Source of the DNA: Methylophaga sp. UBA2689 | GTDB lineage: Bacteria; Pseudomonadota; Gammaproteobacteria; Nitrosococcales; Methylophagaceae | DNA: 61,107 nt | Assembly: GCA_002354555.1 (NCBI GenBank) | Contig: DELT01000031.1 | Span: 1-61,107, forward strand | Reading direction: 5' to 3' | Part shown: piece after piece, positions 1 to 61,107 of the stretch | How positions within the stretch are numbered: position 1 is the first letter of the stretch | Layout: each line of letters starts with the position of its first letter | The notes under the pieces: model-generated | What the model saw: the letters and a program-made list of their open reading frames with translations, nothing else | Told to the model about the DNA's origin: nothing | Database searches by the model: none | Translations under genes and position numbers: made by a program

Positions 1-597
1 GGTTTTGCCATGGTGTTATTCGGATTGTATGCGTTTGTTGTCGGTTTAAAAATGGGGTTATTCCCCATCGGCAGCAGCATGGCTGAACAGCTGATAAAAA
101 ATCAGCATATTGTCTATGTCTATCTGTTTGCTTTTGCGATTGGTTTTGCGACAACCATGGCGGAACCCGCCTTGATTGCTATCGGTCAACAGGCAGAAGA
201 GGCTGCTTCGGGAAGGATAAATGGTAACGTCATCCGGCTGCTGGTGGCAGTGGGTGTGGCAGTAGGCATCACTATCGGTGTACATCGTATTATCTCCGGC
301 GACTCAATTCATCATTACATTATCGGCGGGTATTTAATCGTTATCGTACTCACCTTAATCGCCCCCAAATATATTGTGCCACTGGCATATGACTTAGGTG
401 GCGTGACGACTTCAGAAGTCACTGTGCCCTTGGTGACGGCACTGGGTATTGGCCTTGCAACCCATATTGAAGGCCGCAACATTCTGATGGATGGCTTTGG
501 CTTAATTGCCTTTGCCTCAATCTTTCCAATCATAACGGTCATGCTCTATGCTATTGCGATGCATTTCATGACGACTTTGCAAAAGGTAAACCGATGA
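1..597 (+). CDS. DUF1538 family membrane protein, 3' part (5' end outside window)
   Basis: The frame is open from the first base, so the protein starts before the window. The first ATG inside (position 10) is probably internal. The visible ~198 residues are very hydrophobic, with about five or six membrane segments separated by glycine-rich turns, including a TMAEPALIAIGQQAEE stretch. I recognise this as the DUF1538 family, inner-membrane proteins of unknown transport function that often occur as two repeats. The stop codon overlaps the start of the next gene (ATGA), which implies translational coupling to the PII-like gene. A regulated transporter is an inference from that coupling and the hydrophobicity; the substrate is unknown. 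Confidence 0.8.
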   Translation, partial: GFAMVLFGLYAFVVGLKMGLFPIGSSMAEQLIKNQHIVYVYLFAFAIGFATTMAEPALIAIGQQAEEAASGRINGNVIRLLVAVGVAVGITIGVHRIISGDSIHHYIIGGYLIVIVLTLIAPKYIVPLAYDLGGVTTSEVTVPLVTALGIGLATHIEGRNILMDGFGLIAFASIFPIITVMLYAIAMHFMTTLQKVNR

Positions 598-944
598 AAT
601 TTTCTGTTCTTGTTGCCATTGTTCCCGAAGAAAATGAACAGGCTGCGATTGATACCGCCAAAGATCTTGGGGCCGGTGGAATAACCGTCATGTCAGCCCG
701 GGGAATCAGTAATAACGTCAAAAAAACCTTTTTTGGTCTGAGCTACGATGGCAGTCAAAGTGTGTTGCTGATGGTATTGGAAAAAGGCTTGTCATTACAG
801 GTGCTCAAAGCCATTCAAAAAATTCTGATGCCGGATAATCAGGAGTCCAAAGGTCTGGTATTTACCCTGCCACTGGAGCATCTGGCAGGTATCGATATTT
901 CTCAGGTTGAACAATTCCAGCAACATTTACGAGATTCTTTCTAA
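594..944 (+). CDS. PII-like (P-II family) regulatory protein
   Basis: A 116-residue soluble protein beginning MKFSVLVAIVPEENEQAAIDTAKD. Its ferredoxin-like beta-alpha-beta pattern and 'KDLGAGGITVMSARGI' segment resemble the core of PII-superfamily trimeric signal proteins. The classical uridylylated T-loop motif is not recognisable, so it is better called PII-like than GlnB/GlnK. Its ATG overlaps the TGA of the DUF1538 gene, and the CBS gene follows 19 bp downstream. PII-family proteins usually bind nucleotides and gate a partner transporter or enzyme; control of the adjacent DUF1538 protein is the natural inference, by analogy with GlnK/AmtB or SbtB/SbtA. Confidence 0.75.
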   Translation: MKFSVLVAIVPEENEQAAIDTAKDLGAGGITVMSARGISNNVKKTFFGLSYDGSQSVLLMVLEKGLSLQVLKAIQKILMPDNQESKGLVFTLPLEHLAGIDISQVEQFQQHLRDSF

Positions 945-963
945 ACCTCTAAGGATACCGCTA

Positions 964-1353
964 ATGCGATTAGTTAAAGATGTCATGATTACCGATGTAG
1001 TCACCATTTCACCCTTTGCCAAAATGCGCGAAGCATTAAGCCTGATGAAACGCCATAAAATTAAATCGCTGGTCGTGGATAAGCAGAATCAACACGATGC
1101 CTTTGGTTTAATTACCTACTCGGATATTCTGAAAACGGTTATTGCTGAGGAAGGCGATATTGATTTGCTTAATGTCTATGACATTTGTGCCAAACCGGTT
1201 ATTGCCGTTGGGGAAGAATTAGCGATTCAACATGTCGCCAAGTTGATGACAACGCATCGGGTGAAACGGCTTCTGGTGGTTCATAACAATGATTTGGTTG
1301 GTATGGTAGCGATGAACGACATCATGGAACAATTGTTAAGCGAAATTGAATAA
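964..1353 (+). CDS. CBS-domain pair protein
   Basis: A 129-residue protein made almost wholly of two CBS domains (about residues 5-62 and 70-127). The repeats read 'VKDVMITDVVTISP...ALSLMKRHKIKSLVVD' and 'AKPVIAVGEELAIQHVAKLMTTHRVKRLLVV'. CBS pairs bind adenine nucleotides or SAM and act as energy sensors. An open frame extends upstream to 907, but I place the start at 964 because an AGGAT ribosome-binding site lies just upstream and the conserved domain begins there. It is the third gene of the DUF1538/PII-like cluster, so it may be a second nucleotide input into the same membrane protein (inference). Confidence 0.85.
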   Translation: MRLVKDVMITDVVTISPFAKMREALSLMKRHKIKSLVVDKQNQHDAFGLITYSDILKTVIAEEGDIDLLNVYDICAKPVIAVGEELAIQHVAKLMTTHRVKRLLVVHNNDLVGMVAMNDIMEQLLSEIE

Positions 1354-1356
1354 AGC

Positions 1357-2190
1357 TTAATCCAATACCTTGATGGCGCTGGGATGCTGCACAAACAGAC
1401 TGTATTGCTTCCCTCGTTTGGACATCCAGCCATGGACTTCCAGTGATTTATTCAAATACGAATCCAATGGCGGAAACAGATCCTGCTGTTCTTTCGCTAT
1501 TCTCAAACTGGCTTTGTCATTAACCTTTAATACCCAATAATCCCTGGTCTGTGCGCGTGATTCAGCTGTTAACAGCCATCGTTGCCAGCCACGATAGGCT
1601 GTTTCAGTGATAGTAGTGATCTTACGAGGCTGATAATGTTTATTTCCCCAAATACCCTGCTTTTGGTTTATTGCCTGTTGTTGGGCGGCAATCAATTGAT
1701 CTGCATACTGCAGATTGGGTGGCTTTAGAGTCAGTGCTGCCAATCCCTTCTGTAGTAATTTTTCATTAATAAAGTCACCGTCCGGTGTCCAGGCATACGC
1801 TAGCAACCGATCATAACGATCGCGTTTCTCGGTGTCGTACTGTAAATAGACCTGGTTTTCTGATAACTGATTTTTTAACCAATCTCTCGCTTCAATGCCT
1901 CCTGGTTCGGCTTCGCGATAATGAGAACTGATTTCCGGGGTATTTATACCGAGTAATCTGACCCGCTGATTATTTTCCAGTATCAATGTATCGCCGTCAT
2001 AGACCCGTTTAACATTAAATAAATAGCGATTGGAACTGGGGGTTAACTCAATCGTTTCCGCTGCTGGATCAGCAGGTTGATCAGAAAATATCTGTCGGCC
2101 ACGGTCATCTGTCCACTGATATATTTCTGTGGCACTTACTGTACCAATTAGCCAAAACAGTAAAAAAACAGAAAATAAATACCTTGTCAT
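1357..2190 (-). CDS. Secreted thermonuclease-family nuclease with N-terminal DUF4124
   Basis: 277 residues. An N-terminal signal peptide (about 1-20, ending VSA) is followed by a short DUF4124-type segment (YQWTDDRGRQIFSDQP, 24-39). A staphylococcal-nuclease domain then spans about 57-175. Residues matching the SNase active site are visible: Arg78 and Glu86 in VRLLGINTPE, and an arginine in KRDRYDRLLAY. The ~100 C-terminal residues (about 178-277) are a separate module I do not recognise beyond an OB-like look. It probably cleaves DNA or RNA in the periplasm or outside the cell. The gene lies one base from ubiA and may be cotranscribed with it. Confidence 0.85.
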   Translation of the reverse strand: MTRYLFSVFLLFWLIGTVSATEIYQWTDDRGRQIFSDQPADPAAETIELTPSSNRYLFNVKRVYDGDTLILENNQRVRLLGINTPEISSHYREAEPGGIEARDWLKNQLSENQVYLQYDTEKRDRYDRLLAYAWTPDGDFINEKLLQKGLAALTLKPPNLQYADQLIAAQQQAINQKQGIWGNKHYQPRKITTITETAYRGWQRWLLTAESRAQTRDYWVLKVNDKASLRIAKEQQDLFPPLDSYLNKSLEVHGWMSKRGKQYSLFVQHPSAIKVLD

Positions 2191-2191
2191 G

Positions 2192-3061
2192 TCAGCTCAG
2201 GCTGTAATGCAAAACGATACTGATAAAAATAACCGCACCCACCCAATTATTATTCAGAAAAGCTTTTAAACAAGCATGGCGTTCACGATCTTTACTAAGC
2301 CATAACTGGTAAACAAATAAAGCTGCAGCGATTGCTAAGCCAATATAAAACAGCATTCCAAACTGCAACTGCCATCCAATGAACAACAGGATCAACAGAT
2401 ACCCGAGTTGTAACAGGCCTTGTATCAATAAATCTTTCTGTCCAAACAGAATGGCAGTGGATTTCACACCAGCTTGCAGATCATCTTCACGATCGGCCAT
2501 TGCATAGAAAGTGTCATACATTGTTGTCCAGATAATATTTGCCACAAACAACCACCAGACAATAGCCGGTAATGCATTGGTCTGGGCCGCAAACGCCATC
2601 GGAATTGCCCAGCCAAATGCCATGCCTAATACCAGCTGTGGCAGATAGGTAAAACGTTTCATAAACGGATAGACCGCGGCCAGTAATACCGCCACCAGCG
2701 ATAGCGCTATCGTGAAGGGATTAAGCAATAACACCAGCATAAATGCGATTAAAGCTAATAGCACAAACGTCAGCACCGCCTGTTTTGCCGTTAATGCGCC
2801 GGTTGCCAATGGACGATTCTCAGTACGCCACACCTGACCATCAATATGCCTGTCGGCAAAATCATTAATTGCACAACCCGCCGCACGCATCAACACAACA
2901 CCAGCGATAAAAATCAGCAGGATCTTAATATCCGGCAGGCCACCAGCGGCAATCCATAATGCTGTCAAGGTGGGCCAGAGCAACAGTAAAATGCCAATAG
3001 GCCGATTCATTCGGGTTAATTGCCAGTAAGGTCGTAGTTGTGTGGCTAAATTTGTCATCAA
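2192..3061 (-). CDS. ubiA: 4-hydroxybenzoate polyprenyltransferase UbiA
   Basis: This integral-membrane prenyltransferase attaches the polyprenyl tail to 4-hydroxybenzoate, the second step of ubiquinone synthesis. It has 289 residues, the usual family length, and about eight or nine membrane helices. Both aspartate-rich motifs are present: NDFADRHID at about 66-74 and DREDD near residue 190. These bind the Mg-diphosphate of the prenyl donor. The start overlaps the ubiC stop by four bases, so the enzyme making its substrate is encoded immediately upstream and the two are translationally coupled. Confidence 0.97.
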   Translation of the reverse strand: MMTNLATQLRPYWQLTRMNRPIGILLLLWPTLTALWIAAGGLPDIKILLIFIAGVVLMRAAGCAINDFADRHIDGQVWRTENRPLATGALTAKQAVLTFVLLALIAFMLVLLLNPFTIALSLVAVLLAAVYPFMKRFTYLPQLVLGMAFGWAIPMAFAAQTNALPAIVWWLFVANIIWTTMYDTFYAMADREDDLQAGVKSTAILFGQKDLLIQGLLQLGYLLILLFIGWQLQFGMLFYIGLAIAAALFVYQLWLSKDRERHACLKAFLNNNWVGAVIFISIVLHYSLS

Positions 3062-3609
3062 GACCAGCCCTGATTCGGTAAAAAAATTTCACAGACCAGC
3101 AAACTATTGTCAGCAAAATAAAAACATGAGCGTCTTGCCCACATTATTGAACTGTCGTTAAGTTCATTACTGCTGTGTTTTGCCAGTTCAAACAGGCTTT
3201 GTCCTGAACGCAGACTGGCTACTTCCAGCGGGCCGCGTTTAATCGCCGGATCGGTAAACAGAATTTCACCCAGAGATCGATTACCCAGATGATGAATATG
3301 CAGGTGTGCCTGCAATGCCTGATAACTGGCACGCGGCACAATGGTGCGGGCAAATACGCGAGCCTGATCACCATCGCGTAATATCACCTCACGGCAATAG
3401 GCATGTTCATACAACGGCTGTTCAAGCTTCAATGCTTCTTCTGTCAGGGGTTTCTGCCAACCGGTTTGCTGCAGATCCACGTTGAATTGCTGCTGACTGG
3501 TCTGCTGCAGGCGCAACGTTAACGATCCTTTGTCCGTTAACCATCCAGTCAGTTCGCCTGGTAGTTTTGCAGTTGACGCGGGATGCCAGTGTGTTTGGCT
3601 TTTTAACAT
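3058..3609 (-). CDS. ubiC: Chorismate lyase UbiC
   Basis: 183 residues. It converts chorismate to 4-hydroxybenzoate and pyruvate, the committed step into ubiquinone, in the cytosol. The family signature is visible: REVILRDGDQARVFARTIVP in the middle, 'LGNRSLGEILF', and a C-terminal WARRSCF segment containing the conserved arginines. It overlaps ubiA (ATGA) and follows recG by 13 bases, so it is probably expressed from the long gmk-to-ubiA transcript. Confidence 0.93.
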   Translation of the reverse strand: MLKSQTHWHPASTAKLPGELTGWLTDKGSLTLRLQQTSQQQFNVDLQQTGWQKPLTEEALKLEQPLYEHAYCREVILRDGDQARVFARTIVPRASYQALQAHLHIHHLGNRSLGEILFTDPAIKRGPLEVASLRSGQSLFELAKHSSNELNDSSIMWARRSCFYFADNSLLVCEIFLPNQGWS

Positions 3610-3622
3610 TGATTCTGATGAC

Positions 3623-5704
3623 TCATACTTGTCCGAAGTTCAGTTTTGTACCAAACCAGCGTTGAATTAATGGTGTGACGTTTTCCGGATAGTGGTTTAT
3701 TAATGTCTCAGCCGCTCTGCTGACCGCTGGCAACAAATCCTGATCGGCCAGTAAATCGGCCACCCGAAACTGGGGCAAACCGGTTTGCCGTGTTCCCAAC
3801 ACTTCGCCAGGACCACGAATTTCCAAATCGCGCTGGGCAATAACAAATCCGTCATTGCTTTCGCGTAAACAGGCCAGCCGGGCCAGACCGTTTTCCGACA
3901 GCGGAGGATGGTACATCAATACACAATGACTCTGCACCGTGCCACGCCCTACCCGACCACGTAACTGATGTAGCTGGGCCAGTCCCAGTCGCTCGGCATT
4001 TTCAATCACCATTAAACTGGCGTTAGGCACATCCACCCCAACTTCAATCACCGTTGTCGCCACCAGCAGATCAATTTCACCCTGTTTGAATGCCTGCATC
4101 ACCTGTTCTTTCTCAGCTGACTTCATTCGGCCATGCACCAGTGCGATCCTTAAGTCTGGTAACGCCTGTTCCAATTGTTCGGCAGTATCTTCTGCAGCCT
4201 GACATTGTAAATGCTCAGACTCCTCAATCAAGGTACATACCCAGTAAACCTGGCGTTTTTGCTGACAGGCCACATGAATGCGTTCAATCACTTCCTGTCG
4301 ACGGTTATCGGCCACCACCACGGTGGTCACCGGTTGCCTGCCAGGCGGCAGTTCATCAATTATTGATACATTCAAATCAGCATAGGCTGTCATTGCTAAT
4401 GTTCGAGGAATAGGTGTAGCGGTCATCACCAATTGATGTGGCAGGATGTCCACCGCTTTACCTTTGTCGCGTAACGCCATACGCTGATGCACGCCAAACC
4501 TGTGCTGCTCATCAATTATTACCAGACCCAAACGATTAAATGTCACTTCATCCTGAAATAACGCATGGGTGCCTACAGCAACATTGATCTCGCCTGCAGC
4601 CAGCGCAGCAATTACCTGTCGACGCTGTGCTGTTGTTTGCTTGCCTGCGCACCAGCCAACCTCGATGCCTAATGGCTCAAGCCAGTTACGAAAGGTCTGA
4701 TAATGCTGCTCTGCGAGTAATTCGGTGGGTGCCATCATCACTGCCTGATAGCCACTTGAGACTGCCATTAAGGCTGATAAAGCAGCCACCACTGTTTTGC
4801 CTGATCCGACATCACCCTGCACCAACCGCTGCATGGGAATATTCTGTTGCAGATCATTACGGATCTCTGTGATAACCCGTTGCTGAGCTCCGGTTAATGG
4901 GAATGGTAGTCGTTGTAAAAACGTTTCACTGAACCTATCGGCTTCAAACATTGGCGCTTTATGTTGCTGAGTGCGATAGCGGATTTGACGCATAGTGAGC
5001 TGCTGAGCCAGTAATTCTTCAAATGCCAGGCGTTTCTGTGCCGGATGTTCACGAGCGATTAACTGACCGACATCACTATCGGGCGGGGGTAAGTGAACAT
5101 ATTTCAAGGCTTGCGTCAGATCAAAATGAGCCACTCTTGGATCTAGCAATGCTTCTGGTAAATAGGACGGCATCGTTTGCTTTTCCAGCAGTTTGATTGC
5201 CTGATTCAACAGTTTCCGCCACGATAATTGATGCAAACCTTCGGTTGTCGGATACACCGGTGTTAAGGCTTCATCCACAGCAAATGGCGCCTCACCCTGA
5301 ATTATCTGATATTCAGGATGCACCATTTCCAGCGCAGATGGACCACTGCGCACTTCGCCAAAGCAACGAATGCGTTGTCCACGAGCGAGTTGCTGTTGCT
5401 GGGTTTTGGAAAAATGAAAGAAGCGTAATACCAGTGCTCCGGTGCCATCACTGACATGACATAGCAATGAACGACGCCGACCAAACTTGACCTGACTGAG
5501 CTGAATAACCCCTTCAACCAGTTTTTCCTGTTGTGGTCGCAAACTGCCAATAGGCATTAAACGCGTGCGATCCTGATAACGCAGTGGCAGATGAAACAGG
5601 AGATCCTGAATGTAGCGGATCCCCAGTTTTTCCAGCTTTTCAGCAAGTTTTTCGCCGACACCTTTCAGTGAGGTGACCGGATCAGTTATGGCCAGTTCAG
5701 TCAC
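3623..5704 (-). CDS. recG: ATP-dependent DNA helicase RecG
   Basis: 693 residues, full length for RecG. An N-terminal helix-hairpin-helix/wedge OB domain (about 1-200) precedes the superfamily 2 helicase core. Walker A is GDVGSGKT at 297-304, the DEQH box is at 398-401, and motif III is MTATPIPRTLAMT. The C-terminal QLRGRVGRG arginine motif and EIRGPGEVLGTRQTG hook are present. RecG remodels stalled replication forks, drives branch migration and unwinds R-loops. It sits between ridA and ubiC in the minus-strand run that starts at gmk. Confidence 0.98.
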   Translation of the reverse strand: MTELAITDPVTSLKGVGEKLAEKLEKLGIRYIQDLLFHLPLRYQDRTRLMPIGSLRPQQEKLVEGVIQLSQVKFGRRRSLLCHVSDGTGALVLRFFHFSKTQQQQLARGQRIRCFGEVRSGPSALEMVHPEYQIIQGEAPFAVDEALTPVYPTTEGLHQLSWRKLLNQAIKLLEKQTMPSYLPEALLDPRVAHFDLTQALKYVHLPPPDSDVGQLIAREHPAQKRLAFEELLAQQLTMRQIRYRTQQHKAPMFEADRFSETFLQRLPFPLTGAQQRVITEIRNDLQQNIPMQRLVQGDVGSGKTVVAALSALMAVSSGYQAVMMAPTELLAEQHYQTFRNWLEPLGIEVGWCAGKQTTAQRRQVIAALAAGEINVAVGTHALFQDEVTFNRLGLVIIDEQHRFGVHQRMALRDKGKAVDILPHQLVMTATPIPRTLAMTAYADLNVSIIDELPPGRQPVTTVVVADNRRQEVIERIHVACQQKRQVYWVCTLIEESEHLQCQAAEDTAEQLEQALPDLRIALVHGRMKSAEKEQVMQAFKQGEIDLLVATTVIEVGVDVPNASLMVIENAERLGLAQLHQLRGRVGRGTVQSHCVLMYHPPLSENGLARLACLRESNDGFVIAQRDLEIRGPGEVLGTRQTGLPQFRVADLLADQDLLPAVSRAAETLINHYPENVTPLIQRWFGTKLNFGQV

Positions 5705-5730
5705 CTGTTGCGGCCGCTAAAATAGTTGAG

Positions 5731-6117
5731 TTATGCGCCCAGATGCAAAATAGCATCCATTTCTACCGCCACATCTTTGGGTAAAGAGGCCACGCCAATC
5801 GCTGCACGAGCAGGATAGGGCTGCTCAAAGTAATCGGCCATGATTTCATTGACAGTGCCGAAATGGGCTAAATCAGTGAGATAAATATTCAGTTTTACCA
5901 CATCCTGCAAACTGCCGCCTGATGCAGTAGCAACCGCTGACAAGTTATCAAATACCCGGCGAACCTGAGTAGCAAAATCGCCTTCAATCACAGTCATGGT
6001 TTCCGGGACCAATGGAATTTGGCCAGAAAGATAAACAACATCACCAACTTTTACTGCTTGCGAATAGGTACCAATAGCTTCAGGAGCGTTGCTGGTATGG
6101 ATAATTTCTCGGGACAT
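5731..6117 (-). CDS. ridA: RidA family enamine/imine deaminase
   Basis: 128 residues, typical of the small trimeric RidA (YjgF/YER057c/UK114) family. These cytosolic proteins hydrolyse reactive 2-aminoacrylate and other enamines released by PLP enzymes. Conserved features include [26 protein letters not shown] near the N-terminus, an arginine in the [10 protein letters not shown] helix, and the C-terminal [23 protein letters not shown] segment. It lies between spoT and recG, an arrangement seen in other gammaproteobacteria. Confidence 0.93.
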
Positions 6118-6162
6118 AAAAACTCCGGCTAAGTCATCATTGAAGACGACAGATTAAACAAA

Positions 6163-8322
6163 TCAGTTATTAATACGGTTAATGCGTTCAACCATTTCGA
6201 GTTGGCGTAAACGACGGATAATGCGAGCCAAGTGCTGACGATTAGTGACTTCAATTGTCAGCCGGAGATTGGTATAGCCACCATCCCGCTCGTCAACAAT
6301 GACATTATCAATATTCGATTCAGCTTCAGAAATCACCGAAGCAATCGTCGCCAGTGCACCACGTTGATTACGCAGATGCATCATCAAATCTACAGGGAAA
6401 TCACGATTGATCTCTTTCGCCCAGGCTACATCCAGCCACTTTTCATTTTGCTCGCGTAAATGGGTGGTATTTTTACAGCTGCGCTGATGAATAATGATAC
6501 CGCGTCCTGCACTGACAAACCCGTGAATTGGATCACCTGGAATCGGATGACAGCAGCGGGCAAAATTAACCACCATGCCTTCAGTGCCCGCAATCAGCAG
6601 TGCCTGTGGCTCTTTATTGGGGGTTTCTTCCTGTAACAATTTTTGTGCGACCAGTAAGGCAGATATATTACCCAGTCCCAGATCACTCAATAATTCATCA
6701 AAGTTTTCCAGCTCATACTCTTTCAAAAGTGCAGTGATTCGCTTGGTGGGGATGTTTTCCAATGCAGTTGAAAATGCTGTCAGATGTTTGTTCAGCAGTC
6801 GCAATCCAAGCTGAATCGCCTCCTCGCCTTGCAGATGCTTGAGGTAGTTACGAATATTGGTCCGCGCTTTTGGCGTCACTACAAAATTGAGCCACGCCGG
6901 ATTGGGATGCGAGGTCGGCGATGTAATGATCTCGACTGATTGTCCGGTTTCCAGTGGTGAACTCAATGGCACCAGATGGCGGCCAACTCTTGCTGCTACA
7001 CAACTGTTACCAACATCGGAGTGAACTGCATAGGCAAAATCCACTGCCGAGGAGCCTCTCGGTAAGGTGAGGATCTCGCCTTTCGGTGTTGATACATAAA
7101 TCTCGTCCGGGAATAAATCGATACGCAGATTTTCCAGAAACTCCATTGAGTCACCGGAGCTTTTCTGCATTTCCAGAATACCATGCAACCATTGTCTGGC
7201 TTTACGATGCGCCAGCGTATTGCCAGCAACTTCACCGGTTTTATAGAGCCAATGAGCGGCCACACCCGCTTCAGCCAATTGATCCATATCGCGAGAACGG
7301 ATCTGGACTTCTATCGGTACGCCGTAAGGGCCAAACAACACGGTATGCAATGATTGATAACCATTCGCTTTAGGGATCGCAATATAGTCTTTGAATTTGC
7401 CCTGCACTGGCTTGTAAAGGTTATGTACCACGCCCAGCATTCGATAGCAGGCATCCACATCATCGACAATAATCCGGAAGGCATAAACATCCATGACTTC
7501 AGAAAAAGACAGCTGTTTGCTGACCATTTTTTTGTAAATGCTGTAGAGATTTTTCTCGCGGCCCTGAATATCGGCACTGAGGCCTTCCTGTTCCATTCTA
7601 TTGAGTATGGAAGCAGTGATTTGGCTGACGATTTCCTTGCGATTTCCCCGCGCTTTTCGCACGGCGTCCCCTAATACACGATAACGAATAGGGTATAGAA
7701 CGTGAAAGCCGAGGTCTTCCAGTTCACAACGCATCAGATTCATTCCCAGACGCTGGGCGATAGGAGCATATATTTCGAGGGTTTCATGGGCAATGCGGCG
7801 GCGTTTTTCCGGTCTCAGATGGCCCAGAGTACGCATATTGTGCAGACGGTCAGCAAGCTTGACGATAATAACCCGTATATCACGGGACATTGCCAGCAAC
7901 ATTTTTCGCAGATTTTCAGCCTGGGCGTGTTGTCTGGTTTCAAATGCCGCCTGAGCCAGCTTGGTCACACCTTCTACCAGCTCGGCAACGGGTTCACCAA
8001 ATTCGGCAATCACGTCACGTTTGGACATTTCCGTGTCTTCGATAACGTCGTGCAGCAAACCGGCCATGATGCATTCATAATCCATATGCATCATCGCCAG
8101 TACATGAGCTACCGCTAACGGGTGAGTGATATAGCGCTCACCACTGCGTCGGGTCTGCCCTTCATGGCATTGCTCAGCAAAATGATAAGCTCGCCGAATC
8201 GACTCGACCTGATTATTTTCTAAATAATTTGACGTGGCAAAACACAGATCATCTATAGTGAGTTTGGGCTCGGACTCCTGAATGAAGTCTAGTTCAGACG
8301 CAACAGATGGTTTTGCACTCAC
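6163..8322 (-). CDS. spoT: Bifunctional (p)ppGpp synthetase/hydrolase SpoT
   Basis: 719 residues with the full RelA/SpoT layout. The HD hydrolase domain has HD at residues 91-92 within GLLHDVIEDTE, so hydrolase activity looks intact. The synthetase domain follows, with a KFKDYIAIPKANGYQSLHT segment at about 309-327. That basic xFKD motif resembles the RxKD of SpoT/Rel rather than the acidic ExDD of RelA. A TGS domain lies at about 395-455 and a C-terminal ACT domain at about 640-719. It makes and degrades the stringent-response alarmone. rpoZ is immediately upstream (6 bp gap). Confidence 0.97.
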   Translation of the reverse strand: MSAKPSVASELDFIQESEPKLTIDDLCFATSNYLENNQVESIRRAYHFAEQCHEGQTRRSGERYITHPLAVAHVLAMMHMDYECIMAGLLHDVIEDTEMSKRDVIAEFGEPVAELVEGVTKLAQAAFETRQHAQAENLRKMLLAMSRDIRVIIVKLADRLHNMRTLGHLRPEKRRRIAHETLEIYAPIAQRLGMNLMRCELEDLGFHVLYPIRYRVLGDAVRKARGNRKEIVSQITASILNRMEQEGLSADIQGREKNLYSIYKKMVSKQLSFSEVMDVYAFRIIVDDVDACYRMLGVVHNLYKPVQGKFKDYIAIPKANGYQSLHTVLFGPYGVPIEVQIRSRDMDQLAEAGVAAHWLYKTGEVAGNTLAHRKARQWLHGILEMQKSSGDSMEFLENLRIDLFPDEIYVSTPKGEILTLPRGSSAVDFAYAVHSDVGNSCVAARVGRHLVPLSSPLETGQSVEIITSPTSHPNPAWLNFVVTPKARTNIRNYLKHLQGEEAIQLGLRLLNKHLTAFSTALENIPTKRITALLKEYELENFDELLSDLGLGNISALLVAQKLLQEETPNKEPQALLIAGTEGMVVNFARCCHPIPGDPIHGFVSAGRGIIIHQRSCKNTTHLREQNEKWLDVAWAKEINRDFPVDLMMHLRNQRGALATIASVISEAESNIDNVIVDERDGGYTNLRLTIEVTNRQHLARIIRRLRQLEMVERINRINN

Positions 8323-8328
8323 GGTAAA

Positions 8329-8589
8329 TTAGATTTCGCTTTGCAGCTCTTCATCGCTGACGATGCTTTCTTCGGCATGCTGACGAGCTGAGGTTTTGGT
8401 CAGAATTGTGCGGTCAACCAGACCTGCGGCAATTTCACGCAGTGCCAGAACAGTTGGCTTATCGTTATCGACCGGCACCATTGCATCATCACCCATGGCA
8501 ATCTGGCGAGCGCGTTTTGCCGCAACCAGCACTAATTGAAAACGGTTATCTACATTTTCGAGGCAATCTTCAACGGTAGTACGTGCCAT
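8329..8589 (-). CDS. rpoZ: RNA polymerase omega subunit
   Basis: 86 residues. It begins [20 protein letters not shown] and contains the omega core ('[11 protein letters not shown]' and '[15 protein letters not shown]'). It binds the beta' subunit, helping RNA polymerase assembly and forming part of a ppGpp site in proteobacteria. It lies between gmk and spoT, linking the alarmone enzyme with its target. The 50-base gap to gmk shows no clear terminator. Confidence 0.97.
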
Positions 8590-8639
8590 GTTAATTTGTC
8601 CTGTGGTTAAAACCAGTAATTTTACGAGAGATACGCAGC

Positions 8640-9251
8640 TTAAGCCAGTAAGTCCGCTAACAAGGTGCTGTAATTTGACTGTTGTACAGCCAGTTTGTGC
8701 CGACTGGCGACCACAATCGCAGTCAGGCTGGCGAGCGCATGATCAAAGTCATCATTCACAATCAGATAATCAAATTCAACGTAATGTGACATTTCACTCT
8801 CTGCATCACGCATTCTGCGCGAAATCGTTGCTTCATCATCCTGTCCGCGGCCTCTCAATCGCTGCTCAAGCGCCTGTTTTGATGGCGGCAAAATAAAAAT
8901 ACTACTGCTGTCAGGAAAGTTTTTTCTGACCTGCTGAGCACCCTGCCAGTCAATCTCCAGAATCACATCATTTCCGGCATGTAACTGGTGATGCACTGCT
9001 GCAGCTGAAGTACCATAACTGTTATCAAACACTGTTGCGGATTCAAGGAAATCTCCTGCTTCACGCATCTTGCTGAAGATATCCTGACTGACAAAAAAGT
9101 AATCTTCGCCGTCAGCTTCTCCCGCTCTGGCAGCCCGGGTAGTATGTGATACCGATAATCGAACATGCGGATCCTGTTTGACCAGTGCCCGAACCAGACT
9201 GGTTTTCCCTGCACCGGAGGGTGCCGCCACAATAAATAAACTTCCAGACAT
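8640..9251 (-). CDS. gmk: Guanylate kinase
   Basis: 203 residues. It phosphorylates GMP/dGMP to the diphosphate using ATP. The N-terminal P-loop [12 protein letters not shown] (about 9-20) and the GMP-binding segment '[20 protein letters not shown]' are present, as is the lid arginine region ([18 protein letters not shown]). It is the first gene of the minus-strand run gmk-rpoZ-spoT-ridA-recG-ubiC-ubiA. The promoter should lie in the 240-base divergent region shared with the iron transporter. Confidence 0.97.
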
Positions 9252-9449
9252 TTTGATACCTTGCAGATTGCGCAGATTCAGTTTTGAAACTTGTGTTTCT
9301 TTTGTGAAAACAATACTGGTTTACGCTTTTTTGTGCCAGTTTTTTGCAAAGCTAAAAGCAGGCTCTGCGCGAGCTAACTACCGTCATATTCGGATTATTC
9401 CTGCTAATAATCTATGAAAACTTTAAATCCCCCTATTCCAAACAAAAAT

Positions 9450-9468
9450 AAATCTCATTATCATTGTT
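9450..9468. promoter_or_regulatory. Candidate Fur box upstream of iron transport operon
   Basis: Read on the minus strand, this 19-base site matches the classical Fur consensus (GATAATGATAATCATTATC) at about 12 of 19 positions, including an uninterrupted AATGATAAT core. It lies 25 bases upstream of the start codon of the binding-protein gene. Ferric-uptake repression is what one expects for this transporter family. Confidence 0.65.
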
Positions 9469-9493
9469 AATGTCATCAACCATGGAGTGTTCT

Positions 9494-10534
9494 ATGCGCA
9501 AATCAGGTATTTTTCTGAGTGTTTTTTTGGGTTTGAGTATGTTGTTAGTCTCAGGATGTAGCAACGAGTCTGAAAACGAGATAAAAGAAGTCAATCTGTA
9601 TTCAGCCCGAATTGAGTCGCTGATCAAACCTTTACTGGATGAATTTACTGAAGAAACCGGAATAAAAGTCAATCTGGTCACCGGAAACGCAGATGAACTA
9701 TTACAACGTCTGCAGAATGAAGGTCGCAATACTCCCGCCGATATGCTGTTAACCACAGACGCGGGACGTTTACACCGCGCTATGGAAGAAGACCTGTTAC
9801 AACCCGTTGACTCTGAAATTTTGCAGCAACGAATCCCCTCCTCTTACCGTCATCCGGAAGGTTACTGGTTTGGTTTGTCGCTGCGTGCACGCCCGATTAT
9901 GTATGTCAAAGATCGCGTCGATCCTGCAGAACTTTCAACCTATGAAGCTCTGGTTGAGCCACGCTGGAACAACCGAATCTGTGTTCGTTCATCAAGCAAT
10001 ATCTATAACCAGTCAATGGTTGCATCAATGATTGTGGCCAATGGTGAAGCGGCAACTGAAGAATGGGCAAAAGGACTGGTTGCCAATTTCGCTCGTTCGC
10101 CACAAGGTGGCGATCGGGATCAGATTAGTGCCGCTGCAGCAGGTCAGTGCGATATCGTTATTGCCAATACCTATTATCTGGCAGGTATGTTGACCAGCAA
10201 CGATGCTGATGAAAAAGCAGCAGCAGAAAAGTTAGCGGTTTTCTGGCCAAATCAGGATGACCGTGGTGTGCATATTAATGTATCCGGAGCGGGCATTATC
10301 AAAGATGCCAAACATCGCGACAATGCGATTGAGCTGCTGGAGTTTCTAACCAGCGATACTGCTCAGCAATGGTATGCAGAAACCAATGGTGAATATCCAG
10401 TTCGAGACGATATTGAAAAAGGCGAAGTGCTTGAACAATGGGGAGACTTCCGTGCCGACTCCCTGGACATGGATAAATTAGGTGAATTTAACGCCGATGC
10501 GTTGCGGCTGATGGACCGTGCGGGTTGGCAATAA
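9494..10534 (+). CDS. Ferric iron ABC transporter, substrate-binding protein (FbpA/FutA type)
   Basis: 346 residues from the chosen start. An upstream frame opens at 9464, but ATG 9494 has a GGAG site seven bases away and begins a proper export signal (MRKSGIFLSVFLGLSMLLVSGC). The LVSGC lipobox suggests a lipoprotein anchored in the inner membrane. The mature part is a class II periplasmic binding protein: 'VNLYSARIESLIKPLLDEF' at the start and 'IANTYYLAGML' with the paired tyrosines that coordinate Fe(III) in this family. It is followed by permease and ATPase genes and preceded by a Fur box, so ferric uptake is well supported. Confidence 0.9.
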   Translation: MRKSGIFLSVFLGLSMLLVSGCSNESENEIKEVNLYSARIESLIKPLLDEFTEETGIKVNLVTGNADELLQRLQNEGRNTPADMLLTTDAGRLHRAMEEDLLQPVDSEILQQRIPSSYRHPEGYWFGLSLRARPIMYVKDRVDPAELSTYEALVEPRWNNRICVRSSSNIYNQSMVASMIVANGEAATEEWAKGLVANFARSPQGGDRDQISAAAAGQCDIVIANTYYLAGMLTSNDADEKAAAEKLAVFWPNQDDRGVHINVSGAGIIKDAKHRDNAIELLEFLTSDTAQQWYAETNGEYPVRDDIEKGEVLEQWGDFRADSLDMDKLGEFNADALRLMDRAGWQ

Positions 10535-10546
10535 GCAATTGCATGC

Positions 10547-10586
10547 GTAAAGTTGGCAGTTTTGCCCAATCAACTGCCAACTTTAC
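10547..10586 (+). terminator. Perfect 15-bp inverted repeat between binding-protein and permease genes
   Basis: Arms GTAAAGTTGGCAGTT (10547-10561) and AACTGCCAACTTTAC (10572-10586) are perfectly complementary with a 10-base loop. The hairpin ends six bases before the permease ATG. No T-run follows, so it is unlikely to be a strong Rho-independent terminator. It more likely stabilises the binding-protein mRNA or restricts read-through and translation of the permease, giving more binding protein than membrane components. Confidence 0.75.
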
Positions 10587-10592
10587 AATTTC

Positions 10593-12251
10593 ATGTCCTT
10601 CATAATTCAATTTCGCCCCTACCCTGCATTCATTTTTGTACTGGCAGTGGCCCTGTCAATGCCTGTGGCAGTGGTTTTGGCGCATGTTTTTGTTCCCAGT
10701 GGGGATATCTGGCAGCATTTAAGCAGTACTGTACTTCCTGACTATATCCGCAATTCCCTGCTGTTAATGTTTGGGGTGGCTATTGGTACTCTGCTTATTG
10801 GCGTGACAGCTGCCTGGCTCACCACAATGTGTCAATTTCCCGGTCGCAGTGTTTTCGAGTGGGCTTTGTTGCTGCCGATGGCAATGCCTGCGTATATCAT
10901 TGCCTATACCTATACCGGCATGCTGGACTTTGCCGGGCCGTTACAAACCAGCTTGCGTGAATGGTTTGGCTGGCAATACGGAGATTACTGGTTCCCACAG
11001 ATCCGCTCGCTTAATGGCGCGGTTGCCATGCTGACTCTGGTGCTTTATCCCTATGTCTATTTGCTTAGCCGCGCGGCATTTCTCAATCAATCAATCTGCG
11101 TGCTTGATGTCAGCCGGACGTTAGGTAATGGGCCATGGAAAACATTCTGGAAGGTAGCGCTTCCGCTGGCTCGTCCTGCAATCATTGCCGGTTTATCATT
11201 AGCGTTGATGGAAACCTTAGCCGATTACGGGACCGTTCAATTTTTTGGCGTCAGCACCTTTACCACCGGCATCTTCAGAACCTGGTTTGGTATGGGTAGT
11301 GCGGCAGCAGCTGCACAACTCGCCGCTGGACTGATGGTTTTTGTCTTTGCCTTAATTCTTATCGAACGTTATTCCCGTCGTAAAGCCCGCTATCACCACA
11401 CCAGTCGTCGTCATCAGGATCTGCGTCGATTCCAACTGACCGGTGGCCGGGCATTCCTGGCGTTACTGTTTTGCCTGTTTATTCTTGGACTGGGATTTTT
11501 ATTACCAGCATTTCAACTGCTTAGCTGGACCATTAATGTGGCAGATACCGTTATTGATGCAGAGTTTCTAAGATTACTGGTCAACAGCCTGTCACTTGCC
11601 GCGTTTGCTGCCGTGCTGGCATTGTTACTGGCTCTGGTTATGGCTTATGCCCAACGACTTTATCCAGGCAAACTGGTCAGTGGAGCTGTCCGGGTGGCAG
11701 GAATGGGGTATGCCGTGCCTGGCGCTGTAATTGCCGTTGGTGTGATGATCCCTTTTGCCTGGATTGATAACACCATTGATGATCTGGCCCGTAGTCAGTT
11801 TAATTATTCCACTGGATTGTTATTGAGTGGCACATTAGTCGCGGTCACCTTTGCCTATCTGACCCGTTTTCTTGCTGTTTCATTACAAACCGTAGACAGT
11901 GGCTTAACACGCATTACCCACTCGATGGATGAAGCGGGTCGTTCGTTTGGTTTTCGACCATTACAGATACTGAGACAGATCCATATCCCGATGTTAAGTG
12001 CATCATTGATGACGGCATTGTTACTGGTTTTTGTCGATGTTTTAAAAGAGCTTCCTGCAACATTGATATTGCGGCCATTTAACTTTAATACCTTAGCGGT
12101 AAAAGCCTATGAACTGGCTTCAGATGAACGTTTGGCAGAAGCCGCTCCGGCCGCATTGGCCATTGTAATTGTCGGCATTATTCCGGTTATTCTGTTAAGT
12201 AAAACCATTACCCGATCCCGCAAGTTAAAATTGGCGATTGATGAAAACTGA
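10593..12251 (+). CDS. Ferric iron ABC transporter, fused permease (FbpB type)
   Basis: 552 residues with about twelve membrane helices in two homologous halves, as in the FbpB/SfuB/ThiP type where both transmembrane subunits are one chain. Each half has an EAA loop: near 'VSRTLGNGPWKTFWKVALPLARPAI' in the first, and 'MDEAGRSFGFRPLQILRQIHIPML' in the second. The loops contact the ATPase. The ATG at 10593 has no good Shine-Dalgarno sequence because the hairpin sits where it should be. The 3' end overlaps the ATPase gene, indicating coupled translation. Confidence 0.93.
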   Translation: MSFIIQFRPYPAFIFVLAVALSMPVAVVLAHVFVPSGDIWQHLSSTVLPDYIRNSLLLMFGVAIGTLLIGVTAAWLTTMCQFPGRSVFEWALLLPMAMPAYIIAYTYTGMLDFAGPLQTSLREWFGWQYGDYWFPQIRSLNGAVAMLTLVLYPYVYLLSRAAFLNQSICVLDVSRTLGNGPWKTFWKVALPLARPAIIAGLSLALMETLADYGTVQFFGVSTFTTGIFRTWFGMGSAAAAAQLAAGLMVFVFALILIERYSRRKARYHHTSRRHQDLRRFQLTGGRAFLALLFCLFILGLGFLLPAFQLLSWTINVADTVIDAEFLRLLVNSLSLAAFAAVLALLLALVMAYAQRLYPGKLVSGAVRVAGMGYAVPGAVIAVGVMIPFAWIDNTIDDLARSQFNYSTGLLLSGTLVAVTFAYLTRFLAVSLQTVDSGLTRITHSMDEAGRSFGFRPLQILRQIHIPMLSASLMTALLLVFVDVLKELPATLILRPFNFNTLAVKAYELASDERLAEAAPAALAIVIVGIIPVILLSKTITRSRKLKLAIDEN

Positions 12252-13311
12252 TAGCACTATGCAACTCCCACAATTACTCGTCGACAATATCAGCATTGGT
12301 TATGCTGGCAGGCCGGTCGTTGAAGGTATTTCCTTTCACTTAAAAGAGGGTGAAATTGCCTGCTTGCTTGGTCCATCTGGATGCGGGAAAACGTCGGTCC
12401 TGCGTGCTATTGCCGGATTTGAACCGCTAATGCAGGGTAGCATCGTGTTGCATGGTAAAAACGTCAGCTCTGCTGAGTTTTCCCTGCCCCCGGAAAAACG
12501 CCATATTGGTATGGTGTTTCAGGACTTTGCCTTATTCCCACATCTGACAGTCGCCAAAAATATTGGTTTTGGTTTGCAAAAACTGCCGCGGAAACAGCAG
12601 CAGCAACGAGTAGATGAATTACTGGAATTAGTTGAATTAACCGGTGCCCAAAACCAGTATCCTCACCAACTTTCCGGTGGACAACAGCAACGTGTTGCCC
12701 TGGCACGGGCGATGGCACCACGTCCCGATATTCTGTTGTTGGACGAGCCCTTTTCCAGTATGGATTCCGACTTACGTGAGCAACTTGCCCGAGAAGTACG
12801 TCATTTACTGCGTCGCGATGGGGTAACAGCGATTATGGTGACCCATGATCAACATGAAGCCTTTGCCATGGCCGATCAGATTGGTGTGTTGGGTCAGGGA
12901 AAATTGCTGCAATGGGGTAACGGTTATGATCTATATCATCGACCAAGCAGTCGGTTTGTCGCTGATTTCATCGGCCAAGGCGTGCTGATACCCGGGGAAA
13001 TTATTGCTGACAATAAAATCAGCACTGAACTGGGCATTGTCAGTGGCAAAATGACTTCAGATAAGAGTACTGGCCAGCAGGTAAATTTATTACTGCGACC
13101 GGATGATATTATTCATGACGATAATAGCCCGCTAAAAGCCGAAATTGTAGGCAGAGCGTTTCGCGGCGCGGTGTATCTCTACACATTGAAATTACAAAGC
13201 GGCCAGCAAATACTGTGTTTAGTGCAGAGTCATCACCAACATGAGGTGGGCGAATACCTCGGAATACGGCTGGAAGCTGACCACCTAGCAGTGTTTTCAG
13301 ACCAGGTCTAG
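12241..13311 (+). CDS. Ferric iron ABC transporter, ATP-binding protein (FbpC type)
   Basis: About 356 residues. Walker A GPSGCGKTS, signature LSGGQQQRVALARAM and Walker B ILLLDEPFSSMD are all present, and the His-switch lies in VTHDQHEA. A C-terminal TOBE-like extension (about 240-356) is typical of FbpC/PotA ATPases. The start is uncertain: a TTG at 12238, ATG 12241 and ATG 12259 are all in frame. I choose 12241, which overlaps the permease stop by 11 bases. It energises the iron importer encoded by the two genes upstream. Confidence 0.93.
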   Translation: MKTDSTMQLPQLLVDNISIGYAGRPVVEGISFHLKEGEIACLLGPSGCGKTSVLRAIAGFEPLMQGSIVLHGKNVSSAEFSLPPEKRHIGMVFQDFALFPHLTVAKNIGFGLQKLPRKQQQQRVDELLELVELTGAQNQYPHQLSGGQQQRVALARAMAPRPDILLLDEPFSSMDSDLREQLAREVRHLLRRDGVTAIMVTHDQHEAFAMADQIGVLGQGKLLQWGNGYDLYHRPSSRFVADFIGQGVLIPGEIIADNKISTELGIVSGKMTSDKSTGQQVNLLLRPDDIIHDDNSPLKAEIVGRAFRGAVYLYTLKLQSGQQILCLVQSHHQHEVGEYLGIRLEADHLAVFSDQV

Positions 13312-13429
13312 GGAATTTTTCATACACAAAAGCGGGAATTAGTACCAAGGTACAATAGGAATGTTTTATACAGCCGCCTATATTGAAATCTAAAAAAATA
13401 ATTCAAAAAATCTCTAGGGGGGCAATTTT

Positions 13430-13975
13430 ATGAATAATTATTTTAAAACGATTTTAGTCGCAGCCCTGACAACTTTTTCATTAATGGTTAATGCGGCCAC
13501 GTTATCTTTAGTTGGCACAACTTCTTATGATGCTAATGGCTTTAAAGGCGAAATATCTCAGGTTCTTAATATAACTGAATTTGTGCCGGGCGCTTCCGAA
13601 GGTTTCCATGTTTCAAAACCAAATCCAACGGCTATGAGTGCTGCTCATGTGCAAACCGCTTTATCAGCAACAGGTTCCAGTTTTGTAGTAACGGATTTTT
13701 TCAAAACTGATGATCCTGCTACCAATACGCTGAATACCTCATCTCTGGGTTTGGCATTTTCCGGATTCTTAATGAAGTACGGAACAACCACTTTGATCGG
13801 TCTGTTTAATACACCAATATCCAGCCTTGATTTCCTGACACATGATGATAAAGACGTTTCCCACATTGCCTATTTCACTACTTCGGTTTCAGAAGTGCCT
13901 TTACCTGCAGCGTTGTGGTTATTTGCTCCAGTATTAATTGGCTTTATGGCTTTTAGACGTCGTTTATCCAGATAA
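13430..13975 (+). CDS. Secreted protein with VPLPA-CTERM sorting signal
   Basis: 181 residues. An N-terminal signal peptide (about 1-22, ending VNA) leads into a ~130-residue domain I do not recognise. The C-terminus has VPLPAALWLFAPVLIGFMAF followed by RRRLSR. This motif/helix/basic-tail layout is the VPLPA-CTERM variant of PEP-CTERM signals, processed by an exosortase and linked to surface or exopolysaccharide-associated proteins. No exosortase is in the window. A strong purine-rich site (AGGGGGGC) precedes the ATG, suggesting high expression. It is monocistronic, with its own terminator downstream. Confidence 0.8.
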   Translation: MNNYFKTILVAALTTFSLMVNAATLSLVGTTSYDANGFKGEISQVLNITEFVPGASEGFHVSKPNPTAMSAAHVQTALSATGSSFVVTDFFKTDDPATNTLNTSSLGLAFSGFLMKYGTTTLIGLFNTPISSLDFLTHDDKDVSHIAYFTTSVSEVPLPAALWLFAPVLIGFMAFRRRLSR

Positions 13976-14000
13976 ACTTTACTAAAACTGTTTTTTTTAA

Positions 14001-14023
14001 GCCGTGTAAAACACGGCTTTTTT
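14001..14023 (+). terminator. Rho-independent terminator after the VPLPA-CTERM gene
   Basis: GCCGTGT (14001-14007), loop AAA, ACACGGC (14011-14017), then six T. It lies 26 bases after the stop codon. A T-run before the hairpin (13991-13998) provides A residues on the other strand. Confidence 0.88.
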
Positions 14024-14287
14024 ATGCTGACGCTCTCGAATCCAATTAACGTGAGAGTTTTTTATAAAAAAATATCCGACAAGCTCTAATTAAAAATTCA
14101 TTTCCTTTACAAGGATTTAACAACTAAAAAAATTTTAAAATACAAACTGCAACTCGTAACTGTTTGACTTTATCTTGTTACATTCATATAGGAATTATGA
14201 TAAATTCCCAACTGAATTTAACAGCATTATAGATTTGGTAATTATATGAATAAAAAGGAATTTTTTCGGTATGGCAAATAATTAAAT
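14024..14287 (+). other. Intergenic region with candidate promoter and 11-codon leader frame
   Basis: AT-rich gap upstream of the diguanylate cyclase. TTGACT at 14164-14169 and TATAGG at 14187-14192, separated by 17 bases, make a plausible sigma-70 promoter. An 11-codon frame (14246-14281, MNKKEFFRYGK) ends six bases before the diguanylate cyclase ATG. It could be a leader peptide or chance. A weaker stem (CTCTCG...GAGAG) with T-run at about 14032-14064 may be a second terminator. Confidence 0.4.
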
Positions 14288-15907
14288 ATGATGCGATTAC
14301 ATCTACCTGATGCATCTCGCAATCTGTATTTGCTCATGTCCGCATTATGTTTAGTCCTTTTTCTTCTTCCAGTTACCAGTTTTGCCCAACAAGCATTTGT
14401 TGGACAGTGGTATGAAGTCCCCCCCAACTGGAGCTTTCCAGATCCGCCTGAAACCACCGTTAACGCTCCCGCTTTAACCGGCGGTCATTATATTTTCCAA
14501 TCCACATTTGATGTTACTGATGTCGATGAAACCATTGTTATCGACTTTAAAAATGCCAGCGTATTAGGGCATTTTCATCACCATATAACGGATCAAACGG
14601 GTAATTTCATTGCCCAAGCCCAGGGTGGCATCGAATCAGAGGTCAAAAACACTTTTTTTATGCGTCATGGACGCGAATTCAGATTGCCTCCTGGACAGTA
14701 TCAGCTCACCACACAACTGGTTTCGCCCTATTTTATTGCCCAGCCTCAGCCTTATTGGGACACCTTGTCGCATTACCGTGAAGCCATAAAATGGGGCAGT
14801 GTTATTACCCTAGTCAGTATGGGCATTCTGATAAGTCTTGGCGTGTATTACGCCATTCTGGCTTTGGTCAGACGGCGTACCACTGAAATCATGTATACCT
14901 TTTTTATCATGATGAATGTGATCTACAACGGTACGGCGCTGTTAATCACCCCGGATCTGTTCAATATCCATTGGTTCTACTTTGTCGGTGGGCCCATTCT
15001 GCTGAGTAACTTTGCTTACATCCTGTTCGCCAAACATTTATTACAGATTCGACCCGAAACACATCCCAGACTGGATAAGCTGGCAAAACTGTTTTTAACG
15101 ATGCTGGCGGTATTATTCGTTGTAGCCGTTTTCAATCAAAATCTAGTCATAGAATGTGCCCGTTATGGTGTTGGTCTGATGATGCTTTATGCATTGGTTG
15201 CTGCAGTGGTGAGGGCATTTGAAGGCTATAAAATCGCCTATTTTTATCTGGTGGCCATTGCAGCTTTTTTTGTTATTGGCTCAATAGCGATTTCCAGCAA
15301 AGATCTGGTAGGTGTTTATACAATCTATGTTGAACATATCGGCTTGCTGGCAGTGACTGTCGAAGTATTACTTATCGGTCTGGTTCTGGGATATCAGTTT
15401 GCCGAGGTTTATCGGGAAAAAGAACATAATCTCGTTTTGGTCCAGCAGAGTTTGCAAATTGCCCATCATGATGCATTAACAGGCCTGCCAAATCGTTATG
15501 CCCTGGATATTTCCATGGAAAAGTTACCGGCTGACGGCATGTTAACGCTATTGGATATGGATAATCTCAAGCTTTATAACGACACCTACGGACATCAAAA
15601 AGGGGATGAAATGCTCCAGATGTTTGCCAGAGTCCTGTCAGCAAAACTGGGAGATCTCGGCGTACTTCACCGGATGGGCGGTGATGAATTTGCCATCACC
15701 AGCGACAGTATTACTTATGCAGAAAATATCAGAGAAGTTATTTCGGCAACCATCCAATATATGCGTCAGAACGGATTTGAAAAAGCTGGTGTCAGTCATG
15801 GTTCAGCCAATATGGTCGAAACCATCAATATCAATGAATTAAGAATTTTGGCTGACGAACGTATGTATCATCAAAAACGTACAAATGATAACCGCCAATT
15901 GGCTTAG
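14288..15907 (+). CDS. Membrane diguanylate cyclase with 7TM sensor (7TMR-DISM type)
   Basis: 539 residues. An N-terminal signal sequence ends near SFAQQ, followed by a ~130-residue periplasmic domain (about 37-165). About seven membrane helices follow (about 170-385), then a GGDEF domain (about 395-539). The active-site motif GGDEF is at 464-468, after HDALTGLPNR, so it should make cyclic-di-GMP. The four residues at the usual inhibitory I-site (RxxD) position read GDLG, so classical product inhibition is probably absent. No EAL domain. The 7TMR-DISM name is from layout and weak similarity. The gene appears monocistronic and faces the FadL gene. Confidence 0.88.
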   Translation: MMRLHLPDASRNLYLLMSALCLVLFLLPVTSFAQQAFVGQWYEVPPNWSFPDPPETTVNAPALTGGHYIFQSTFDVTDVDETIVIDFKNASVLGHFHHHITDQTGNFIAQAQGGIESEVKNTFFMRHGREFRLPPGQYQLTTQLVSPYFIAQPQPYWDTLSHYREAIKWGSVITLVSMGILISLGVYYAILALVRRRTTEIMYTFFIMMNVIYNGTALLITPDLFNIHWFYFVGGPILLSNFAYILFAKHLLQIRPETHPRLDKLAKLFLTMLAVLFVVAVFNQNLVIECARYGVGLMMLYALVAAVVRAFEGYKIAYFYLVAIAAFFVIGSIAISSKDLVGVYTIYVEHIGLLAVTVEVLLIGLVLGYQFAEVYREKEHNLVLVQQSLQIAHHDALTGLPNRYALDISMEKLPADGMLTLLDMDNLKLYNDTYGHQKGDEMLQMFARVLSAKLGDLGVLHRMGGDEFAITSDSITYAENIREVISATIQYMRQNGFEKAGVSHGSANMVETININELRILADERMYHQKRTNDNRQLA

Positions 15908-16008
15908 GACAATCATAAAAAGTTATCTATAAAAAACCGGTATTTGCATTATTTCCTGCATTTTCCTTTCACGATACCCGATCCTCCAACCCGTTATTTC
16001 GTGAGCAA

Positions 16009-17259
16009 TTACCATTGCCGGCTGACCATCATATGCAGCCATACAGCTTCATTACGCAGTTGTGAATCGTTACCAAACGGCAGCTCACTATTGGTGTAAT
16101 TCACTTTTTTACGGAAATCGTATTCAATGCCTCCGTAAAAAGTCCATTCTGAATTGTACTGATAACTGCCACCAAAAGTGAGGTGATGATCAAAGATCCC
16201 CGCCACAACGGGGTTGGTATGCTCTTTTGGTATCGGATTTTTGCCATAGTTATAGCCGCTGTATAACGTCAGTTTGTCGTTATAGCGATAGGCCATGCCC
16301 GTGGCAAACACCAATTGATTATTCCAGTTCATGGTCGAGGTACTGTTAATATCCGGTAAACCTGCAACAGAGGGATCGGTCGCTCTTAACTCGGTTTTTT
16401 TCATCGCATCAGACCAGTTTAACCAGTTAACTTTTAACGAAACTAACAGTTTTTCATTCATCTGATAGGCGGCGCCCACCCCAATTTCTTCAGGTAAGGC
16501 AAGACCTTTTAATGAAACATCATCGTATTTGACTATCCCCAGACCGGCTCCCGTCTGATTGAGTTTAAGTTCACCATCGGTTAACGGCAGCTCTGTTTTA
16601 CCGGTATAACTGGCTGCCAGCGTAAGTTTGGGCGTTGCCCGATACTGAATACCCAATTTAAAGCTGGTACGTAAACTGGTTGCGTCGTCTATCTCAATTC
16701 CCGCAAATGCAGGCGGTGCTGATGTATCGGGGAAGATCTTCTGCTCAGCCTGCGCGTAGACCAGGCCAAAACTGCCACCGACTGACCACTTATCATTGAT
16801 TTCACAACCTACGCCAGCGGTAAGTTTGCCTACAGCAAACAATCCCGAATATTCATCCTCTGTGGCAAAAGCGGTTTGCATATTTTCAAATACACCACCA
16901 GAACCACCTTGTGCAAATAGTCCGCCCGCCACCGTACACGCCATATTTTCCAGTTTTTGTGCATACCCCATACCGCCTAAACCGGTATAGAGGTTACTTG
17001 CATGTCTATCATTACCAAACTGATCTTCATGCGACAAATCAGTAATCCGCAGTAATGAACCATACGCATCAAAACGTTTGGTTTTGATTTGAGTAAGTCC
17101 GGCCGGATTAGTGTTGAGCGCACTGGTATCGCGTGCCACAGCAATATCGGCCCCAGCCATTAACGTGGATTCGGCGCCAAATCCAATCAGATTGATACCA
17201 TTCGTAGCGTGGCTGGCTCCAGCAAAAAGACCCAGGAAGCAAATAATTATTTTTTTCAT
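16009..17259 (-). CDS. OmpP1/FadL family outer-membrane transporter
   Basis: 416 residues from the chosen start at 17259, where MKKIIICFLGLFAGASHA is a proper signal peptide (the frame also opens at 17289). The mature N-terminus (TNGINLIGFGAESTLMAGADIAVARDTSALNTNPAGL) is the hatch-domain signature of FadL/TodX channels. The rest alternates as in a 14-strand barrel and ends with VSRQW, an outer-membrane C-terminus with a terminal aromatic residue. These channels pass hydrophobic compounds such as fatty acids or hydrocarbons. The actual substrate cannot be read from sequence. Confidence 0.92.
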   Translation of the reverse strand: MKKIIICFLGLFAGASHATNGINLIGFGAESTLMAGADIAVARDTSALNTNPAGLTQIKTKRFDAYGSLLRITDLSHEDQFGNDRHASNLYTGLGGMGYAQKLENMACTVAGGLFAQGGSGGVFENMQTAFATEDEYSGLFAVGKLTAGVGCEINDKWSVGGSFGLVYAQAEQKIFPDTSAPPAFAGIEIDDATSLRTSFKLGIQYRATPKLTLAASYTGKTELPLTDGELKLNQTGAGLGIVKYDDVSLKGLALPEEIGVGAAYQMNEKLLVSLKVNWLNWSDAMKKTELRATDPSVAGLPDINSTSTMNWNNQLVFATGMAYRYNDKLTLYSGYNYGKNPIPKEHTNPVVAGIFDHHLTFGGSYQYNSEWTFYGGIEYDFRKKVNYTNSELPFGNDSQLRNEAVWLHMMVSRQW

Positions 17260-17457
17260 TCGATGCTCATAGAAAAGTGCTCGTTTCATTCATCCCTTTG
17301 AGCCCTTTTGCAGGCAAAAACTTATCATGAGCGTTCTGAAGATGCTTCAGTAACGGCTGAAAGCATGGTTTCTTTAGAGGGGAAAAGGTATCAATCAAAC
17401 AATGACAAAAATCCTGGTGATCAGTTAACCATCAGAACTTTTCGTTCACATTGTTAA

Positions 17458-18321
17458 TCATTCAATATTCTGGATCTGCTCTCGCATCTGTTCGATTAAC
17501 ACTTTCAGATCAACTGAATAACGTGTGGTGTCAGTATCAATGGATTTGGAGCCCAGGGTATTGGCTTCCCGATTAAGCTCCTGCATCAGAAAGTCGAGTC
17601 TACGGCCAACAGGTTCATCACGTTGCAGTACACGTTTGACTTCATCTACATGACTTTGTAAGCGATCCAGCTCTTCAGCCACATCACTTTTCTGGGCAAT
17701 CAATACAATCTCCTGTTCCAGTCGTTCCGGTTCCAGAGTCACTTCCAGTTCAGCAGCTTTTTGTAACAGACGTTGCCGTTGTTGTTCGAGAATCTCAGGT
17801 ATACGAAGTTTCACCGCTTCAGCAATTTGCAATATTTCTTCACAACGCTGTTGGATCATTTCAGCTAACGCCTGCCCTTCTCTTTCTCTGCCACTGATAA
17901 AGTCGGCCAGTGTCGTATCCAGAGCATCCATGGCCTGTTGTTTCAGGGCAGTTAAATCTACTTGTTCACTATCGGCTACACCGGGCCATTGCAACAGCCG
18001 CAATGGATCAATCGGTAAAGCTTGTTTGGCCATTTGCGTTAATTGCTCACAGGCATTTATCACTGATTGCGCCAGGTTCTCATCAATATGTAATGCATTT
18101 TGCTGTTGAGAAGGATGATATCGCAGGCTAGCTTCGATCTTGCCGCGAGCCATACGCTCGGCAAAAATTTTGCGGATGTCCATTTCCAGAGGTCGAAACG
18201 ATTCTTCCAGTCGCAAAGCGAGTTCTAAATAACGATGATTAACCGATCGAACTTCCCATATCAGGGTGCCGAGTTCGGTTACTTGCTCATGGCGGGCAAA
18301 GGCGGTCATGCTTCGTATCAC
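17458..18321 (-). CDS. yicC: YicC/YloC family endoribonuclease
   Basis: 287 residues, the normal length. It begins MIRSMTAFARHE and contains the family's conserved 'LIWEVRSVNHRYLEL' segment. The C-terminus reads 'VGRRLDFLMQELNREANTLGSKS', the characteristic YicC end. E. coli YicC is an endoribonuclease involved in sRNA (RyhB) decay. It is divergently oriented from rph, the usual neighbour. Confidence 0.95.
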   Translation of the reverse strand: MIRSMTAFARHEQVTELGTLIWEVRSVNHRYLELALRLEESFRPLEMDIRKIFAERMARGKIEASLRYHPSQQQNALHIDENLAQSVINACEQLTQMAKQALPIDPLRLLQWPGVADSEQVDLTALKQQAMDALDTTLADFISGREREGQALAEMIQQRCEEILQIAEAVKLRIPEILEQQRQRLLQKAAELEVTLEPERLEQEIVLIAQKSDVAEELDRLQSHVDEVKRVLQRDEPVGRRLDFLMQELNREANTLGSKSIDTDTTRYSVDLKVLIEQMREQIQNIE

Positions 18322-18436
18322 AGTGTTTTCCCTATAGCTATTAAGTGTCCATAGTAACGAAAACCACAGGTAAAAAGCACGCGGGAATTGAGATGCATCA
18401 GTATAATCATCGTATTTTAAGTAAAGGATAGAGCAG

Positions 18437-19153
18437 ATGCGTCCAAGTGGCCGACAACCTGATCAACTTCGTGAGATCACCATCACCCGCAATTACACAA
18501 AACATGCGGAAGGCTCCGTACTGGTCGAGTTTGGTGACACCAAAGTGTTATGTACTGCTTCTGTTGAAGAGCGTATTCCACCATTTTTACGGGGTATGGG
18601 CGAAGGCTGGATTACGGCCGAATATGGCATGCTGCCACGCTCTACCGGCTCACGTATGCAACGTGAATCCAGCCGTGGCAAACAAGGCGGCCGTACCATG
18701 GAAATCCAGCGTTTAATCGGTCGTTCTTTGCGTGCAGCAATTGATTTAAAGGCGTTAGGTGAGCGAACTATTACCATTGATTGTGATGTTATTCAGGCCG
18801 ATGGCGGTACTCGCACAGCCTCCATCACCGGCGCCTTTGTAGCGCTGCAGGATGCTATCGATTTTCTGATTAAAAAACGTAAAATTAAAAAAAGCCCATT
18901 ACATGGTCAGGTCGCTTCTGTTTCCGTTGGGATTCACAATGGTACAGCTGTGCTGGATTTGGATTATGCAGAAGATTCAACTGCTGAAACTGATATGAAT
19001 GTTGTCATGAATGATGCAGGCGCCTATATTGAGTTACAGGGCACTGCCGAAGGTCATGCCTTCAGAGCAGATGAATTACAATCCATGCTGGATTTGGCTG
19101 CTATTGGGATTGAACAATTGATGATTAAACAACGCGAGGCATTGGCAGACTGA
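18437..19153 (+). CDS. rph: Ribonuclease PH
   Basis: 238 residues. A phosphate-dependent 3'-5' exoribonuclease that trims tRNA 3' ends. It starts [20 protein letters not shown] and contains '[23 protein letters not shown]' and '[17 protein letters not shown]', with the phosphate-binding arginines, and the '[19 protein letters not shown]' active-site loop. The full-length C-terminus shows no frameshift like the E. coli K-12 rph-1 allele. AAGGA precedes the start. Its stop overlaps the rdgB ATG by one base (TGATG). Confidence 0.97.
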
Positions 19154-19758
19154 TGTCTAAAATCGTTCTGGCCAGCGGTAATATCGGAAAACTGCGTGAA
19201 TTATCGCAGATCCTCAGTCCACTTGGTCTGGAGCTTATTGCGCAATCTGATCTGAATGTTGCTGAGGCTGAGGAAACCGGTCTCAGCTTCGTGGAAAATG
19301 CCATTATCAAAGCCCGCAATGCCGCTTTATTCACTGGTTTACCAGCAATAGCTGATGATTCCGGGATTGAAGTCGATGCTTTGCATGGTGCACCGGGAAT
19401 TTATTCTTCACGTTATGCCGGACCGGATGCGTCCGATACTGACAATATTGAGGCCCTGCTGGAAGCAATGAAAGACGTTCCGGAAACAGAACGCACAGCC
19501 CGATTTCAATGTGTAGTGGTATTTATGCGTCATGCAGAAGATCCTACCCCACTGATTTGTCAGGGCAGCTGGCAAGGACAAATCCTGCAATCACCGCTCG
19601 GAGATGAAGGATTTGGTTATGATCCAGTGTTTTGGGTGTCTGAAACAGACTGTACAGCGGCCGAGCTCTCGCCTGAACAGAAGCATGCAATCAGCCATCG
19701 CGGCAAAGCCATGCGTCAATTTATGGAAGAATTTAAATATACCCGCCACCAACCCTGA
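19153..19758 (+). CDS. rdgB: Non-canonical purine NTP pyrophosphatase (RdgB/HAM1)
   Basis: 201 residues. It hydrolyses dITP, ITP and XTP to monophosphates, keeping deaminated purines out of nucleic acids. Signatures: [17 protein letters not shown] at the N-terminus (substrate loop), [26 protein letters not shown] (metal-binding acidic residues) and [10 protein letters not shown] with the C-terminal [10 protein letters not shown]. Its start overlaps rph by one base, giving the standard rph-rdgB-hemW order. Confidence 0.97.
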
Positions 19759-19797
19759 CGGTTGTTGATATTTAACCCCTTCCAAACTGGTACAACC

Positions 19798-20958
19798 ATG
19801 TTTAATTTTACTGCTCTGCCACCATTAAGCCTGTATATCCATGTGCCATGGTGCGTACGCAAATGCCCCTATTGTGACTTTAATTCACATCAGGCCGGAG
19901 ACGAGATTCCTGAGCAAGCCTATATCGATGCGCTTATCCGGGATCTTGAGCAGGATCTGCCGTTGGTCTGGGGACGCACTATCCAGACTATCTTTATTGG
20001 TGGTGGCACCCCCAGCCTGTTCAGTGCAGAGGCATATGACCGTTTATTTTCTGCCTTACGTGCGTTATTACCTATCCGGGCCGATGCAGAAATCACCCTG
20101 GAAGCCAATCCAGGTACTTTTGAAGCAGCACGTTTTACAGACTACCGTGCGGTTGGCATTAATCGGCTATCGATTGGCATACAAAGCTTTGATGGTGATT
20201 CATTAACCGCTTTAGGCCGGATTCATGATGGAAAGCAAGCCATTCGAGCAGCCGAAATTGCCCATCAGGCGGGGTTTGATAATTTCAATCTGGATCTGAT
20301 GTTTGGTTTGCCCAAACAAACGGCTGAACTCGCCAGAAAAGATGTAGAAACTGCCATCGCCCTGGAACCAACACATATTTCGTATTACCAGCTCACCATT
20401 GAACCTAATACGTTGTTTCATCAGTCTCCGCCACGATTACCTGATGACGAACCGATTGATAACTGGCAGATTGCTAATCAACAACGTCTGGCCGAGGCCG
20501 GTTACCTGCAGTATGAAGTCTCTGCCTATGCAAAAAAAGGCTGTCAGAGTCGTCACAATCTCAACTACTGGCAGTTTGGTGATTATCTGGGTATTGGGGC
20601 CGGAGCCCATGGCAAATTAACCAGTGCCGCAAGTCAGTCGATTGAACGGCTGGTTAAACAAAAACAGCCACAAGCTTACCTGGATAAGGTCAACAGTCCA
20701 CAACGTGTTATGAAACAGGAACCCGTTGGCATTAATGAAATCGGTTTTGAGTTTATGCTTAACGCACTTCGTCTGACAGAAGGCTTTGCTACACCATTGT
20801 TTTTGCAGCATTGTGGTGTGCCATTGGCAACCATTAAAAATCAACTTGCTGAAGCCGAAGAACGTGGACTGATTGATTATTCGGTGGAATGGATTCGTCC
20901 TACCGAGTTAGGACAACGTTATTTAAACAGTTTAATTGAACTATTTTTGCCGCAATAA
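19798..20958 (+). CDS. hemW: Radical SAM heme chaperone HemW
   Basis: 386 residues from ATG 19798. An in-frame TTG at 19762 is open but adds residues without conservation. The radical SAM cluster motif CVRKCPYC (CxxxCxxC) follows 'LYIHVPW', and 'FIGGGTPSLF' is the SAM-binding glycine motif. HemW proteins bind heme and hand it to respiratory enzymes. They resemble HemN but are shorter, and the HemW-like 'RCPYCDFNSH' context supports this subfamily. Third gene of the rph-rdgB-hemW run. Confidence 0.94.
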   Translation: MFNFTALPPLSLYIHVPWCVRKCPYCDFNSHQAGDEIPEQAYIDALIRDLEQDLPLVWGRTIQTIFIGGGTPSLFSAEAYDRLFSALRALLPIRADAEITLEANPGTFEAARFTDYRAVGINRLSIGIQSFDGDSLTALGRIHDGKQAIRAAEIAHQAGFDNFNLDLMFGLPKQTAELARKDVETAIALEPTHISYYQLTIEPNTLFHQSPPRLPDDEPIDNWQIANQQRLAEAGYLQYEVSAYAKKGCQSRHNLNYWQFGDYLGIGAGAHGKLTSAASQSIERLVKQKQPQAYLDKVNSPQRVMKQEPVGINEIGFEFMLNALRLTEGFATPLFLQHCGVPLATIKNQLAEAEERGLIDYSVEWIRPTELGQRYLNSLIELFLPQ

Positions 20959-20992
20959 TATGCTGGCGCAGGTCGTTAAGGGAGTTACTATC

Positions 20993-21295
20993 ATGTTGAA
21001 ACGCCATCTTCTGGCTGCTGGATTGACAGTATTTATTGTTATGCCATTACAGGCTGATGTGCTATCTATTGCTGAACCGACCTATAACACTCCGAACTCG
21101 GAATCAGGTGTGCTTCGCCCGACTCGGGGTATGACGATGCAGCAGGTTGAGCAGAAATATGGTGCGGCTGAACAGCAATACGCACCAAAAGGCACACCCG
21201 CCATTACCCGCTGGCAATATTCGAAATTTGATGTGTACTTTGAGAATAAACTGGTCATTCACTCAGTGGTTCATCGTGAACCGGCACCGCAGTAA
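20993..21295 (+). CDS. Small exported protein, BamE/SmpA-like segment
   Basis: 100 residues from ATG 20993, which has a GGAG site nine bases upstream. Longer readings from 20936 lack a ribosome site. A signal peptide (about 1-20, ending LQA) precedes a mature ~80-residue protein. The segment RGMTMQQVEQKYGAAEQQYAP resembles the 'G-M-T-xx-V-xx-xx-G-xP' helix of BamE/SmpA-like periplasmic folds, ending with a short basic/beta part. Function unknown. It follows hemW by 34 bases and may be cotranscribed. Confidence 0.75.
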   Translation: MLKRHLLAAGLTVFIVMPLQADVLSIAEPTYNTPNSESGVLRPTRGMTMQQVEQKYGAAEQQYAPKGTPAITRWQYSKFDVYFENKLVIHSVVHREPAPQ

Positions 21296-21301
21296 ATAAG
21301 C

Positions 21302-21802
21302 TTAATACTTGACTTGAAACCGGCGCTTTGCCCACTCGGGTAAGGTGCCCACTCTGGCATGATGGAGTGATTCCATTTCAATCACGATCAAAATCAAGAC
21401 ACTGACCAGGGTCGGTAAAAAGCTTAGCCCCCCCACTAAGGCAAAAGCTGCCTCTTTCATCAGTCCCAAGTACGTGTAGCTTAACCAGCCCAGTACTGCC
21501 ACCGTCACCACGACGGATAACACGATGGCAAAGAAGAAACTCCAGCGACGGGCAATCTGCCAGTGGATATAAACAAACTCACTGTCTTCACGTTTGATAC
21601 GACTTGAGCGAAAAAAGGTATACCCGACAAATGAAAATGATAACAACGGCACCAATACGATAAACTCAAAATAACTTTTACCTGTTGCAGCAATCGCGGT
21701 AAACAACAGGATATGATTCGCAATCAGATTCGTTAAAAAGATATCATGCGGCATTCTAGCTGCCGCTCTTTCATGATCCTGTGGTGCCGTCATTTCAGTC
21801 AT
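21302..21802 (-). CDS. Uncharacterised inner-membrane protein
   Basis: 166 residues with about four predicted membrane helices (about 25-45, 48-65, 85-110 and 118-142) and a charged N-terminus (TAPQDHERAAARMPHD). I do not recognise the family. The gene begins two bases after the thrC stop, so it is very probably cotranscribed with alaC-hom-thrC. A transport or anchoring role linked to threonine is only a guess. Confidence 0.7.
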   Translation of the reverse strand: MTEMTAPQDHERAAARMPHDIFLTNLIANHILLFTAIAATGKSYFEFIVLVPLLSFSFVGYTFFRSSRIKREDSEFVYIHWQIARRWSFFFAIVLSVVVTVAVLGWLSYTYLGLMKEAAFALVGGLSFLPTLVSVLILIVIEMESLHHARVGTLPEWAKRRFQVKY

Positions 21803-21804
21803 AT

Positions 21805-22950
21805 TTATCTGGCCAAGTTGTTGATAATCGCCTCGCGTACTGAGTCCAATGTAGCATTTACAGTAATCACTGGTGAACTACTTTGTTTAATAGCAATATC
21901 AGGGTCCTTCAGACCATGACCTGTCAATGTGCAAACAACAGTACTGCCTTCAGGAATCTTGCCAGATTGAATATCACGTAATGCGCCGGCGACTGAAGTT
22001 GCGGAAGCGGGTTCGCAGAAAATCCCTTCCTTTTCGGCCAGTAATTTCTGAGCAGCCAATATTTCGTCATCAGAACATTCATCAAACCAACCCTGCGATT
22101 CTTCTTTAACTTTCCAGGCCATATCCCAGCTTTGTGGATGACCAATACGAATCGCGGTAGCAACTGTTTCAGGGTCATCTACCATCGCACCACGCATAAA
22201 TGGCGCACTGCCATTTGCCTGATAACCCACCATTTTCGGTCGGTTGCCAACAATTGCGCCACCAGCATATTTACAATTGCCATGACAGTAAGCGCAGGCT
22301 TCAGTGACATGATCCCCACTGGCTGATGAATACTCACAGTAGCCAATCCAATGAGCGGTGATATTACCAGCGTTACCGACAGGCAGGCAGTGATAATCCG
22401 GCGCACGACCTAACTCTTCAATGATCTCAAACGCAGCAGTTTTCTGACCTTGCAAACGATAAGGATTAATTGAATTTACAATGGTGACCGGTGCATGTTC
22501 AGCAACATCTTTAACCAATTGCATGCCTTCATCAAAGTTACCTTTAATTTGGATAACCACTGCGTTGTGCATCATGGCCTGGGCTAATTTACCCTGGGCA
22601 ATTTTGCCATCGGGGATAATAACAAAAGCAGTGATACCAGCACGTGCAGCATAAGCAGCCGCTGCTGCTGAGGTGTTACCGGTAGAAGCACAGATTATGG
22701 CTTTGCTACCTTCTTCCACAGCTTTGGTCACTGCCATGGTCATACCACGATCTTTGAAAGAACCTGTAGGATTCAATCCCTCATATTTGACGTAGATATC
22801 TACATCTTTGCCAATTAATTTGGGGATATTGTTCAATTTCAATAATGGCGTATTACCTTCACCAAGGCTGATCAGTCTGGTGTCATCATTGACCGGCAAA
22901 CGGTCACGATAGCGGTCAATCAGGCCGGTATAACGTGGACGAAATGGCAT
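21805..22950 (-). CDS. thrC: Threonine synthase with a cysteine-rich insertion
   Basis: 381 residues. A PLP enzyme converting O-phosphohomoserine to threonine. Lys66 in NPTGSFKDRG is the PLP lysine, and VGNAGNITAHW is the phosphate-binding loop. The usual short bacterial ThrC is ~350 residues. The extra ~22 residues lie at about 210-238, carrying CAYCHGNC (Cys219, 222, 226) with Cys205 just before. This spacing could bind zinc or an iron-sulfur cluster. Follows hom by 36 bases. See the separate finding. Confidence 0.95.
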   Translation of the reverse strand: MPFRPRYTGLIDRYRDRLPVNDDTRLISLGEGNTPLLKLNNIPKLIGKDVDIYVKYEGLNPTGSFKDRGMTMAVTKAVEEGSKAIICASTGNTSAAAAAYAARAGITAFVIIPDGKIAQGKLAQAMMHNAVVIQIKGNFDEGMQLVKDVAEHAPVTIVNSINPYRLQGQKTAAFEIIEELGRAPDYHCLPVGNAGNITAHWIGYCEYSSASGDHVTEACAYCHGNCKYAGGAIVGNRPKMVGYQANGSAPFMRGAMVDDPETVATAIRIGHPQSWDMAWKVKEESQGWFDECSDDEILAAQKLLAEKEGIFCEPASATSVAGALRDIQSGKIPEGSTVVCTLTGHGLKDPDIAIKQSSSPVITVNATLDSVREAIINNLAR

Positions 22951-22986
22951 AAATAGTTCCTCTTTAATTCTTTAACGGGCGTTTTA

Positions 22987-24297
22987 TCAGCCCAGCGATT
23001 CCATGCGGATACGCATGATCGCGTGTTTGACAGTATCCAATGCTTCGATTTGAGCAATCGCTTCATCCATATTTTTTTCAACCACCGGCTGGGTCAGCAT
23101 AATGATAGGCACTGTGCCCTCTTCTTCTTCTGGTTGTTTTTGCAGGATCGCTTCAATATTGATGTCCTGCTCACTGAAAATACGAGTAATGTCCGCTAAC
23201 ACACCCGGCTTATCTTCTGTGTTAATCCGCAAATAATAAGAGGTGATTACCTCAGACATCGGTAAAATCGGCGTGTCTTTTAACGAGTCAGGCTGGAAGG
23301 CCAGATGTGGCACACGATTTTCCGGGTCAGTGGTCAGCGCGCGAACAATATCAACGATATCGGCAACTACCGCAGAAGCAGTCGGTTCAGCCCCGGCACC
23401 GGCACCATAATATAATGTCGGCCCAACCGCATCACCTTTCACGACTATGGCATTCATCACCCCATTGACGTTGGCAATCAGACGACGTTTTGGAATTAAT
23501 GTCGGATGAACGCGTAGTTCAACACCTTGTGCTGTTTTCCGGGCAATCCCCAGATGTTTGATGTGATACCCCAGCTCTTCGGCGTACTGCACATCTTCCT
23601 GGGAAATTTTGCTGATACCTTCGGTGTAGGCTTTATAAAACTGTAAGGGAATACCAAACGCAATCGACGCCATGATGGTCAGCTTGTGTGCCGCATCAAT
23701 ACCTTCCACATCAAATGTCGGATCAGCTTCGGCATAACCCAGAGCCTGAGCTTCAGCCAGAACGTCTGCAAAGTTACGGCCTTTATCACGCATTTCAGTC
23801 AGGATAAAGTTACCGGTTCCGTTAATGATACCTGCCAGCCACTCAATACGGTTAGCGGCCAGACCTTCACGGATAGCTTTGATAATCGGAATGCCACCAG
23901 CAACGGCAGCTTCAAAAGCGATAGTGACGCCTTTTTCCTGCGCCTTGGCAAATAACTCGTTGCCGTGCATCGCGATTAATGCTTTGTTGGCTGTGACAAC
24001 GTGTTTACCGTTTTCAATTGCCTGCATCACTAAATCACGGGCGATACCGGTACCACCAATTAATTCAACAATGATTTGAATTTCCGGGTCATTCACCACT
24101 GAAAACGCATCATCAGTTAAATCAATACCGTTCAAATCACAGGTTTTAGGTGAATCCAGATTTTTATCCGCTGCGCGCAGAATTTCAATTCCACGGCCAG
24201 CACGACGGCTTATTTCTTTTGAATTTCGCTTTAAAACACTGACAGTACCACTACCAACAGTGCCTAAGCCAAGAATACCAATTTTGACTGATTGCAC
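22987..24297 (-). CDS. hom: Homoserine dehydrogenase
   Basis: 436 residues. It reduces aspartate semialdehyde to homoserine, the branch point for threonine and methionine. The N-terminal NAD(P) fold has GILGLGTVGSGTV. The catalytic region includes 'AGGIPIIKAIREGLAANRIEWLAGIINGTGNFIL' and 'YAEADPTFDVEGIDAAHKL'. A C-terminal ACT domain (about 355-436) predicts feedback inhibition, usually by threonine. It is not fused to aspartokinase. Located between alaC and thrC, nine bases after the alaC stop. Confidence 0.97.
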   Translation of the reverse strand: MQSVKIGILGLGTVGSGTVSVLKRNSKEISRRAGRGIEILRAADKNLDSPKTCDLNGIDLTDDAFSVVNDPEIQIIVELIGGTGIARDLVMQAIENGKHVVTANKALIAMHGNELFAKAQEKGVTIAFEAAVAGGIPIIKAIREGLAANRIEWLAGIINGTGNFILTEMRDKGRNFADVLAEAQALGYAEADPTFDVEGIDAAHKLTIMASIAFGIPLQFYKAYTEGISKISQEDVQYAEELGYHIKHLGIARKTAQGVELRVHPTLIPKRRLIANVNGVMNAIVVKGDAVGPTLYYGAGAGAEPTASAVVADIVDIVRALTTDPENRVPHLAFQPDSLKDTPILPMSEVITSYYLRINTEDKPGVLADITRIFSEQDINIEAILQKQPEEEEGTVPIIMLTQPVVEKNMDEAIAQIEALDTVKHAIMRIRMESLG

Positions 24298-24306
24298 TTT
24301 TGCCCC

Positions 24307-25485
24307 CTACCCTTTTTTCATCATGTCACGGATACCACGGATTGCCTGCCGGGTACGGTGCTGATTCTCAATCAGTCCGAAACGTACATAGTCATCGCCA
24401 TATTCGCCAAAACCAATGCCTGGCGATACAGCTACTTTAGCTTCTTTAAGCAATTTTTTACTGAACTCCAGTGACCCCATTTCACGGAATTGCTCTGGAA
24501 TTCTGGCCCAGACGAACATGGTCGCTTTGGGCTTTTCCACTGGCCAGCCAATCGCATTCAACCCGTCACACAACACGTCACGACGCTGTTTATAGGTTTC
24601 GACAATTTCCGCCACACATTCCTGAGGACCATCCAGAGCAGTAATGGCTGCTACCTGAATTGGCGTAAACATGCCGTAATCCAGATAGGATTTCATACGG
24701 GCCAATGCCGCAACTAAGGTCGGATTGCCTGACATAAAGCCTACCCGCCAGCCTGGCATATTGTAGGTTTTGGATAAGGTATAAAACTCAACCGCAACGT
24801 CTTTTGCGCCAGGGATTTGCAAAATTGAAGGCGCTTTATAACCATCAAAGGTGATCTCACCATACGCCAAATCATGGATAACCCAAATCTGATGTTCTTT
24901 GGCAAAATCAACAACTCGCTGAAAGAAATCCAAATCCACACACTGGGTGGTTGGATTGCCTGGAAAATTCAGTACCAGCATTTTGGGTTTTGGCCAGGAA
25001 TCTTTAACTGACTTTTCCAGCTCGGCAAAAAAATCAACATCCGGGGTTAGCGGCACATGTCGAATATCCGCGCCGGCAATTACAAAACCGTATGGATGAA
25101 TTGGATAAGCCGGATTGGGTACCAAAACCGCATCACCCGGGCCGACCGTCGCCAGCGCCAAATGCGCCAGACCTTCTTTTGAACCGATAGTAACAATCGT
25201 TTCTGAGTCAGGATCCAATGTCACATCATATTTACGCTGATACCAGTCACAAATCGCTTTTCGCAGACGTGGAATACCTCTGGAAACAGAATATCGGTGA
25301 GTATCAGGACGCTGGGCCGCTTCGACGAGTTTTTCAACAATGTGCGCTGGTGCCGGTTTATCCGGATTCCCCATGCCAAAGTCGATAATATCTTCGCCGC
25401 GCGCACGCGCTTTTGCCTTCAAATCATTTACAATGTTGAAAACGTATGGCGGAAGACGCTTGATTCTGGGAAATTCGTCGTTCAA
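24307..25485 (-). CDS. alaC: AlaC-type alanine aminotransferase (class I/II PLP)
   Basis: 392 residues. N-terminal [38 protein letters not shown] is typical of AlaC, and the PLP lysine lies in [12 protein letters not shown]. It transfers amino groups between alanine, or a related amino acid, and 2-oxoglutarate. It is the first gene of the alaC-hom-thrC run in amino-acid synthesis. A 94-base divergent gap separates it from an HDOD gene. LL-diaminopimelate or aspartate aminotransferase activity cannot be excluded. Confidence 0.9.
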
Positions 25486-25579
25486 CTGAGCACCTGCTAA
25501 TAGCTAAAACGGTTGGCAAACCAAGCAAAATAACTGAAAATCATTCACACTTCAAATTGATTTAATACAGTGGATTAAT

Positions 25580-26422
25580 ATGAGTCAACAAGACCAATTG
25601 TACACGACGATCATTAATGATCTCCAAAAAGGAAAACTGGTACTGCCCACACTGCCTGAGGTTGCCCTCAAGGTTCGTGAAGTTGCCAACAATCCGGATG
25701 TCTCTGCAGCGCAGCTTGCTGAGGTCATAACGACCGATGCAGCCTTATCAACCCGTTTGATAAAAGTTGCCAACAGTCCTTTATATAGAGGGAGGGTTGA
25801 GGTCGAATCTGTGCAGACGGCGGTCTCTCGACTGGGTATTCCGATGGTTCGCAACCTGGTGACCAGTCTGGTAATGGAGCAGATGTTTCGTCCGACCAAT
25901 AAAAAGCTGGAAAAGCGTATGCGAGACCTCTGGCAGCACAGTATCGAGGTTGCTGCCGCAAGTCAGGTCATTGCTTCCAAGCAGCCTCATATTGCGAACG
26001 ATGAAGCAATGCTGGCAGGGTTGATACATGAAATAGGTGCGCTGCCTATTCTGATGAAAGCCGCCGACACTCCGGAGTTGTTGGAAGATACTCGTCGTCT
26101 GGACACTCTGATTGACAACCTGTATCCAAAAATCGGCGAAGCTATTTTGCGCAGTTGGGATTTTCCGGAAAATCTTATAACCGTCGCCGCGGAACATGCC
26201 AACCTTAATCGTAATAGCCAAAATGGCCCCGATCTGACTGACGTAGTTCAGGTAGCCAATTTACAAAGCTACTTTAATACCAGCAAAGCTTTGGATCCCA
26301 ATACGCGCGACAAGGTTCTCGCTTTCCATAAACTGGGTATTGATACGGGTATCAGTGTGGTTGAACTGGATGAAAACAGTGAAGAATATGCCGCTGCTCT
26401 GGCACTTTTCCAGAATATGTAA
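25580..26422 (+). CDS. HDOD domain signalling protein
   Basis: 280 residues filled by one HDOD domain, an HD-related fold without the catalytic HD pair. 'LPTLPEVALKVREVANNPDVSAAQLAEVITTDAALSTRLIKVANS' is the family start. HDOD proteins act in signalling around chemotaxis, cyclic-di-GMP or stress, with mechanism largely unknown. It has no other recognisable domain, which is unusual only in its simplicity. A terminator follows. A second HDOD protein is encoded at 44523-45413. Confidence 0.9.
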   Translation: MSQQDQLYTTIINDLQKGKLVLPTLPEVALKVREVANNPDVSAAQLAEVITTDAALSTRLIKVANSPLYRGRVEVESVQTAVSRLGIPMVRNLVTSLVMEQMFRPTNKKLEKRMRDLWQHSIEVAAASQVIASKQPHIANDEAMLAGLIHEIGALPILMKAADTPELLEDTRRLDTLIDNLYPKIGEAILRSWDFPENLITVAAEHANLNRNSQNGPDLTDVVQVANLQSYFNTSKALDPNTRDKVLAFHKLGIDTGISVVELDENSEEYAAALALFQNM

Positions 26423-26453
26423 AAACTGAAATCTGCAGCAGATTATTTAACAA

Positions 26454-26476
26454 GGCTATCCCCGGGTAGCCTTTTT
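26454..26476 (+). terminator. Rho-independent terminator after the HDOD gene
   Basis: A GGCTATCC...GGGTAGCC stem, including one G-T pair, is followed by five T. It starts 31 bases after the HDOD stop codon and just before the stop of the convergent VOC gene. Confidence 0.75.
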
Positions 26477-26900
26477 AATAGTCTTGTTCAGGCAAAAAAT
26501 CCGGATTCCATACAATTTCCCATAAGTGGCCATCCGGATCCTGAAAATAACCGGCATAACCGCCCCAGAATGTTTTTTGTGGTGGCTTTACAATCGTGGC
26601 TCCAGCAACAGCAGCCTGCTGCATGATGGCATCAACATCAGTTTCAGTGAGGACATTATGAGCAAGACTCATCGCGGTCGTTGAAGCAGATAACGGTAAT
26701 CCGGCATCTGCCGCCAGACTCTGCCGCGGCCATAAAGCAAGCTTCAAACCCTGTTGCAAATCAAAAAAAGCCACCGTTCCCTGAGCAAACTCCTCACCCA
26801 TAATGCCTTCGGTATGCAGACCCAAACCTTCCTGATAAAACCTCACAGATCGATGTAAATCCGTCACACCCAGCGTAATCATTGAAATATAGGGCTTCAT
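26475..26900 (-). CDS. VOC superfamily (glyoxalase/bleomycin-resistance fold) protein
   Basis: 141 residues in two beta-alpha-beta-beta-beta units. It starts 'ISMITLGVTDLHRSVRFYQEGLGL' and ends 'GGYAGYFQDPDGHLWEIVWNP', with the conserved metal-region glutamate near the end (LWEIVW). The family includes glyoxalases, dioxygenases and fosfomycin or bleomycin resistance proteins. The exact activity is not predictable. Downstream of the ATL gene on the same strand with a 23-base gap. Confidence 0.88.
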   Translation of the reverse strand: MKPYISMITLGVTDLHRSVRFYQEGLGLHTEGIMGEEFAQGTVAFFDLQQGLKLALWPRQSLAADAGLPLSASTTAMSLAHNVLTETDVDAIMQQAAVAGATIVKPPQKTFWGGYAGYFQDPDGHLWEIVWNPDFLPEQDY

Positions 26901-26923
26901 CTATTTGCTCCTTTAACGCTTAA

Positions 26924-27226
26924 TTATCTCCAGCCATATATGGACAATCTGATTCGTTTTCCCTGAAATTGAACACCTTCCTGTTGCAGTAAAGATTTCT
27001 GCTTCTGATACGTTTCGCTGTCAGGCGGAAAAGAAATTTCCCCTTGCGCATTGATTACCCGGTGCCAGGGTAAAGAGGAATCCTCCGGTAATTTTTTTAA
27101 GCTGCTGCCCACATAGCGCGCATAACCAGGATAACCGCATTGTTTCGCTATTTGTCCATAGGTCATCACTTTGCCGATGGGAATAGCAGCAACCACTTGC
27201 CAGATTATTTCATCCAGTTCAGACAT
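26924..27226 (-). CDS. Alkyltransferase-like (ATL) DNA-binding protein, MGMT family
   Basis: 100 residues. It matches the C-terminal DNA-binding domain of O6-methylguanine methyltransferases ('IPIGKVMTYGQIAKQCG', 'RYVGSSLKK'). The PCHRV active-site motif is replaced by PWHRV (Trp54), so it cannot accept alkyl groups. ATL proteins bind O6-alkylguanine, flip the base and direct the lesion to nucleotide excision repair. Missing the catalytic Cys is normal for ATLs. Confidence 0.92.
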   Translation of the reverse strand: MSELDEIIWQVVAAIPIGKVMTYGQIAKQCGYPGYARYVGSSLKKLPEDSSLPWHRVINAQGEISFPPDSETYQKQKSLLQQEGVQFQGKRIRLSIYGWR

Positions 27227-27254
27227 GTACTTTCTACATAGCCATCTTCACAAC

Positions 27255-27275
27255 CATCGGCTTTTCAAGCCGATG
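27255..27275. terminator. Hairpin between DoxX and ATL genes
   Basis: Perfect 9-bp arms CATCGGCTT and AAGCCGATG around a TTC loop. No long T-run follows on either strand. It may be a weak terminator or an mRNA-end structure for the upstream DoxX gene. Confidence 0.45.
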
Positions 27276-27311
27276 AATGTGAAAATGTCATTAACGCCAT
27301 AGTAATAGATG

Positions 27312-27707
27312 TTAAGGGTTACGCTTGAGGAGGTTATCAACACTCCATGCACCGCCACCCGCAACAAACAGATATAAAAAGATAAAGCTGAACAAAGCGG
27401 CTAATTCACCATTATTTAATAAAGGCCAGAATGCCTGCGGGGCATGAGCGATAAAGTAGGCGACTGCCATCTGGCCTGACAAAATAAAGGCTACCGGTCT
27501 GGTCAACAAACCGATAAGGATTAAAAAACCACCGACAAGTTCCAGCACGCCGGCTACACCAGACAGCGTAAATAAATCAAATTCATTACGCTGTGGGGCT
27601 GGGTAACCAAACAACTTTTGACCACCATGTTGCATAAACATAAAGGCTGTGACGATGCGTAGAATACTCAACACACGTGGCTGCGAAGCTATAAAAAAGT
27701 TTTCCAT
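27312..27707 (-). CDS. DoxX family membrane protein
   Basis: 131 residues with four membrane helices. 'ILRIVTAFMFMQHGGQKLFGYP' is the conserved first helix and 'LTRPVAFILSGQMAVAYF' lies in the third. DoxX proteins are inner-membrane proteins of poorly defined redox function, often annotated as quinol oxidase subunit-like. AGGAGAGAGAG precedes the start. It is apparently monocistronic or upstream of the ATL gene. Confidence 0.9.
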   Translation of the reverse strand: MENFFIASQPRVLSILRIVTAFMFMQHGGQKLFGYPAPQRNEFDLFTLSGVAGVLELVGGFLILIGLLTRPVAFILSGQMAVAYFIAHAPQAFWPLLNNGELAALFSFIFLYLFVAGGGAWSVDNLLKRNP

Positions 27708-27879
27708 TTCTCTCTCTCCTTAAGACTGAATTTATAGTTAAATTATTGATTATAGGTGTAAAACGTTTAATAGTTCTTCGACAGAACTCAGACGATGTTA
27801 GCAGTAATTCTGACAAATTACACAGCAAGCCGAAGTCTATAAACGGCCTTGTAATCAAATGACTTAGCGGTTTAAATGT

Positions 27880-28863
27880 TTATTTAATCAACACAGTCAA
27901 TAGCTTCATCGTGGCTTTTTCATCGAGGCTGAGATATTTACCACGATGGCGTTTGAACTGACGGCGAAAATAATCCAGCGTACGACCACTCTCATATTGC
28001 AAAATCACTTGCGGATGGATGTAGTTACTGCGACATACGGCGGGCGTGTTGCCAAGCCTGTCAGCAACGTTTTTCACTGCTTCGACAATATTACTTTTGC
28101 TGAGCTTTTCATTTTCAGCTGGACCCAATTTATCCAGAGCTACCGCCATCAGCACTGTACCCGCCCAGGTACGAAAATCCTTGGCACTGAAATCCTCTCC
28201 CATTACCTCCGAAATATAATGATTCAAATCCTGAGCCGTTATTTTTTTACGGCTTTTATCGGGCAGGGTAATATCAAATAATTCATAACCGGACATATTC
28301 TCCAGAGCGATCAGCACCTCACGTACCTGTTCATCGGTTACGGTACGAAACTGTTGCTGATGGCTTTTACCTTCATATTCGAACTCAACACGATCATCCT
28401 TAATGCTCATGTGCTTTGCCCGTAACGTCGTCAAACCATACGTCAGATTTTGTCGGGTATAGCTGGCGCTGCCAGGACGGAAAAAAGCGTCATCCAACAT
28501 GCGTGTCATGCAGGCCAAAACCGTAATTTGATCAATCGGTCTTCGCTGAATATGTTGGCCGGTTACCCGCCGCATGGTCTCCAGCTGTTCGGCAAAACGT
28601 AAAATTCGTTTGAATTTTTGCTCGCTGGCTGTTTCAACCCAGTCAGGGTTATAGATATATTGCTTACGATCTTCTTTGTCACGACCGGTCACCAGTACCT
28701 TGGCATCACGATCCTGTTGAATTTCCACCTCCCGCCATGCCGGCGGAATAGCCAGACTTTTTATCCAGCGTTTTAAAGCAGCATTTTTGACCGTTTTGCC
28801 ATTGGCATAACGATAATTGAACGTTTTGCCGTGGGGTTTTCTATAAATGACCGGATTGTTCAT
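27880..28863 (-). CDS. DNA topoisomerase IB (poxvirus-like)
   Basis: 327 residues. It relaxes supercoils by transient 3'-phosphotyrosine linkage and is ATP independent. The core has the RxKxxRxW region around KDFRTWAGT (about 229-237). The catalytic tyrosine is probably Tyr281 in CRSNYIHPQV. Asn/Thr in NTPAVCR occupies the place where vaccinia enzyme has its histidine. Bacterial type IB topoisomerases are scattered, suggesting past transfer, but nothing in the local base composition looks foreign. Confidence 0.92.
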   Translation of the reverse strand: MNNPVIYRKPHGKTFNYRYANGKTVKNAALKRWIKSLAIPPAWREVEIQQDRDAKVLVTGRDKEDRKQYIYNPDWVETASEQKFKRILRFAEQLETMRRVTGQHIQRRPIDQITVLACMTRMLDDAFFRPGSASYTRQNLTYGLTTLRAKHMSIKDDRVEFEYEGKSHQQQFRTVTDEQVREVLIALENMSGYELFDITLPDKSRKKITAQDLNHYISEVMGEDFSAKDFRTWAGTVLMAVALDKLGPAENEKLSKSNIVEAVKNVADRLGNTPAVCRSNYIHPQVILQYESGRTLDYFRRQFKRHRGKYLSLDEKATMKLLTVLIK

Positions 28864-28965
28864 AATAACTCCACATCCGTAAGACGAAATTCGGCGCTAT
28901 CATGGCATGAGATGATGACTTCTGACTTTAATGCAGATTATGTCTGCCGAAGAAGCCAGGCTGGA

Positions 28966-29802
28966 CTATTCTGATACCAGCACTTCAGATTTATAAAAGG
29001 CCGTGGCATCAACCGCCAGCACGTTAACCAGTTTGGGCAGCAATTGGTTCATGGTCTCGATTAATTGCCAGGGGGGATTAATCACCATCATGCCGGAAGA
29101 AGTCATACCACGTTCATCCGAATCAGCTGTAATTGCAAGTTCAAAGCGTTGAATATTTTTAATGCCACTGTTATTAAACTGTTTTTCCAGCCGCGTGATT
29201 CTGCTGCGCTCTACTACCGGATACCAGATTGCATAAGTGCCAGTGGGGAATTTTGCATAAGCTTTTTCGACGGTCTGAAATACTAAATCGTAATCTGATT
29301 TGATTTCATATGAGGGATCAATTAACACAAGGCCACGTCTTGATACTGGCGGTAATAACGACAAAAGGCCTTTCAAGCCATCCTCACGCATAACCCGAGC
29401 CCGCTTAACCTTCTGGGTGTTTTGCAATAACAAACCCGCATCATCCGGATGTAACTCATATAACCAGGCTCGATCCTGACGCCGCATAGAGTGCAAGGCA
29501 ATAAATGGGGAACCAGGATAATATTCCAGCGGTTTTCCGGTATTCACCGCATCAATTACAGCAAAATATGCGGCCAGTTCGGGCCAGTCAGAGCGAGTTA
29601 ATTTAGCAATACCATTTTGATATTCCTGCAGTTTTTCCGCATGAGCTGAAGCCAGATGGTAAAGCCCCGCACCAGCATGAGTGTCTATGTAATCAAAGGC
29701 TTTATCTTTTTTCCCGAGGTGCTGCAAAATTTCAATCAGCACGATATGTTTAAGCACATCGGCAAAATTGCCAGCATGAAATGAGTGGCGGTAGCTTAGC
29801 AA
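28966..29802 (-). CDS. rlmJ: 23S rRNA (adenine-2030 N6)-methyltransferase RlmJ
   Basis: 278 residues, matching the family. The N-terminus MLSYRHSFHAGNFADVLKHIVLIEIL is diagnostic. 'YIDTHAGAGLY' is the SAM-binding loop and 'GLVLIDPSYE' carries the DPPY-like catalytic motif (DPSYE). It methylates A2030 of 23S rRNA. A 102-base gap separates it from the topoisomerase gene on the same strand. Confidence 0.96.
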   Translation of the reverse strand: MLSYRHSFHAGNFADVLKHIVLIEILQHLGKKDKAFDYIDTHAGAGLYHLASAHAEKLQEYQNGIAKLTRSDWPELAAYFAVIDAVNTGKPLEYYPGSPFIALHSMRRQDRAWLYELHPDDAGLLLQNTQKVKRARVMREDGLKGLLSLLPPVSRRGLVLIDPSYEIKSDYDLVFQTVEKAYAKFPTGTYAIWYPVVERSRITRLEKQFNNSGIKNIQRFELAITADSDERGMTSSGMMVINPPWQLIETMNQLLPKLVNVLAVDATAFYKSEVLVSE

Positions 29803-29936
29803 GATAAATCCTGATTACATTTGGAGAGATTGATAAATAAGTAGCAGCAAATTACGCCTACTTAGCTGATTTGGCAAAACAAACTTTTAGCGACCTGTAG
29901 AGCCGTCGTTAACTCAAATTACAGAACGGGATTGGT

Positions 29937-30344
29937 TTACACTGAAGCGGCTCGATCCGATGGATGATTAATACCATCATTCACTCTTACGTCACCCAAA
30001 TCAAAAGGATTCACACCATCCAGACAGGCCAGATTAAAGCCATAAAGTTCAGGATTCGCTCTGGTTTGATGATGCGTATAAATCCCACAAATTGAACAAA
30101 AATAATGTTTCGCCGTCATGGTATTGAACTGATAAAGCGTAAGCTTATCGGCTCCTTTGGTGATTTGCAGGCTAGAAAGCGGAACATAAGCCGCAATGGC
30201 GCCCTTTCTTCGGCACATGGAACAATCACAGCGACGAGGATCTTTTATACCGTTTGGCAAATGCACGACAAATTCAACCTCACCACAATGGCAACTGCCT
30301 TTATGGTGGGGCTGAATTTTAATGTTTCCTATTTTAGTGATCAT
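29937..30344 (-). CDS. GFA-family zinc protein (glutathione-dependent formaldehyde-activating type)
   Basis: 135 residues. It has the GFA/CENP-V cysteine pattern: GSCHCGEVEF (CxC), then CDCSMCRRKG, and CSICGIYTHHQ. These ligands bind one or two zincs. The founding member, Gfa of Paracoccus, was reported to speed glutathione-formaldehyde adduct formation. For other members the activity is unproven. A second GFA gene is at 56649-57071. In a methylotroph a role in formaldehyde handling is plausible but not shown. Confidence 0.85.
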   Translation of the reverse strand: MITKIGNIKIQPHHKGSCHCGEVEFVVHLPNGIKDPRRCDCSMCRRKGAIAAYVPLSSLQITKGADKLTLYQFNTMTAKHYFCSICGIYTHHQTRANPELYGFNLACLDGVNPFDLGDVRVNDGINHPSDRAASV

Positions 30345-30369
30345 TGCATTATTGGCTTTTGTTTAATGC

Positions 30370-31473
30370 TTAACTATCGGGAGCATGATAACGCGATAAC
30401 CAATGTGCATAAGGTGCAGGTAACACCCAGGCAGGATCAGCAATTTTTAAGGTTTTAGCTGCATGGTACGGCCAATGCGGATTGGCTAAATGAGCACGTC
30501 CCACCATAACTAAATCCATTTGTTGATCCGTAATAACCTGGTTCACCGTGTTAGGTTCATCAATACCCCAGGCAGAAGCGACCGGGATTTCAGCTTCACG
30601 CCGCACCCGTTCAGCAATGGGGGCTAACAAAGCGGGTCCCCACGGAATATCCGCATCTGGTGTTGAAAAGCCCATACTGACGCTGAGTAAATCCAGACCT
30701 GATTGTTTGAATTGCCGGGTCAAATGAATCGACTCACTTAGTGTTTCTTCATCTCGACCATCATAATCAATAACGCCAAAGCGAGCGGTTAATGGCAGAT
30801 TTTCCGGCCAGACTTCGCGCACGGCTTGTAAAGTTTCCAGTAAGAATCGGCTACGACCGGCTAAATCACCGCCATATTGATCGTCGCGATGATTTGAGTG
30901 GACTGAAAAAAAGCTTTGCGCCAGATAGCCATGGGCAAAATGCAGTTCCAGCCATTCAAATCCAGCCGCTTTGGCGCGTTTGGCAGCAGACACAAAGTCA
31001 GCCTTGACCCGTTCAATATCTTCCAGCGTCATCGCCTTTGGTACTTTTGGCAAATTAGCACCAAATGCCACAGCTGAAGGCGCTATGGTTTGCCAACTTT
31101 GTGGATCACTGTCAGCAAGGTGATCATCGCCTTCCCATGGACGATTAGCGCTGGCTTTACGTCCAGCATGGGCAATCTGAATACCGGCTCGGGCACCCGC
31201 TTTTTTAATGGCTGAAGCAATTTTTGCCATGCCTTCAGCCTGGGCGTCATTCCAGATTCCAGTGCATCCAGGGGTAATTCTTCCTTCAGGGCTGACTGCC
31301 GTCGCTTCCACAATTACCAGACCCGCACCTCCGCGTGCTAATTGCGTGTAATGCGCCAGATGCCAGTCATTGGTATGACCATGATCTGCGCTGTATTGGC
31401 ACATTGGTGGAACCGCAATACGATTGCGTAACGTCACATCTTTCAGTGAAAACTCAGTAAACAATGCTGTCAT
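30370..31473 (-). CDS. NADH:flavin oxidoreductase, old yellow enzyme family (YqjM/NamA type)
   Basis: 367 residues. A TIM barrel with bound FMN that reduces activated alkenes. 'RNRIAVPPMCQYSADHGHTNDWHLAHYTQLARGGAGLVIVEATAVSPEGRI' is the YqjM-like start, and the 'HAGRKAS' and 'ELHFAHGYLAQSF' blocks match catalytic and substrate-binding regions. The physiological substrate is unknown. Upstream of the GFA gene on the same strand (25-base gap), perhaps cotranscribed. Confidence 0.92.
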   Translation of the reverse strand: MTALFTEFSLKDVTLRNRIAVPPMCQYSADHGHTNDWHLAHYTQLARGGAGLVIVEATAVSPEGRITPGCTGIWNDAQAEGMAKIASAIKKAGARAGIQIAHAGRKASANRPWEGDDHLADSDPQSWQTIAPSAVAFGANLPKVPKAMTLEDIERVKADFVSAAKRAKAAGFEWLELHFAHGYLAQSFFSVHSNHRDDQYGGDLAGRSRFLLETLQAVREVWPENLPLTARFGVIDYDGRDEETLSESIHLTRQFKQSGLDLLSVSMGFSTPDADIPWGPALLAPIAERVRREAEIPVASAWGIDEPNTVNQVITDQQMDLVMVGRAHLANPHWPYHAAKTLKIADPAWVLPAPYAHWLSRYHAPDS

Positions 31474-31525
31474 AAAAATCTCTTGTTAAAGAATAAAATT
31501 CTGGAACTACAAATCGGATAGATGC

Positions 31526-32317
31526 TTAAAAAGCGCTTTTAATCACGCCACCATCCACACGAACAGCTGCCCCCGTGGTGGCTGATGCCAGTGGGCTCGA
31601 CAGATAACAGACCATTGAGGCCACTTCTTCAGTGGTCGCAAAACGCTTGATCAAAGAAGTCGGTCTGACATTCTCAAAAAAGTCTTTTTCAAATGCTTCG
31701 ATGCTTTGGCCTTCTTTGGCAGCCAGCTCGTTGACAAAGGTTTCGACCCCTCGTGAACTGGTCGGCCCCGGCAATACAGAATTAACAGTGATATTAGTGC
31801 CGGCAACCTGTTCTGCCAATCCGCGTGCAATCGCGATCTGGGCTGCTTTGGTCATGCCGTAATGAATCATTTCTGCCGGAATCTGCACCCCGCTTTCACT
31901 GGAGATGAAAATCACCCGACCCCAGTTTTGTTGTTTCATAGCGGGCAGATAAGCTCTCGTTAACCGCACACCACTGAGCACATTTACATCAAAAAAGCGT
32001 TGCCAGTCTTCATCCGCTATCTCTTCAAACGGCACTGGCTCGAAGATACCCAGATTATTAATCAGGATATCGACTTCGGGGAACTGCTTTGTCAGTTTCT
32101 CGGCTTCAGCCGCTATCGAAAGATCCCCTGCAAATCCATCTACGTTGCCTTTAGCTGTAGATTTCAGGGATTTAATAGCCTGTTTAACTGAAGCTTCAGA
32201 ACGCCCATTGACGATAACATTCGCCCCTTCATCGGCCAGTGCTTTGGCAATGGAAAAGCCTATGCCCGCCGTACTGCCACTTATAAAAGCGGTTTTATTG
32301 TTCAGTTGCAGATCCAT
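31526..32317 (-). CDS. Short-chain dehydrogenase/reductase
   Basis: 263 residues. Classical SDR: cofactor motif SGSTAGIGFSIA near the N-terminus, 'LINNLGIF' and the catalytic YxxxK as YGMTK, with a serine in FISSESG. It has a small insertion around 'GVETFVNELAAKEGQSIEAFEKDFF'. NADP or NAD preference and substrate cannot be told. It resembles oxidoreductases annotated as SDR family without assigned substrate. Confidence 0.9.
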   Translation of the reverse strand: MDLQLNNKTAFISGSTAGIGFSIAKALADEGANVIVNGRSEASVKQAIKSLKSTAKGNVDGFAGDLSIAAEAEKLTKQFPEVDILINNLGIFEPVPFEEIADEDWQRFFDVNVLSGVRLTRAYLPAMKQQNWGRVIFISSESGVQIPAEMIHYGMTKAAQIAIARGLAEQVAGTNITVNSVLPGPTSSRGVETFVNELAAKEGQSIEAFEKDFFENVRPTSLIKRFATTEEVASMVCYLSSPLASATTGAAVRVDGGVIKSAF

Positions 32318-32365
32318 AAAATTTCCTTTAAATCGTCAGTTAACAGATTCATCATGACTAAATGA

Positions 32366-33166
32366 TTACTGTGAGAGGCGTTCTAATGTAGCGCTTAACG
32401 ATGCCGCGGATACTTCTCCCATATGGCTGTCAACCAGAGTGCCCTGCAGATCAAAATACAGTGTCACCGGCAAGCCATAGGCATCAAATGTATCGGCGAC
32501 TTTGCCGGTTTTATCAAGCAACACGTGTTCAAATGTCAGCTTATTATCAGCCAGAAAGTCATTAACTTTTTCAGCGGACTCTTGTTGATTAAGCATCAAA
32601 AAGCGGATATCCGGATACTGTTGTGATGCCTTTTCAAAAGCAGGCATTTCACGCTGGCAAGGGGGACACCAACTAGCCCATAAATTCACCACGGTAATGT
32701 TATTTTCAGCCACTTGAACCAGTGAAATCTGCTCGCCGTCCAATTGTTCCAAAGCAATGTCGGGTATTGAAAGCTGTTCACGTCCGACATTCATTAATAA
32801 GGTAGTTACCGAGAAAAACAGCAACATCGATAAAGCGCCACCGAACAAGGCAACACGTTGCTGTGGCAGGCGTTTGATCTGCCATAAAAGAAATAGTGCC
32901 ATTGCGATCATGCCGGACACCCAGTCCACTCCACGATCGCGAAAATCGATCATCTGCCAGAGTGAGTCATATTGATCGGCAAATTTAATGACAAACACGA
33001 TTCGTCCGATGACCAGACCGAATAACAGCATCATTAATAATGGATCGGTGACTGAGCCAGCTTTTTTTCTGGCCAGAACAGATGCTACCAAGATCCCCAG
33101 AAGAGCACAGCCAAACAACAATAACGGCTCGAGAGGTAAAGCAAAGGGTCCGAGATTAATCGACAT
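32366..33166 (-). CDS. Membrane thioredoxin-like protein (Lgt-like N-terminus + TlpA domain)
   Basis: 266 residues. N-terminal 125 residues hold four membrane helices with a GRIVFVI segment resembling part of prolipoprotein diacylglyceryl transferase, a combination known in some TlpA-like reductases. The C-terminal periplasmic thioredoxin fold (about 130-266) has WCPPC (Cys167/170). It should reduce or exchange disulfides in the periplasm, possibly for cytochrome c or partner oxidases. Next to dsbG with a 2-base gap, on the same strand, pointing to one redox unit. Confidence 0.88.
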   Translation of the reverse strand: MSINLGPFALPLEPLLLFGCALLGILVASVLARKKAGSVTDPLLMMLLFGLVIGRIVFVIKFADQYDSLWQMIDFRDRGVDWVSGMIAMALFLLWQIKRLPQQRVALFGGALSMLLFFSVTTLLMNVGREQLSIPDIALEQLDGEQISLVQVAENNITVVNLWASWCPPCQREMPAFEKASQQYPDIRFLMLNQQESAEKVNDFLADNKLTFEHVLLDKTGKVADTFDAYGLPVTLYFDLQGTLVDSHMGEVSAASLSATLERLSQ

Positions 33167-33168
33167 AA

Positions 33169-33927
33169 CTATTCAAACAGCTTGTTGATATCATCACGCA
33201 GCGGCATGCCTTCAATGAGCCGCACATGACCTTTTTCGTCCTTATAAATGCTGGTCGGTGTTGCCATAAACCCCAGCTGTTCCATCAGCTGATTATTTTT
33301 CTCTACCAGCAACGCCCCGTTGGTTAGTGCCGCTTCATTCAAATCGCCTGATGTGTTATCAACCTGGTGAATATGCTGTTGCAAAGCCTCTTCCGGTGAA
33401 TCAGCACCTAAAATAGCAGCCGCTTTTTTGATACTGTCCTCCTGCAGAATTCCCACCATAATGTGGCGCAACTGCACCTCACCCTCAGCAATATAAGGCT
33501 CCGCGATTTCACGTAAACGCTGACAATAAGGGCAATAGGGATCAGTAAAGGTATAAATGACTTTCTGGGCAGTCTCCTGTCCATCCTGAATCCAATTTGC
33601 CTGTTCCAGTTTCTGCCAGACTTTTTCATTCTGTGGCGCACTGATCAGCTCATACAGGGCTTGCTCGCCCAGATCTTCACCCTCGGCATTAATCAGGTTT
33701 CCAATGACCGCATATTTTTTATCTTCTGTCAGATAAATACTCAGCGGCTGCCCTTCTACACTGGCGGCATAACCAGTCAATCCCGCAGGGGTATCAAAGC
33801 TGTCAATGATGCTCACGCCCTGCTGTTTAATGTAGCTGATGACCTCAGGTTCCTGTTGTTCTGCTAGTGCAAAATAACTGCCAAATCCGATAACCAATAA
33901 CACTACAGGGACGATAATTTTCTTCAT
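33169..33927 (-). CDS. dsbG: Thiol:disulfide interchange protein DsbG (DsbC/DsbG family)
   Basis: 252 residues with a signal peptide (about 1-22). The DsbC/G fold includes an N-terminal dimerisation part (about 25-90) and the thioredoxin part with DPYCPYC (Cys132/135). CPYC rather than CGYC favours DsbG. The cis-proline loop is TPTS. It isomerises or protects cysteine sulfenic acids in periplasmic proteins. The adjacent membrane TlpA-like protein may re-reduce it, in place of DsbD (inference). Confidence 0.88.
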   Translation of the reverse strand: MKKIIVPVVLLVIGFGSYFALAEQQEPEVISYIKQQGVSIIDSFDTPAGLTGYAASVEGQPLSIYLTEDKKYAVIGNLINAEGEDLGEQALYELISAPQNEKVWQKLEQANWIQDGQETAQKVIYTFTDPYCPYCQRLREIAEPYIAEGEVQLRHIMVGILQEDSIKKAAAILGADSPEEALQQHIHQVDNTSGDLNEAALTNGALLVEKNNQLMEQLGFMATPTSIYKDEKGHVRLIEGMPLRDDINKLFE

Positions 33928-34126
33928 TCATAACTCCGGAAGGGATATGCGTTGACTGTAACTCAGATGGATTAAGTGGGGATTAATAGAACAGATGACA
34001 ATCTTTCCATTAAAAATGCTCTGTAATTATTTATACATCGATAATTGGAATTATCACGACAACACACCCAATAAAGACTTATGGTAAAAGGTAGAGCGTT
34101 AAAATACTTCAGGTAATATTCTGGTT

Positions 34127-35317
34127 ATGATCACAAATCGATTTTCACTCTCTCCTCGACATCAGGTCATTCTGGCTGGGATATGTGCTTTAATTTTAAC
34201 CGTCGGTATTGCCCGTTTTGCCTACACGCCATTTTTGCCCATCATGTTAAATGAAACCTCACTGGATACATTAAGTGGAGGTTGGCTGGCCACGTTTAAT
34301 TACATTGGTTACCTGTCAGGCGTAGTGTTGATTTCATTTTTAACCAGCCTCAAAACCAAGTTTCTGTTCTACCGAATCAACCTGATTTTGGCGGTGTTAA
34401 GCACCGTATTAATGGCTGTTACCACTGATATTATTTTATGGAGCATTCTGCGGTTCATAGGTGGGCTGAGCAGTACGGCCGGAATAATTCTGGCAGCAGG
34501 ATTTGTGATGGGCTGGCTGAAACAAAATGGTTACAAATCAGCATTAGGTATCCATTTTTCCGGTTTAGGATTTGGTATTGCGATACCTGGACTCGTCATT
34601 GTTTTGATTACGCCCTATTTCAATTGGGCTGAGCAATGGCTGATTATGGGGATTTTCGGTATTTTGTTTTTCCTGCCCGCCTGGTATCTGATGCCAGCAC
34701 CTGCAACGCAACAGGCTCCCACTGCGGATTTTGCAGCGCCAAATAATAAATGGATGCGGTTAATGATTGCTGCTTACGCCTGTGCAGGGGTCGGTTATGT
34801 GATTAGCGCGACGTTTATCGTAGCGATTCTTGAAGGAATGCCCAGCTTGACGGGACACGGCAATCTTATCTGGGTGATGCTGGGTGTTGCGGCCATTCCA
34901 TCCTGCATTATCTGGGACAAAGTGGCTGAGCGCATCGGTGAGACATGGGCCATCATCGCCGCTTATTCAATTATATTGCTTTCCATCCTGATTCCATTAT
35001 TCAGTGAATCGTTGTTGTTTAATGTAATTGGCGCGTTGTTATTTGGTGCCACCTTTGCAGGAATTGTCAGCCTGATGCTGGTGTATGTCGGCCATAAATT
35101 TCCTCATAACCCTGCCAAAGCCATGGCCAAACTGACGATAAGTTATGGCATTGCTCAACTTATAGCCCCCGCTTTGGCGGGTTATTTATCCACGCTGACC
35201 GGGAATTATCTATCAGCATTGTGGATGGCAGCAGCGGTTATGGTCACCGGCATTTTCTTCGTCTGGCAGATCCAGCGATTTGAAGAAAAAAACCAGCTCC
35301 CATCAGCAAACCTGTGA
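34127..35317 (+). CDS. MFS transporter, YbfB/YjiJ family
   Basis: 396 residues with twelve predicted membrane helices. 'VGIARFAYTPFLPIML' near the N-terminus is the YbfB/YjiJ family hallmark. The 'LGIHFSGLGFGIAIPG' segment is in the first half. Substrates are unknown; sugars or aromatic compounds have been suggested for relatives. It is divergent from dsbG. Just downstream lies a degraded SRPBCC fragment. Confidence 0.9.
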   Translation: MITNRFSLSPRHQVILAGICALILTVGIARFAYTPFLPIMLNETSLDTLSGGWLATFNYIGYLSGVVLISFLTSLKTKFLFYRINLILAVLSTVLMAVTTDIILWSILRFIGGLSSTAGIILAAGFVMGWLKQNGYKSALGIHFSGLGFGIAIPGLVIVLITPYFNWAEQWLIMGIFGILFFLPAWYLMPAPATQQAPTADFAAPNNKWMRLMIAAYACAGVGYVISATFIVAILEGMPSLTGHGNLIWVMLGVAAIPSCIIWDKVAERIGETWAIIAAYSIILLSILIPLFSESLLFNVIGALLFGATFAGIVSLMLVYVGHKFPHNPAKAMAKLTISYGIAQLIAPALAGYLSTLTGNYLSALWMAAAVMVTGIFFVWQIQRFEEKNQLPSANL

Positions 35318-35434
35318 TTTGAATAGCTGCTTCCATGCTGTCCTCCATGGAACCTATTCTTCTTTGAGGATCGGTGAGGTTGACATCACCCGAAGTCACT
35401 ACCTCATCGCTATCGACCTTATACGTAAAACTGT

Positions 35435-35578
35435 ATGAGCCGGACAGAACATAAACTTGCTGTGGCCGGTGGCTGGCATGTGAGTTTGGAATTTTTACAG
35501 GCACAGCTTGAGAATCATACTTCCCTTCCGTTTTGGGCGACGCATACAAAAGAAACCGGAATACGCACGACCTCTTAA
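35435..35578 (+). pseudogene. Fragment of an SRPBCC/AHSA1-family gene
   Basis: A short plus-strand frame encodes 47 residues containing LAVAGGWHVSLEFLQAQL and PFWATH, which match the C-terminal helix of SRPBCC (AHSA1-like) proteins ('AGGWHxxLDxLxAxL...PFWxTH'). The N-terminal two thirds is missing in this orientation. On the other strand, 35441 down to about 35350 encodes 'GSYSFTYK...SGDVNLTDPQRRI', which looks like the middle of the same domain. This suggests decay with a local inversion near 35440. Resemblance is from memory of the family, so confidence is moderate. Confidence 0.45.
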
Positions 35579-35614
35579 AATAGCTGAAGATTGATTTTAG
35601 GGCCTGTTTATCGT

Positions 35615-35980
35615 CTACAAGTTAAGCTCTTCATTAAATAGAATTTTATTGCAAAAGGGATCTATCACTTCAAAAATTCTGTTACCCCAGGGTGCTGTAG
35701 AAATTTCGGGACGGTTATATTTGTAGGGTCGGGAAGTGATCTCATTATAAAGCGGAGTAAACTGATCTGTTTTCACAAAAACCTTTAATCCCGGCGTGCA
35801 ATCGCCTGAATGCTCGCTGAGATGTAAAACAAGATTATCTCTGGAAACCTGCATATAAACCGGAAACCGCGCACCATAACGATGCTCCCAATCCAAAGTC
35901 ATGCCTAAAAAATCCAGATAAAATTCTTTCGCTTTGGTTTCATCAAAAATTCTTATGATCGGAATGGTTTGAAATCGCAT
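35615..35980 (-). CDS. VOC superfamily (glyoxalase-fold) protein, bleomycin-resistance type
   Basis: 121 residues. 'IPIIRIFDETKAKEFYLDFLGMTLDWEHRYG' and 'LVLHLSEHSGDCTPG' match single-domain bleomycin-binding or glyoxalase-superfamily proteins, ending 'NRIFEVIDPFCNKILFNE'. They sequester antibiotics or act as unknown enzymes. The domain is intact. 22 bases downstream of the ion-channel gene on the same strand. Confidence 0.85.
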   Translation of the reverse strand: MRFQTIPIIRIFDETKAKEFYLDFLGMTLDWEHRYGARFPVYMQVSRDNLVLHLSEHSGDCTPGLKVFVKTDQFTPLYNEITSRPYKYNRPEISTAPWGNRIFEVIDPFCNKILFNEELNL

Positions 35981-36002
35981 GCTAAGTCCTTTTTACATAG
36001 CG

Positions 36003-36473
36003 TTAATCAGATTCATTTCCCCAGGCCCGCGCCATAATAAGATAGCTGAAAGAAGCTGACCAGGTAATCATCATAAATCCCACTAAGGCTTCTGTACCGG
36101 CGAGAAATCGAATATGACCGGTAGCTGCCAAATCGCCCCAACCAACCGTGGTATAGGTGGCGGCAGAGAAGTACACGCTATCTAACAGGCTAATATGATC
36201 ATAGCCACTGATTGCCCCATACCCTGTTTGACTCAATAAAGCCCAAAAGGCCACGCCAAATAACCAGATTTCAATGATGTGTGCAAACAATAAAGCAAAC
36301 ATCGTGGCCAAAATTATCGGCCGGTGACGATGCTTTGCAACCCTGGAAGGATGGGTCGGGCACCAACGATTCAATTGCTGAATGACTTCATAATGAAAGA
36401 CCACAACCAGTCCAACCACCAGTGCGGTCACTAACACGGTAATAACCTGAGCATCTGTCAGTAATTCCAGCAA
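36003..36473 (-). CDS. Two-helix potassium-channel-like protein with TVGWGD filter
   Basis: 156 residues. Three hydrophobic helices (about 10-28, 55-80, 125-150) with a pore loop TYTTVGWGD (filter at 109-114). Canonical K+ channels carry TVGYGD; tryptophan replaces the tyrosine here, which is found in some bacterial channel proteins. No RCK domain is attached. Membrane role: ion conductance, substrate K+ probable. A 12-bp palindrome (36552-36563) lies upstream. Confidence 0.82.
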   Translation of the reverse strand: MLELLTDAQVITVLVTALVVGLVVVFHYEVIQQLNRWCPTHPSRVAKHRHRPIILATMFALLFAHIIEIWLFGVAFWALLSQTGYGAISGYDHISLLDSVYFSAATYTTVGWGDLAATGHIRFLAGTEALVGFMMITWSASFSYLIMARAWGNESD

Positions 36474-36551
36474 TGGGGATCTCCTGCAATTGAATTAGTA
36501 TGATAGTGACAAACGATTTCAATCGCTGTTGAAAATAACTTTTATTGATAG

Positions 36552-36563
36552 AACGTTAACGTT
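36552..36563. promoter_or_regulatory. Perfect 12-bp palindrome AACGTTAACGTT
   Basis: Self-complementary site about 80 bases upstream of the ion-channel start codon and 36 bases after the flavoprotein stop. It could be an operator. There is no sequence that identifies the binding protein. Confidence 0.3.
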
Positions 36564-36599
36564 TTTTAAATAGAGCCTCAAACTTCTGACAATATTTAT

Positions 36600-37796
36600 T
36601 CAGGCATACAGTCCAGCGGCATGGCCCGAAGCCCAGGCCCATTGGAAATTGTGCCCGCCCAAATGACCGGTAACATCGACCACCTCTCCAATAAAATACA
36701 ATCCCGGATGATTCTTGCACTCCATCGTTTTGGAAGATAATGCATCAGTATCAATACCACCCAAAGTTACTTCGGCCGTTCGATAACCTTCCGTGCCGGA
36801 TGGCTTAAATGTCCAGGGCTGGCACTGTGACACAACATGTTCGATATCTGCATCGGAAAGCTGACCGACCGGTTTGTCTTCAACCCACTGATCACACCAA
36901 AGCTGTGCTACCCGACGGGTCAGTTTTTCGGCAAGAATGGTTTTCAGAGCTGTTTTGGATTTTTCAACACGCATTTCAGCTAAATATCCAGCCAACTCAA
37001 TTCCAGGAAACAGATCGATTTTCAGCGGCTCGCCAGGTTGCCAATAGCTTGATGCCTGTAATATCGCAGGGCCGCTCAAACCACGGTGAGTAAACAGAAT
37101 ATTCTCGTGAAATGAAGTTTGGTTAGCTTCCGTGATGGTATCCAATGAAATACCACTAAGATCGGCAAGCGGTTTGAGTTTATGATCATCCAACACCACA
37201 GGTACTAACCCTGCCCGTGTTGGCAACACCGGTATATCAAGCTTTCTGGCTAATTCAAAACCAAAGCCGGTTGCTCCCATTTTGGGAATTGACAATCCTC
37301 CGGTTGCGATCACAAGCGATTCACACTGTAATTTACCCTGAGGGGTTTCCAGCAATTTTTGACCTCCGGTTTCAACCACCTGAACCGGCGTATCTGTGAT
37401 AATTTTCACCCCAGCTGATGCACATTCCGCCAGTAACATCTGTAGGATTTCTTTTGATGACTCATCACAAAATAACTGACCCAGTTTTTTCTCGTGATAT
37501 GCAATCTGATGCTTCTCAACCAATTCAATAAAGTGCCAGGGTGTATAACGGCTCAATGCCGATTTGACGAAATGAGGATTGCTGCAAATAAAGTTTTCCG
37601 GGGCGGAGTACATATTGGTAAAGTTACAACGTCCGCCACCTGACATCAGGATCTTCTTACCTACTTTATTAGCATGATCAATTACCAGCACACTTCGGCC
37701 GCGCTGACCAGCAGAAATAGCGCACATCAATCCAGCCGCACCGGCACCGATGATGATTACATCATATTCGTTGGAAGCTTTATTTAGAGTCGTCAT
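36600..37796 (-). CDS. HI0933-family FAD-dependent oxidoreductase
   Basis: About 398 residues from ATG 37796 (the frame extends to 37814). The FAD-binding GAGAAGLMCAISAG motif is followed by the family signature KVGKKILMSGGGRCNFTN. The C-terminus has 'GLYFIGEVVDVTGHLGGHNFQWAWASGHAAG'. Members of the HI0933/YhiN group are flavoproteins without a settled physiological reaction. BaiN-like bile acid enzymes are distant relatives. Nothing broken is seen. The stop is in an AT-rich 126-base gap before the channel gene. Confidence 0.93.
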   Translation of the reverse strand: MTTLNKASNEYDVIIIGAGAAGLMCAISAGQRGRSVLVIDHANKVGKKILMSGGGRCNFTNMYSAPENFICSNPHFVKSALSRYTPWHFIELVEKHQIAYHEKKLGQLFCDESSKEILQMLLAECASAGVKIITDTPVQVVETGGQKLLETPQGKLQCESLVIATGGLSIPKMGATGFGFELARKLDIPVLPTRAGLVPVVLDDHKLKPLADLSGISLDTITEANQTSFHENILFTHRGLSGPAILQASSYWQPGEPLKIDLFPGIELAGYLAEMRVEKSKTALKTILAEKLTRRVAQLWCDQWVEDKPVGQLSDADIEHVVSQCQPWTFKPSGTEGYRTAEVTLGGIDTDALSSKTMECKNHPGLYFIGEVVDVTGHLGGHNFQWAWASGHAAGLYA

Positions 37797-37854
37797 GTGC
37801 GGCATTTTACGCAAAAATGCCCTGTCTGACCGATAAGTTGGTTAGGGCTAAAAA

Positions 37855-38517
37855 TCAGGTGGAAATAAATTTACCAATAATACGTTCTAACCAATTCAGT
37901 TCGCGCAAAGGCAGATCGGCAGAATGACGATAGCCTTTGATAAGCGCTTCGATCAAGTCGCCATGATTTTCCCAATCTCGTGGATAGCGAAAGAAATGCC
38001 GCCAGTTTCGCCGTCTCGCCCAGCGACTTAAAGACCACCAATGGATACGCATATCAAGAATATCGATAAGGCCAAAATCCATCCCGTTTACAATAATATT
38101 TCCCGGATGAATTGAACGAAAATATACCCCCTGCCGCTGCACCCTCGCCAAAAACACTCCCAGGCGATACATCAAATTTGCATCAGCTTCATTGGAGTTA
38201 ACAATGTCTCTTAAGGTACGGCCGGGTAAGGGAGAGTAAATAGCTACAGTGTGTGCTTCACCGTTAATGCGATGCAAAGCCTTCACTTGCAGTGTAGGAA
38301 TGTCGAGTTGGGTCAGATGATAAGCATTGCGGGCAAACTTAACTGCCGCTGGTGCAAGTAGCTCTCTATTTAGAAAGCGCTTGCGGTAAAAAAATTTTAA
38401 GTATTGCCCATCAGGCAAAACTGCCACTTTAATACCTTTTTTGTCCGTTTCAATTACAGTCGCATTTTCCATCAGGGAAGCTAAATGCTCCCGAGATAGC
38501 GGACGAATATTAAGCAT
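37855..38517 (-). CDS. Kinase-like protein (LPS-kinase/toluene-tolerance type)
   Basis: 220 residues with a protein-kinase-like fold of the bacterial Kdo/heptose kinase group. A catalytic-loop-like 'SIHPGNIIVNG' (where HxDxxxxN is usual, here His-Pro replaces His-x-Asp) is followed by 'FGLIDILDMRI', in place of DFG/IDFD. Aspartate is missing in the loop, so catalytic activity is doubtful. Pseudomonas homologues are annotated as toluene-tolerance proteins. The neighbours give no clue to a pathway. Confidence 0.72.
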   Translation of the reverse strand: MLNIRPLSREHLASLMENATVIETDKKGIKVAVLPDGQYLKFFYRKRFLNRELLAPAAVKFARNAYHLTQLDIPTLQVKALHRINGEAHTVAIYSPLPGRTLRDIVNSNEADANLMYRLGVFLARVQRQGVYFRSIHPGNIIVNGMDFGLIDILDMRIHWWSLSRWARRRNWRHFFRYPRDWENHGDLIEALIKGYRHSADLPLRELNWLERIIGKFIST

Positions 38518-38592
38518 TAATGTTTTCCATAACAGTTTTTAAATTCATTCTTTTCTATAGCCATCCTGGCTGAAGAAAATATTATTCCAATT

Positions 38593-39162
38593 TTAGTGTT
38601 TAAAAGGGAGCCGTGGCCAGATATCCCCCGTTTGCAACATATATTCAAGATAATGATGCCCATATTTCTCAAGCCCATCTTCTTCTTGACGTGGCACTCT
38701 TAAGCAATAAACCAAAGCGAATGTGATTAAACCGGCCACACCGGCCAACCAGTTCTGTGTTAACAGAAGCTGGGCAAGAACCAAGGCTAAAAGCGCAGAA
38801 TAAAACGGATAGCGTATAAATCGATAAATTCCTTTAGCCACAATTTTTTTCTGCGGTTCGCCTATAGCACTGTAATCACGAACAGCTCTATGCAATAGCC
38901 ATAATCCTAAAATGCCCTTTATAAGGCCTAGCCATGCTACTTCATTATAATAATGCAGATCCGCAAAATCCAGCCAGGGCAACGTGGCATCAATTAGTGG
39001 AAAACTAACCATACTGATCAGCGTAATAATTGTCAGTGCAACAATTTCACCATTCCAATGATTATCTTTTAAAAAAGATCGCTTATTCATGTTGGAAAAT
39101 AAGGCAAGAGCTGCTCCAGCTATGATGATTACCAGCGTTAATTCAGCAAATTTATCCGTCAT
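38593..39162 (-). CDS. Isoprenylcysteine carboxyl methyltransferase-like (ICMT/PEMT) membrane protein
   Basis: 189 residues with about five membrane helices. The C-terminal segment 'KKIVAKGIYRFIRYPFYSALLALVLA' and '..EEDGLEKYGHHYLEYMLQTG' is the SAM-binding part of the ICMT/PEMT superfamily ('RHPxY' variant RYPFYS and 'EE..L...G..Y..Y'). These proteins methylate lipids or isoprenylated substrates in the inner membrane. The substrate is unknown. A stretch of 330 bases without genes precedes it. Confidence 0.82.
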   Translation of the reverse strand: MTDKFAELTLVIIIAGAALALFSNMNKRSFLKDNHWNGEIVALTIITLISMVSFPLIDATLPWLDFADLHYYNEVAWLGLIKGILGLWLLHRAVRDYSAIGEPQKKIVAKGIYRFIRYPFYSALLALVLAQLLLTQNWLAGVAGLITFALVYCLRVPRQEEDGLEKYGHHYLEYMLQTGDIWPRLPFKH

Positions 39163-39492
39163 TCAATTACCTTCAAGCCACTTATATATAAACAGATTTG
39201 TCTGTGCAACAGATAGAGTGTTGGTAGTTAAAACCTACTGAAAGTTCATGGCAAAAGTATGACAGTGCTAAAATTTCTGCCTAAACATAGTCAAATTTGT
39301 CTTGTGAAGCTGACACAGCTGCCAGCTATTTTGAGAAATTCAGATGATGCTGAAAGAGAATTAATCATATTTTCAACAGAAATCCCCTTTTTTTCAGTTA
39401 ATCTGCCAAAAATCATGAAAATATCCTGTAAATAGAGAACTATATGGTTTTTAATCTGTTTGAATAGTTAAGAATTTGAAGCCATAAAGTTA
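39163..39492. other. 330-base intergenic region between divergent genes
   Basis: No gene was seen. AT-rich promoter-like DNA lies between the methyltransferase (minus) and the NlpC/P60 lipoprotein (plus). I found no convincing hairpin or repeat. It should hold both promoters. Confidence 0.5.
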
Positions 39493-40029
39493 ATGACCAA
39501 AATACATTACAAATTTTTTATAACCTCACATTGGCGATTTTGCATAGCATTTTTGCCAATGTTGGCCATGCTTTCCGGTTGTGGAACGGCTCCCAAACTT
39601 TCGAGCAAATCACCAGAGAGCGCGCACATTTCTCAACCTGCAACTGATACTCATTATTATGATGAAATCCAGGCTATGTTGCTGCTTTATCAACAGCATA
39701 ACGAATGGCACGGCACACCTTATCGTATGGGAGGCATAAGTCGCTCAGGGATCGATTGTTCTGCCTTTGTACAAGTCACTTTTCGTGATTTGTTTGGTAT
39801 TGATTTACCCAGAAGTACCGACCAGCAATTTCGTAACGGGCGAAAGATACCCAGGGCTGAATTACGTTCCGGTGATCTGGTATTTTTTCGTAATGGACGT
39901 CATGTCGGTATTTATCTGGAAGACCATAAATTTTTACATGCATCGACCACCCGGGGTGTAATGATTTCCAGCCTTAAAAATACCTACTGGTCAAGACATT
40001 ACTGGCAAGCAGTGAGCTTGAGACATTAG
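39493..40029 (+). CDS. NlpC/P60 family lipoprotein endopeptidase (Spr/MepS type)
   Basis: 178 residues. A long positively charged signal ends with LAMLSGC (lipobox Cys30), so the protein is probably an outer-membrane lipoprotein. The NlpC/P60 domain (about 70-178) has GIDCSAFVQ (Cys89), HVGIYL (His137) and HAST (His149), the catalytic set. Such enzymes cut D-Glu to DAP or DAP-D-Ala bonds in peptidoglycan, enabling cell-wall growth. ATG 39493 lacks a strong Shine-Dalgarno sequence. Confidence 0.92.
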   Translation: MTKIHYKFFITSHWRFCIAFLPMLAMLSGCGTAPKLSSKSPESAHISQPATDTHYYDEIQAMLLLYQQHNEWHGTPYRMGGISRSGIDCSAFVQVTFRDLFGIDLPRSTDQQFRNGRKIPRAELRSGDLVFFRNGRHVGIYLEDHKFLHASTTRGVMISSLKNTYWSRHYWQAVSLRH

Positions 40030-40094
40030 TCCTTGTTTATCATTCAGGTCCACCACTGCTGGAGGCTATGAAAGATAAATTAGTCCTAAAGTCA

Positions 40095-40457
40095 TTACCT
40101 GGTATTTTCATTTTGCTGCCAAGGCCACTTACTAGTCAGCTCAACCTCCAGTGCAATGCTTAAAAAGGTACGTATCAGAACGATGATCGCTAACACTCCA
40201 ACAGTTTGGAAGGTTAACTCAACTGCAACGGTATGAATGATATCTGCCGCCACCAGAAACTCCAGCCCAAGTAAAATACCCTGACCGAGACGTTGCCGCA
40301 CCTCACGATATATCGTTTCAGTAGGGCTTTTTCTCATCATCAAATGAACTACCGCGGAGATGAGCGCATAAACAGTCAGTAGCAGAATAATAAACACCCC
40401 CAACATTTCAATAATGGCTGCTATCCATTCTGCTGCTGGCGTGACGAATTCAATCAT
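40095..40457 (-). CDS. DUF1622 membrane protein
   Basis: 120 residues, three hydrophobic helices (about 8-40, 57-80 and 84-105). 'REVRQRLGQGILLGLEFLVAADIIHTV' and 'LIRTFLSIALEVEL' are the DUF1622 core. Function unknown. It precedes the Pcm/esterase gene on the same strand, but a 160-base gap lies between them and the order (esterase upstream) does not require one transcript. Confidence 0.88.
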   Translation of the reverse strand: MIEFVTPAAEWIAAIIEMLGVFIILLLTVYALISAVVHLMMRKSPTETIYREVRQRLGQGILLGLEFLVAADIIHTVAVELTFQTVGVLAIIVLIRTFLSIALEVELTSKWPWQQNENTR

Positions 40458-40618
40458 ATTCCCTCCTTTGAATGTTCTTAGAACATGACATTCCTTACTG
40501 GAAGCCGCAGAGGTTTATTCTCTCTGGCATAGAAACGTGTGGACTTGATCGTTAAAAACACAGCGTTTACTAAATTGTCCTTCTGCTGGTCATTAGTAAT
40601 GAAGCAGTTAATTCTGCT

Positions 40619-42673
40619 TTACAACCCGAAAGGATAAGTATCCGGCATCCCTTGCATGGCCTCAAAGTTCAGTGGCGTGATGGCCTTAGTGTGATCAAAC
40701 CAGATATATTCATCAAACTGTTGACCGAGTCGGGCTTGAAAATAATGGCTGGCTAACTCGCTTTGAGGACGGTAAACCACGCCAATTGCACGTTCAGAAT
40801 GCTCTTCTTCTAAACGTTGGCGTAATATTTTGGAGCCGGGTTGGCGCATGCCGAGCATAAAGGCAGGAATCTTAGTGTCATGACAAACACGTTCCCAACT
40901 ACCTTCCATTGAAGGACGAATGAGTTTAACCTGCATTGGTTCACCCCAGTTATCAGCAGCAGCCACAGTACCAGCGTGAGTACCAAAACCGATCAGGTAA
41001 GCTTCATCGCCAAATTTACTGCGGCATAACTGCCCTACATTATGCTCACCTCGTGCAGACATTGAGGTAGCGCGTGCATCTCCAATATGGGAGTTGTGTT
41101 CCCAAACTACTATTTTTGCCGGTTGATCGGTATTTTGAGACTTAAAATCCAATAGTGAGCAAAGAGTGTCAAACATATGGCTGTCGCGCATATTCCACGA
41201 AGTGATATAGCCTTTATACATACTACGATAGTAGGCTTCAGCATTGGCAACCAGCCGTGCATTCTGCATTGCATCAAGATAACTCTCTCCATCGTTTGCT
41301 ACATACTCTGCCTGTTTTTCCATCAGATCCATCAGCATATCCACAACCGAATCTTCACATCTTTCATATTCTCCCGAAGTTGCTGCACGACCATACGTTG
41401 CCGGATCAGATTGCCATGGCGTTAAACAGCCATAGCGTTCACGTGCTATCTCTGCAGCCTCTGGGTCAACGTCTTTTAGATAGTTAATCACCTCATCAAT
41501 TGATGAAAACATGCTGTAGAGATCGAGCCCGTAGAACCCCAATTTTAAGTTGGGTCTGGCCTGCATGCCATTATGTCGACGCAACCATTCGACAAACTCC
41601 TGCATCTCCTTATTACGCCACATCCATGTCGGAAAACGGGTAAAAGCACGCCATTCAGAAGGTGCCGTAGTCAGTTCTCGAACATATTGATCAATGCGTG
41701 CGGCATCTGGCCAGTCAGCTTCAACCGCAACCATGTTAAAACCTTTATTTTCAATCAACTCCCGTGTGAGTCTGGCTCGAAAACGGTAAAATTCAGAAGT
41801 GCCATGGGTTGCCTCACCTAACAGAACGACACGTGCATCACCAATTCGGTCAAGTAACGGGGTGAGGTCAACCGTTTCAATTGAACCAATTGGCTGTGCT
41901 GCTTCGGCTATCAAAGTTGCGGTGTCTGCCGATTTATTCTGCTCCGCAGATTGCTGTGATTTACTGGATGAGAAGGAGTTTTCTATTGAAATGCTGTGGC
42001 TATCTGATTGTTCATGCCAGCCCTCCTCGCCCAACAAGGGCACAAAGTGCACTCGGGTGATGATCTCCTCATCAAACTGGTCTTCATCTATCCGGGTTAC
42101 CTGAAGTAACCGTTGATAATGACGATTGCCGATCGGAATCACCAGACGACCACCAATTTTTAGCTGTTGTTTTAAGGTAGAAGGAATTTCAGGTCCGCCT
42201 GCCGATACCAGAATGGCATCATAAGGCGCTTGCTGGGCATAGCCGAGTGTGCCATCCCCACTCATAATTTCAATATTATGATAGCCCAGATTATCCAGAA
42301 CCATTTTAGAACGCTCGGCGAGTGCCGTGATTCGCTCAATACCATATACCTGATCAGCTATTTGGGCGATAATTGCCGCTGCATAACCGCTCCCGGCACC
42401 TATTTCCAGTACCTTTTCTCCACCTTTCAGATTGAGTGCTTCGACCATTAGACCGACAATATACGGTTGGGATATAGTCTGACCTTCAATCAGTGGTAAG
42501 GCAGAATCCTCGTAAGCAAATTCCCACATATTCTCTGAAAGAAATTTCTCTCGTGGAACAGTTCTCATCGCTTCAAGCACTGTGTCTGATTTCAGATTTC
42601 TGTTCATTAACTGGTTGCGAACCATTTGATGTCGTGAATGCTGATAATCGGATAAATGATCTATAGAAGCCAT
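40619..42673 (-). CDS. Fusion: protein-L-isoaspartate O-methyltransferase + erythromycin-esterase-family domain
   Basis: 684 residues. Residues 1-219 are a complete Pcm, with VLEIGAGSGY (88-97) as the SAM site, 'QTISQPYIVGLM' as the substrate segment, and 'RVHFVPLLGEEGW' as the typical end. A serine-rich linker (about 220-255) leads to a full erythromycin-esterase domain (about 256-684) with GEATHG (286-291). Pcm repairs isoaspartate damage. Ere enzymes hydrolyse macrolide lactones, but most family members have unknown substrates, so a resistance role is not implied. A perfect palindrome lies upstream (42770-42790). Confidence 0.92.
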   Translation of the reverse strand: MASIDHLSDYQHSRHQMVRNQLMNRNLKSDTVLEAMRTVPREKFLSENMWEFAYEDSALPLIEGQTISQPYIVGLMVEALNLKGGEKVLEIGAGSGYAAAIIAQIADQVYGIERITALAERSKMVLDNLGYHNIEIMSGDGTLGYAQQAPYDAILVSAGGPEIPSTLKQQLKIGGRLVIPIGNRHYQRLLQVTRIDEDQFDEEIITRVHFVPLLGEEGWHEQSDSHSISIENSFSSSKSQQSAEQNKSADTATLIAEAAQPIGSIETVDLTPLLDRIGDARVVLLGEATHGTSEFYRFRARLTRELIENKGFNMVAVEADWPDAARIDQYVRELTTAPSEWRAFTRFPTWMWRNKEMQEFVEWLRRHNGMQARPNLKLGFYGLDLYSMFSSIDEVINYLKDVDPEAAEIARERYGCLTPWQSDPATYGRAATSGEYERCEDSVVDMLMDLMEKQAEYVANDGESYLDAMQNARLVANAEAYYRSMYKGYITSWNMRDSHMFDTLCSLLDFKSQNTDQPAKIVVWEHNSHIGDARATSMSARGEHNVGQLCRSKFGDEAYLIGFGTHAGTVAAADNWGEPMQVKLIRPSMEGSWERVCHDTKIPAFMLGMRQPGSKILRQRLEEEHSERAIGVVYRPQSELASHYFQARLGQQFDEYIWFDHTKAITPLNFEAMQGMPDTYPFGL

Positions 42674-43068
42674 AATGCTTACCTCCTTTCCAAAAGTGGT
42701 ATGAGATAAAAGCCTGGGCGAGTAACACGGGGGATAAGCTGCCGAATAAGTTTGTTTTTGCAGGTTCCTGTTTGATTAAATTAATCAAACTGAATGAACG
42801 GATTAATACCATAACATTCATCGGAAAAGTGTTGGAGAGTAGTGCGGCAGAAAATTATCCGCGTATCTCGGGATAACTACACAGTGTTAATCACCAGATT
42901 GATGCACTTAAATTAACTGTAACAGCTATGAGGTTATGATCCAAACATAAATATCGGTCGTAAAATTACCGCGGCTATTGCGCTATAACTTGGTCACAGG
43001 CAAGATTCATTTATGTGGCACCATAAGAGGATCATGGTCAAGCATGTAACTAACAAGGGAGCCAGACT
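42674..43068. other. 395-base divergent intergenic region
   Basis: Lies between the Pcm/esterase fusion (minus) and DUF3617 gene (plus). It holds the palindrome above and an imperfect TTATCC...GGATAA inverted repeat near 42857. No gene was seen, and an sRNA cannot be excluded from inspection. Confidence 0.45.
42770..42790. promoter_or_regulatory. Perfect 21-bp palindrome upstream of the Pcm/esterase fusion
   Basis: Arms GTTTGATTAA and TTAATCAAAC flank a single central A. It lies 97 bases upstream of the minus-strand start of the fusion gene and 279 bases from the plus-strand DUF3617 gene. The symmetry and AT-rich centre suit a dimeric repressor operator. Which regulator binds is unknown. The arm pattern would also allow a short hairpin, but with a loop of one base this is unlikely. 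Confidence 0.5.
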
Positions 43069-43500
43069 TTGAAAAATTCTATTTTTCTTTACAGTATCTT
43101 CGCCAGTTTAACGTTTCTCTCAGCACCGCTTTTTGCAGAGACCCCGAATTTGCAGCCGGGTCTGTGGAGCTATACCAGCACCACTAACATTGAGGGGCCA
43201 ATGAATATGCCAGCCCAAACTATCAACAATCAGGAATGTCTGACACAGGCGAAACTGGATGAAGGCATGGGGGCGATGAACCTTCACGAAAGTTGCAACG
43301 TGACAAAGGCAGATATCAAAACTGACCGGGTAGATTATGCAGCATCCTGCAGTATTGAAGGCATGACAACACTGTTTGAAGGCTATGCCACCTTTCATGG
43401 AAATCGTCTGGAGGGCAAAATGAGCAGCGATATGAACACGCCACTTGGACCGATGAAAATGAATACCGAATATCAGGGCGAACGAGTGGGCGATTGTTAA
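43069..43500 (+). CDS. DUF3617 periplasmic protein (TTG start)
   Basis: 143 residues. A signal peptide (about 1-23, ending LFA) and the DUF3617 fold: 'LQPGLWSYTSTTNIEG', four spaced cysteines and 'FHGNRLEGKMSSDM'. Function unknown. The start is TTG at 43069, chosen because AGGGAG lies seven bases upstream, and no ATG in frame precedes the signal peptide. It may be cotranscribed with MAPEG and yrdA downstream. Confidence 0.85.
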   Translation: MKNSIFLYSIFASLTFLSAPLFAETPNLQPGLWSYTSTTNIEGPMNMPAQTINNQECLTQAKLDEGMGAMNLHESCNVTKADIKTDRVDYAASCSIEGMTTLFEGYATFHGNRLEGKMSSDMNTPLGPMKMNTEYQGERVGDC

Positions 43501-43556
43501 AACGTCGGTATAGCAACCAGAGCAAATAAAATTAACACCAAATTACGAGGCAAAGA

Positions 43557-43982
43557 ATGACTATGGGAATTATTTATTATCTGACTTTTCTCGGCTTATT
43601 TATCATTTTGCTCACGTTACTGATTCAATGGTTTGTTGCCAGTAAAACCAAAGCTTCCCAAGCTGGTGCTATTCCAGGCAAAATTCCGGAAAACCTCAGC
43701 CATGAATCCTTTGTGTTCCGAGCACATCGTACCTTTATGAACTCACTGGAAAATCTGCCATTGATGCTCGGTACGATCTTCATGGCGGTTCTTATTGGAG
43801 CCAATAGCTTTTGGACGGGTATTTTCGTCTGGGTATTTGCCATCGCCCGTATTCTTCACATGGTCCTTTATTACGCAATTTCTACAAAACAAAACCCCAG
43901 TCCCAGAACCTGGTTTTTCATGATTGGGCTGTTGGCTAATGTCGCGTTACTGGCGTTATGCGGTATAACGCTGCTGAGTTAG
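43557..43982 (+). CDS. MAPEG family membrane protein
   Basis: 141 residues with four membrane helices. 'FRAHRTFMNSLENLPLML' carries the conserved Arg/Asn-Glu residues, and 'IARILHMVLYYA' contains the glutathione-binding tyrosine region of MAPEG (membrane-associated eicosanoid/glutathione metabolism) proteins. Bacterial members may have glutathione transferase or peroxidase activity. The start has a nearby CGAGGCAAAG site. Four bases separate the stop from the yrdA start, a likely operon. Confidence 0.88.
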   Translation: MTMGIIYYLTFLGLFIILLTLLIQWFVASKTKASQAGAIPGKIPENLSHESFVFRAHRTFMNSLENLPLMLGTIFMAVLIGANSFWTGIFVWVFAIARILHMVLYYAISTKQNPSPRTWFFMIGLLANVALLALCGITLLS

Positions 43983-43986
43983 TCTA

Positions 43987-44526
43987 ATGGTTATCAAAGC
44001 GTTTCGAGGCAACAGTCCCAAACTTGGTCAACGGGTATGGATTGATGATACGGCTTCTCTGATTGGCGATATTGAAATTGGCGATGACAGCTCCGTCTGG
44101 CCGTTGGTGTCAATTCGTGGTGATATGCATCGTATCAGGATAGGTGCCCGTAGTAGCATTCAGGATAATTCCTGTCTGCATATTACCCATGCCAGTGAGT
44201 TTAATCCCAATGGTAATCCACTTATTATCGGCAACGATGTCACCATAGGCCATATGGTGATGCTGCATGGCTGCACAATTGGTAATCAGGTATTGGTGGG
44301 TATGTCGTCGACCCTGTTAGATGGTGTTGTGGTGGAAGATAATGTAGTCATCGGTGCCGGATCTTTAGTGCCACCGGGAAAAAAACTGGTATCCGGTTAT
44401 CTATATCTGGGTTCGCCGGTTAAACAAGTTCGACCGCTAACCGAGGACGAACTAAATTATTTTCACTATGCTTGCCAGAATTATGTGAAGTTAAAAAACG
44501 ACTATCTGAAACACGACGATAACTAA
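43987..44526 (+). CDS. Gamma-class carbonic anhydrase family protein (YrdA)
   Basis: 179 residues of left-handed beta-helix hexapeptide repeats. 'SIRGDMHRIRIGARSSIQDNSCLHIT' and 'IGHMVMLHGCTIGN' carry the three metal histidine positions of gamma carbonic anhydrases. Close relatives (YrdA, PaaY) range from active enzymes to metal-binding proteins without proven CO2 hydration. The stop overlaps the convergent HDOD gene's stop codon by four bases. Confidence 0.92.
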   Translation: MVIKAFRGNSPKLGQRVWIDDTASLIGDIEIGDDSSVWPLVSIRGDMHRIRIGARSSIQDNSCLHITHASEFNPNGNPLIIGNDVTIGHMVMLHGCTIGNQVLVGMSSTLLDGVVVEDNVVIGAGSLVPPGKKLVSGYLYLGSPVKQVRPLTEDELNYFHYACQNYVKLKNDYLKHDDN

Positions 44527-45413
44527 GCCATCAGTTGTGTGAGTCGTTCGCTGATCTGTTCCTTCTTAGTTAATAGTTTCTGGATATCTGCTGATTCAAA
44601 TTCAACAATAGCGATGGCTGCCTCAGGAAAATCATCTGCCAACTCGTCATTCAGCATCGCATTAGCAGCATACCTGGCCATGTTGACCACTGCCGCTAAT
44701 TGACCTGCTTCTCTATCAGCCGATGGTGTTTCAAGATGCTGAATTGTTTCAATAACCAGTACCGGCATACACCAGCGAATAACGATCATCTGCGAAACAG
44801 CCAGCCAGTATTTATCTTCCAGCTGATGAACAATTTCATCATTCAAGGGCAAAGTTTGTTGCTCGGCGATATCAATCAGAGTTTGAAGTACGGCTGGGCG
44901 ACCAATTGAATGAATCAATCCTGCCAAAAAAGCCACTTCAACATTCACGTTACAGTGGCTGGCAACCTCCTTAGCCCAGAGTGATGTCGCCAGCGACTGC
45001 TGCCAAATGGCGTCTGCATAGTCCTCATAGCCCGGGGTATTAAATAATTTTGCATTGAGTACAGCGCTGATAGCAATTTCACTGACAGTCACCATACCCA
45101 ACCTGGCAATCGCCTGTTGCAGCGAAGTCAGATTGGCCATCGGCGTATAAGCTGCCGAATTGGCAATACGCATCACGTGACCTGCCAGTGATGGATCACT
45201 TTGAATCAACTGGGCCAGTTGACTAGCATCTGATTCTTTATCATTGGCCAGCATAAAAGCTTTATTTGCGATTTCCGGCAGGATAGGAACTTCTACAAAT
45301 CCTTCCAAGATCGACTGGTTTAAGAGATTGTCCAGTTCCGTTTGTATGTGCTGATTATCTTCTTGCATCTCTCTATCCATTTGTAATTGATATATATTGT
45401 TATTTTTTGTCAT
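44523..45413 (-). CDS. HDOD domain signalling protein
   Basis: 296 residues. An N-terminal ~35 residues, rich in Gln/Asn, precedes an HDOD domain ('LPEIANKAFMLANDKESDASQLAQLIQSDPSLAGHVMRIANS'). 'LAGLIHSIGRPAVLQ' shows the degenerate HD region. It faces the HD-GYP gene divergently over 397 bases, a combination that points to second-messenger regulation. The convergent stop overlap with yrdA is tight (CTAA). Confidence 0.88.
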   Translation of the reverse strand: MTKNNNIYQLQMDREMQEDNQHIQTELDNLLNQSILEGFVEVPILPEIANKAFMLANDKESDASQLAQLIQSDPSLAGHVMRIANSAAYTPMANLTSLQQAIARLGMVTVSEIAISAVLNAKLFNTPGYEDYADAIWQQSLATSLWAKEVASHCNVNVEVAFLAGLIHSIGRPAVLQTLIDIAEQQTLPLNDEIVHQLEDKYWLAVSQMIVIRWCMPVLVIETIQHLETPSADREAGQLAAVVNMARYAANAMLNDELADDFPEAAIAIVEFESADIQKLLTKKEQISERLTQLMA

Positions 45414-45810
45414 TACATAATTTTTGTATTAATAGAACTTTGCATGATTCAGACTGTTTATCAATAAATATCTGCTTGAGTCTTGGTCAAATAGATAAAA
45501 CTGCCCAATATTGACCGCACCAAAAGTAGCACCATCATTTCTCTGCGTATATTCTAACTTTGTATACTGCTTATTTCAGTCTACAACGACAACATCTTAA
45601 ATATTCAATTCACAATGCGCTGGAAAAAATTCTGAGTGACGCCACTAATATCACTGATTGGTGTCCGTGTCACAGGATACCGAATAATGTCGCCAAGGAT
45701 TTTCCTGAAATTACAGCTAAAACCACAAATTTTGTGCTGAAACACATTTTTTTCACATACAAGCTATATACAATGTGCCCAAAAATGAACACAAAATAAG
45801 GTATTAAATT
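45414..45810. other. 397-base divergent intergenic region between HDOD and HD-GYP genes
   Basis: AT-rich. A 79-codon frame (45560-45799) has no recognisable domain, a low-complexity look, and lies where promoters are expected, so I do not call it a gene. No repeat was noticed. It should hold promoters of both flanking genes. Confidence 0.45.
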
Positions 45811-47031
45811 TTGACTCAACGCATAGCCTCAACTGAGCTCCGACTGGGCATGTATATACATAAGCTGGGTGGTTCATGGTTAAAGCATCCGTTTTTACGC
45901 AGCAGTTTTTTATTAACTGATCCCGAAGATATTAAAAGCATTCTTCAAGCAGGCATTAAAGATGTCTGGATCGACGAGGAAAAAGGCGAATCTTTTCAAA
46001 AATCAGACTATTTAACACCATCCTCACAACATACAACTGAAGAATCCTCAGACACGCTCGAGGTTACTCAGAAAACCACTGAAAAACCATCCGTCGTTGA
46101 AACTTCAATGGAAGAAGATATCAGTCGCGCACGTAGACTCTTTAATGATGCGAAGCCACAGGTTTTAGCTATGTATAAAGATGCGCGGCTCGGCAAAGCA
46201 ATTGATCCGCAAACAACTTTACCGCTAGTGAATGAAATTGATTTGATGGTACAGCAAAACTCAGCGGCCATACTCAGTGTGGCTCGACTGAAAACTCACG
46301 ATGACTATACATACATGCATTCATTGGCTGTTTGTGCATTGATGATATCGTTGGCTCGCCAACTTAACATGGATGAAGAGCAGGTTAAGTTAGCTGGTGT
46401 AGGTGGATTAATGCACGACCTTGGTAAATCCCTTATGCCCTTGGAAGTACTAAACAAACCTGGAAAGCTTTCTGACTCAGAATACAACATCATGAAAAAG
46501 CATCCAGCTGCCGGTGCCAAGCTATTGGAAAACTCAGGTGCAGCGCCAGAGGTCGTCGATATCGCTTTACATCATCACGAAAAAATAAACGGTTTGGGCT
46601 ACCCGAACCGTTTACAAGGTGATGAAATATCGCTTTTATCGCGAATGGCTGCCATTTGTGATGTCTATGATGCCGTTACCTCTGAACGCGCTTATAAACA
46701 AGCTTGGGATCCTGCTGGAACCATTCGCGAAATGGCTCAATGGGAAGGCCACTTTGATAAGCAACTGTTCAATGCCTTTGTAAAAATGGTTGGTATCTAT
46801 CCGGTTGGCTCATTAGTTCGTTTGACCTCGCAGCGGTTGGCCGTAGTGATTGAGCCCGGTGTGACATCTCTGGTAAAACCCAAAGTAAAAGTATTTTTTT
46901 CATTACGTTCAAAAGCGCCAATTCAAATACAGGTCATCGATCTCGCTCTGCCCAGTTGCAAGGAAACCATAGAGGGCCCTGAAGATCCCTCAAAATGGCA
47001 TTTCAAACATCTGGAACAATTATGGCAGTAG
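45811..47031 (+). CDS. HD-GYP domain cyclic-di-GMP phosphodiesterase with DUF3391 N-terminus
   Basis: 406 residues. An N-terminal DUF3391 (about 1-130) leads to the HD-GYP domain. HD is at 202-203 in LMHDLGKSLMP, and 'HHHEKINGLGYP' has GYP at 263-265, so it should hydrolyse cyclic-di-GMP to pGpG or GMP. TTG is the likely start, with AAGG upstream. Divergent from an HDOD gene and distant from the diguanylate cyclase at 14288, suggesting opposing control of the same messenger. Confidence 0.9.
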   Translation: MTQRIASTELRLGMYIHKLGGSWLKHPFLRSSFLLTDPEDIKSILQAGIKDVWIDEEKGESFQKSDYLTPSSQHTTEESSDTLEVTQKTTEKPSVVETSMEEDISRARRLFNDAKPQVLAMYKDARLGKAIDPQTTLPLVNEIDLMVQQNSAAILSVARLKTHDDYTYMHSLAVCALMISLARQLNMDEEQVKLAGVGGLMHDLGKSLMPLEVLNKPGKLSDSEYNIMKKHPAAGAKLLENSGAAPEVVDIALHHHEKINGLGYPNRLQGDEISLLSRMAAICDVYDAVTSERAYKQAWDPAGTIREMAQWEGHFDKQLFNAFVKMVGIYPVGSLVRLTSQRLAVVIEPGVTSLVKPKVKVFFSLRSKAPIQIQVIDLALPSCKETIEGPEDPSKWHFKHLEQLWQ

Positions 47032-47088
47032 GTAAAGTCTCTTTAAGCTAATTCACATGGCTGGCATGAAATGGATTTAAACCATCTA

Positions 47089-47850
47089 TCAGACTTTCAC
47101 CTTGTAGCCGGTTTTAAATATCCACCAGATAAATAGCATAAACATAATCAGAAAAGTGGAAATCATCACCAGGCTCAACGTCATGCTTACATCTGCCGTG
47201 CCATAAAAACTCCAGCGAAAACCGCTGACCAGATAGACCACAGGATTGAACAAAGTCACTTTCTGCCAGAATTCAGGCAACATGCTGATTGAATAAAATG
47301 TACCTCCCAGAAAGGCCAGCGGGGTGACCACCATCAATGGGATAACCTGTAATTTTTCAAAACCATCAGCCACAACGCCCAGGATAAAGCCCAACATACT
47401 GAAGGTAACGCAGGTCAATACCAGAAATAGCATCATCCACAGCGGATGCAGAATTGAGTAATCCACAAATAATTTGGCAGTGAGCAAAATCAACATTGCC
47501 AGAATAATCGATTTGGTGGCTGCCGCCCCGACATACCCCACTACAATCTCAAAAGCTGAAACCGGTGCGGATAAGACTTCATATATAGCGCCGGACCACT
47601 TGGGCATATAAATGCCAAATGAAGCGTTAGACGTAGATTCGGTTAACACCATCAACATGATTAACCCCGGAATAATAAAGGCACCATAACTGACGCCACC
47701 AATTTCAGTCATCGCCGAACCAATCGCAGAACCAAATACAATAAAATAAAGCGAGGTAGACAAAACCGGTGAGGCAATACTTTGCAACGGGGTACGCCAG
47801 CTGCGATGAAGTTCGGATAAATAAATGGCTTTAATGGCATACCAGTTCAT
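47089..47850 (-). CDS. ABC-2 type transporter permease (YadH-like)
   Basis: 253 residues with six membrane helices. '[17 protein letters not shown]' and '[21 protein letters not shown]...[12 protein letters not shown]' regions match YadH family permeases. With the overlapping upstream ATPase it forms a two-component exporter. Its substrate, perhaps lipid or polysaccharide, is unknown. The start overlaps the ATPase gene's stop by four bases. Confidence 0.92.
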
Positions 47851-48776
47851 CGTGCATCCTCCACCAGACTGACAAAAATCTGTTCCAGTGTACTTTGTTT
47901 GGTCTGTACATCACTTAGCTCAATCCCTGAACGATGAATAGCCGCCAGTACCTCAGTCACATGATTGGTCGGTTGATTATCAACATAGTCATAAGTGAGT
48001 GTTTTTCCATTCTCACCGAGCTGCAGAACGAAGCCGTTGAGCTCATCCGGCAGCTGTGTAATCGGGTGCTGTAATTGCAGGATAAGTTGCTTGCGTCCGA
48101 GTTTTTTCATTAAATCCTGCTTGTTTTCCACCAGCAGAATTTCACCATGATTAATGATGCCAATGCGATCGGCAATTTCTTCAGCTTCTTCAATATAATG
48201 CGTAGTGAGGATAATAGTGGTGCCTCTCTGGCGTAACTTTTCCACCAGACGCCACATATCACGGCGTAACTCCACATCGACACCAGCGGTGGGCTCATCC
48301 AGAAACAATACTTCCGGCTCATGTGCCAGGGCTTTGGCAATCAACACTCGACGTTTCATGCCGCCGGAAAGAAATTGAATTTTGGCATGGCGTTTATCCC
48401 ATAAAGACAATGCCTTGAGAATTTCTTCCAGATACGCATCATCACGCGGTTTACCAAACACGCCACGGCTGAACACCATGGTATTCCAGACAAAGGCAAA
48501 CACATCAATTGCCAGTTCCTGCGGTACCAAGCCAATTTGTTTACGTGCCTGTCGGTATTGTTTGACCACATCATAACCGCCAACCACTACCTGCCCTTCG
48601 TCCACATTGACCAGGCCACAAATAATGCTGATAAGAGTGGTTTTACCTGCGCCATTTGGGCCTAACAGGGCAAATATCTCACCACGTTTTATTTGCAGAT
48701 TAACCTGCTTTAAAGCATGAAATCCGGAAGGATATTTTTTACTCAGATTGCGCACATCAATGATGTGATTTTCCAT
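47847..48776 (-). CDS. ABC transporter ATP-binding protein (YadG-like)
   Basis: About 309 residues from ATG 48776, which has AAGGA ten bases upstream and matches the family length. The frame is open to 48860, and those 28 residues look non-conserved. Walker [13 protein letters not shown], signature [15 protein letters not shown] and Walker [14 protein letters not shown] are clear. It powers the YadH permease downstream. Confidence 0.93.
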
Positions 48777-48967
48777 CACTTGCGTTTCCTTCACTACGTT
48801 TTGTAAAGACATAGTCGTTATAGAGTGTAATTTTTCGACAAGGTTTGAAACCGACTGCATTTAAACATAAAACAGCACCTAAATAACTCAATTACGCCAA
48901 TGCGACAAAATCGTTGCATTTTGGCATCGCCATATTAAAACAGTGTTAACAGCCGGAAGATTAAGGG

Positions 48968-49837
48968 TTACGGTTGCTCAGCAGGCAATGCGGTGGCAGG
49001 GGCAGGTTGCATTGCCGCCTCATCAAGTTTTTCACCAATGTTGAAAGTAATCGTGCTGATTTTATCCAACGCATTCCCAGCCGGAACCTGCTGCAGAACA
49101 AGCGATCTGAATAAGACATAGTGATGCGTATCTAATACCGACTTGATACCATCTGAATGCGGCTCAAAACCCCATTCGACACCTCCAGTCCATGTGCATA
49201 CTACCGCCTCTTCATAATCAGCAATGTTGGATTCAACACATGGCTGATCAGCGACTTCTCTCAGCAGACCGGTCGACATTTTGTCTTGTCGCGCTGGAGA
49301 GCGTAATAACAAACTGGCATCCATGTTGGTTAGTGGTGCAATATCATAAGGCTGATTATCATTCAGATTGATCCCTGTCAGTCCCTCCGCATCTATCATG
49401 ACATGACGACCACTACTGATCAGCTGAAAGTGGCAATGCGGTTGCTGTTGTGGTTCTTCCAACTGAAAATCCCAAGATTCCAGCCGGTAGGCCGTTCTGT
49501 TTTCATCAATCCAGCGTTGCAGTCGAATGGTGCCAAGTTGTGACATTTCAGTTTCGGACAGAGCCTGGATCGAAACGCCCTCTTCCTGGCAAATAGTCAG
49601 CAAATCGGCATACAACTCCCTGCGGTTTTCAGCGGTAGCAGGTGTAATAATCTGATCGATATAAATATTCGGCATCGGTGTCGGCTGCTCAATCACCTCT
49701 GATGTAGTTTTATCTTCAACAGATGGCTCCAAATCTGAATAAGGCGCCTCTTCAAACTTTGTCAGCAAGCCGACTCCCACCACAAAAAGAATGAGTAACA
49801 ATAAAAGATAAAATGTAAGTGAATTTCGATTTGGCAT
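48968..49837 (-). CDS. Uncharacterised membrane-anchored protein
   Basis: 289 residues. An N-terminal membrane helix (about 8-27) is followed by an acidic linker and a ~220-residue extracytoplasmic part with four to five cysteines. I recognise no family. 'RHVMIDAEGLTGINL' and 'GGVEWGFEPHSDGI' are notable blocks. Its C-terminus is alanine/proline-rich (PAPATALPAEQP). It sits upstream of the small lipoprotein on the same strand, but separated by 113 bases, and both are exported. Confidence 0.6.
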   Translation of the reverse strand: MPNRNSLTFYLLLLLILFVVGVGLLTKFEEAPYSDLEPSVEDKTTSEVIEQPTPMPNIYIDQIITPATAENRRELYADLLTICQEEGVSIQALSETEMSQLGTIRLQRWIDENRTAYRLESWDFQLEEPQQQPHCHFQLISSGRHVMIDAEGLTGINLNDNQPYDIAPLTNMDASLLLRSPARQDKMSTGLLREVADQPCVESNIADYEEAVVCTWTGGVEWGFEPHSDGIKSVLDTHHYVLFRSLVLQQVPAGNALDKISTITFNIGEKLDEAAMQPAPATALPAEQP

Positions 49838-49950
49838 CGATTAACTTTTTAGTTGCTGACCAAAACAATCAATTCCATGCTACTCATTTAAATCGTTATA
49901 CGCTTTCGCCATTCACCCGACAAAGCCTGATAAATAATGCCCGGTTGGCC

Positions 49951-50313
49951 TTATTTATCCTCACAATCAACGAATTCATAGCCAGTGGCAGCGTCGAGAT
50001 CTACCAGTTCAGATACTTCCTGGAAGCCAATATTTCTCGCCGTAACCAGATCTGCCTCAGCTATCTGATGAATCAGGATAGTACCTGTCCCCATCCCACA
50101 AGCTGCTGGATAGGCGACACCGGTTCTTCGACCACAATGTGTTTCAGTCACCTCAATATTTTCTGCTGCTAATTTCGCTGCGCTGTCGGCAGGTGTGATT
50201 CCAGTGGTTTCACATTGCTGTGCATTGCGGCTCTCATAAACCATTATCGGCTCACCAGCGTTACAACCACTGAGTAAAATCAATGCAGTGAAAAATGATA
50301 AATATATTTTCAT
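49951..50313 (-). CDS. Uncharacterised small lipoprotein
   Basis: 120 residues. A signal ends in LILLSGC (lipobox at about 14-17), so it is probably lipid-anchored. The mature part has five cysteines, including a CETTG start and 'THCGRRTGVAYPAACGMGTGTILIHQI', which I do not recognise. The last residues are 'YEFVDCEDK'. Conserved disulfides would be consistent with a periplasmic domain. Upstream of the membrane-anchored protein gene. Confidence 0.65.
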   Translation of the reverse strand: MKIYLSFFTALILLSGCNAGEPIMVYESRNAQQCETTGITPADSAAKLAAENIEVTETHCGRRTGVAYPAACGMGTGTILIHQIAEADLVTARNIGFQEVSELVDLDAATGYEFVDCEDK

Positions 50314-50623
50314 GGTCAGACCTTACGTTATTCACCCAGAAACAAGATAAATCATCTTTGAAATGATCGTGTGAATAAAACTGAATACTACAACGATTTT
50401 GATAACAGTGAGAATTCATCTAAAAAGGCCGAGCCGATAAACTCAACGTTTTAAAGTAACTGAAACCTGCCCGGCTTTCCTGAATGCTGTGTTGCTAATT
50501 AGTGCATAAAAAAACGAGATGGGATATAAATCAGTTATGACTACAGACCGTTAAACGGTTGTAAAAGCCATAATGAAAACTGACTCAAAGGCTGTGTCAG
50601 AATAAGAAAGGGTAAGCAAAAGC
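50314..50623. other. 310-base intergenic region
   Basis: No gene seen. The terminator of the DUF3144 gene (50608-50631) lies at its upstream end on the plus coordinates, and the lipoprotein promoter should lie near 50320-50450. Nothing else was recognised. Confidence 0.4.
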
Positions 50624-50631
50624 TTACCCTT
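50601..50631 (-). terminator. Rho-independent terminator overlapping the DUF3144 stop codon
   Basis: Arms AAGGGTAAGC (50608-50617) and GCTTACCCTT (50622-50631) make a 10-bp stem with a four-base loop. On the minus strand the 3' side reads CTTTCTTATT. The stop codon (50624-50626) lies within the hairpin. Confidence 0.8.
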
Positions 50632-50932
50632 TGTTTTGCAGTTGTTCAGAGGCCTGAACGTAATTGTTGAAATTCTGAATATAGTCATCCATATTTAATT
50701 CCAACATCCGCCGGTATTCATTAACAAAAAAATCGACGGTTTCATCTCGTGCATCTGCCATATCCATGGCAGTTCTCCAACCAGAGGCACTAAACCAAGC
50801 ACTATATCTGGCCAATCCATACATAAATGATGCACTAACTTCACCGGCCTCTATGCTTTTCTCCATTTGCTCATTAGCCAGTTTGATAAATGCATCCGCT
50901 CTATCAAAAAAGGCCTTATCTCTCTCACTCAT
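50624..50932 (-). CDS. DUF3144 protein
   Basis: 102 residues, all alpha-helical in appearance. 'FFDRADAFIKLANEQ' and 'VSASFMYGLARYSAWFSAS' match DUF3144. Members are conserved in marine gammaproteobacteria without a known function. It is monocistronic with its own terminator overlapping the stop codon. Confidence 0.8.
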   Translation of the reverse strand: MSERDKAFFDRADAFIKLANEQMEKSIEAGEVSASFMYGLARYSAWFSASGWRTAMDMADARDETVDFFVNEYRRMLELNMDDYIQNFNNYVQASEQLQNKG

Positions 50933-51179
50933 AAAGGTTTCGCTTTTTTATTTTCAAGTTGGGCAATTAGCCAGTAAAGAACCTGCAGAATAAACCTCCG
51001 TCACTACCTATGAATACGGAACAAAACATAATAGATCACAGGAAAATATCATTTATTGATTTTTAGCCATTTGGCTAAGCGGTTTTACTCATGATAGGTT
51101 CTTGAACATCCATAAACGCATTGATGACATCTGCCTATCAAACGCAGACTCAAATCATTCCTTGTTGGAAGACGATTAG

Positions 51180-52409
51180 ATGAACAAAATCACTGATGCA
51201 GAATTAAAGCGATCCGTACCTGCCCCGCTTCTGGCTTTATATGGTCTGGGAACCATCCTGGGCGCTGGAATTTATGTATTGATAGGCGAGATTGCCGGTG
51301 AAGCCGGAATCTATGCCCCGCTCACTTTTTTACTTGCATCCATAGTGGCGGCGTTTACTGCCTTTTCCTTTGCTGAACTGGCTGTTCGGCTACCCAGAAG
51401 TGGTGGTCCGGTTGCCTATGTTAGCGAGGCTTTCGGCTGCAGATGGCTTTCAATAATTACAGGCTGGATGATAGCCGCCACTGGGATTGTGTCAGCAGCC
51501 ACTATCACTACAGGTTTTGCGGGATATTTTCAGATTTTTCTCTCCTGGCCGGCTCTTCCACTGATGATTGGCCTGGTTCTGTTGCTGGGCAGTATTGCGG
51601 CTGTTGGCATGAAAGGAACGGCATGGTTTATGGGCATCACCACTGTTGCAGGTGTGTCGGGGTTAATCATCATACTGATGGTAACGGCTGGTAATTTTTC
51701 AGAATTGCCCGGTCGACTTTCTGAAGCACGACCTTTATCCAGCAGCTCTGCTTTGAGTGGCATTGTTCTGGGGGCTTTTCTCGCTTTTTATGCCTATATA
51801 GGTTTTGAAGACATTGTTCACGTCTCGGAAGAAGCCAAAAATGTCAGTAAAGCTATGCCTTTGGCCATTTTGTTTGCCTTGATTGTCTCTTTATTCTTTT
51901 ATATTACCGTCTCGATGGGCGCAGTACTGACCTTATCTGCTGAAGCACTTGCTGATTCTAAAGCACCCTTGGTTGATGTCATGAAAGCTGAAGGTTACTC
52001 AGGAAATATTTTGGGCGCACTTTCATTGTTTATTATTGTTAATGGTGCCCTGGCTCAGATCGTCATGGCTTCAAGAGTCCTTCATGATATGGGCAGGCAT
52101 CTTAATGGGGTTCCCAAGTGGCTGTCACGAATAAACCGGCGTACTCATACACCATTAACAGCCACGTTACTTATTGTTTTTATAATTATTTTATTGGTAA
52201 CGCTTTTGCCAACCGAAAAATTAGCACAAGCCACATCCTTCATTATCCTGATAGTATTTGCTTTATCTAATTTCGCACTTATTCGTCTTAAAAGAAACAC
52301 GACAACTCCTGTTGGTTTCAGCGTTCCTTTAATTGTGCCCTATGCTGGCGCCATTCTCTGCATTCTAATGATAGCCGGTCAGTTTTTTGTTTCTGCTACA
52401 TCGCATTAG
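51180..52409 (+). CDS. Amino-acid permease, APC superfamily
   Basis: 409 residues, twelve membrane helices. 'YGLGTILGAGIYVLIGEIAGEAG' is the conserved first helix with the glycine-rich substrate loop. 'LGAFLAFYAYIGFEDIVHVSEEAKN' carries the second substrate motif. It probably imports an amino acid or amine. Upstream of DeoR regulator on the same strand, within 116 bases, and adjacent to the kinase/PLP fusion, which may act on the imported compound. Confidence 0.9.
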   Translation: MNKITDAELKRSVPAPLLALYGLGTILGAGIYVLIGEIAGEAGIYAPLTFLLASIVAAFTAFSFAELAVRLPRSGGPVAYVSEAFGCRWLSIITGWMIAATGIVSAATITTGFAGYFQIFLSWPALPLMIGLVLLLGSIAAVGMKGTAWFMGITTVAGVSGLIIILMVTAGNFSELPGRLSEARPLSSSSALSGIVLGAFLAFYAYIGFEDIVHVSEEAKNVSKAMPLAILFALIVSLFFYITVSMGAVLTLSAEALADSKAPLVDVMKAEGYSGNILGALSLFIIVNGALAQIVMASRVLHDMGRHLNGVPKWLSRINRRTHTPLTATLLIVFIIILLVTLLPTEKLAQATSFIILIVFALSNFALIRLKRNTTTPVGFSVPLIVPYAGAILCILMIAGQFFVSATSH

Positions 52410-52525
52410 ATAAGGGCGTTTATTGTGCATGAGATCTTCGTAAATAACGGCTATTGCTGCAGGATGAATGTGCGAAATCACTGACGGATATGGTACCTTT
52501 CAGCCATAAATAATGAGTACCAGAC

Positions 52526-53296
52526 ATGTCACGAAAAAAAGCTGCCCGCCATAAGTCAATTATTGATGAACTGACAATTCATCCATCAATGCGCGTTAGT
52601 GAATTAGCCTCGACATTAAACGTGACGACAGAAACCATTCGGCGTGATCTCGAAGAACTGGCAGAACAAAACCTGATCAGCCGTACATACGGTGGTGCGT
52701 TATTGCGTCAGGCGGTTGAACCGGTACTCAATGAACGGCATAAAGCCAATCTGGCTGAACGGGCTGCCATTGGAAAAAAAGCGGCTCCACTGCTGAAAGA
52801 TGCCAAGGTTTTAATGATAGGTTCAGGAGTAACCACGGTTGAAGTTGCCAAACGTATTGCTTATGAGATGAGTAATATTACGGTTATTACCCATTCTTTT
52901 GGGGTGGCTACGGTGCTGTCATTTAATCCAACAATTAAGGTGATCATGGCGCCAGGTGTTTATCATGCCGAAGAAGGTGCTACCCACGGTTCGGTTACTT
53001 GTCAGTTTCTGGCAAATTACACTGCCGACTGGGCGATTTTGGGGGCCAGTGGTCTGGCACCTACCGGACCAACAGATGCGTTAGTTGATGCAGCAGATGT
53101 CTATCAACAGATGATTCGGCAAAGCAGTCACAACATGATTGTGGCTGATCACAGCAAATTCGATCGCATGGCAACAGCACGCTATGCAAAGTGGAATGAA
53201 ATTGACCATTTAATCACTGATCAAAAACCCAGTGGGCCACTTAAAAAAGCTTTATCCAGTGAACAGGTGCAGATTACTGAAGCGCCGCTCCAATAA
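52526..53296 (+). CDS. DeoR/GlpR family transcriptional regulator
   Basis: 256 residues. The N-terminal winged helix ('MRVSELASTLNVTTETIRRDLEELAEQNLISRTYGGALL') is a textbook DeoR HTH. The C-terminal sensor domain (about 80-250) is the DeoR effector domain that binds sugar phosphates or related phosphorylated intermediates. This suits regulation by a phosphorylated product of the neighbouring kinase. It converges with the fusion gene across only 10 bases. Confidence 0.92.
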   Translation: MSRKKAARHKSIIDELTIHPSMRVSELASTLNVTTETIRRDLEELAEQNLISRTYGGALLRQAVEPVLNERHKANLAERAAIGKKAAPLLKDAKVLMIGSGVTTVEVAKRIAYEMSNITVITHSFGVATVLSFNPTIKVIMAPGVYHAEEGATHGSVTCQFLANYTADWAILGASGLAPTGPTDALVDAADVYQQMIRQSSHNMIVADHSKFDRMATARYAKWNEIDHLITDQKPSGPLKKALSSEQVQITEAPLQ

Positions 53297-53306
53297 TTGC
53301 TGTTAC

Positions 53307-55631
53307 TTACGTATATTGAACCTGCTGGGAAAACGTCTCCAAAAAGAAATCGGCTTCGGATTGCGTCAGTGTTAATAACGGCCGTAATTTCAACGTGCTA
53401 CCAAATCGTCCTGCAGCTCCAATCAAAACACCAGCCGCTTTTAAATCATTAATCACCTGTTTGGTTTTAATAGGATCGGGAAGGTGTTTCTTATCTCGTT
53501 GGCCAATATCGATTCCCAGAAACAGTCCCTGCCCTCTCACCTCGGCAACGAAAGCGGATTGTTTAGCAATTGAGTTCAACTGAGTTTTTAAATATAGCCC
53601 CATTTTCCGGGCATTTTCCTGCAGGTTCTCTTGTTTGATAGCATCTAGAACAGCCTGTCCCGCAGCAGCGGCAACGGGATTACCACCAAAGGTATTGAAA
53701 TAACCGACATCAGCACAAAACCTGTCCAGATAATCTGATTTTGTTGCGACTGCCGCCATTGGAAATCCATTACCCATCGGCTTTCCCATTGTCACAATAT
53801 CTGGTGTTATCCCGTGGAAATCAAAGCCCCAGAATGCCTCACCTAATCGGGCAAACCCAGGCTGCACTTCATCTGCGATAAATACGCCACCAGCGTTACG
53901 CACTACATCCACGGCTTTTTTTAGAAAACCTCTGGGCTCGGTATAGATACCGTCTGATGAAAAAATGGTATCGACTAATAAAGCCGCGACGCTAAATCCT
54001 CGTTCCTCTAAAAGCTCAATGGCCTCAGCGACTTTTGCAGCAAACCCGGCTTCAATATCGTCACCATAGACCTCAACAGATGGGGCCGGTATTGCCACAA
54101 CATGATCTGGCAACTTGCCCTGTTTGATAATTGATGGTGACACATCGGTGACCAAACTGGTATTCCCGTGATAGGCATCTTCAGTGACAATAAAACCCTC
54201 GCCACCGGAAGCCTGTTTTGCCAGACGCATCGCCAGATCATTGGCCTCACTGCCCGAACAGGTCATTACAATATTGGTAATAGAATCAGGCAACGTGGCC
54301 TTTAACGATTCAAGATAATCATCGACCACCGAGACCAGATAGCGGGTATGCACATTTAATGTGGCGATTTGCTTTGTCACCGCCTCAACCACATTGGGAT
54401 GGCAATGTCCCAGACAAGGTACATTATTGTAAAAATCGAGATAGCGTTTACCATCTGCTGCCTGCATCCAGGCACCTTGTGCCGAGACCATTTCAATAGG
54501 CTCCTGATAAAACAATACCGAGGCAGCCCCCAGGTTATTTAATCGTCGTGTCACGTTTTGCTGATGTTCGCCCTGATTGGCTTCAAAGGCATTCATATCC
54601 AGAATACGTTTTTCAGTTAAACCATTACTTTCTTCAGCCTGTTGCTGCAGATATTTTTTTGCCAGTTCAATAGTGCCTAAGGTGAATTGTTCAAAACCGG
54701 CTTCAGCAGCGGTTTCTGTTTCAGGGTGACTTGCAACCCAGGCGGTCAGCAACAATCTCCGAAACATTACAAACGTTGAAATCATCGCTTCATCTTCAGC
54801 AGATAACGGCGCTATCGATTTATAACCACGCACCCATGCACGTTCCAACTCTGGCAATAAAGGAGAGGTTTCCAAAAAGGACACGGCAGAGGCAAAATCA
54901 TAGATAAACCAGCTAAATCCGCAGTCATCAAAATCAATCACACTTAACTGTTTATCATCGACCAGCAAATTCGCTAATCGCAGATCAGCGTGCACCAAAC
55001 CAAAGCGATCAGGGCTTTCACCATAGTGATTTAATTTTGCTTCCAATACTTCACATAACTGCTCTAATATTGCCTGGCCTGCTGGATCCAGCCCCGGTGC
55101 ATCACGCCAGTCTCCCCATAAAGGATTTGCTCCAAAAGCGCTGTCAAAATTCCATTTTTTACGGGTAAAACCTTCCGGTAATGACCATTGTCTTGCCTGT
55201 TGATGCAATCTCGCCGAGGTTGCACCCAATATCTCAAAACCCTCTATCAGTGATTCATCCTCATTCGGTTGTTTACCCGGCATAAACTCGAAAGCCACCA
55301 CGTAACGTTCCACGCCATCATCACTGAAGGAAGCCACCATTGAACCATCATGGCGGGTTAACGGTTCCGGTGTGTTAAGCAGCGCTTGCTCACGAAGCGA
55401 TTGAATCCAGCGTAATTCGGAAAGGATTTCATTTTTGGAATGATATTCAGGGCGATGTACACGAATAATGAAGCGTTGATTATTTTCTTCATCGGTCACC
55501 ATAAAGGTGGCATTTTCAGAAACCGTTAGCAGTGAGATAGTGGCGGTTTCATTGATATTCCAATGCCCCAGTAATTTTTCGACCTCACCAGTCAATTGCT
55601 GCAGATAATCGTCGTTATATAAACCGGTCAT
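53307..55631 (-). CDS. Fusion: APH-type kinase + class III PLP enzyme (phospho-lyase-like)
   Basis: 774 residues. Residues about 1-330 are an aminoglycoside phosphotransferase-fold kinase, with HADLRLANLL (214-223) and DFDDCG (233-238). About 345-774 are a class III aminotransferase fold with DEVQPGFARLG and PLP lysine Lys617 in TMGKPMGNG. The PLP half resembles ethanolamine-phosphate/phosphohydroxylysine phospho-lyases (AGXT2L), and the kinase half resembles hydroxylysine kinase (HYKK). The longer fusion with a peptidase M23 domain in the middle is not seen. Kinase plus lyase in one chain is the best inference. Confidence 0.88.
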   Translation of the reverse strand: MTGLYNDDYLQQLTGEVEKLLGHWNINETATISLLTVSENATFMVTDEENNQRFIIRVHRPEYHSKNEILSELRWIQSLREQALLNTPEPLTRHDGSMVASFSDDGVERYVVAFEFMPGKQPNEDESLIEGFEILGATSARLHQQARQWSLPEGFTRKKWNFDSAFGANPLWGDWRDAPGLDPAGQAILEQLCEVLEAKLNHYGESPDRFGLVHADLRLANLLVDDKQLSVIDFDDCGFSWFIYDFASAVSFLETSPLLPELERAWVRGYKSIAPLSAEDEAMISTFVMFRRLLLTAWVASHPETETAAEAGFEQFTLGTIELAKKYLQQQAEESNGLTEKRILDMNAFEANQGEHQQNVTRRLNNLGAASVLFYQEPIEMVSAQGAWMQAADGKRYLDFYNNVPCLGHCHPNVVEAVTKQIATLNVHTRYLVSVVDDYLESLKATLPDSITNIVMTCSGSEANDLAMRLAKQASGGEGFIVTEDAYHGNTSLVTDVSPSIIKQGKLPDHVVAIPAPSVEVYGDDIEAGFAAKVAEAIELLEERGFSVAALLVDTIFSSDGIYTEPRGFLKKAVDVVRNAGGVFIADEVQPGFARLGEAFWGFDFHGITPDIVTMGKPMGNGFPMAAVATKSDYLDRFCADVGYFNTFGGNPVAAAAGQAVLDAIKQENLQENARKMGLYLKTQLNSIAKQSAFVAEVRGQGLFLGIDIGQRDKKHLPDPIKTKQVINDLKAAGVLIGAAGRFGSTLKLRPLLTLTQSEADFFLETFSQQVQYT

Positions 55632-55766
55632 AACTTAAACCTAGATAAACAGTGGTGAAATAATTTATAACGCCAAAATGTCCGACTTGCAATATTTTAG
55701 TTGCAAAGAAAAAGATTTATGCTAAAAATACGGTTAACTAATGAACTCAACTTCTGGAGGTATTTC
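55632..55766. promoter_or_regulatory. 135-base divergent promoter region of the kinase/PLP fusion and SDR
   Basis: Short AT-rich gap between divergent start codons. It is the obvious place for a DeoR-type operator. The SDR has TGGAGG six bases from its ATG. I could not pick out a clear repeat by eye. Confidence 0.4.
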
Positions 55767-56546
55767 ATGCTCACATCCATTCAAGGTAAGACGGTTATTG
55801 TTACAGGTGGCTCGAAAGGGATTGGTAAAGGTATTGCGAGTGTATTTGCTAAGCAGGGAGCCAAAGTGATGATTGCCGCCCGGGGCGAAAGTTCAGCAAA
55901 AGAGGCTATCGAAGAAATTAAAACCGCTGGAGGCACCGCTGAATATTATTTATGTGATGTCTCAAACTGGGAGCAGGTTCAGGCACTGGTTGACCATACC
56001 GAAAACACATTTGGACCCGTTGATATTCTGTGCGCTAATGCGGGCACTTTCCCGCAAAAGAAAATTGTCGATCTCTCCCCCGAAGCGTGGGATGACATCA
56101 TGTCGACTAATTTGAAAAGCACCTTTCTGTGTGTCAAAGCCTGTATTCCACAATTTGAAAAGCTTGGTAAAGGTCGTGTCGTGGTCACGTCATCCATTAC
56201 AGGTCCCATTACCGGCTACCCCGGATGGGCCCATTATGGGGCGACCAAAGCGGGACAACTTGGTTTTATGAAAACCGCTGCGATGGAACTGGCACGTTAT
56301 AACACCACCATTAATGCCGTAATGCCGGGCAATATTGTCACGGAAGGTCTGGCCAGTCTGGGTGAAGATTATCTCAACAGCATGGCTGCTGCGATTCCAT
56401 TAAAACGACTTGGTGCTGTAGAAGATATCGCCAATGCGGCATTGTTTTTTGCTTCAGATGAAGCAGCCTATATCACCGGCCAGCAAATGGTTATTGATGG
56501 TGGTCAGACCTTACCAGAATGCGTCGAAGCCGTAGACGAAATCTAG
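55767..56546 (+). CDS. Short-chain dehydrogenase/reductase (3-oxoacyl reductase-like)
   Basis: 259 residues from ATG 55767, chosen for its TGGAGG site; an upstream frame to 55701 adds unrelated residues. TGGSKGIGKGIA is the cofactor motif, 'LCANAGTF' follows, and the catalytic YGATK lies at about 160, with a serine in TSSITG. FabG-like SDR. Its divergent position opposite the kinase/PLP fusion suggests it oxidises or reduces an intermediate of the same pathway (inference). Confidence 0.9.
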   Translation: MLTSIQGKTVIVTGGSKGIGKGIASVFAKQGAKVMIAARGESSAKEAIEEIKTAGGTAEYYLCDVSNWEQVQALVDHTENTFGPVDILCANAGTFPQKKIVDLSPEAWDDIMSTNLKSTFLCVKACIPQFEKLGKGRVVVTSSITGPITGYPGWAHYGATKAGQLGFMKTAAMELARYNTTINAVMPGNIVTEGLASLGEDYLNSMAAAIPLKRLGAVEDIANAALFFASDEAAYITGQQMVIDGGQTLPECVEAVDEI

Positions 56547-56648
56547 CATGATTAAACCAAGATGTGATGTCAGCGGAAAAGCTGTTTGAGCATTTTACCG
56601 ACGTCAGAACAAATGATTGTCTTATAAAAGCCGAGGATTATTGCTTCG

Positions 56649-57071
56649 TCAGTTGCCACCGAACTGAGCAATAATCTCTGCTTCGGTGAGATTTCTGGTT
56701 TTTTCGGCAAACGAGTAATAACCGGGTTTGTTATCGATAAAGACCTGTTCGGCCAATTGCCATTGCTGTTTTTCGTCAAACAATCCTACTGGAATGGCAT
56801 AAAAACCACCCTGCTTGAAGCGGTAAAACAGATGGGTTCCACATTGCTGACAGAAGCCCCGCTCAGCCCAGTCGGATGAACTGTAAACGCCGATATTCTC
56901 ATTACCTTCAAAACGCACATCGTCTTCACATTCAGCCACTAACAGTGGACCACCGCCCCATTTCCGGCACATATCACAATGACAGGCTCCCACATGATTA
57001 CTTTTAGGTTTTGCACTGAGTTTTACAGAACCACAAAGGCAACTGCCTTTTTGCTTTGTTATTGGATCCAT
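56649..57071 (-). CDS. GFA-family zinc protein
   Basis: 140 residues from ATG 57071, which follows AAGGAG; the frame opens earlier at 57134 without conservation. Cysteine motifs: GSCLCGSVKL, ACHCDMCRKWGGGP and CQQCGTHLFYRF, the GFA/CENP-V zinc pattern. The role is unproven (see the other GFA gene at 29937). Convergent with the SDR gene. Confidence 0.85.
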   Translation of the reverse strand: MDPITKQKGSCLCGSVKLSAKPKSNHVGACHCDMCRKWGGGPLLVAECEDDVRFEGNENIGVYSSSDWAERGFCQQCGTHLFYRFKQGGFYAIPVGLFDEKQQWQLAEQVFIDNKPGYYSFAEKTRNLTEAEIIAQFGGN

Positions 57072-57188
57072 TTTTTTCTCCTTAATCAGATGAAAGAACC
57101 TGATCTTGTTGTGTTTTTGATATAGCTTTATCAATGGATAATGTTTTTATACATGTTCAATATTTTGAAATAAAATGCTTCGGAAAAT

Positions 57189-57788
57189 TCAAAACCAACG
57201 TTTGAACAACCAATGGGAAGGCAGATAAACGACTGTCACAAACGCAACAAACAACAAGGCCAGATATACTAACGGCGGTAACCAGGTTTGCGGCTGAGCA
57301 GGACCATATACCCAGTTGATATTATCCGATGGCCCGGATACCAGATAGGTCACGGGTAACACCACCATCGCCAACAGAATCTGTAAAGGTAGCGCCCTTT
57401 GATCGTAGCCCAGACGCATCAACGTCAAAATGAGCACGGGCGGAAGTGCCAGATGAAAGGCAGCCGAGAGAATTTGTATATGCCATTGCGATTCCTCAGC
57501 AAACATATACCCGGCAATATTTATGAAATGTCCACCACTGACAAAATCCAGCACCCACATCAGCTCCAGAAAAAGAACGCTGACAGCCATCATGCTTGAT
57601 AATAAACGGTTTTCCAGCCAAAGGGCCGGCACCATAACAATCAGTGCAATGTCGGAAAACCATAAAAAATTAGTCATCCCCAAATCGCGCCAATACACCG
57701 GCACGATGATGCAGACCATCAGCGTAAAAGACCATTTCAACCATGATGGAATGCGATTCTTTGCCATAAGGAACTCATTCAATTGCAT
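57189..57788 (-). CDS. Uncharacterised polytopic membrane protein
   Basis: 199 residues with about six membrane helices and conserved-looking aromatic and proline positions ('WFSDIALIVMVPALWLENRLL', 'AAFHLALPPVLILTLMRLGYD', 'SGPSDNINWVYGPA'). I recognise no named family, though similar proteins are annotated as conserved membrane proteins. Start may be 57767 (MAKNRI) rather than 57788; neither has a strong ribosome site. Downstream (minus) neighbour of the PgpA-like gene by 96 bases. Confidence 0.7.
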   Translation of the reverse strand: MQLNEFLMAKNRIPSWLKWSFTLMVCIIVPVYWRDLGMTNFLWFSDIALIVMVPALWLENRLLSSMMAVSVLFLELMWVLDFVSGGHFINIAGYMFAEESQWHIQILSAAFHLALPPVLILTLMRLGYDQRALPLQILLAMVVLPVTYLVSGPSDNINWVYGPAQPQTWLPPLVYLALLFVAFVTVVYLPSHWLFKRWF

Positions 57789-57884
57789 TGACTAGTTAAC
57801 AACATTACTCTGCCAGTCCGAAGTTTCACTTTCTTCGATAATAAATTACTTCTTGTAGATCAATATCTCTTCCCAGCAACTCAC

Positions 57885-58508
57885 CTATTCGTCTCTGGTT
57901 TTAATTTGCTCTGCAGAGGAAAGTTTTTGCTTGGCTGAATGGCGATACCACCGCCAGCCAATGCTGAAGATAAGTAGCGTCCACAAACAAGCAACTACAT
58001 CATCAAGCACGATCCCGACACCGCCTTTAAATGCCTCTGTCGCCCCTATAGGTGGCGGCTTGGTCCAATCCAAAATTCGACTGGTTATAAAAACACTGGC
58101 CAACAGGATGGGATGTTGATGGACTGGAAGTCCAAGCGTTGCAAGCGGAAATGTCAGTAGTTCATCAGCCACAATATGTGAATTATCTTTGTCTTCAAAA
58201 TGTACTTCCCCGTATTCACTTATTGGAATGGCCACACCAACCAGAACGATTACCGCCACTAACTGTTTCCATAACGTGAATCGACACAGATATAAACTGA
58301 ACATCAATCCTGCCAGTGCACCGGCAGTGCCTGGAATGAACGGTATACAACCCAGCCCGAAACCGATAGAAAGCATCCCTCTGAAGTTATCAGCTCTGAC
58401 ACCACAAAAAGTATGGTTGGTTACTCCAAGAAAAAAAATGAGAACTGCCACTGCAATACTCATTGCAGCGGTGAAAACAATCACTTTATTGCTAAGATGT
58501 TTATTCAT
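57885..58508 (-). CDS. Phosphatidylglycerophosphatase A family protein (PgpA-like)
   Basis: 207 residues with several membrane helices. 'GLGCIPFIPGTAGALAGL', 'HFEDKDNSHIVADELL', 'SRILDWTKPPPIG' and 'GGVGIVLDDVVA' match the PgpA active-site blocks in order. PgpA dephosphorylates phosphatidylglycerophosphate to phosphatidylglycerol. A longer N-terminus (about 40 residues before the first block) and a non-PgpA neighbourhood suggest a divergent paralogue rather than the housekeeping copy. Confidence 0.85.
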   Translation of the reverse strand: MNKHLSNKVIVFTAAMSIAVAVLIFFLGVTNHTFCGVRADNFRGMLSIGFGLGCIPFIPGTAGALAGLMFSLYLCRFTLWKQLVAVIVLVGVAIPISEYGEVHFEDKDNSHIVADELLTFPLATLGLPVHQHPILLASVFITSRILDWTKPPPIGATEAFKGGVGIVLDDVVACLWTLLIFSIGWRWYRHSAKQKLSSAEQIKTRDE

Positions 58509-58674
58509 TGTTCACCAAAATCCTATCTAGTGATACCATCGAATCAAGAGCTTCTTATCATGATGAAGTTTGCAGGGATGTGTCTACATCCTTTTTTCTG
58601 AATACTCCCATTTAACCTAAATGTAACGACTAATTGTCGCCCGAGCGAACCACTACCATAACCGGAGGTGAAGC

Positions 58675-59790
58675 ATGGAAAGACGAGATTTTCTTACAGC
58701 TGTTGCAGGCACCAGTTTGGCGCTAACCCCACTGCTGTCAAAAGCACAAGCTAAATCAACCCCCTCAAGAAACCCTGAAACGTTGCCAATGAACAGCGGT
58801 GAATCCAAACGCTACCGACCCAAACACCGTGTCGGACTTGGTGGTGCTATCGGACTGGGAGATATGCGAAAGATATTGACCGAAAAAGAAGCATTCGAAC
58901 TCATATACACCGCCTGGGATGAGGGCATTCGCTATTATGATACCTCTCCTTGGTATGGGCTGGGACTTAGCGAACGTCGCCATGCCATGTTACTTTCGGC
59001 TCAGGAACTGGGATCATATGAAGTGTCTTCTAAAATTGGACGCCTTCTGGAGCCCGACTCAGGCTATAACCACGATGGCTGGGATGGTGTAAACAATTTT
59101 AATTACTTCTACGACTACAGTGCTTCCGGTACTCGCCGTTCAATTGAAGATAGCCTTCACCGTATGGGCGTACCCAGTCTGGATATGGTTTTTATTCACG
59201 ACCTGTCACCGGACAATGATGATATGGGTGAAAACTGGAAAGAGTATTTCCAGACCGCACTGAACGGGGCGATGCCAGAATTGATTAAAATGCGTGAGGA
59301 AGGCCTTATCAAAGGCTGGGGCATGGGCGTTAATACCATACCACCCGCCAAAGCGGCCATTGAACAATCAGATCCCGACATCATTCTTCTGGCCACACAA
59401 TATTCTCTGCTCAAGCATGACGATGCGCTCCACCAAATCTTTCCATTGGCAAAAGAACGGGAGATCTCTTTTGTCCTGGGAGCACCACTGAACTCGGGCT
59501 ATTTGGCTGGCAATAATTACTACAATTACCATTACGGCGCACCGGAACGCATTCATCAAAAACGTGAGCAATACCGTAAGCTGGCAAAAGAACTTGAAGT
59601 AGATCTACGTACTGCTGCTTTGCATTTCTGTAATGCACCAGACGTGGTGAGTGCCATATTACCCGGCGCCAGCAAGCCCGAACATATTCGTGAAAATATG
59701 GCATCGTTGACCAGTAGTGTGCCAAGGGAATTCTGGGACGAGGCTAAACAGCGAGGTTTAATGGACGAAAACGCACCAGTTCCCTCCTAG
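58675..59790 (+). CDS. Tat-exported aldo/keto reductase
   Basis: 371 residues. The N-terminus MERRDFLTAVAGTSLALTPLLSKA is a Tat signal (RRDFL) with an alanine-rich cleavage site. The aldo-keto reductase barrel has the catalytic Asp/Tyr in 'RYYDTSPWYGLGLSERR', the lysine in 'EVSSKIGR' and the histidine in 'DMVFIHDL'. Close to the D-threo-aldose (fucose) 1-dehydrogenase group. Export of a folded NAD(P) enzyme to the periplasm is uncommon. GGAGG precedes the ATG; a terminator follows. Confidence 0.88.
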   Translation: MERRDFLTAVAGTSLALTPLLSKAQAKSTPSRNPETLPMNSGESKRYRPKHRVGLGGAIGLGDMRKILTEKEAFELIYTAWDEGIRYYDTSPWYGLGLSERRHAMLLSAQELGSYEVSSKIGRLLEPDSGYNHDGWDGVNNFNYFYDYSASGTRRSIEDSLHRMGVPSLDMVFIHDLSPDNDDMGENWKEYFQTALNGAMPELIKMREEGLIKGWGMGVNTIPPAKAAIEQSDPDIILLATQYSLLKHDDALHQIFPLAKEREISFVLGAPLNSGYLAGNNYYNYHYGAPERIHQKREQYRKLAKELEVDLRTAALHFCNAPDVVSAILPGASKPEHIRENMASLTSSVPREFWDEAKQRGLMDENAPVPS

Positions 59791-59810
59791 GCCAGTATAT
59801 GTCAGCGATA

Positions 59811-59856
59811 AAGGGGAAGATTTATTCAATTTAAAATAAATCTATCCCCTTTTTTT
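59811..59856. terminator. Bidirectional Rho-independent terminator
   Basis: A long stem, AAGGGGAAGATTTATT paired with AATAAATCTATCCCCTT (one mismatch), is followed by seven T. It lies between convergent genes and serves the aldo/keto reductase; the A-rich 5' side gives a T-run on the other strand for the EamA gene. Confidence 0.88.
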
Positions 59857-59891
59857 CATCCGCCATATCAAGATAGTTTTTGAATACAAAC

Positions 59892-60800
59892 TCATTTTTG
59901 AGTGCTGTTATACAGGCTCAACACGGTCACAGTCACAATGATCAGTCCCATGCCAAAAAACTGTGTTGCGGATAAGCTTTCATCTAAAACCACTATCCCA
60001 AACAGCGAGGCTGTAACCGGTTCGACCATTGCCACAATAGCCACCACAGTTGGGGCAGTGTGTTTCAGTCCAACGATATAGATAATGAAAGATATCCCTG
60101 CGCCAAGCACTCCCAACAACACAAACAGGAACCAATTCGGTGAGCTCAATACTGACACTGTCTGTTCAATATCTATAAACCAGATAAGAATGCTGATCAG
60201 AACTCCAAACGCTATAACGAGAATCGCCTGTGGGCTACCGTGTGGAGTTGCATACTTGAAACCAAAAATGAATATCGCATAGGAAAGGCCGGAGAGTAGG
60301 CCGGCTCCAGCGGCAACAAGGGTGACGTCATCTTTATCAATGTCATATAACCCCATCAGTAACATGATCCCCATAATGACCATTGCTATAGCGAACCATT
60401 TGAACAAAGAAGGCCTTTCAATTTTGAGTGCAAAAGAAACGAGAAAGACGAACACGGGGGCGCAATACATCAGCGTTACAGCAACCGCAACGCTTCCCTC
60501 GGCAATGCTCCTGAAATAAAAAGCGAAGTTGCCAGCGACGCCCACCCCAGCAAGAATCGACCAACCCCATAATCGCCAATTTGCTAATCCACTGTTATGC
60601 GGTCGCAACGCTAGCCAGATCAGAACGAACAACAGTCCTATCAATCCACGGTAGAAAGACACCACTAACGAGCTCCAGCCTTCTGCTGTGAGGATGCCAC
60701 CAATTCCACCTGCAAGTCCCCAACACATTGCCGCCAGCACCACAAATAACGTGCCCGGACTTACATGTTTGTTGGATGACATTAGCGATTTGTGCAACAT
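59892..60800 (-). CDS. EamA family (drug/metabolite transporter) protein
   Basis: 302 residues with ten membrane helices in two EamA repeats: 'GTLFVVLAAMCWGLAGGIGGILTAEGWSSLVVSFYRGLIGLLFVLIW' and 'ALAAAGLLSGLSYAIFIFG..'-like second half. DMT exporters move metabolites or drugs. The substrate is unknown. It is the upstream neighbour of map by 40 bases on the same strand. Confidence 0.9.
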   Translation of the reverse strand: MLHKSLMSSNKHVSPGTLFVVLAAMCWGLAGGIGGILTAEGWSSLVVSFYRGLIGLLFVLIWLALRPHNSGLANWRLWGWSILAGVGVAGNFAFYFRSIAEGSVAVAVTLMYCAPVFVFLVSFALKIERPSLFKWFAIAMVIMGIMLLMGLYDIDKDDVTLVAAGAGLLSGLSYAIFIFGFKYATPHGSPQAILVIAFGVLISILIWFIDIEQTVSVLSSPNWFLFVLLGVLGAGISFIIYIVGLKHTAPTVVAIVAMVEPVTASLFGIVVLDESLSATQFFGMGLIIVTVTVLSLYNSTQK

Positions 60801-60840
60801 TCTAAATAGCCTTTAGAGAGTTGTTCAGGTGATCTGCAGG

Positions 60841-61107
60841 TTAGTTACATTCCTCTTCCCGGAGCGTAAGCACCTCGTAACCATTCGAAGTAACCGCAAT
60901 GGTGTGTTCCCATTGTGCAGATAACTTTTTATCACTGGTTACCACGGTCCATCCATCTTTCTTTTGTTTCACCTTGGCCTTTCCCTGATTGATCATCGGC
61001 TCGATGGTGAAGGTCATTCCTTCCTGTAAAACCAGTCCTTTTCTTGGCTGGCCAAAATGTAAAACTGCAGGTTCTTCGTGCATTTCTCGACCAATGCCGT
61101 GACCACA
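60841..61107 (-). CDS. map: Methionine aminopeptidase, type I, 3' part (5' end outside window)
   Basis: The frame runs off the right edge: CGHGIGREMHEEP leads in, and the visible ~89 residues carry 'GHGIGREMHEEP', 'GMTFTIEPMI' and 'SAQWEHTIAVT', with metal ligands His (GHGIG), Glu (FTIEP) and Glu (WEHT). It removes the initiator methionine from nascent proteins. The C-terminus is complete. Confidence 0.95.
   Translation of the reverse strand, partial: CGHGIGREMHEEPAVLHFGQPRKGLVLQEGMTFTIEPMINQGKAKVKQKKDGWTVVTSDKKLSAQWEHTIAVTSNGYEVLTLREEECN

What the first reader, a model, noticed from the sequence alone, without database searches (positions are those of the whole stretch)
51180..56546. Candidate amine catabolic module: permease, DeoR regulator, kinase/phospho-lyase fusion, SDR
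An APC permease, a DeoR repressor (phosphorylated ligands), a single chain joining an APH-type kinase to an AGXT2L-like PLP domain, and a divergent SDR sit together. Known parallel: hydroxylysine kinase plus phosphohydroxylysine phospho-lyase, or ethanolamine phosphate phospho-lyase. The chain could phosphorylate an amino alcohol or hydroxylysine-like compound and eliminate phosphate and ammonia to an aldehyde, which the SDR then reduces or oxidises.
Basis: inference. Interest (0 to 1): 0.72.

Follow-up and report, generated by a model that had tools for sequence, protein, structure and literature searches.

The report
Shell-free aminopropanol breakdown module, Methylophaga
A marine methanol-eating bacterium appears to carry a small, locally controlled gene set, with two enzymes joined into one chain, that strips the nitrogen from the small amine aminoacetone/aminopropanol; it is a new arrangement of a pathway known from bacteria that pack it in protein shells.

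Summary
The genes are real and at the stated places; the organism is a Methylophaga. The 774-aa chain joins a kinase whose best solved relative is the microcompartment-associated aminopropanol kinase (6ef6) to a PLP domain nearest to the phospholyases 5g4i and human 6tor, ahead of other class III enzymes. The SDR is nearest to the RMM microcompartment aminoacetone/aminopropanol dehydrogenase (6ci8/6ci9). So kinase plus phospho-lyase holds, but substrate and order change: aminoacetone -> (S)-1-amino-2-propanol (SDR, upstream) -> phosphate ester -> propionaldehyde + NH3 + Pi. Of 80 loci with the kinase, 48 carry the SDR, 52 the phospholyase, 37 the DeoR, and 4 shell genes. The fusion was seen only in Methylophaga, in 10 of 24 genomes (two with broken copies); a box TTTGCAA-N8-TTGCAAGTC between SDR and fusion occurs once in exactly those 10. 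The APC permease is a loose member (3 of 10). No methylmalonyl-CoA mutase or PrpB was found, so nitrogen scavenging is likelier than growth on the carbon. Substrate and direction are inferred, not shown. New variant of a known kind.

The parts
51180..52409 (+). APC-family amine/amino-acid permease, 409 aa; lineage-specific companion
   Evidence: Pfam AA_permease_2. Adjacent 92-93% homologue in 2 further fusion-bearing Methylophaga genomes (G375, G377), no match at E <= 1e-60 in the other 7 of 10; a 39% homologue in one genome without the fusion.
52526..53296 (+). DeoR/GlpR-family regulator, 256 aa, presumed repressor of the divergent SDR/fusion promoter
   Evidence: Pfam HTH_DeoR and DeoRC; homologue of >=40% identity in 37 of 80 kinase loci; a member of its ORF cluster in 24 of 24 loci that carry the ABC importer.
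54642..55631 (-). Kinase half of the fusion (residues 1-330): APH-fold amino-alcohol kinase
   Evidence: Best PDB match 6ef6 (283 bits, next 80 bits), titled 'microcompartment-associated aminopropanol kinase'. H214/D216 (HAD) and D233-D236 (DFDD) invariant in the 9 kinases aligned.
53307..54611 (-). PLP half of the fusion (residues 341-774): phospho-lyase-type class III domain; Schiff-base lysine inferred at K617
   Evidence: Best PDB matches 5g4i (347 bits) and 6tor (312 bits), next 168 bits. NN[VIM] before GH (from residue 402) in 65 of 66 near PLP relatives, the miss being truncated; in 0 of 10 distant ones and 0 of 5 own-genome class III paralogues.
54612..54641 (-). Junction between the two halves (residues 331-340)
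   Evidence: AlphaFold2 model: pLDDT < 50 at 336-348 and 366-372, both domains mostly well predicted. Of 52 loci with a near PLP, 5 (L043-L047) are fused and 47 have separate ORFs (46 so scored, plus L095, scored FUSED there by an artefact of gene order; ORFs).
55684..55707 (-). Candidate DeoR operator TTTGCAACTAAAATATTGCAAGTC in the divergent promoter region
   Evidence: 1 match of the core pattern in 61 kb against 0.01 expected; once in each of the 10 of 24 Methylophaga genomes that have the fusion, upstream of it, and in none of the other 14; both halves kept in L048 and L049, one half in L055.
55767..56546 (+). SDR, 259 aa: aminoacetone/(S)-1-amino-2-propanol dehydrogenase-like; S142, Y157, K161 of the usual SDR active site present (motif recalled)
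   Evidence: Best PDB matches 6ci8/6ci9 (291/290 bits), 53-54% identity in Foldseek; >=50% identical SDR in 48 of 80 kinase loci; residues.

Best explanation
A shell-free aminoacetone/1-amino-2-propanol catabolic module. The SDR interconverts aminoacetone and (S)-1-amino-2-propanol (in this setting probably reducing aminoacetone). The kinase half phosphorylates the hydroxyl of (S)-1-amino-2-propanol with ATP. The PLP half eliminates phosphate from the ester; the enamine left behind hydrolyses to propionaldehyde and ammonia. The fused chain pairs the two steps. DeoR represses the divergent SDR/fusion promoter through the TTGCAA box and is released by a pathway intermediate, plausibly the phosphate ester. 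The host is a Methylophaga in which two usual routes of propionate use were not found, so the gain is probably nitrogen; the aldehyde is probably oxidised by a general dehydrogenase such as the ExaC-like one. Shown: gene content, homology, conservation, box. Inferred: substrate, direction, regulation, physiology.
For: Best solved relatives: kinase 6ef6 aminopropanol kinase; PLP half 5g4i (347 bits) and 6tor (312) phospholyases, the next class III entry at 168, same order in Foldseek; SDR 6ci8/6ci9 aminoacetone/aminopropanol dehydrogenase. The kinase and SDR of an RMM-type shell locus, L122, find the same entries first. Co-location: SDR in 48 of 80, phospholyase in 52, both in 40, DeoR in 37. 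SDR >=50% in 5 of 8 class loci with the close kinase against 0 of 12 with a distant or no kinase match (Fisher p = 0.004; related genomes, so not fully independent). Where the PLP family differs (7 of 80 loci, 4 of them shell loci) kinase and SDR are still together. Same layout in Agrobacterium fabrum C58 with a PotD/F-type importer, FabG-named SDR and DeoR. Box in 10 of 10 fusion-bearing and 0 of 14 other Methylophaga genomes. No match to PF01642 or PrpB; ExaC-like aldehyde dehydrogenase, 894 bits against a cut-off of 900 for a partial protein.
Against: No activity is measured. In the SDR tree the Methylophaga SDRs lie in another subgroup than the shell-locus SDRs (support 87/53 and 86/94), so substrate is carried across the base of the family. 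NCBIfam names the SDR FabG above its cut-off (NF004202, 391.7 against 333). 20 of 80 kinase loci have neither SDR nor PLP relative nearby. Of 9 class genomes with the SDR at 1e-70, 3 (G103, G261, G320) had no match to the chain at 1e-60. One locus with a distant kinase (L163) has a 44% SDR, below the threshold used. Box and genes are linked, so shared descent alone could give part of their co-occurrence. No threonine dehydrogenase over cut-off in this genome, so the source of aminoacetone is unknown; the genome is 91% complete.
Confidence: 0.7

Rival explanations
1. Ethanolamine catabolism: kinase makes phosphoethanolamine, PLP half gives acetaldehyde + NH3 + Pi; the SDR does something else, for instance reduces the aldehyde.
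For: PLP half resembles human ethanolamine-phosphate phospho-lyase (6tor, 312 bits). A 43%-identical kinase and a 45%-identical PLP protein sit beside an annotated ethanolamine permease, without the SDR among the 12 features shown, on a Chimaeribacter plasmid. Acetaldehyde fits the ExaC-like dehydrogenase.
Against: The window has the aminoacetone-dehydrogenase-type SDR beside the kinase, as in 48 of 80 loci; the kinase's nearest solved relative is aminopropanol kinase. Its permease is only 25% identical to the Chimaeribacter one.
Confidence: 0.17
2. Hydroxylysine catabolism: hydroxylysine kinase plus phosphohydroxylysine phospho-lyase.
For: Same chemistry, and an amino-acid-type permease is adjacent.
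Against: No feature points to an amino-acid substrate; kinase and SDR match enzymes of a C3 amino alcohol; the permease is not conserved with the module. No hydroxylysine kinase was among the 3 PDB sequences matched at 1e-10, so the direct comparison was not made.
Confidence: 0.04
3. One reading: the SDR acts on the aldehyde after the phospho-lyase.
For: SDRs can be promiscuous, and no aldehyde dehydrogenase match lies on the contig of the module.
Against: Best relative is crystallised with NADP + aminoacetone (6ci9 title); in all four shell loci an aldehyde-dehydrogenase-family gene (cluster c16; Pfam run on one member) is present in addition to the SDR.
Confidence: 0.1
4. The PLP half is an ordinary omega-aminotransferase.
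For: Pfam Aminotran_3, 255 bits.
Against: 347 and 312 bits to phospholyases against 168 for the next class III entry; NN[VIM] before the GH motif, found in 0 of 5 own-genome class III paralogues.
Confidence: 0.03
5. The kinase supplies aminopropanol phosphate for vitamin B12 synthesis rather than catabolism.
For: Aminopropanol phosphate is a B12 building block (recalled).
Against: The kinase is fused to a domain expected to destroy its product; B12 uses the R isomer (recalled), while the kinase paper (title; its link to 6ef6 is recalled) concerns the S isomer. Not tested by gene search.
Confidence: 0.02

Closest known systems
RMM/AAUM (Aut) microcompartment locus of Mycobacterium and Rhodococcus: aminoacetone utilisation
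   Same: Aminopropanol-dehydrogenase-type SDR and aminopropanol-kinase-type kinase close together, plus an APC permease and a class III PLP enzyme (PMC6620236 section 14).
   Different: No shell-gene match in the window; PLP half of another subfamily (26-28% identity to the shell-locus one), fused to the kinase; DeoR instead of GntR; no aldehyde dehydrogenase in the module.
Agrobacterium fabrum C58 pAt cluster ATU_RS25115-ATU_RS25070 (annotated phosphotransferase, aspartate aminotransferase family, FabG, PotD/F ABC importer, isochorismatase, DeoR)
   Same: Same enzymes (kinase 49.8%, PLP 53.5% identical) and DeoR; no shell gene among the 22 features shown.
   Different: Kinase and PLP are separate genes; ABC importer in place of the APC permease; extra hydrolases.
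Human ETNPPL (6tor) and Arthrobacter A1RDF1 phospholyase (5g4i)
   Same: PLP half: 38-41% identity, NNV motif, class III fold.
   Different: Stand-alone chains; titled as (phosphoethanolamine) phospholyases, substrate here inferred as aminopropanol phosphate.
APH + class III fusions with a different kinase (779-793 aa, and about 1010 aa with a Peptidase_M23 domain; compare NCBIfam PRK06148/PRK06149)
   Same: Kinase and phospholyase-type PLP domain in one chain.
   Different: Kinase half gave no tblastn match to this one at E <= 1e-8 and no SDR of >=50% identity nearby in the 5 examined; the window scores far under the PRK06148 cut-off (448 against 1128).

Membership tests
(S)-1-amino-2-propanol kinase (6ef6 type) | Best match among solved structures is 6ef6, with a wide gap to other APH kinases | tested here: met
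   283 bits against 80 for the next; Foldseek TM 0.88 on the target.
(S)-1-amino-2-propanol kinase (6ef6 type) | Clusters with the kinases of RMM shell loci, apart from other APH kinases found beside phospholyases | tested here: met
   88 close kinases, shell-locus ones included, against 6 distant, support 100/100.
(S)-1-amino-2-propanol kinase (6ef6 type) | ATP-dependent phosphorylation of (S)-1-amino-2-propanol | not testable with these tools
   Needs an enzyme assay.
PLP phospho-lyase of class III (EC 4.2.3.2 type) | Closer to 5g4i/6tor than to transaminases; NN motif before GH | tested here: met
   347/312 bits against 168; motif in 65 of 66 near relatives, 0 of 10 distant ones and 0 of 5 paralogues. 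That the motif defines the family is my inference from the alignments.
PLP phospho-lyase of class III (EC 4.2.3.2 type) | Elimination of phosphate, no transaminase activity | not testable with these tools
   Needs an enzyme assay.
Aminopropanol/aminoacetone dehydrogenase (6ci8/6ci9) | Best match among solved structures, full length | tested here: met
   291 bits over residues 1-258 of 259 against 196 for the best FabG; two unassigned mycobacterial SDRs, 3pk0 and 3rih, at 273 and 264; rank 1 in Foldseek.
Aminopropanol/aminoacetone dehydrogenase (6ci8/6ci9) | Same subgroup as the shell-locus dehydrogenases | tested here: not met
   Within the family (95/93), but in another subgroup of it, with weak to moderate support (87/53 and 86/94).
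RMM/AAUM microcompartment | Shell proteins (BMC, EutN/CcmL) in the locus | tested here: not met
   No tblastn match (E <= 1e-4) of four R. jostii RHA1 shell proteins in the window; matches in L106, L107, L109, L122 only, of 80 loci. The rest of the genome was not searched.
RMM/AAUM microcompartment | Aldehyde dehydrogenase in the locus | tested here: not met
   PF00171 over the whole genome: matches on contigs C108, C83, C61, C34 and C29, none on C97, the contig of the window.
NCBIfam FabG (NF004202) | Score over the curated cut-off | tested here: met
   391.7 against 333; explains an automatic name FabG. True FabG function not tested.

The most novel reading that the evidence does not exclude
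The shell-free module is the common form of this pathway and the RMM organelle a derived version with an exchanged PLP enzyme; in Methylophaga the kinase and phospho-lyase were fused and the pathway serves to take nitrogen, not carbon, from aminoacetone/aminopropanol, the C3 skeleton being discarded by a methylotroph that cannot use it.
Probability: 0.35. Interest if true: 0.55.

Novelty: new variant of a known kind. Interest (0 to 1): 0.42.

Why it matters
In the annotated parallel of A. fabrum the genes are called a phosphotransferase, an aspartate aminotransferase family protein and a FabG, so a widespread amine pathway is hidden under misleading names. The shell-free version, and the fused chain in particular, allow a direct test of a question raised by the RMM organelle: does the pathway need a shell to handle propionaldehyde? 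If it is a nitrogen route in methylotrophs, it adds a small amine to the nitrogen sources to consider for a marine group.

Tried and rejected
Hydroxylysine and ethanolamine as first substrates, the SDR as aldehyde reductase, and an ordinary transaminase were weighed and set lower (see rivals). Threonine as an internal source of aminoacetone: no Tdh over the cut-off, best match 164.5 bits against 458. Growth on the propionyl skeleton: PF01642 and TIGR02317 without a match; methylcitrate synthase and other routes not searched. Promoter and terminator scans gave no more than shuffles. A 737-aa neighbour of the SDR in L045 and L046 (and a 743-aa one in L047) was looked at by eye only; the start of the 737-aa ones looks like a molybdopterin oxidoreductase (recalled). 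Literature: no paper on a Methylophaga amino-alcohol pathway or on this fusion appeared in the listings of searches of open-licence PMC papers; the aminopropanol-kinase paper itself is not held and is known here by title and from recall.

My first ORF caller missed genes in GC-rich loci; it was replaced, and the presence counts of SDR, PLP and DeoR rest on tblastn; counts of the ABC importer and hydrolases rest on ORF clusters and may be low. One row called FUSED (L095) is an artefact of gene order. L089 (set A) and L150 (set B) are the same contig by length. Set B minus L150 went into the trees, the PLP-only loci (L164-L169) did not; SDR rows of 70 bits or less were left out there.
Full report
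What is there. The window belongs to a Methylophaga: the nearest records of the kinase are Methylophaga MAGs and the isolate M. sulfidovorans DSM 11578. The four genes stand as described. The SDR most likely starts at 55767, leaving a 135-bp divergent gap to the fused chain.

The chain. Residues 1-330 are an APH-fold kinase, 341-774 a class III PLP domain. In the PDB by sequence, the kinase half finds 6ef6 first (283 bits) and then amicoumacin kinases (80 bits or less); the PLP half finds 5g4i (347) and human 6tor (312), with other class III enzymes from 168 bits down. An AlphaFold2 model from 36 sequences (pLDDT 84, pTM 0.55, so the domain arrangement is not to be trusted) gives the same by Foldseek: ranks 1-4 are 5g4i and 6tor; 6ef6, titled 'microcompartment-associated aminopropanol kinase', is the only kinase among the 50 rows shown. 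The motif NNV before GH is shared by the window, 5g4i and 6tor. NN[VIM] before GH is found in 65 of 66 near relatives, the miss being a truncated gene, in 0 of 10 distant PLP relatives and in 0 of 5 class III paralogues of this genome. It also occurs in near relatives that lie beside no such SDR, so it marks the PLP subfamily, not the aminopropanol substrate.

The SDR. Best relatives are 6ci8/6ci9 (291/290 bits), titled aminoacetone dehydrogenase and 'RMM microcompartment-associated aminopropanol dehydrogenase NADP + aminoacetone holo-structure'. Next come two unassigned mycobacterial SDRs (273 and 264 bits), then FabG-named proteins at 196 bits and less. The SDR and kinase of an RMM-type locus from another bacterium, L122, find 6ci9/6ci8 and 6ef6 first as well. 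NCBIfam nevertheless calls this SDR FabG, above its cut-off.

Neighbourhoods. Of these, 48 have an SDR of at least 50% identity, 52 a PLP relative of at least 40%, 37 a DeoR of at least 40%; 40 have SDR and near PLP, 7 SDR and a distant PLP, 1 SDR alone, 12 near PLP alone, 20 neither. Several loci are cut by contig ends: among 56 with full flanks the counts are 35, 33 and 28. An ABC importer (two permeases, ATPase, solute-binding protein) occurs in 24 loci, all with SDR and DeoR by ORF cluster (domains of one member each). Shell genes occur in 4 of 80 (L106, L107, L109, L122), none in the window. Those four, and three shell-free loci (L100, L101, L114), carry a different PLP enzyme (23-28% identity to the window's), while kinase and SDR stay paired. 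In a sample of the window's class, 22 of 369 genomes (this one included) match the chain at E <= 1e-60 and 9 of 339 the SDR at 1e-70; three of these nine (G103, G261, G320) are not among the 22. Five of 8 loci with a close kinase have the SDR (one more, L154, has a partial SDR at a contig end), against 0 of 12 with a distant or no kinase match; one of the twelve, L163, has a 44% SDR. A fully annotated parallel is Agrobacterium fabrum C58.

Trees. 88 close kinases, those of the shell loci included, separate from 6 distant ones (100/100). SDRs of at least 50% identity form one group (95/93). Within it Methylophaga's lie with those of Oceanobacter, Marinomonas, several alphaproteobacteria and a Desulfobacter (87/53), the shell-locus SDRs in another subgroup (86/94). 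This is the main weakness of the substrate call.

The fusion. In the loci examined only Methylophaga (L043-L047, and the window) has both halves in one ORF; the other 47 of 52 loci with a near PLP have separate genes, 46 of them with gaps of 21-150 bases between match ends. Within the genus 10 of 24 genomes hold it; in two (G374, G375) it is in pieces. Fusions of similar layout with another kinase type exist in other lineages, so the architecture alone is not new.

Regulation. TTTGCAA-N8-TTGCAAGTC lies in the divergent gap (55684-55707). It occurs once in each of the 10 fusion-bearing genomes, directly upstream of the fusion, and not in the other 14; the reversed control pattern hits once in all 24. 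The two Oceanobacter loci keep both TTGCAA halves, Marinomonas (L055) one, while the sequence around differs. Linkage explains part of this. That DeoR binds it is inference.

Physiology. No match to methylmalonyl-CoA mutase or PrpB, no Tdh over cut-off; an ExaC-like aldehyde dehydrogenase is present on another contig. In a 91% complete genome this makes a nitrogen route the likelier purpose. The APC permease is adjacent in 3 of the 10 fusion-bearing genomes and not matched in the other 7; in 24 of 80 loci elsewhere an ABC importer is present. Both suggest an external substrate.

Comparison with print. [quoted passage not shown] PMC4207490 and PMC8156839 were seen as passages; the latter cites a proposal that RMM turns aminoacetone into propionyl-CoA. 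PMC8154272 (passages) notes that class III lyases are few. PMC8007038 was seen as passages of its reference list, which gives the title of the (S)-1-amino-2-propanol kinase paper (Mallette and Kimber 2018). I recall, without having seen it here, that its abstract says the kinase is widespread and often beside a candidate phospholyase; if so, the shell-free pairing was noticed before, and what is added here is the Methylophaga fusion, the SDR-DeoR-ABC/APC context, the box, and the PLP exchange between shell and shell-free loci.

Verdict. It is best read as a shell-free, fused variant of the aminoacetone/aminopropanol pathway, regulated locally and likely used for nitrogen.

Noticed in passing
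window 40619-42673 (-): 684-aa protein joining a protein-L-isoaspartate methyltransferase domain (residues 14-217) to an erythromycin-esterase-family domain (307-662); function of the pairing unknown.
   Followed up: no
window 10593-12251 (+): 552-aa ABC permease with two BPD_transp_1 stretches, i.e. both membrane domains apparently in one chain.
   Followed up: no
G374:C48:4219-6532 and G375:C1:2889392-2891699: Two Methylophaga genomes have the fusion gene in several pieces while the upstream box is kept; decay or sequencing error.
   Followed up: partly
L051, L054, L059-L062, L076, L084; L106, L107, L109, L122; L180: Hydrolases recur beside the module: an isochorismatase-type ORF cluster in 8 of 80 loci, a FmdA/AmdA-type cluster in the four shell loci (one member of each run through Pfam), isochorismatase and P1 peptidase in A. 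fabrum. The natural substrate may arrive as an amide or peptide.
   Followed up: partly
L181 (R. jostii RHA1 pRHL2) 2519-4115 and 6412-8008: A block of four genes (three annotated shell genes and a hypothetical) appears twice, all four pairs with the same protein accessions.
   Followed up: no
L182 (Chimaeribacter arupi plasmid) 3912-9074: Related kinase and phospholyase with an annotated ethanolamine permease and an AraC regulator, no SDR annotated: a possible ethanolamine version.
   Followed up: partly
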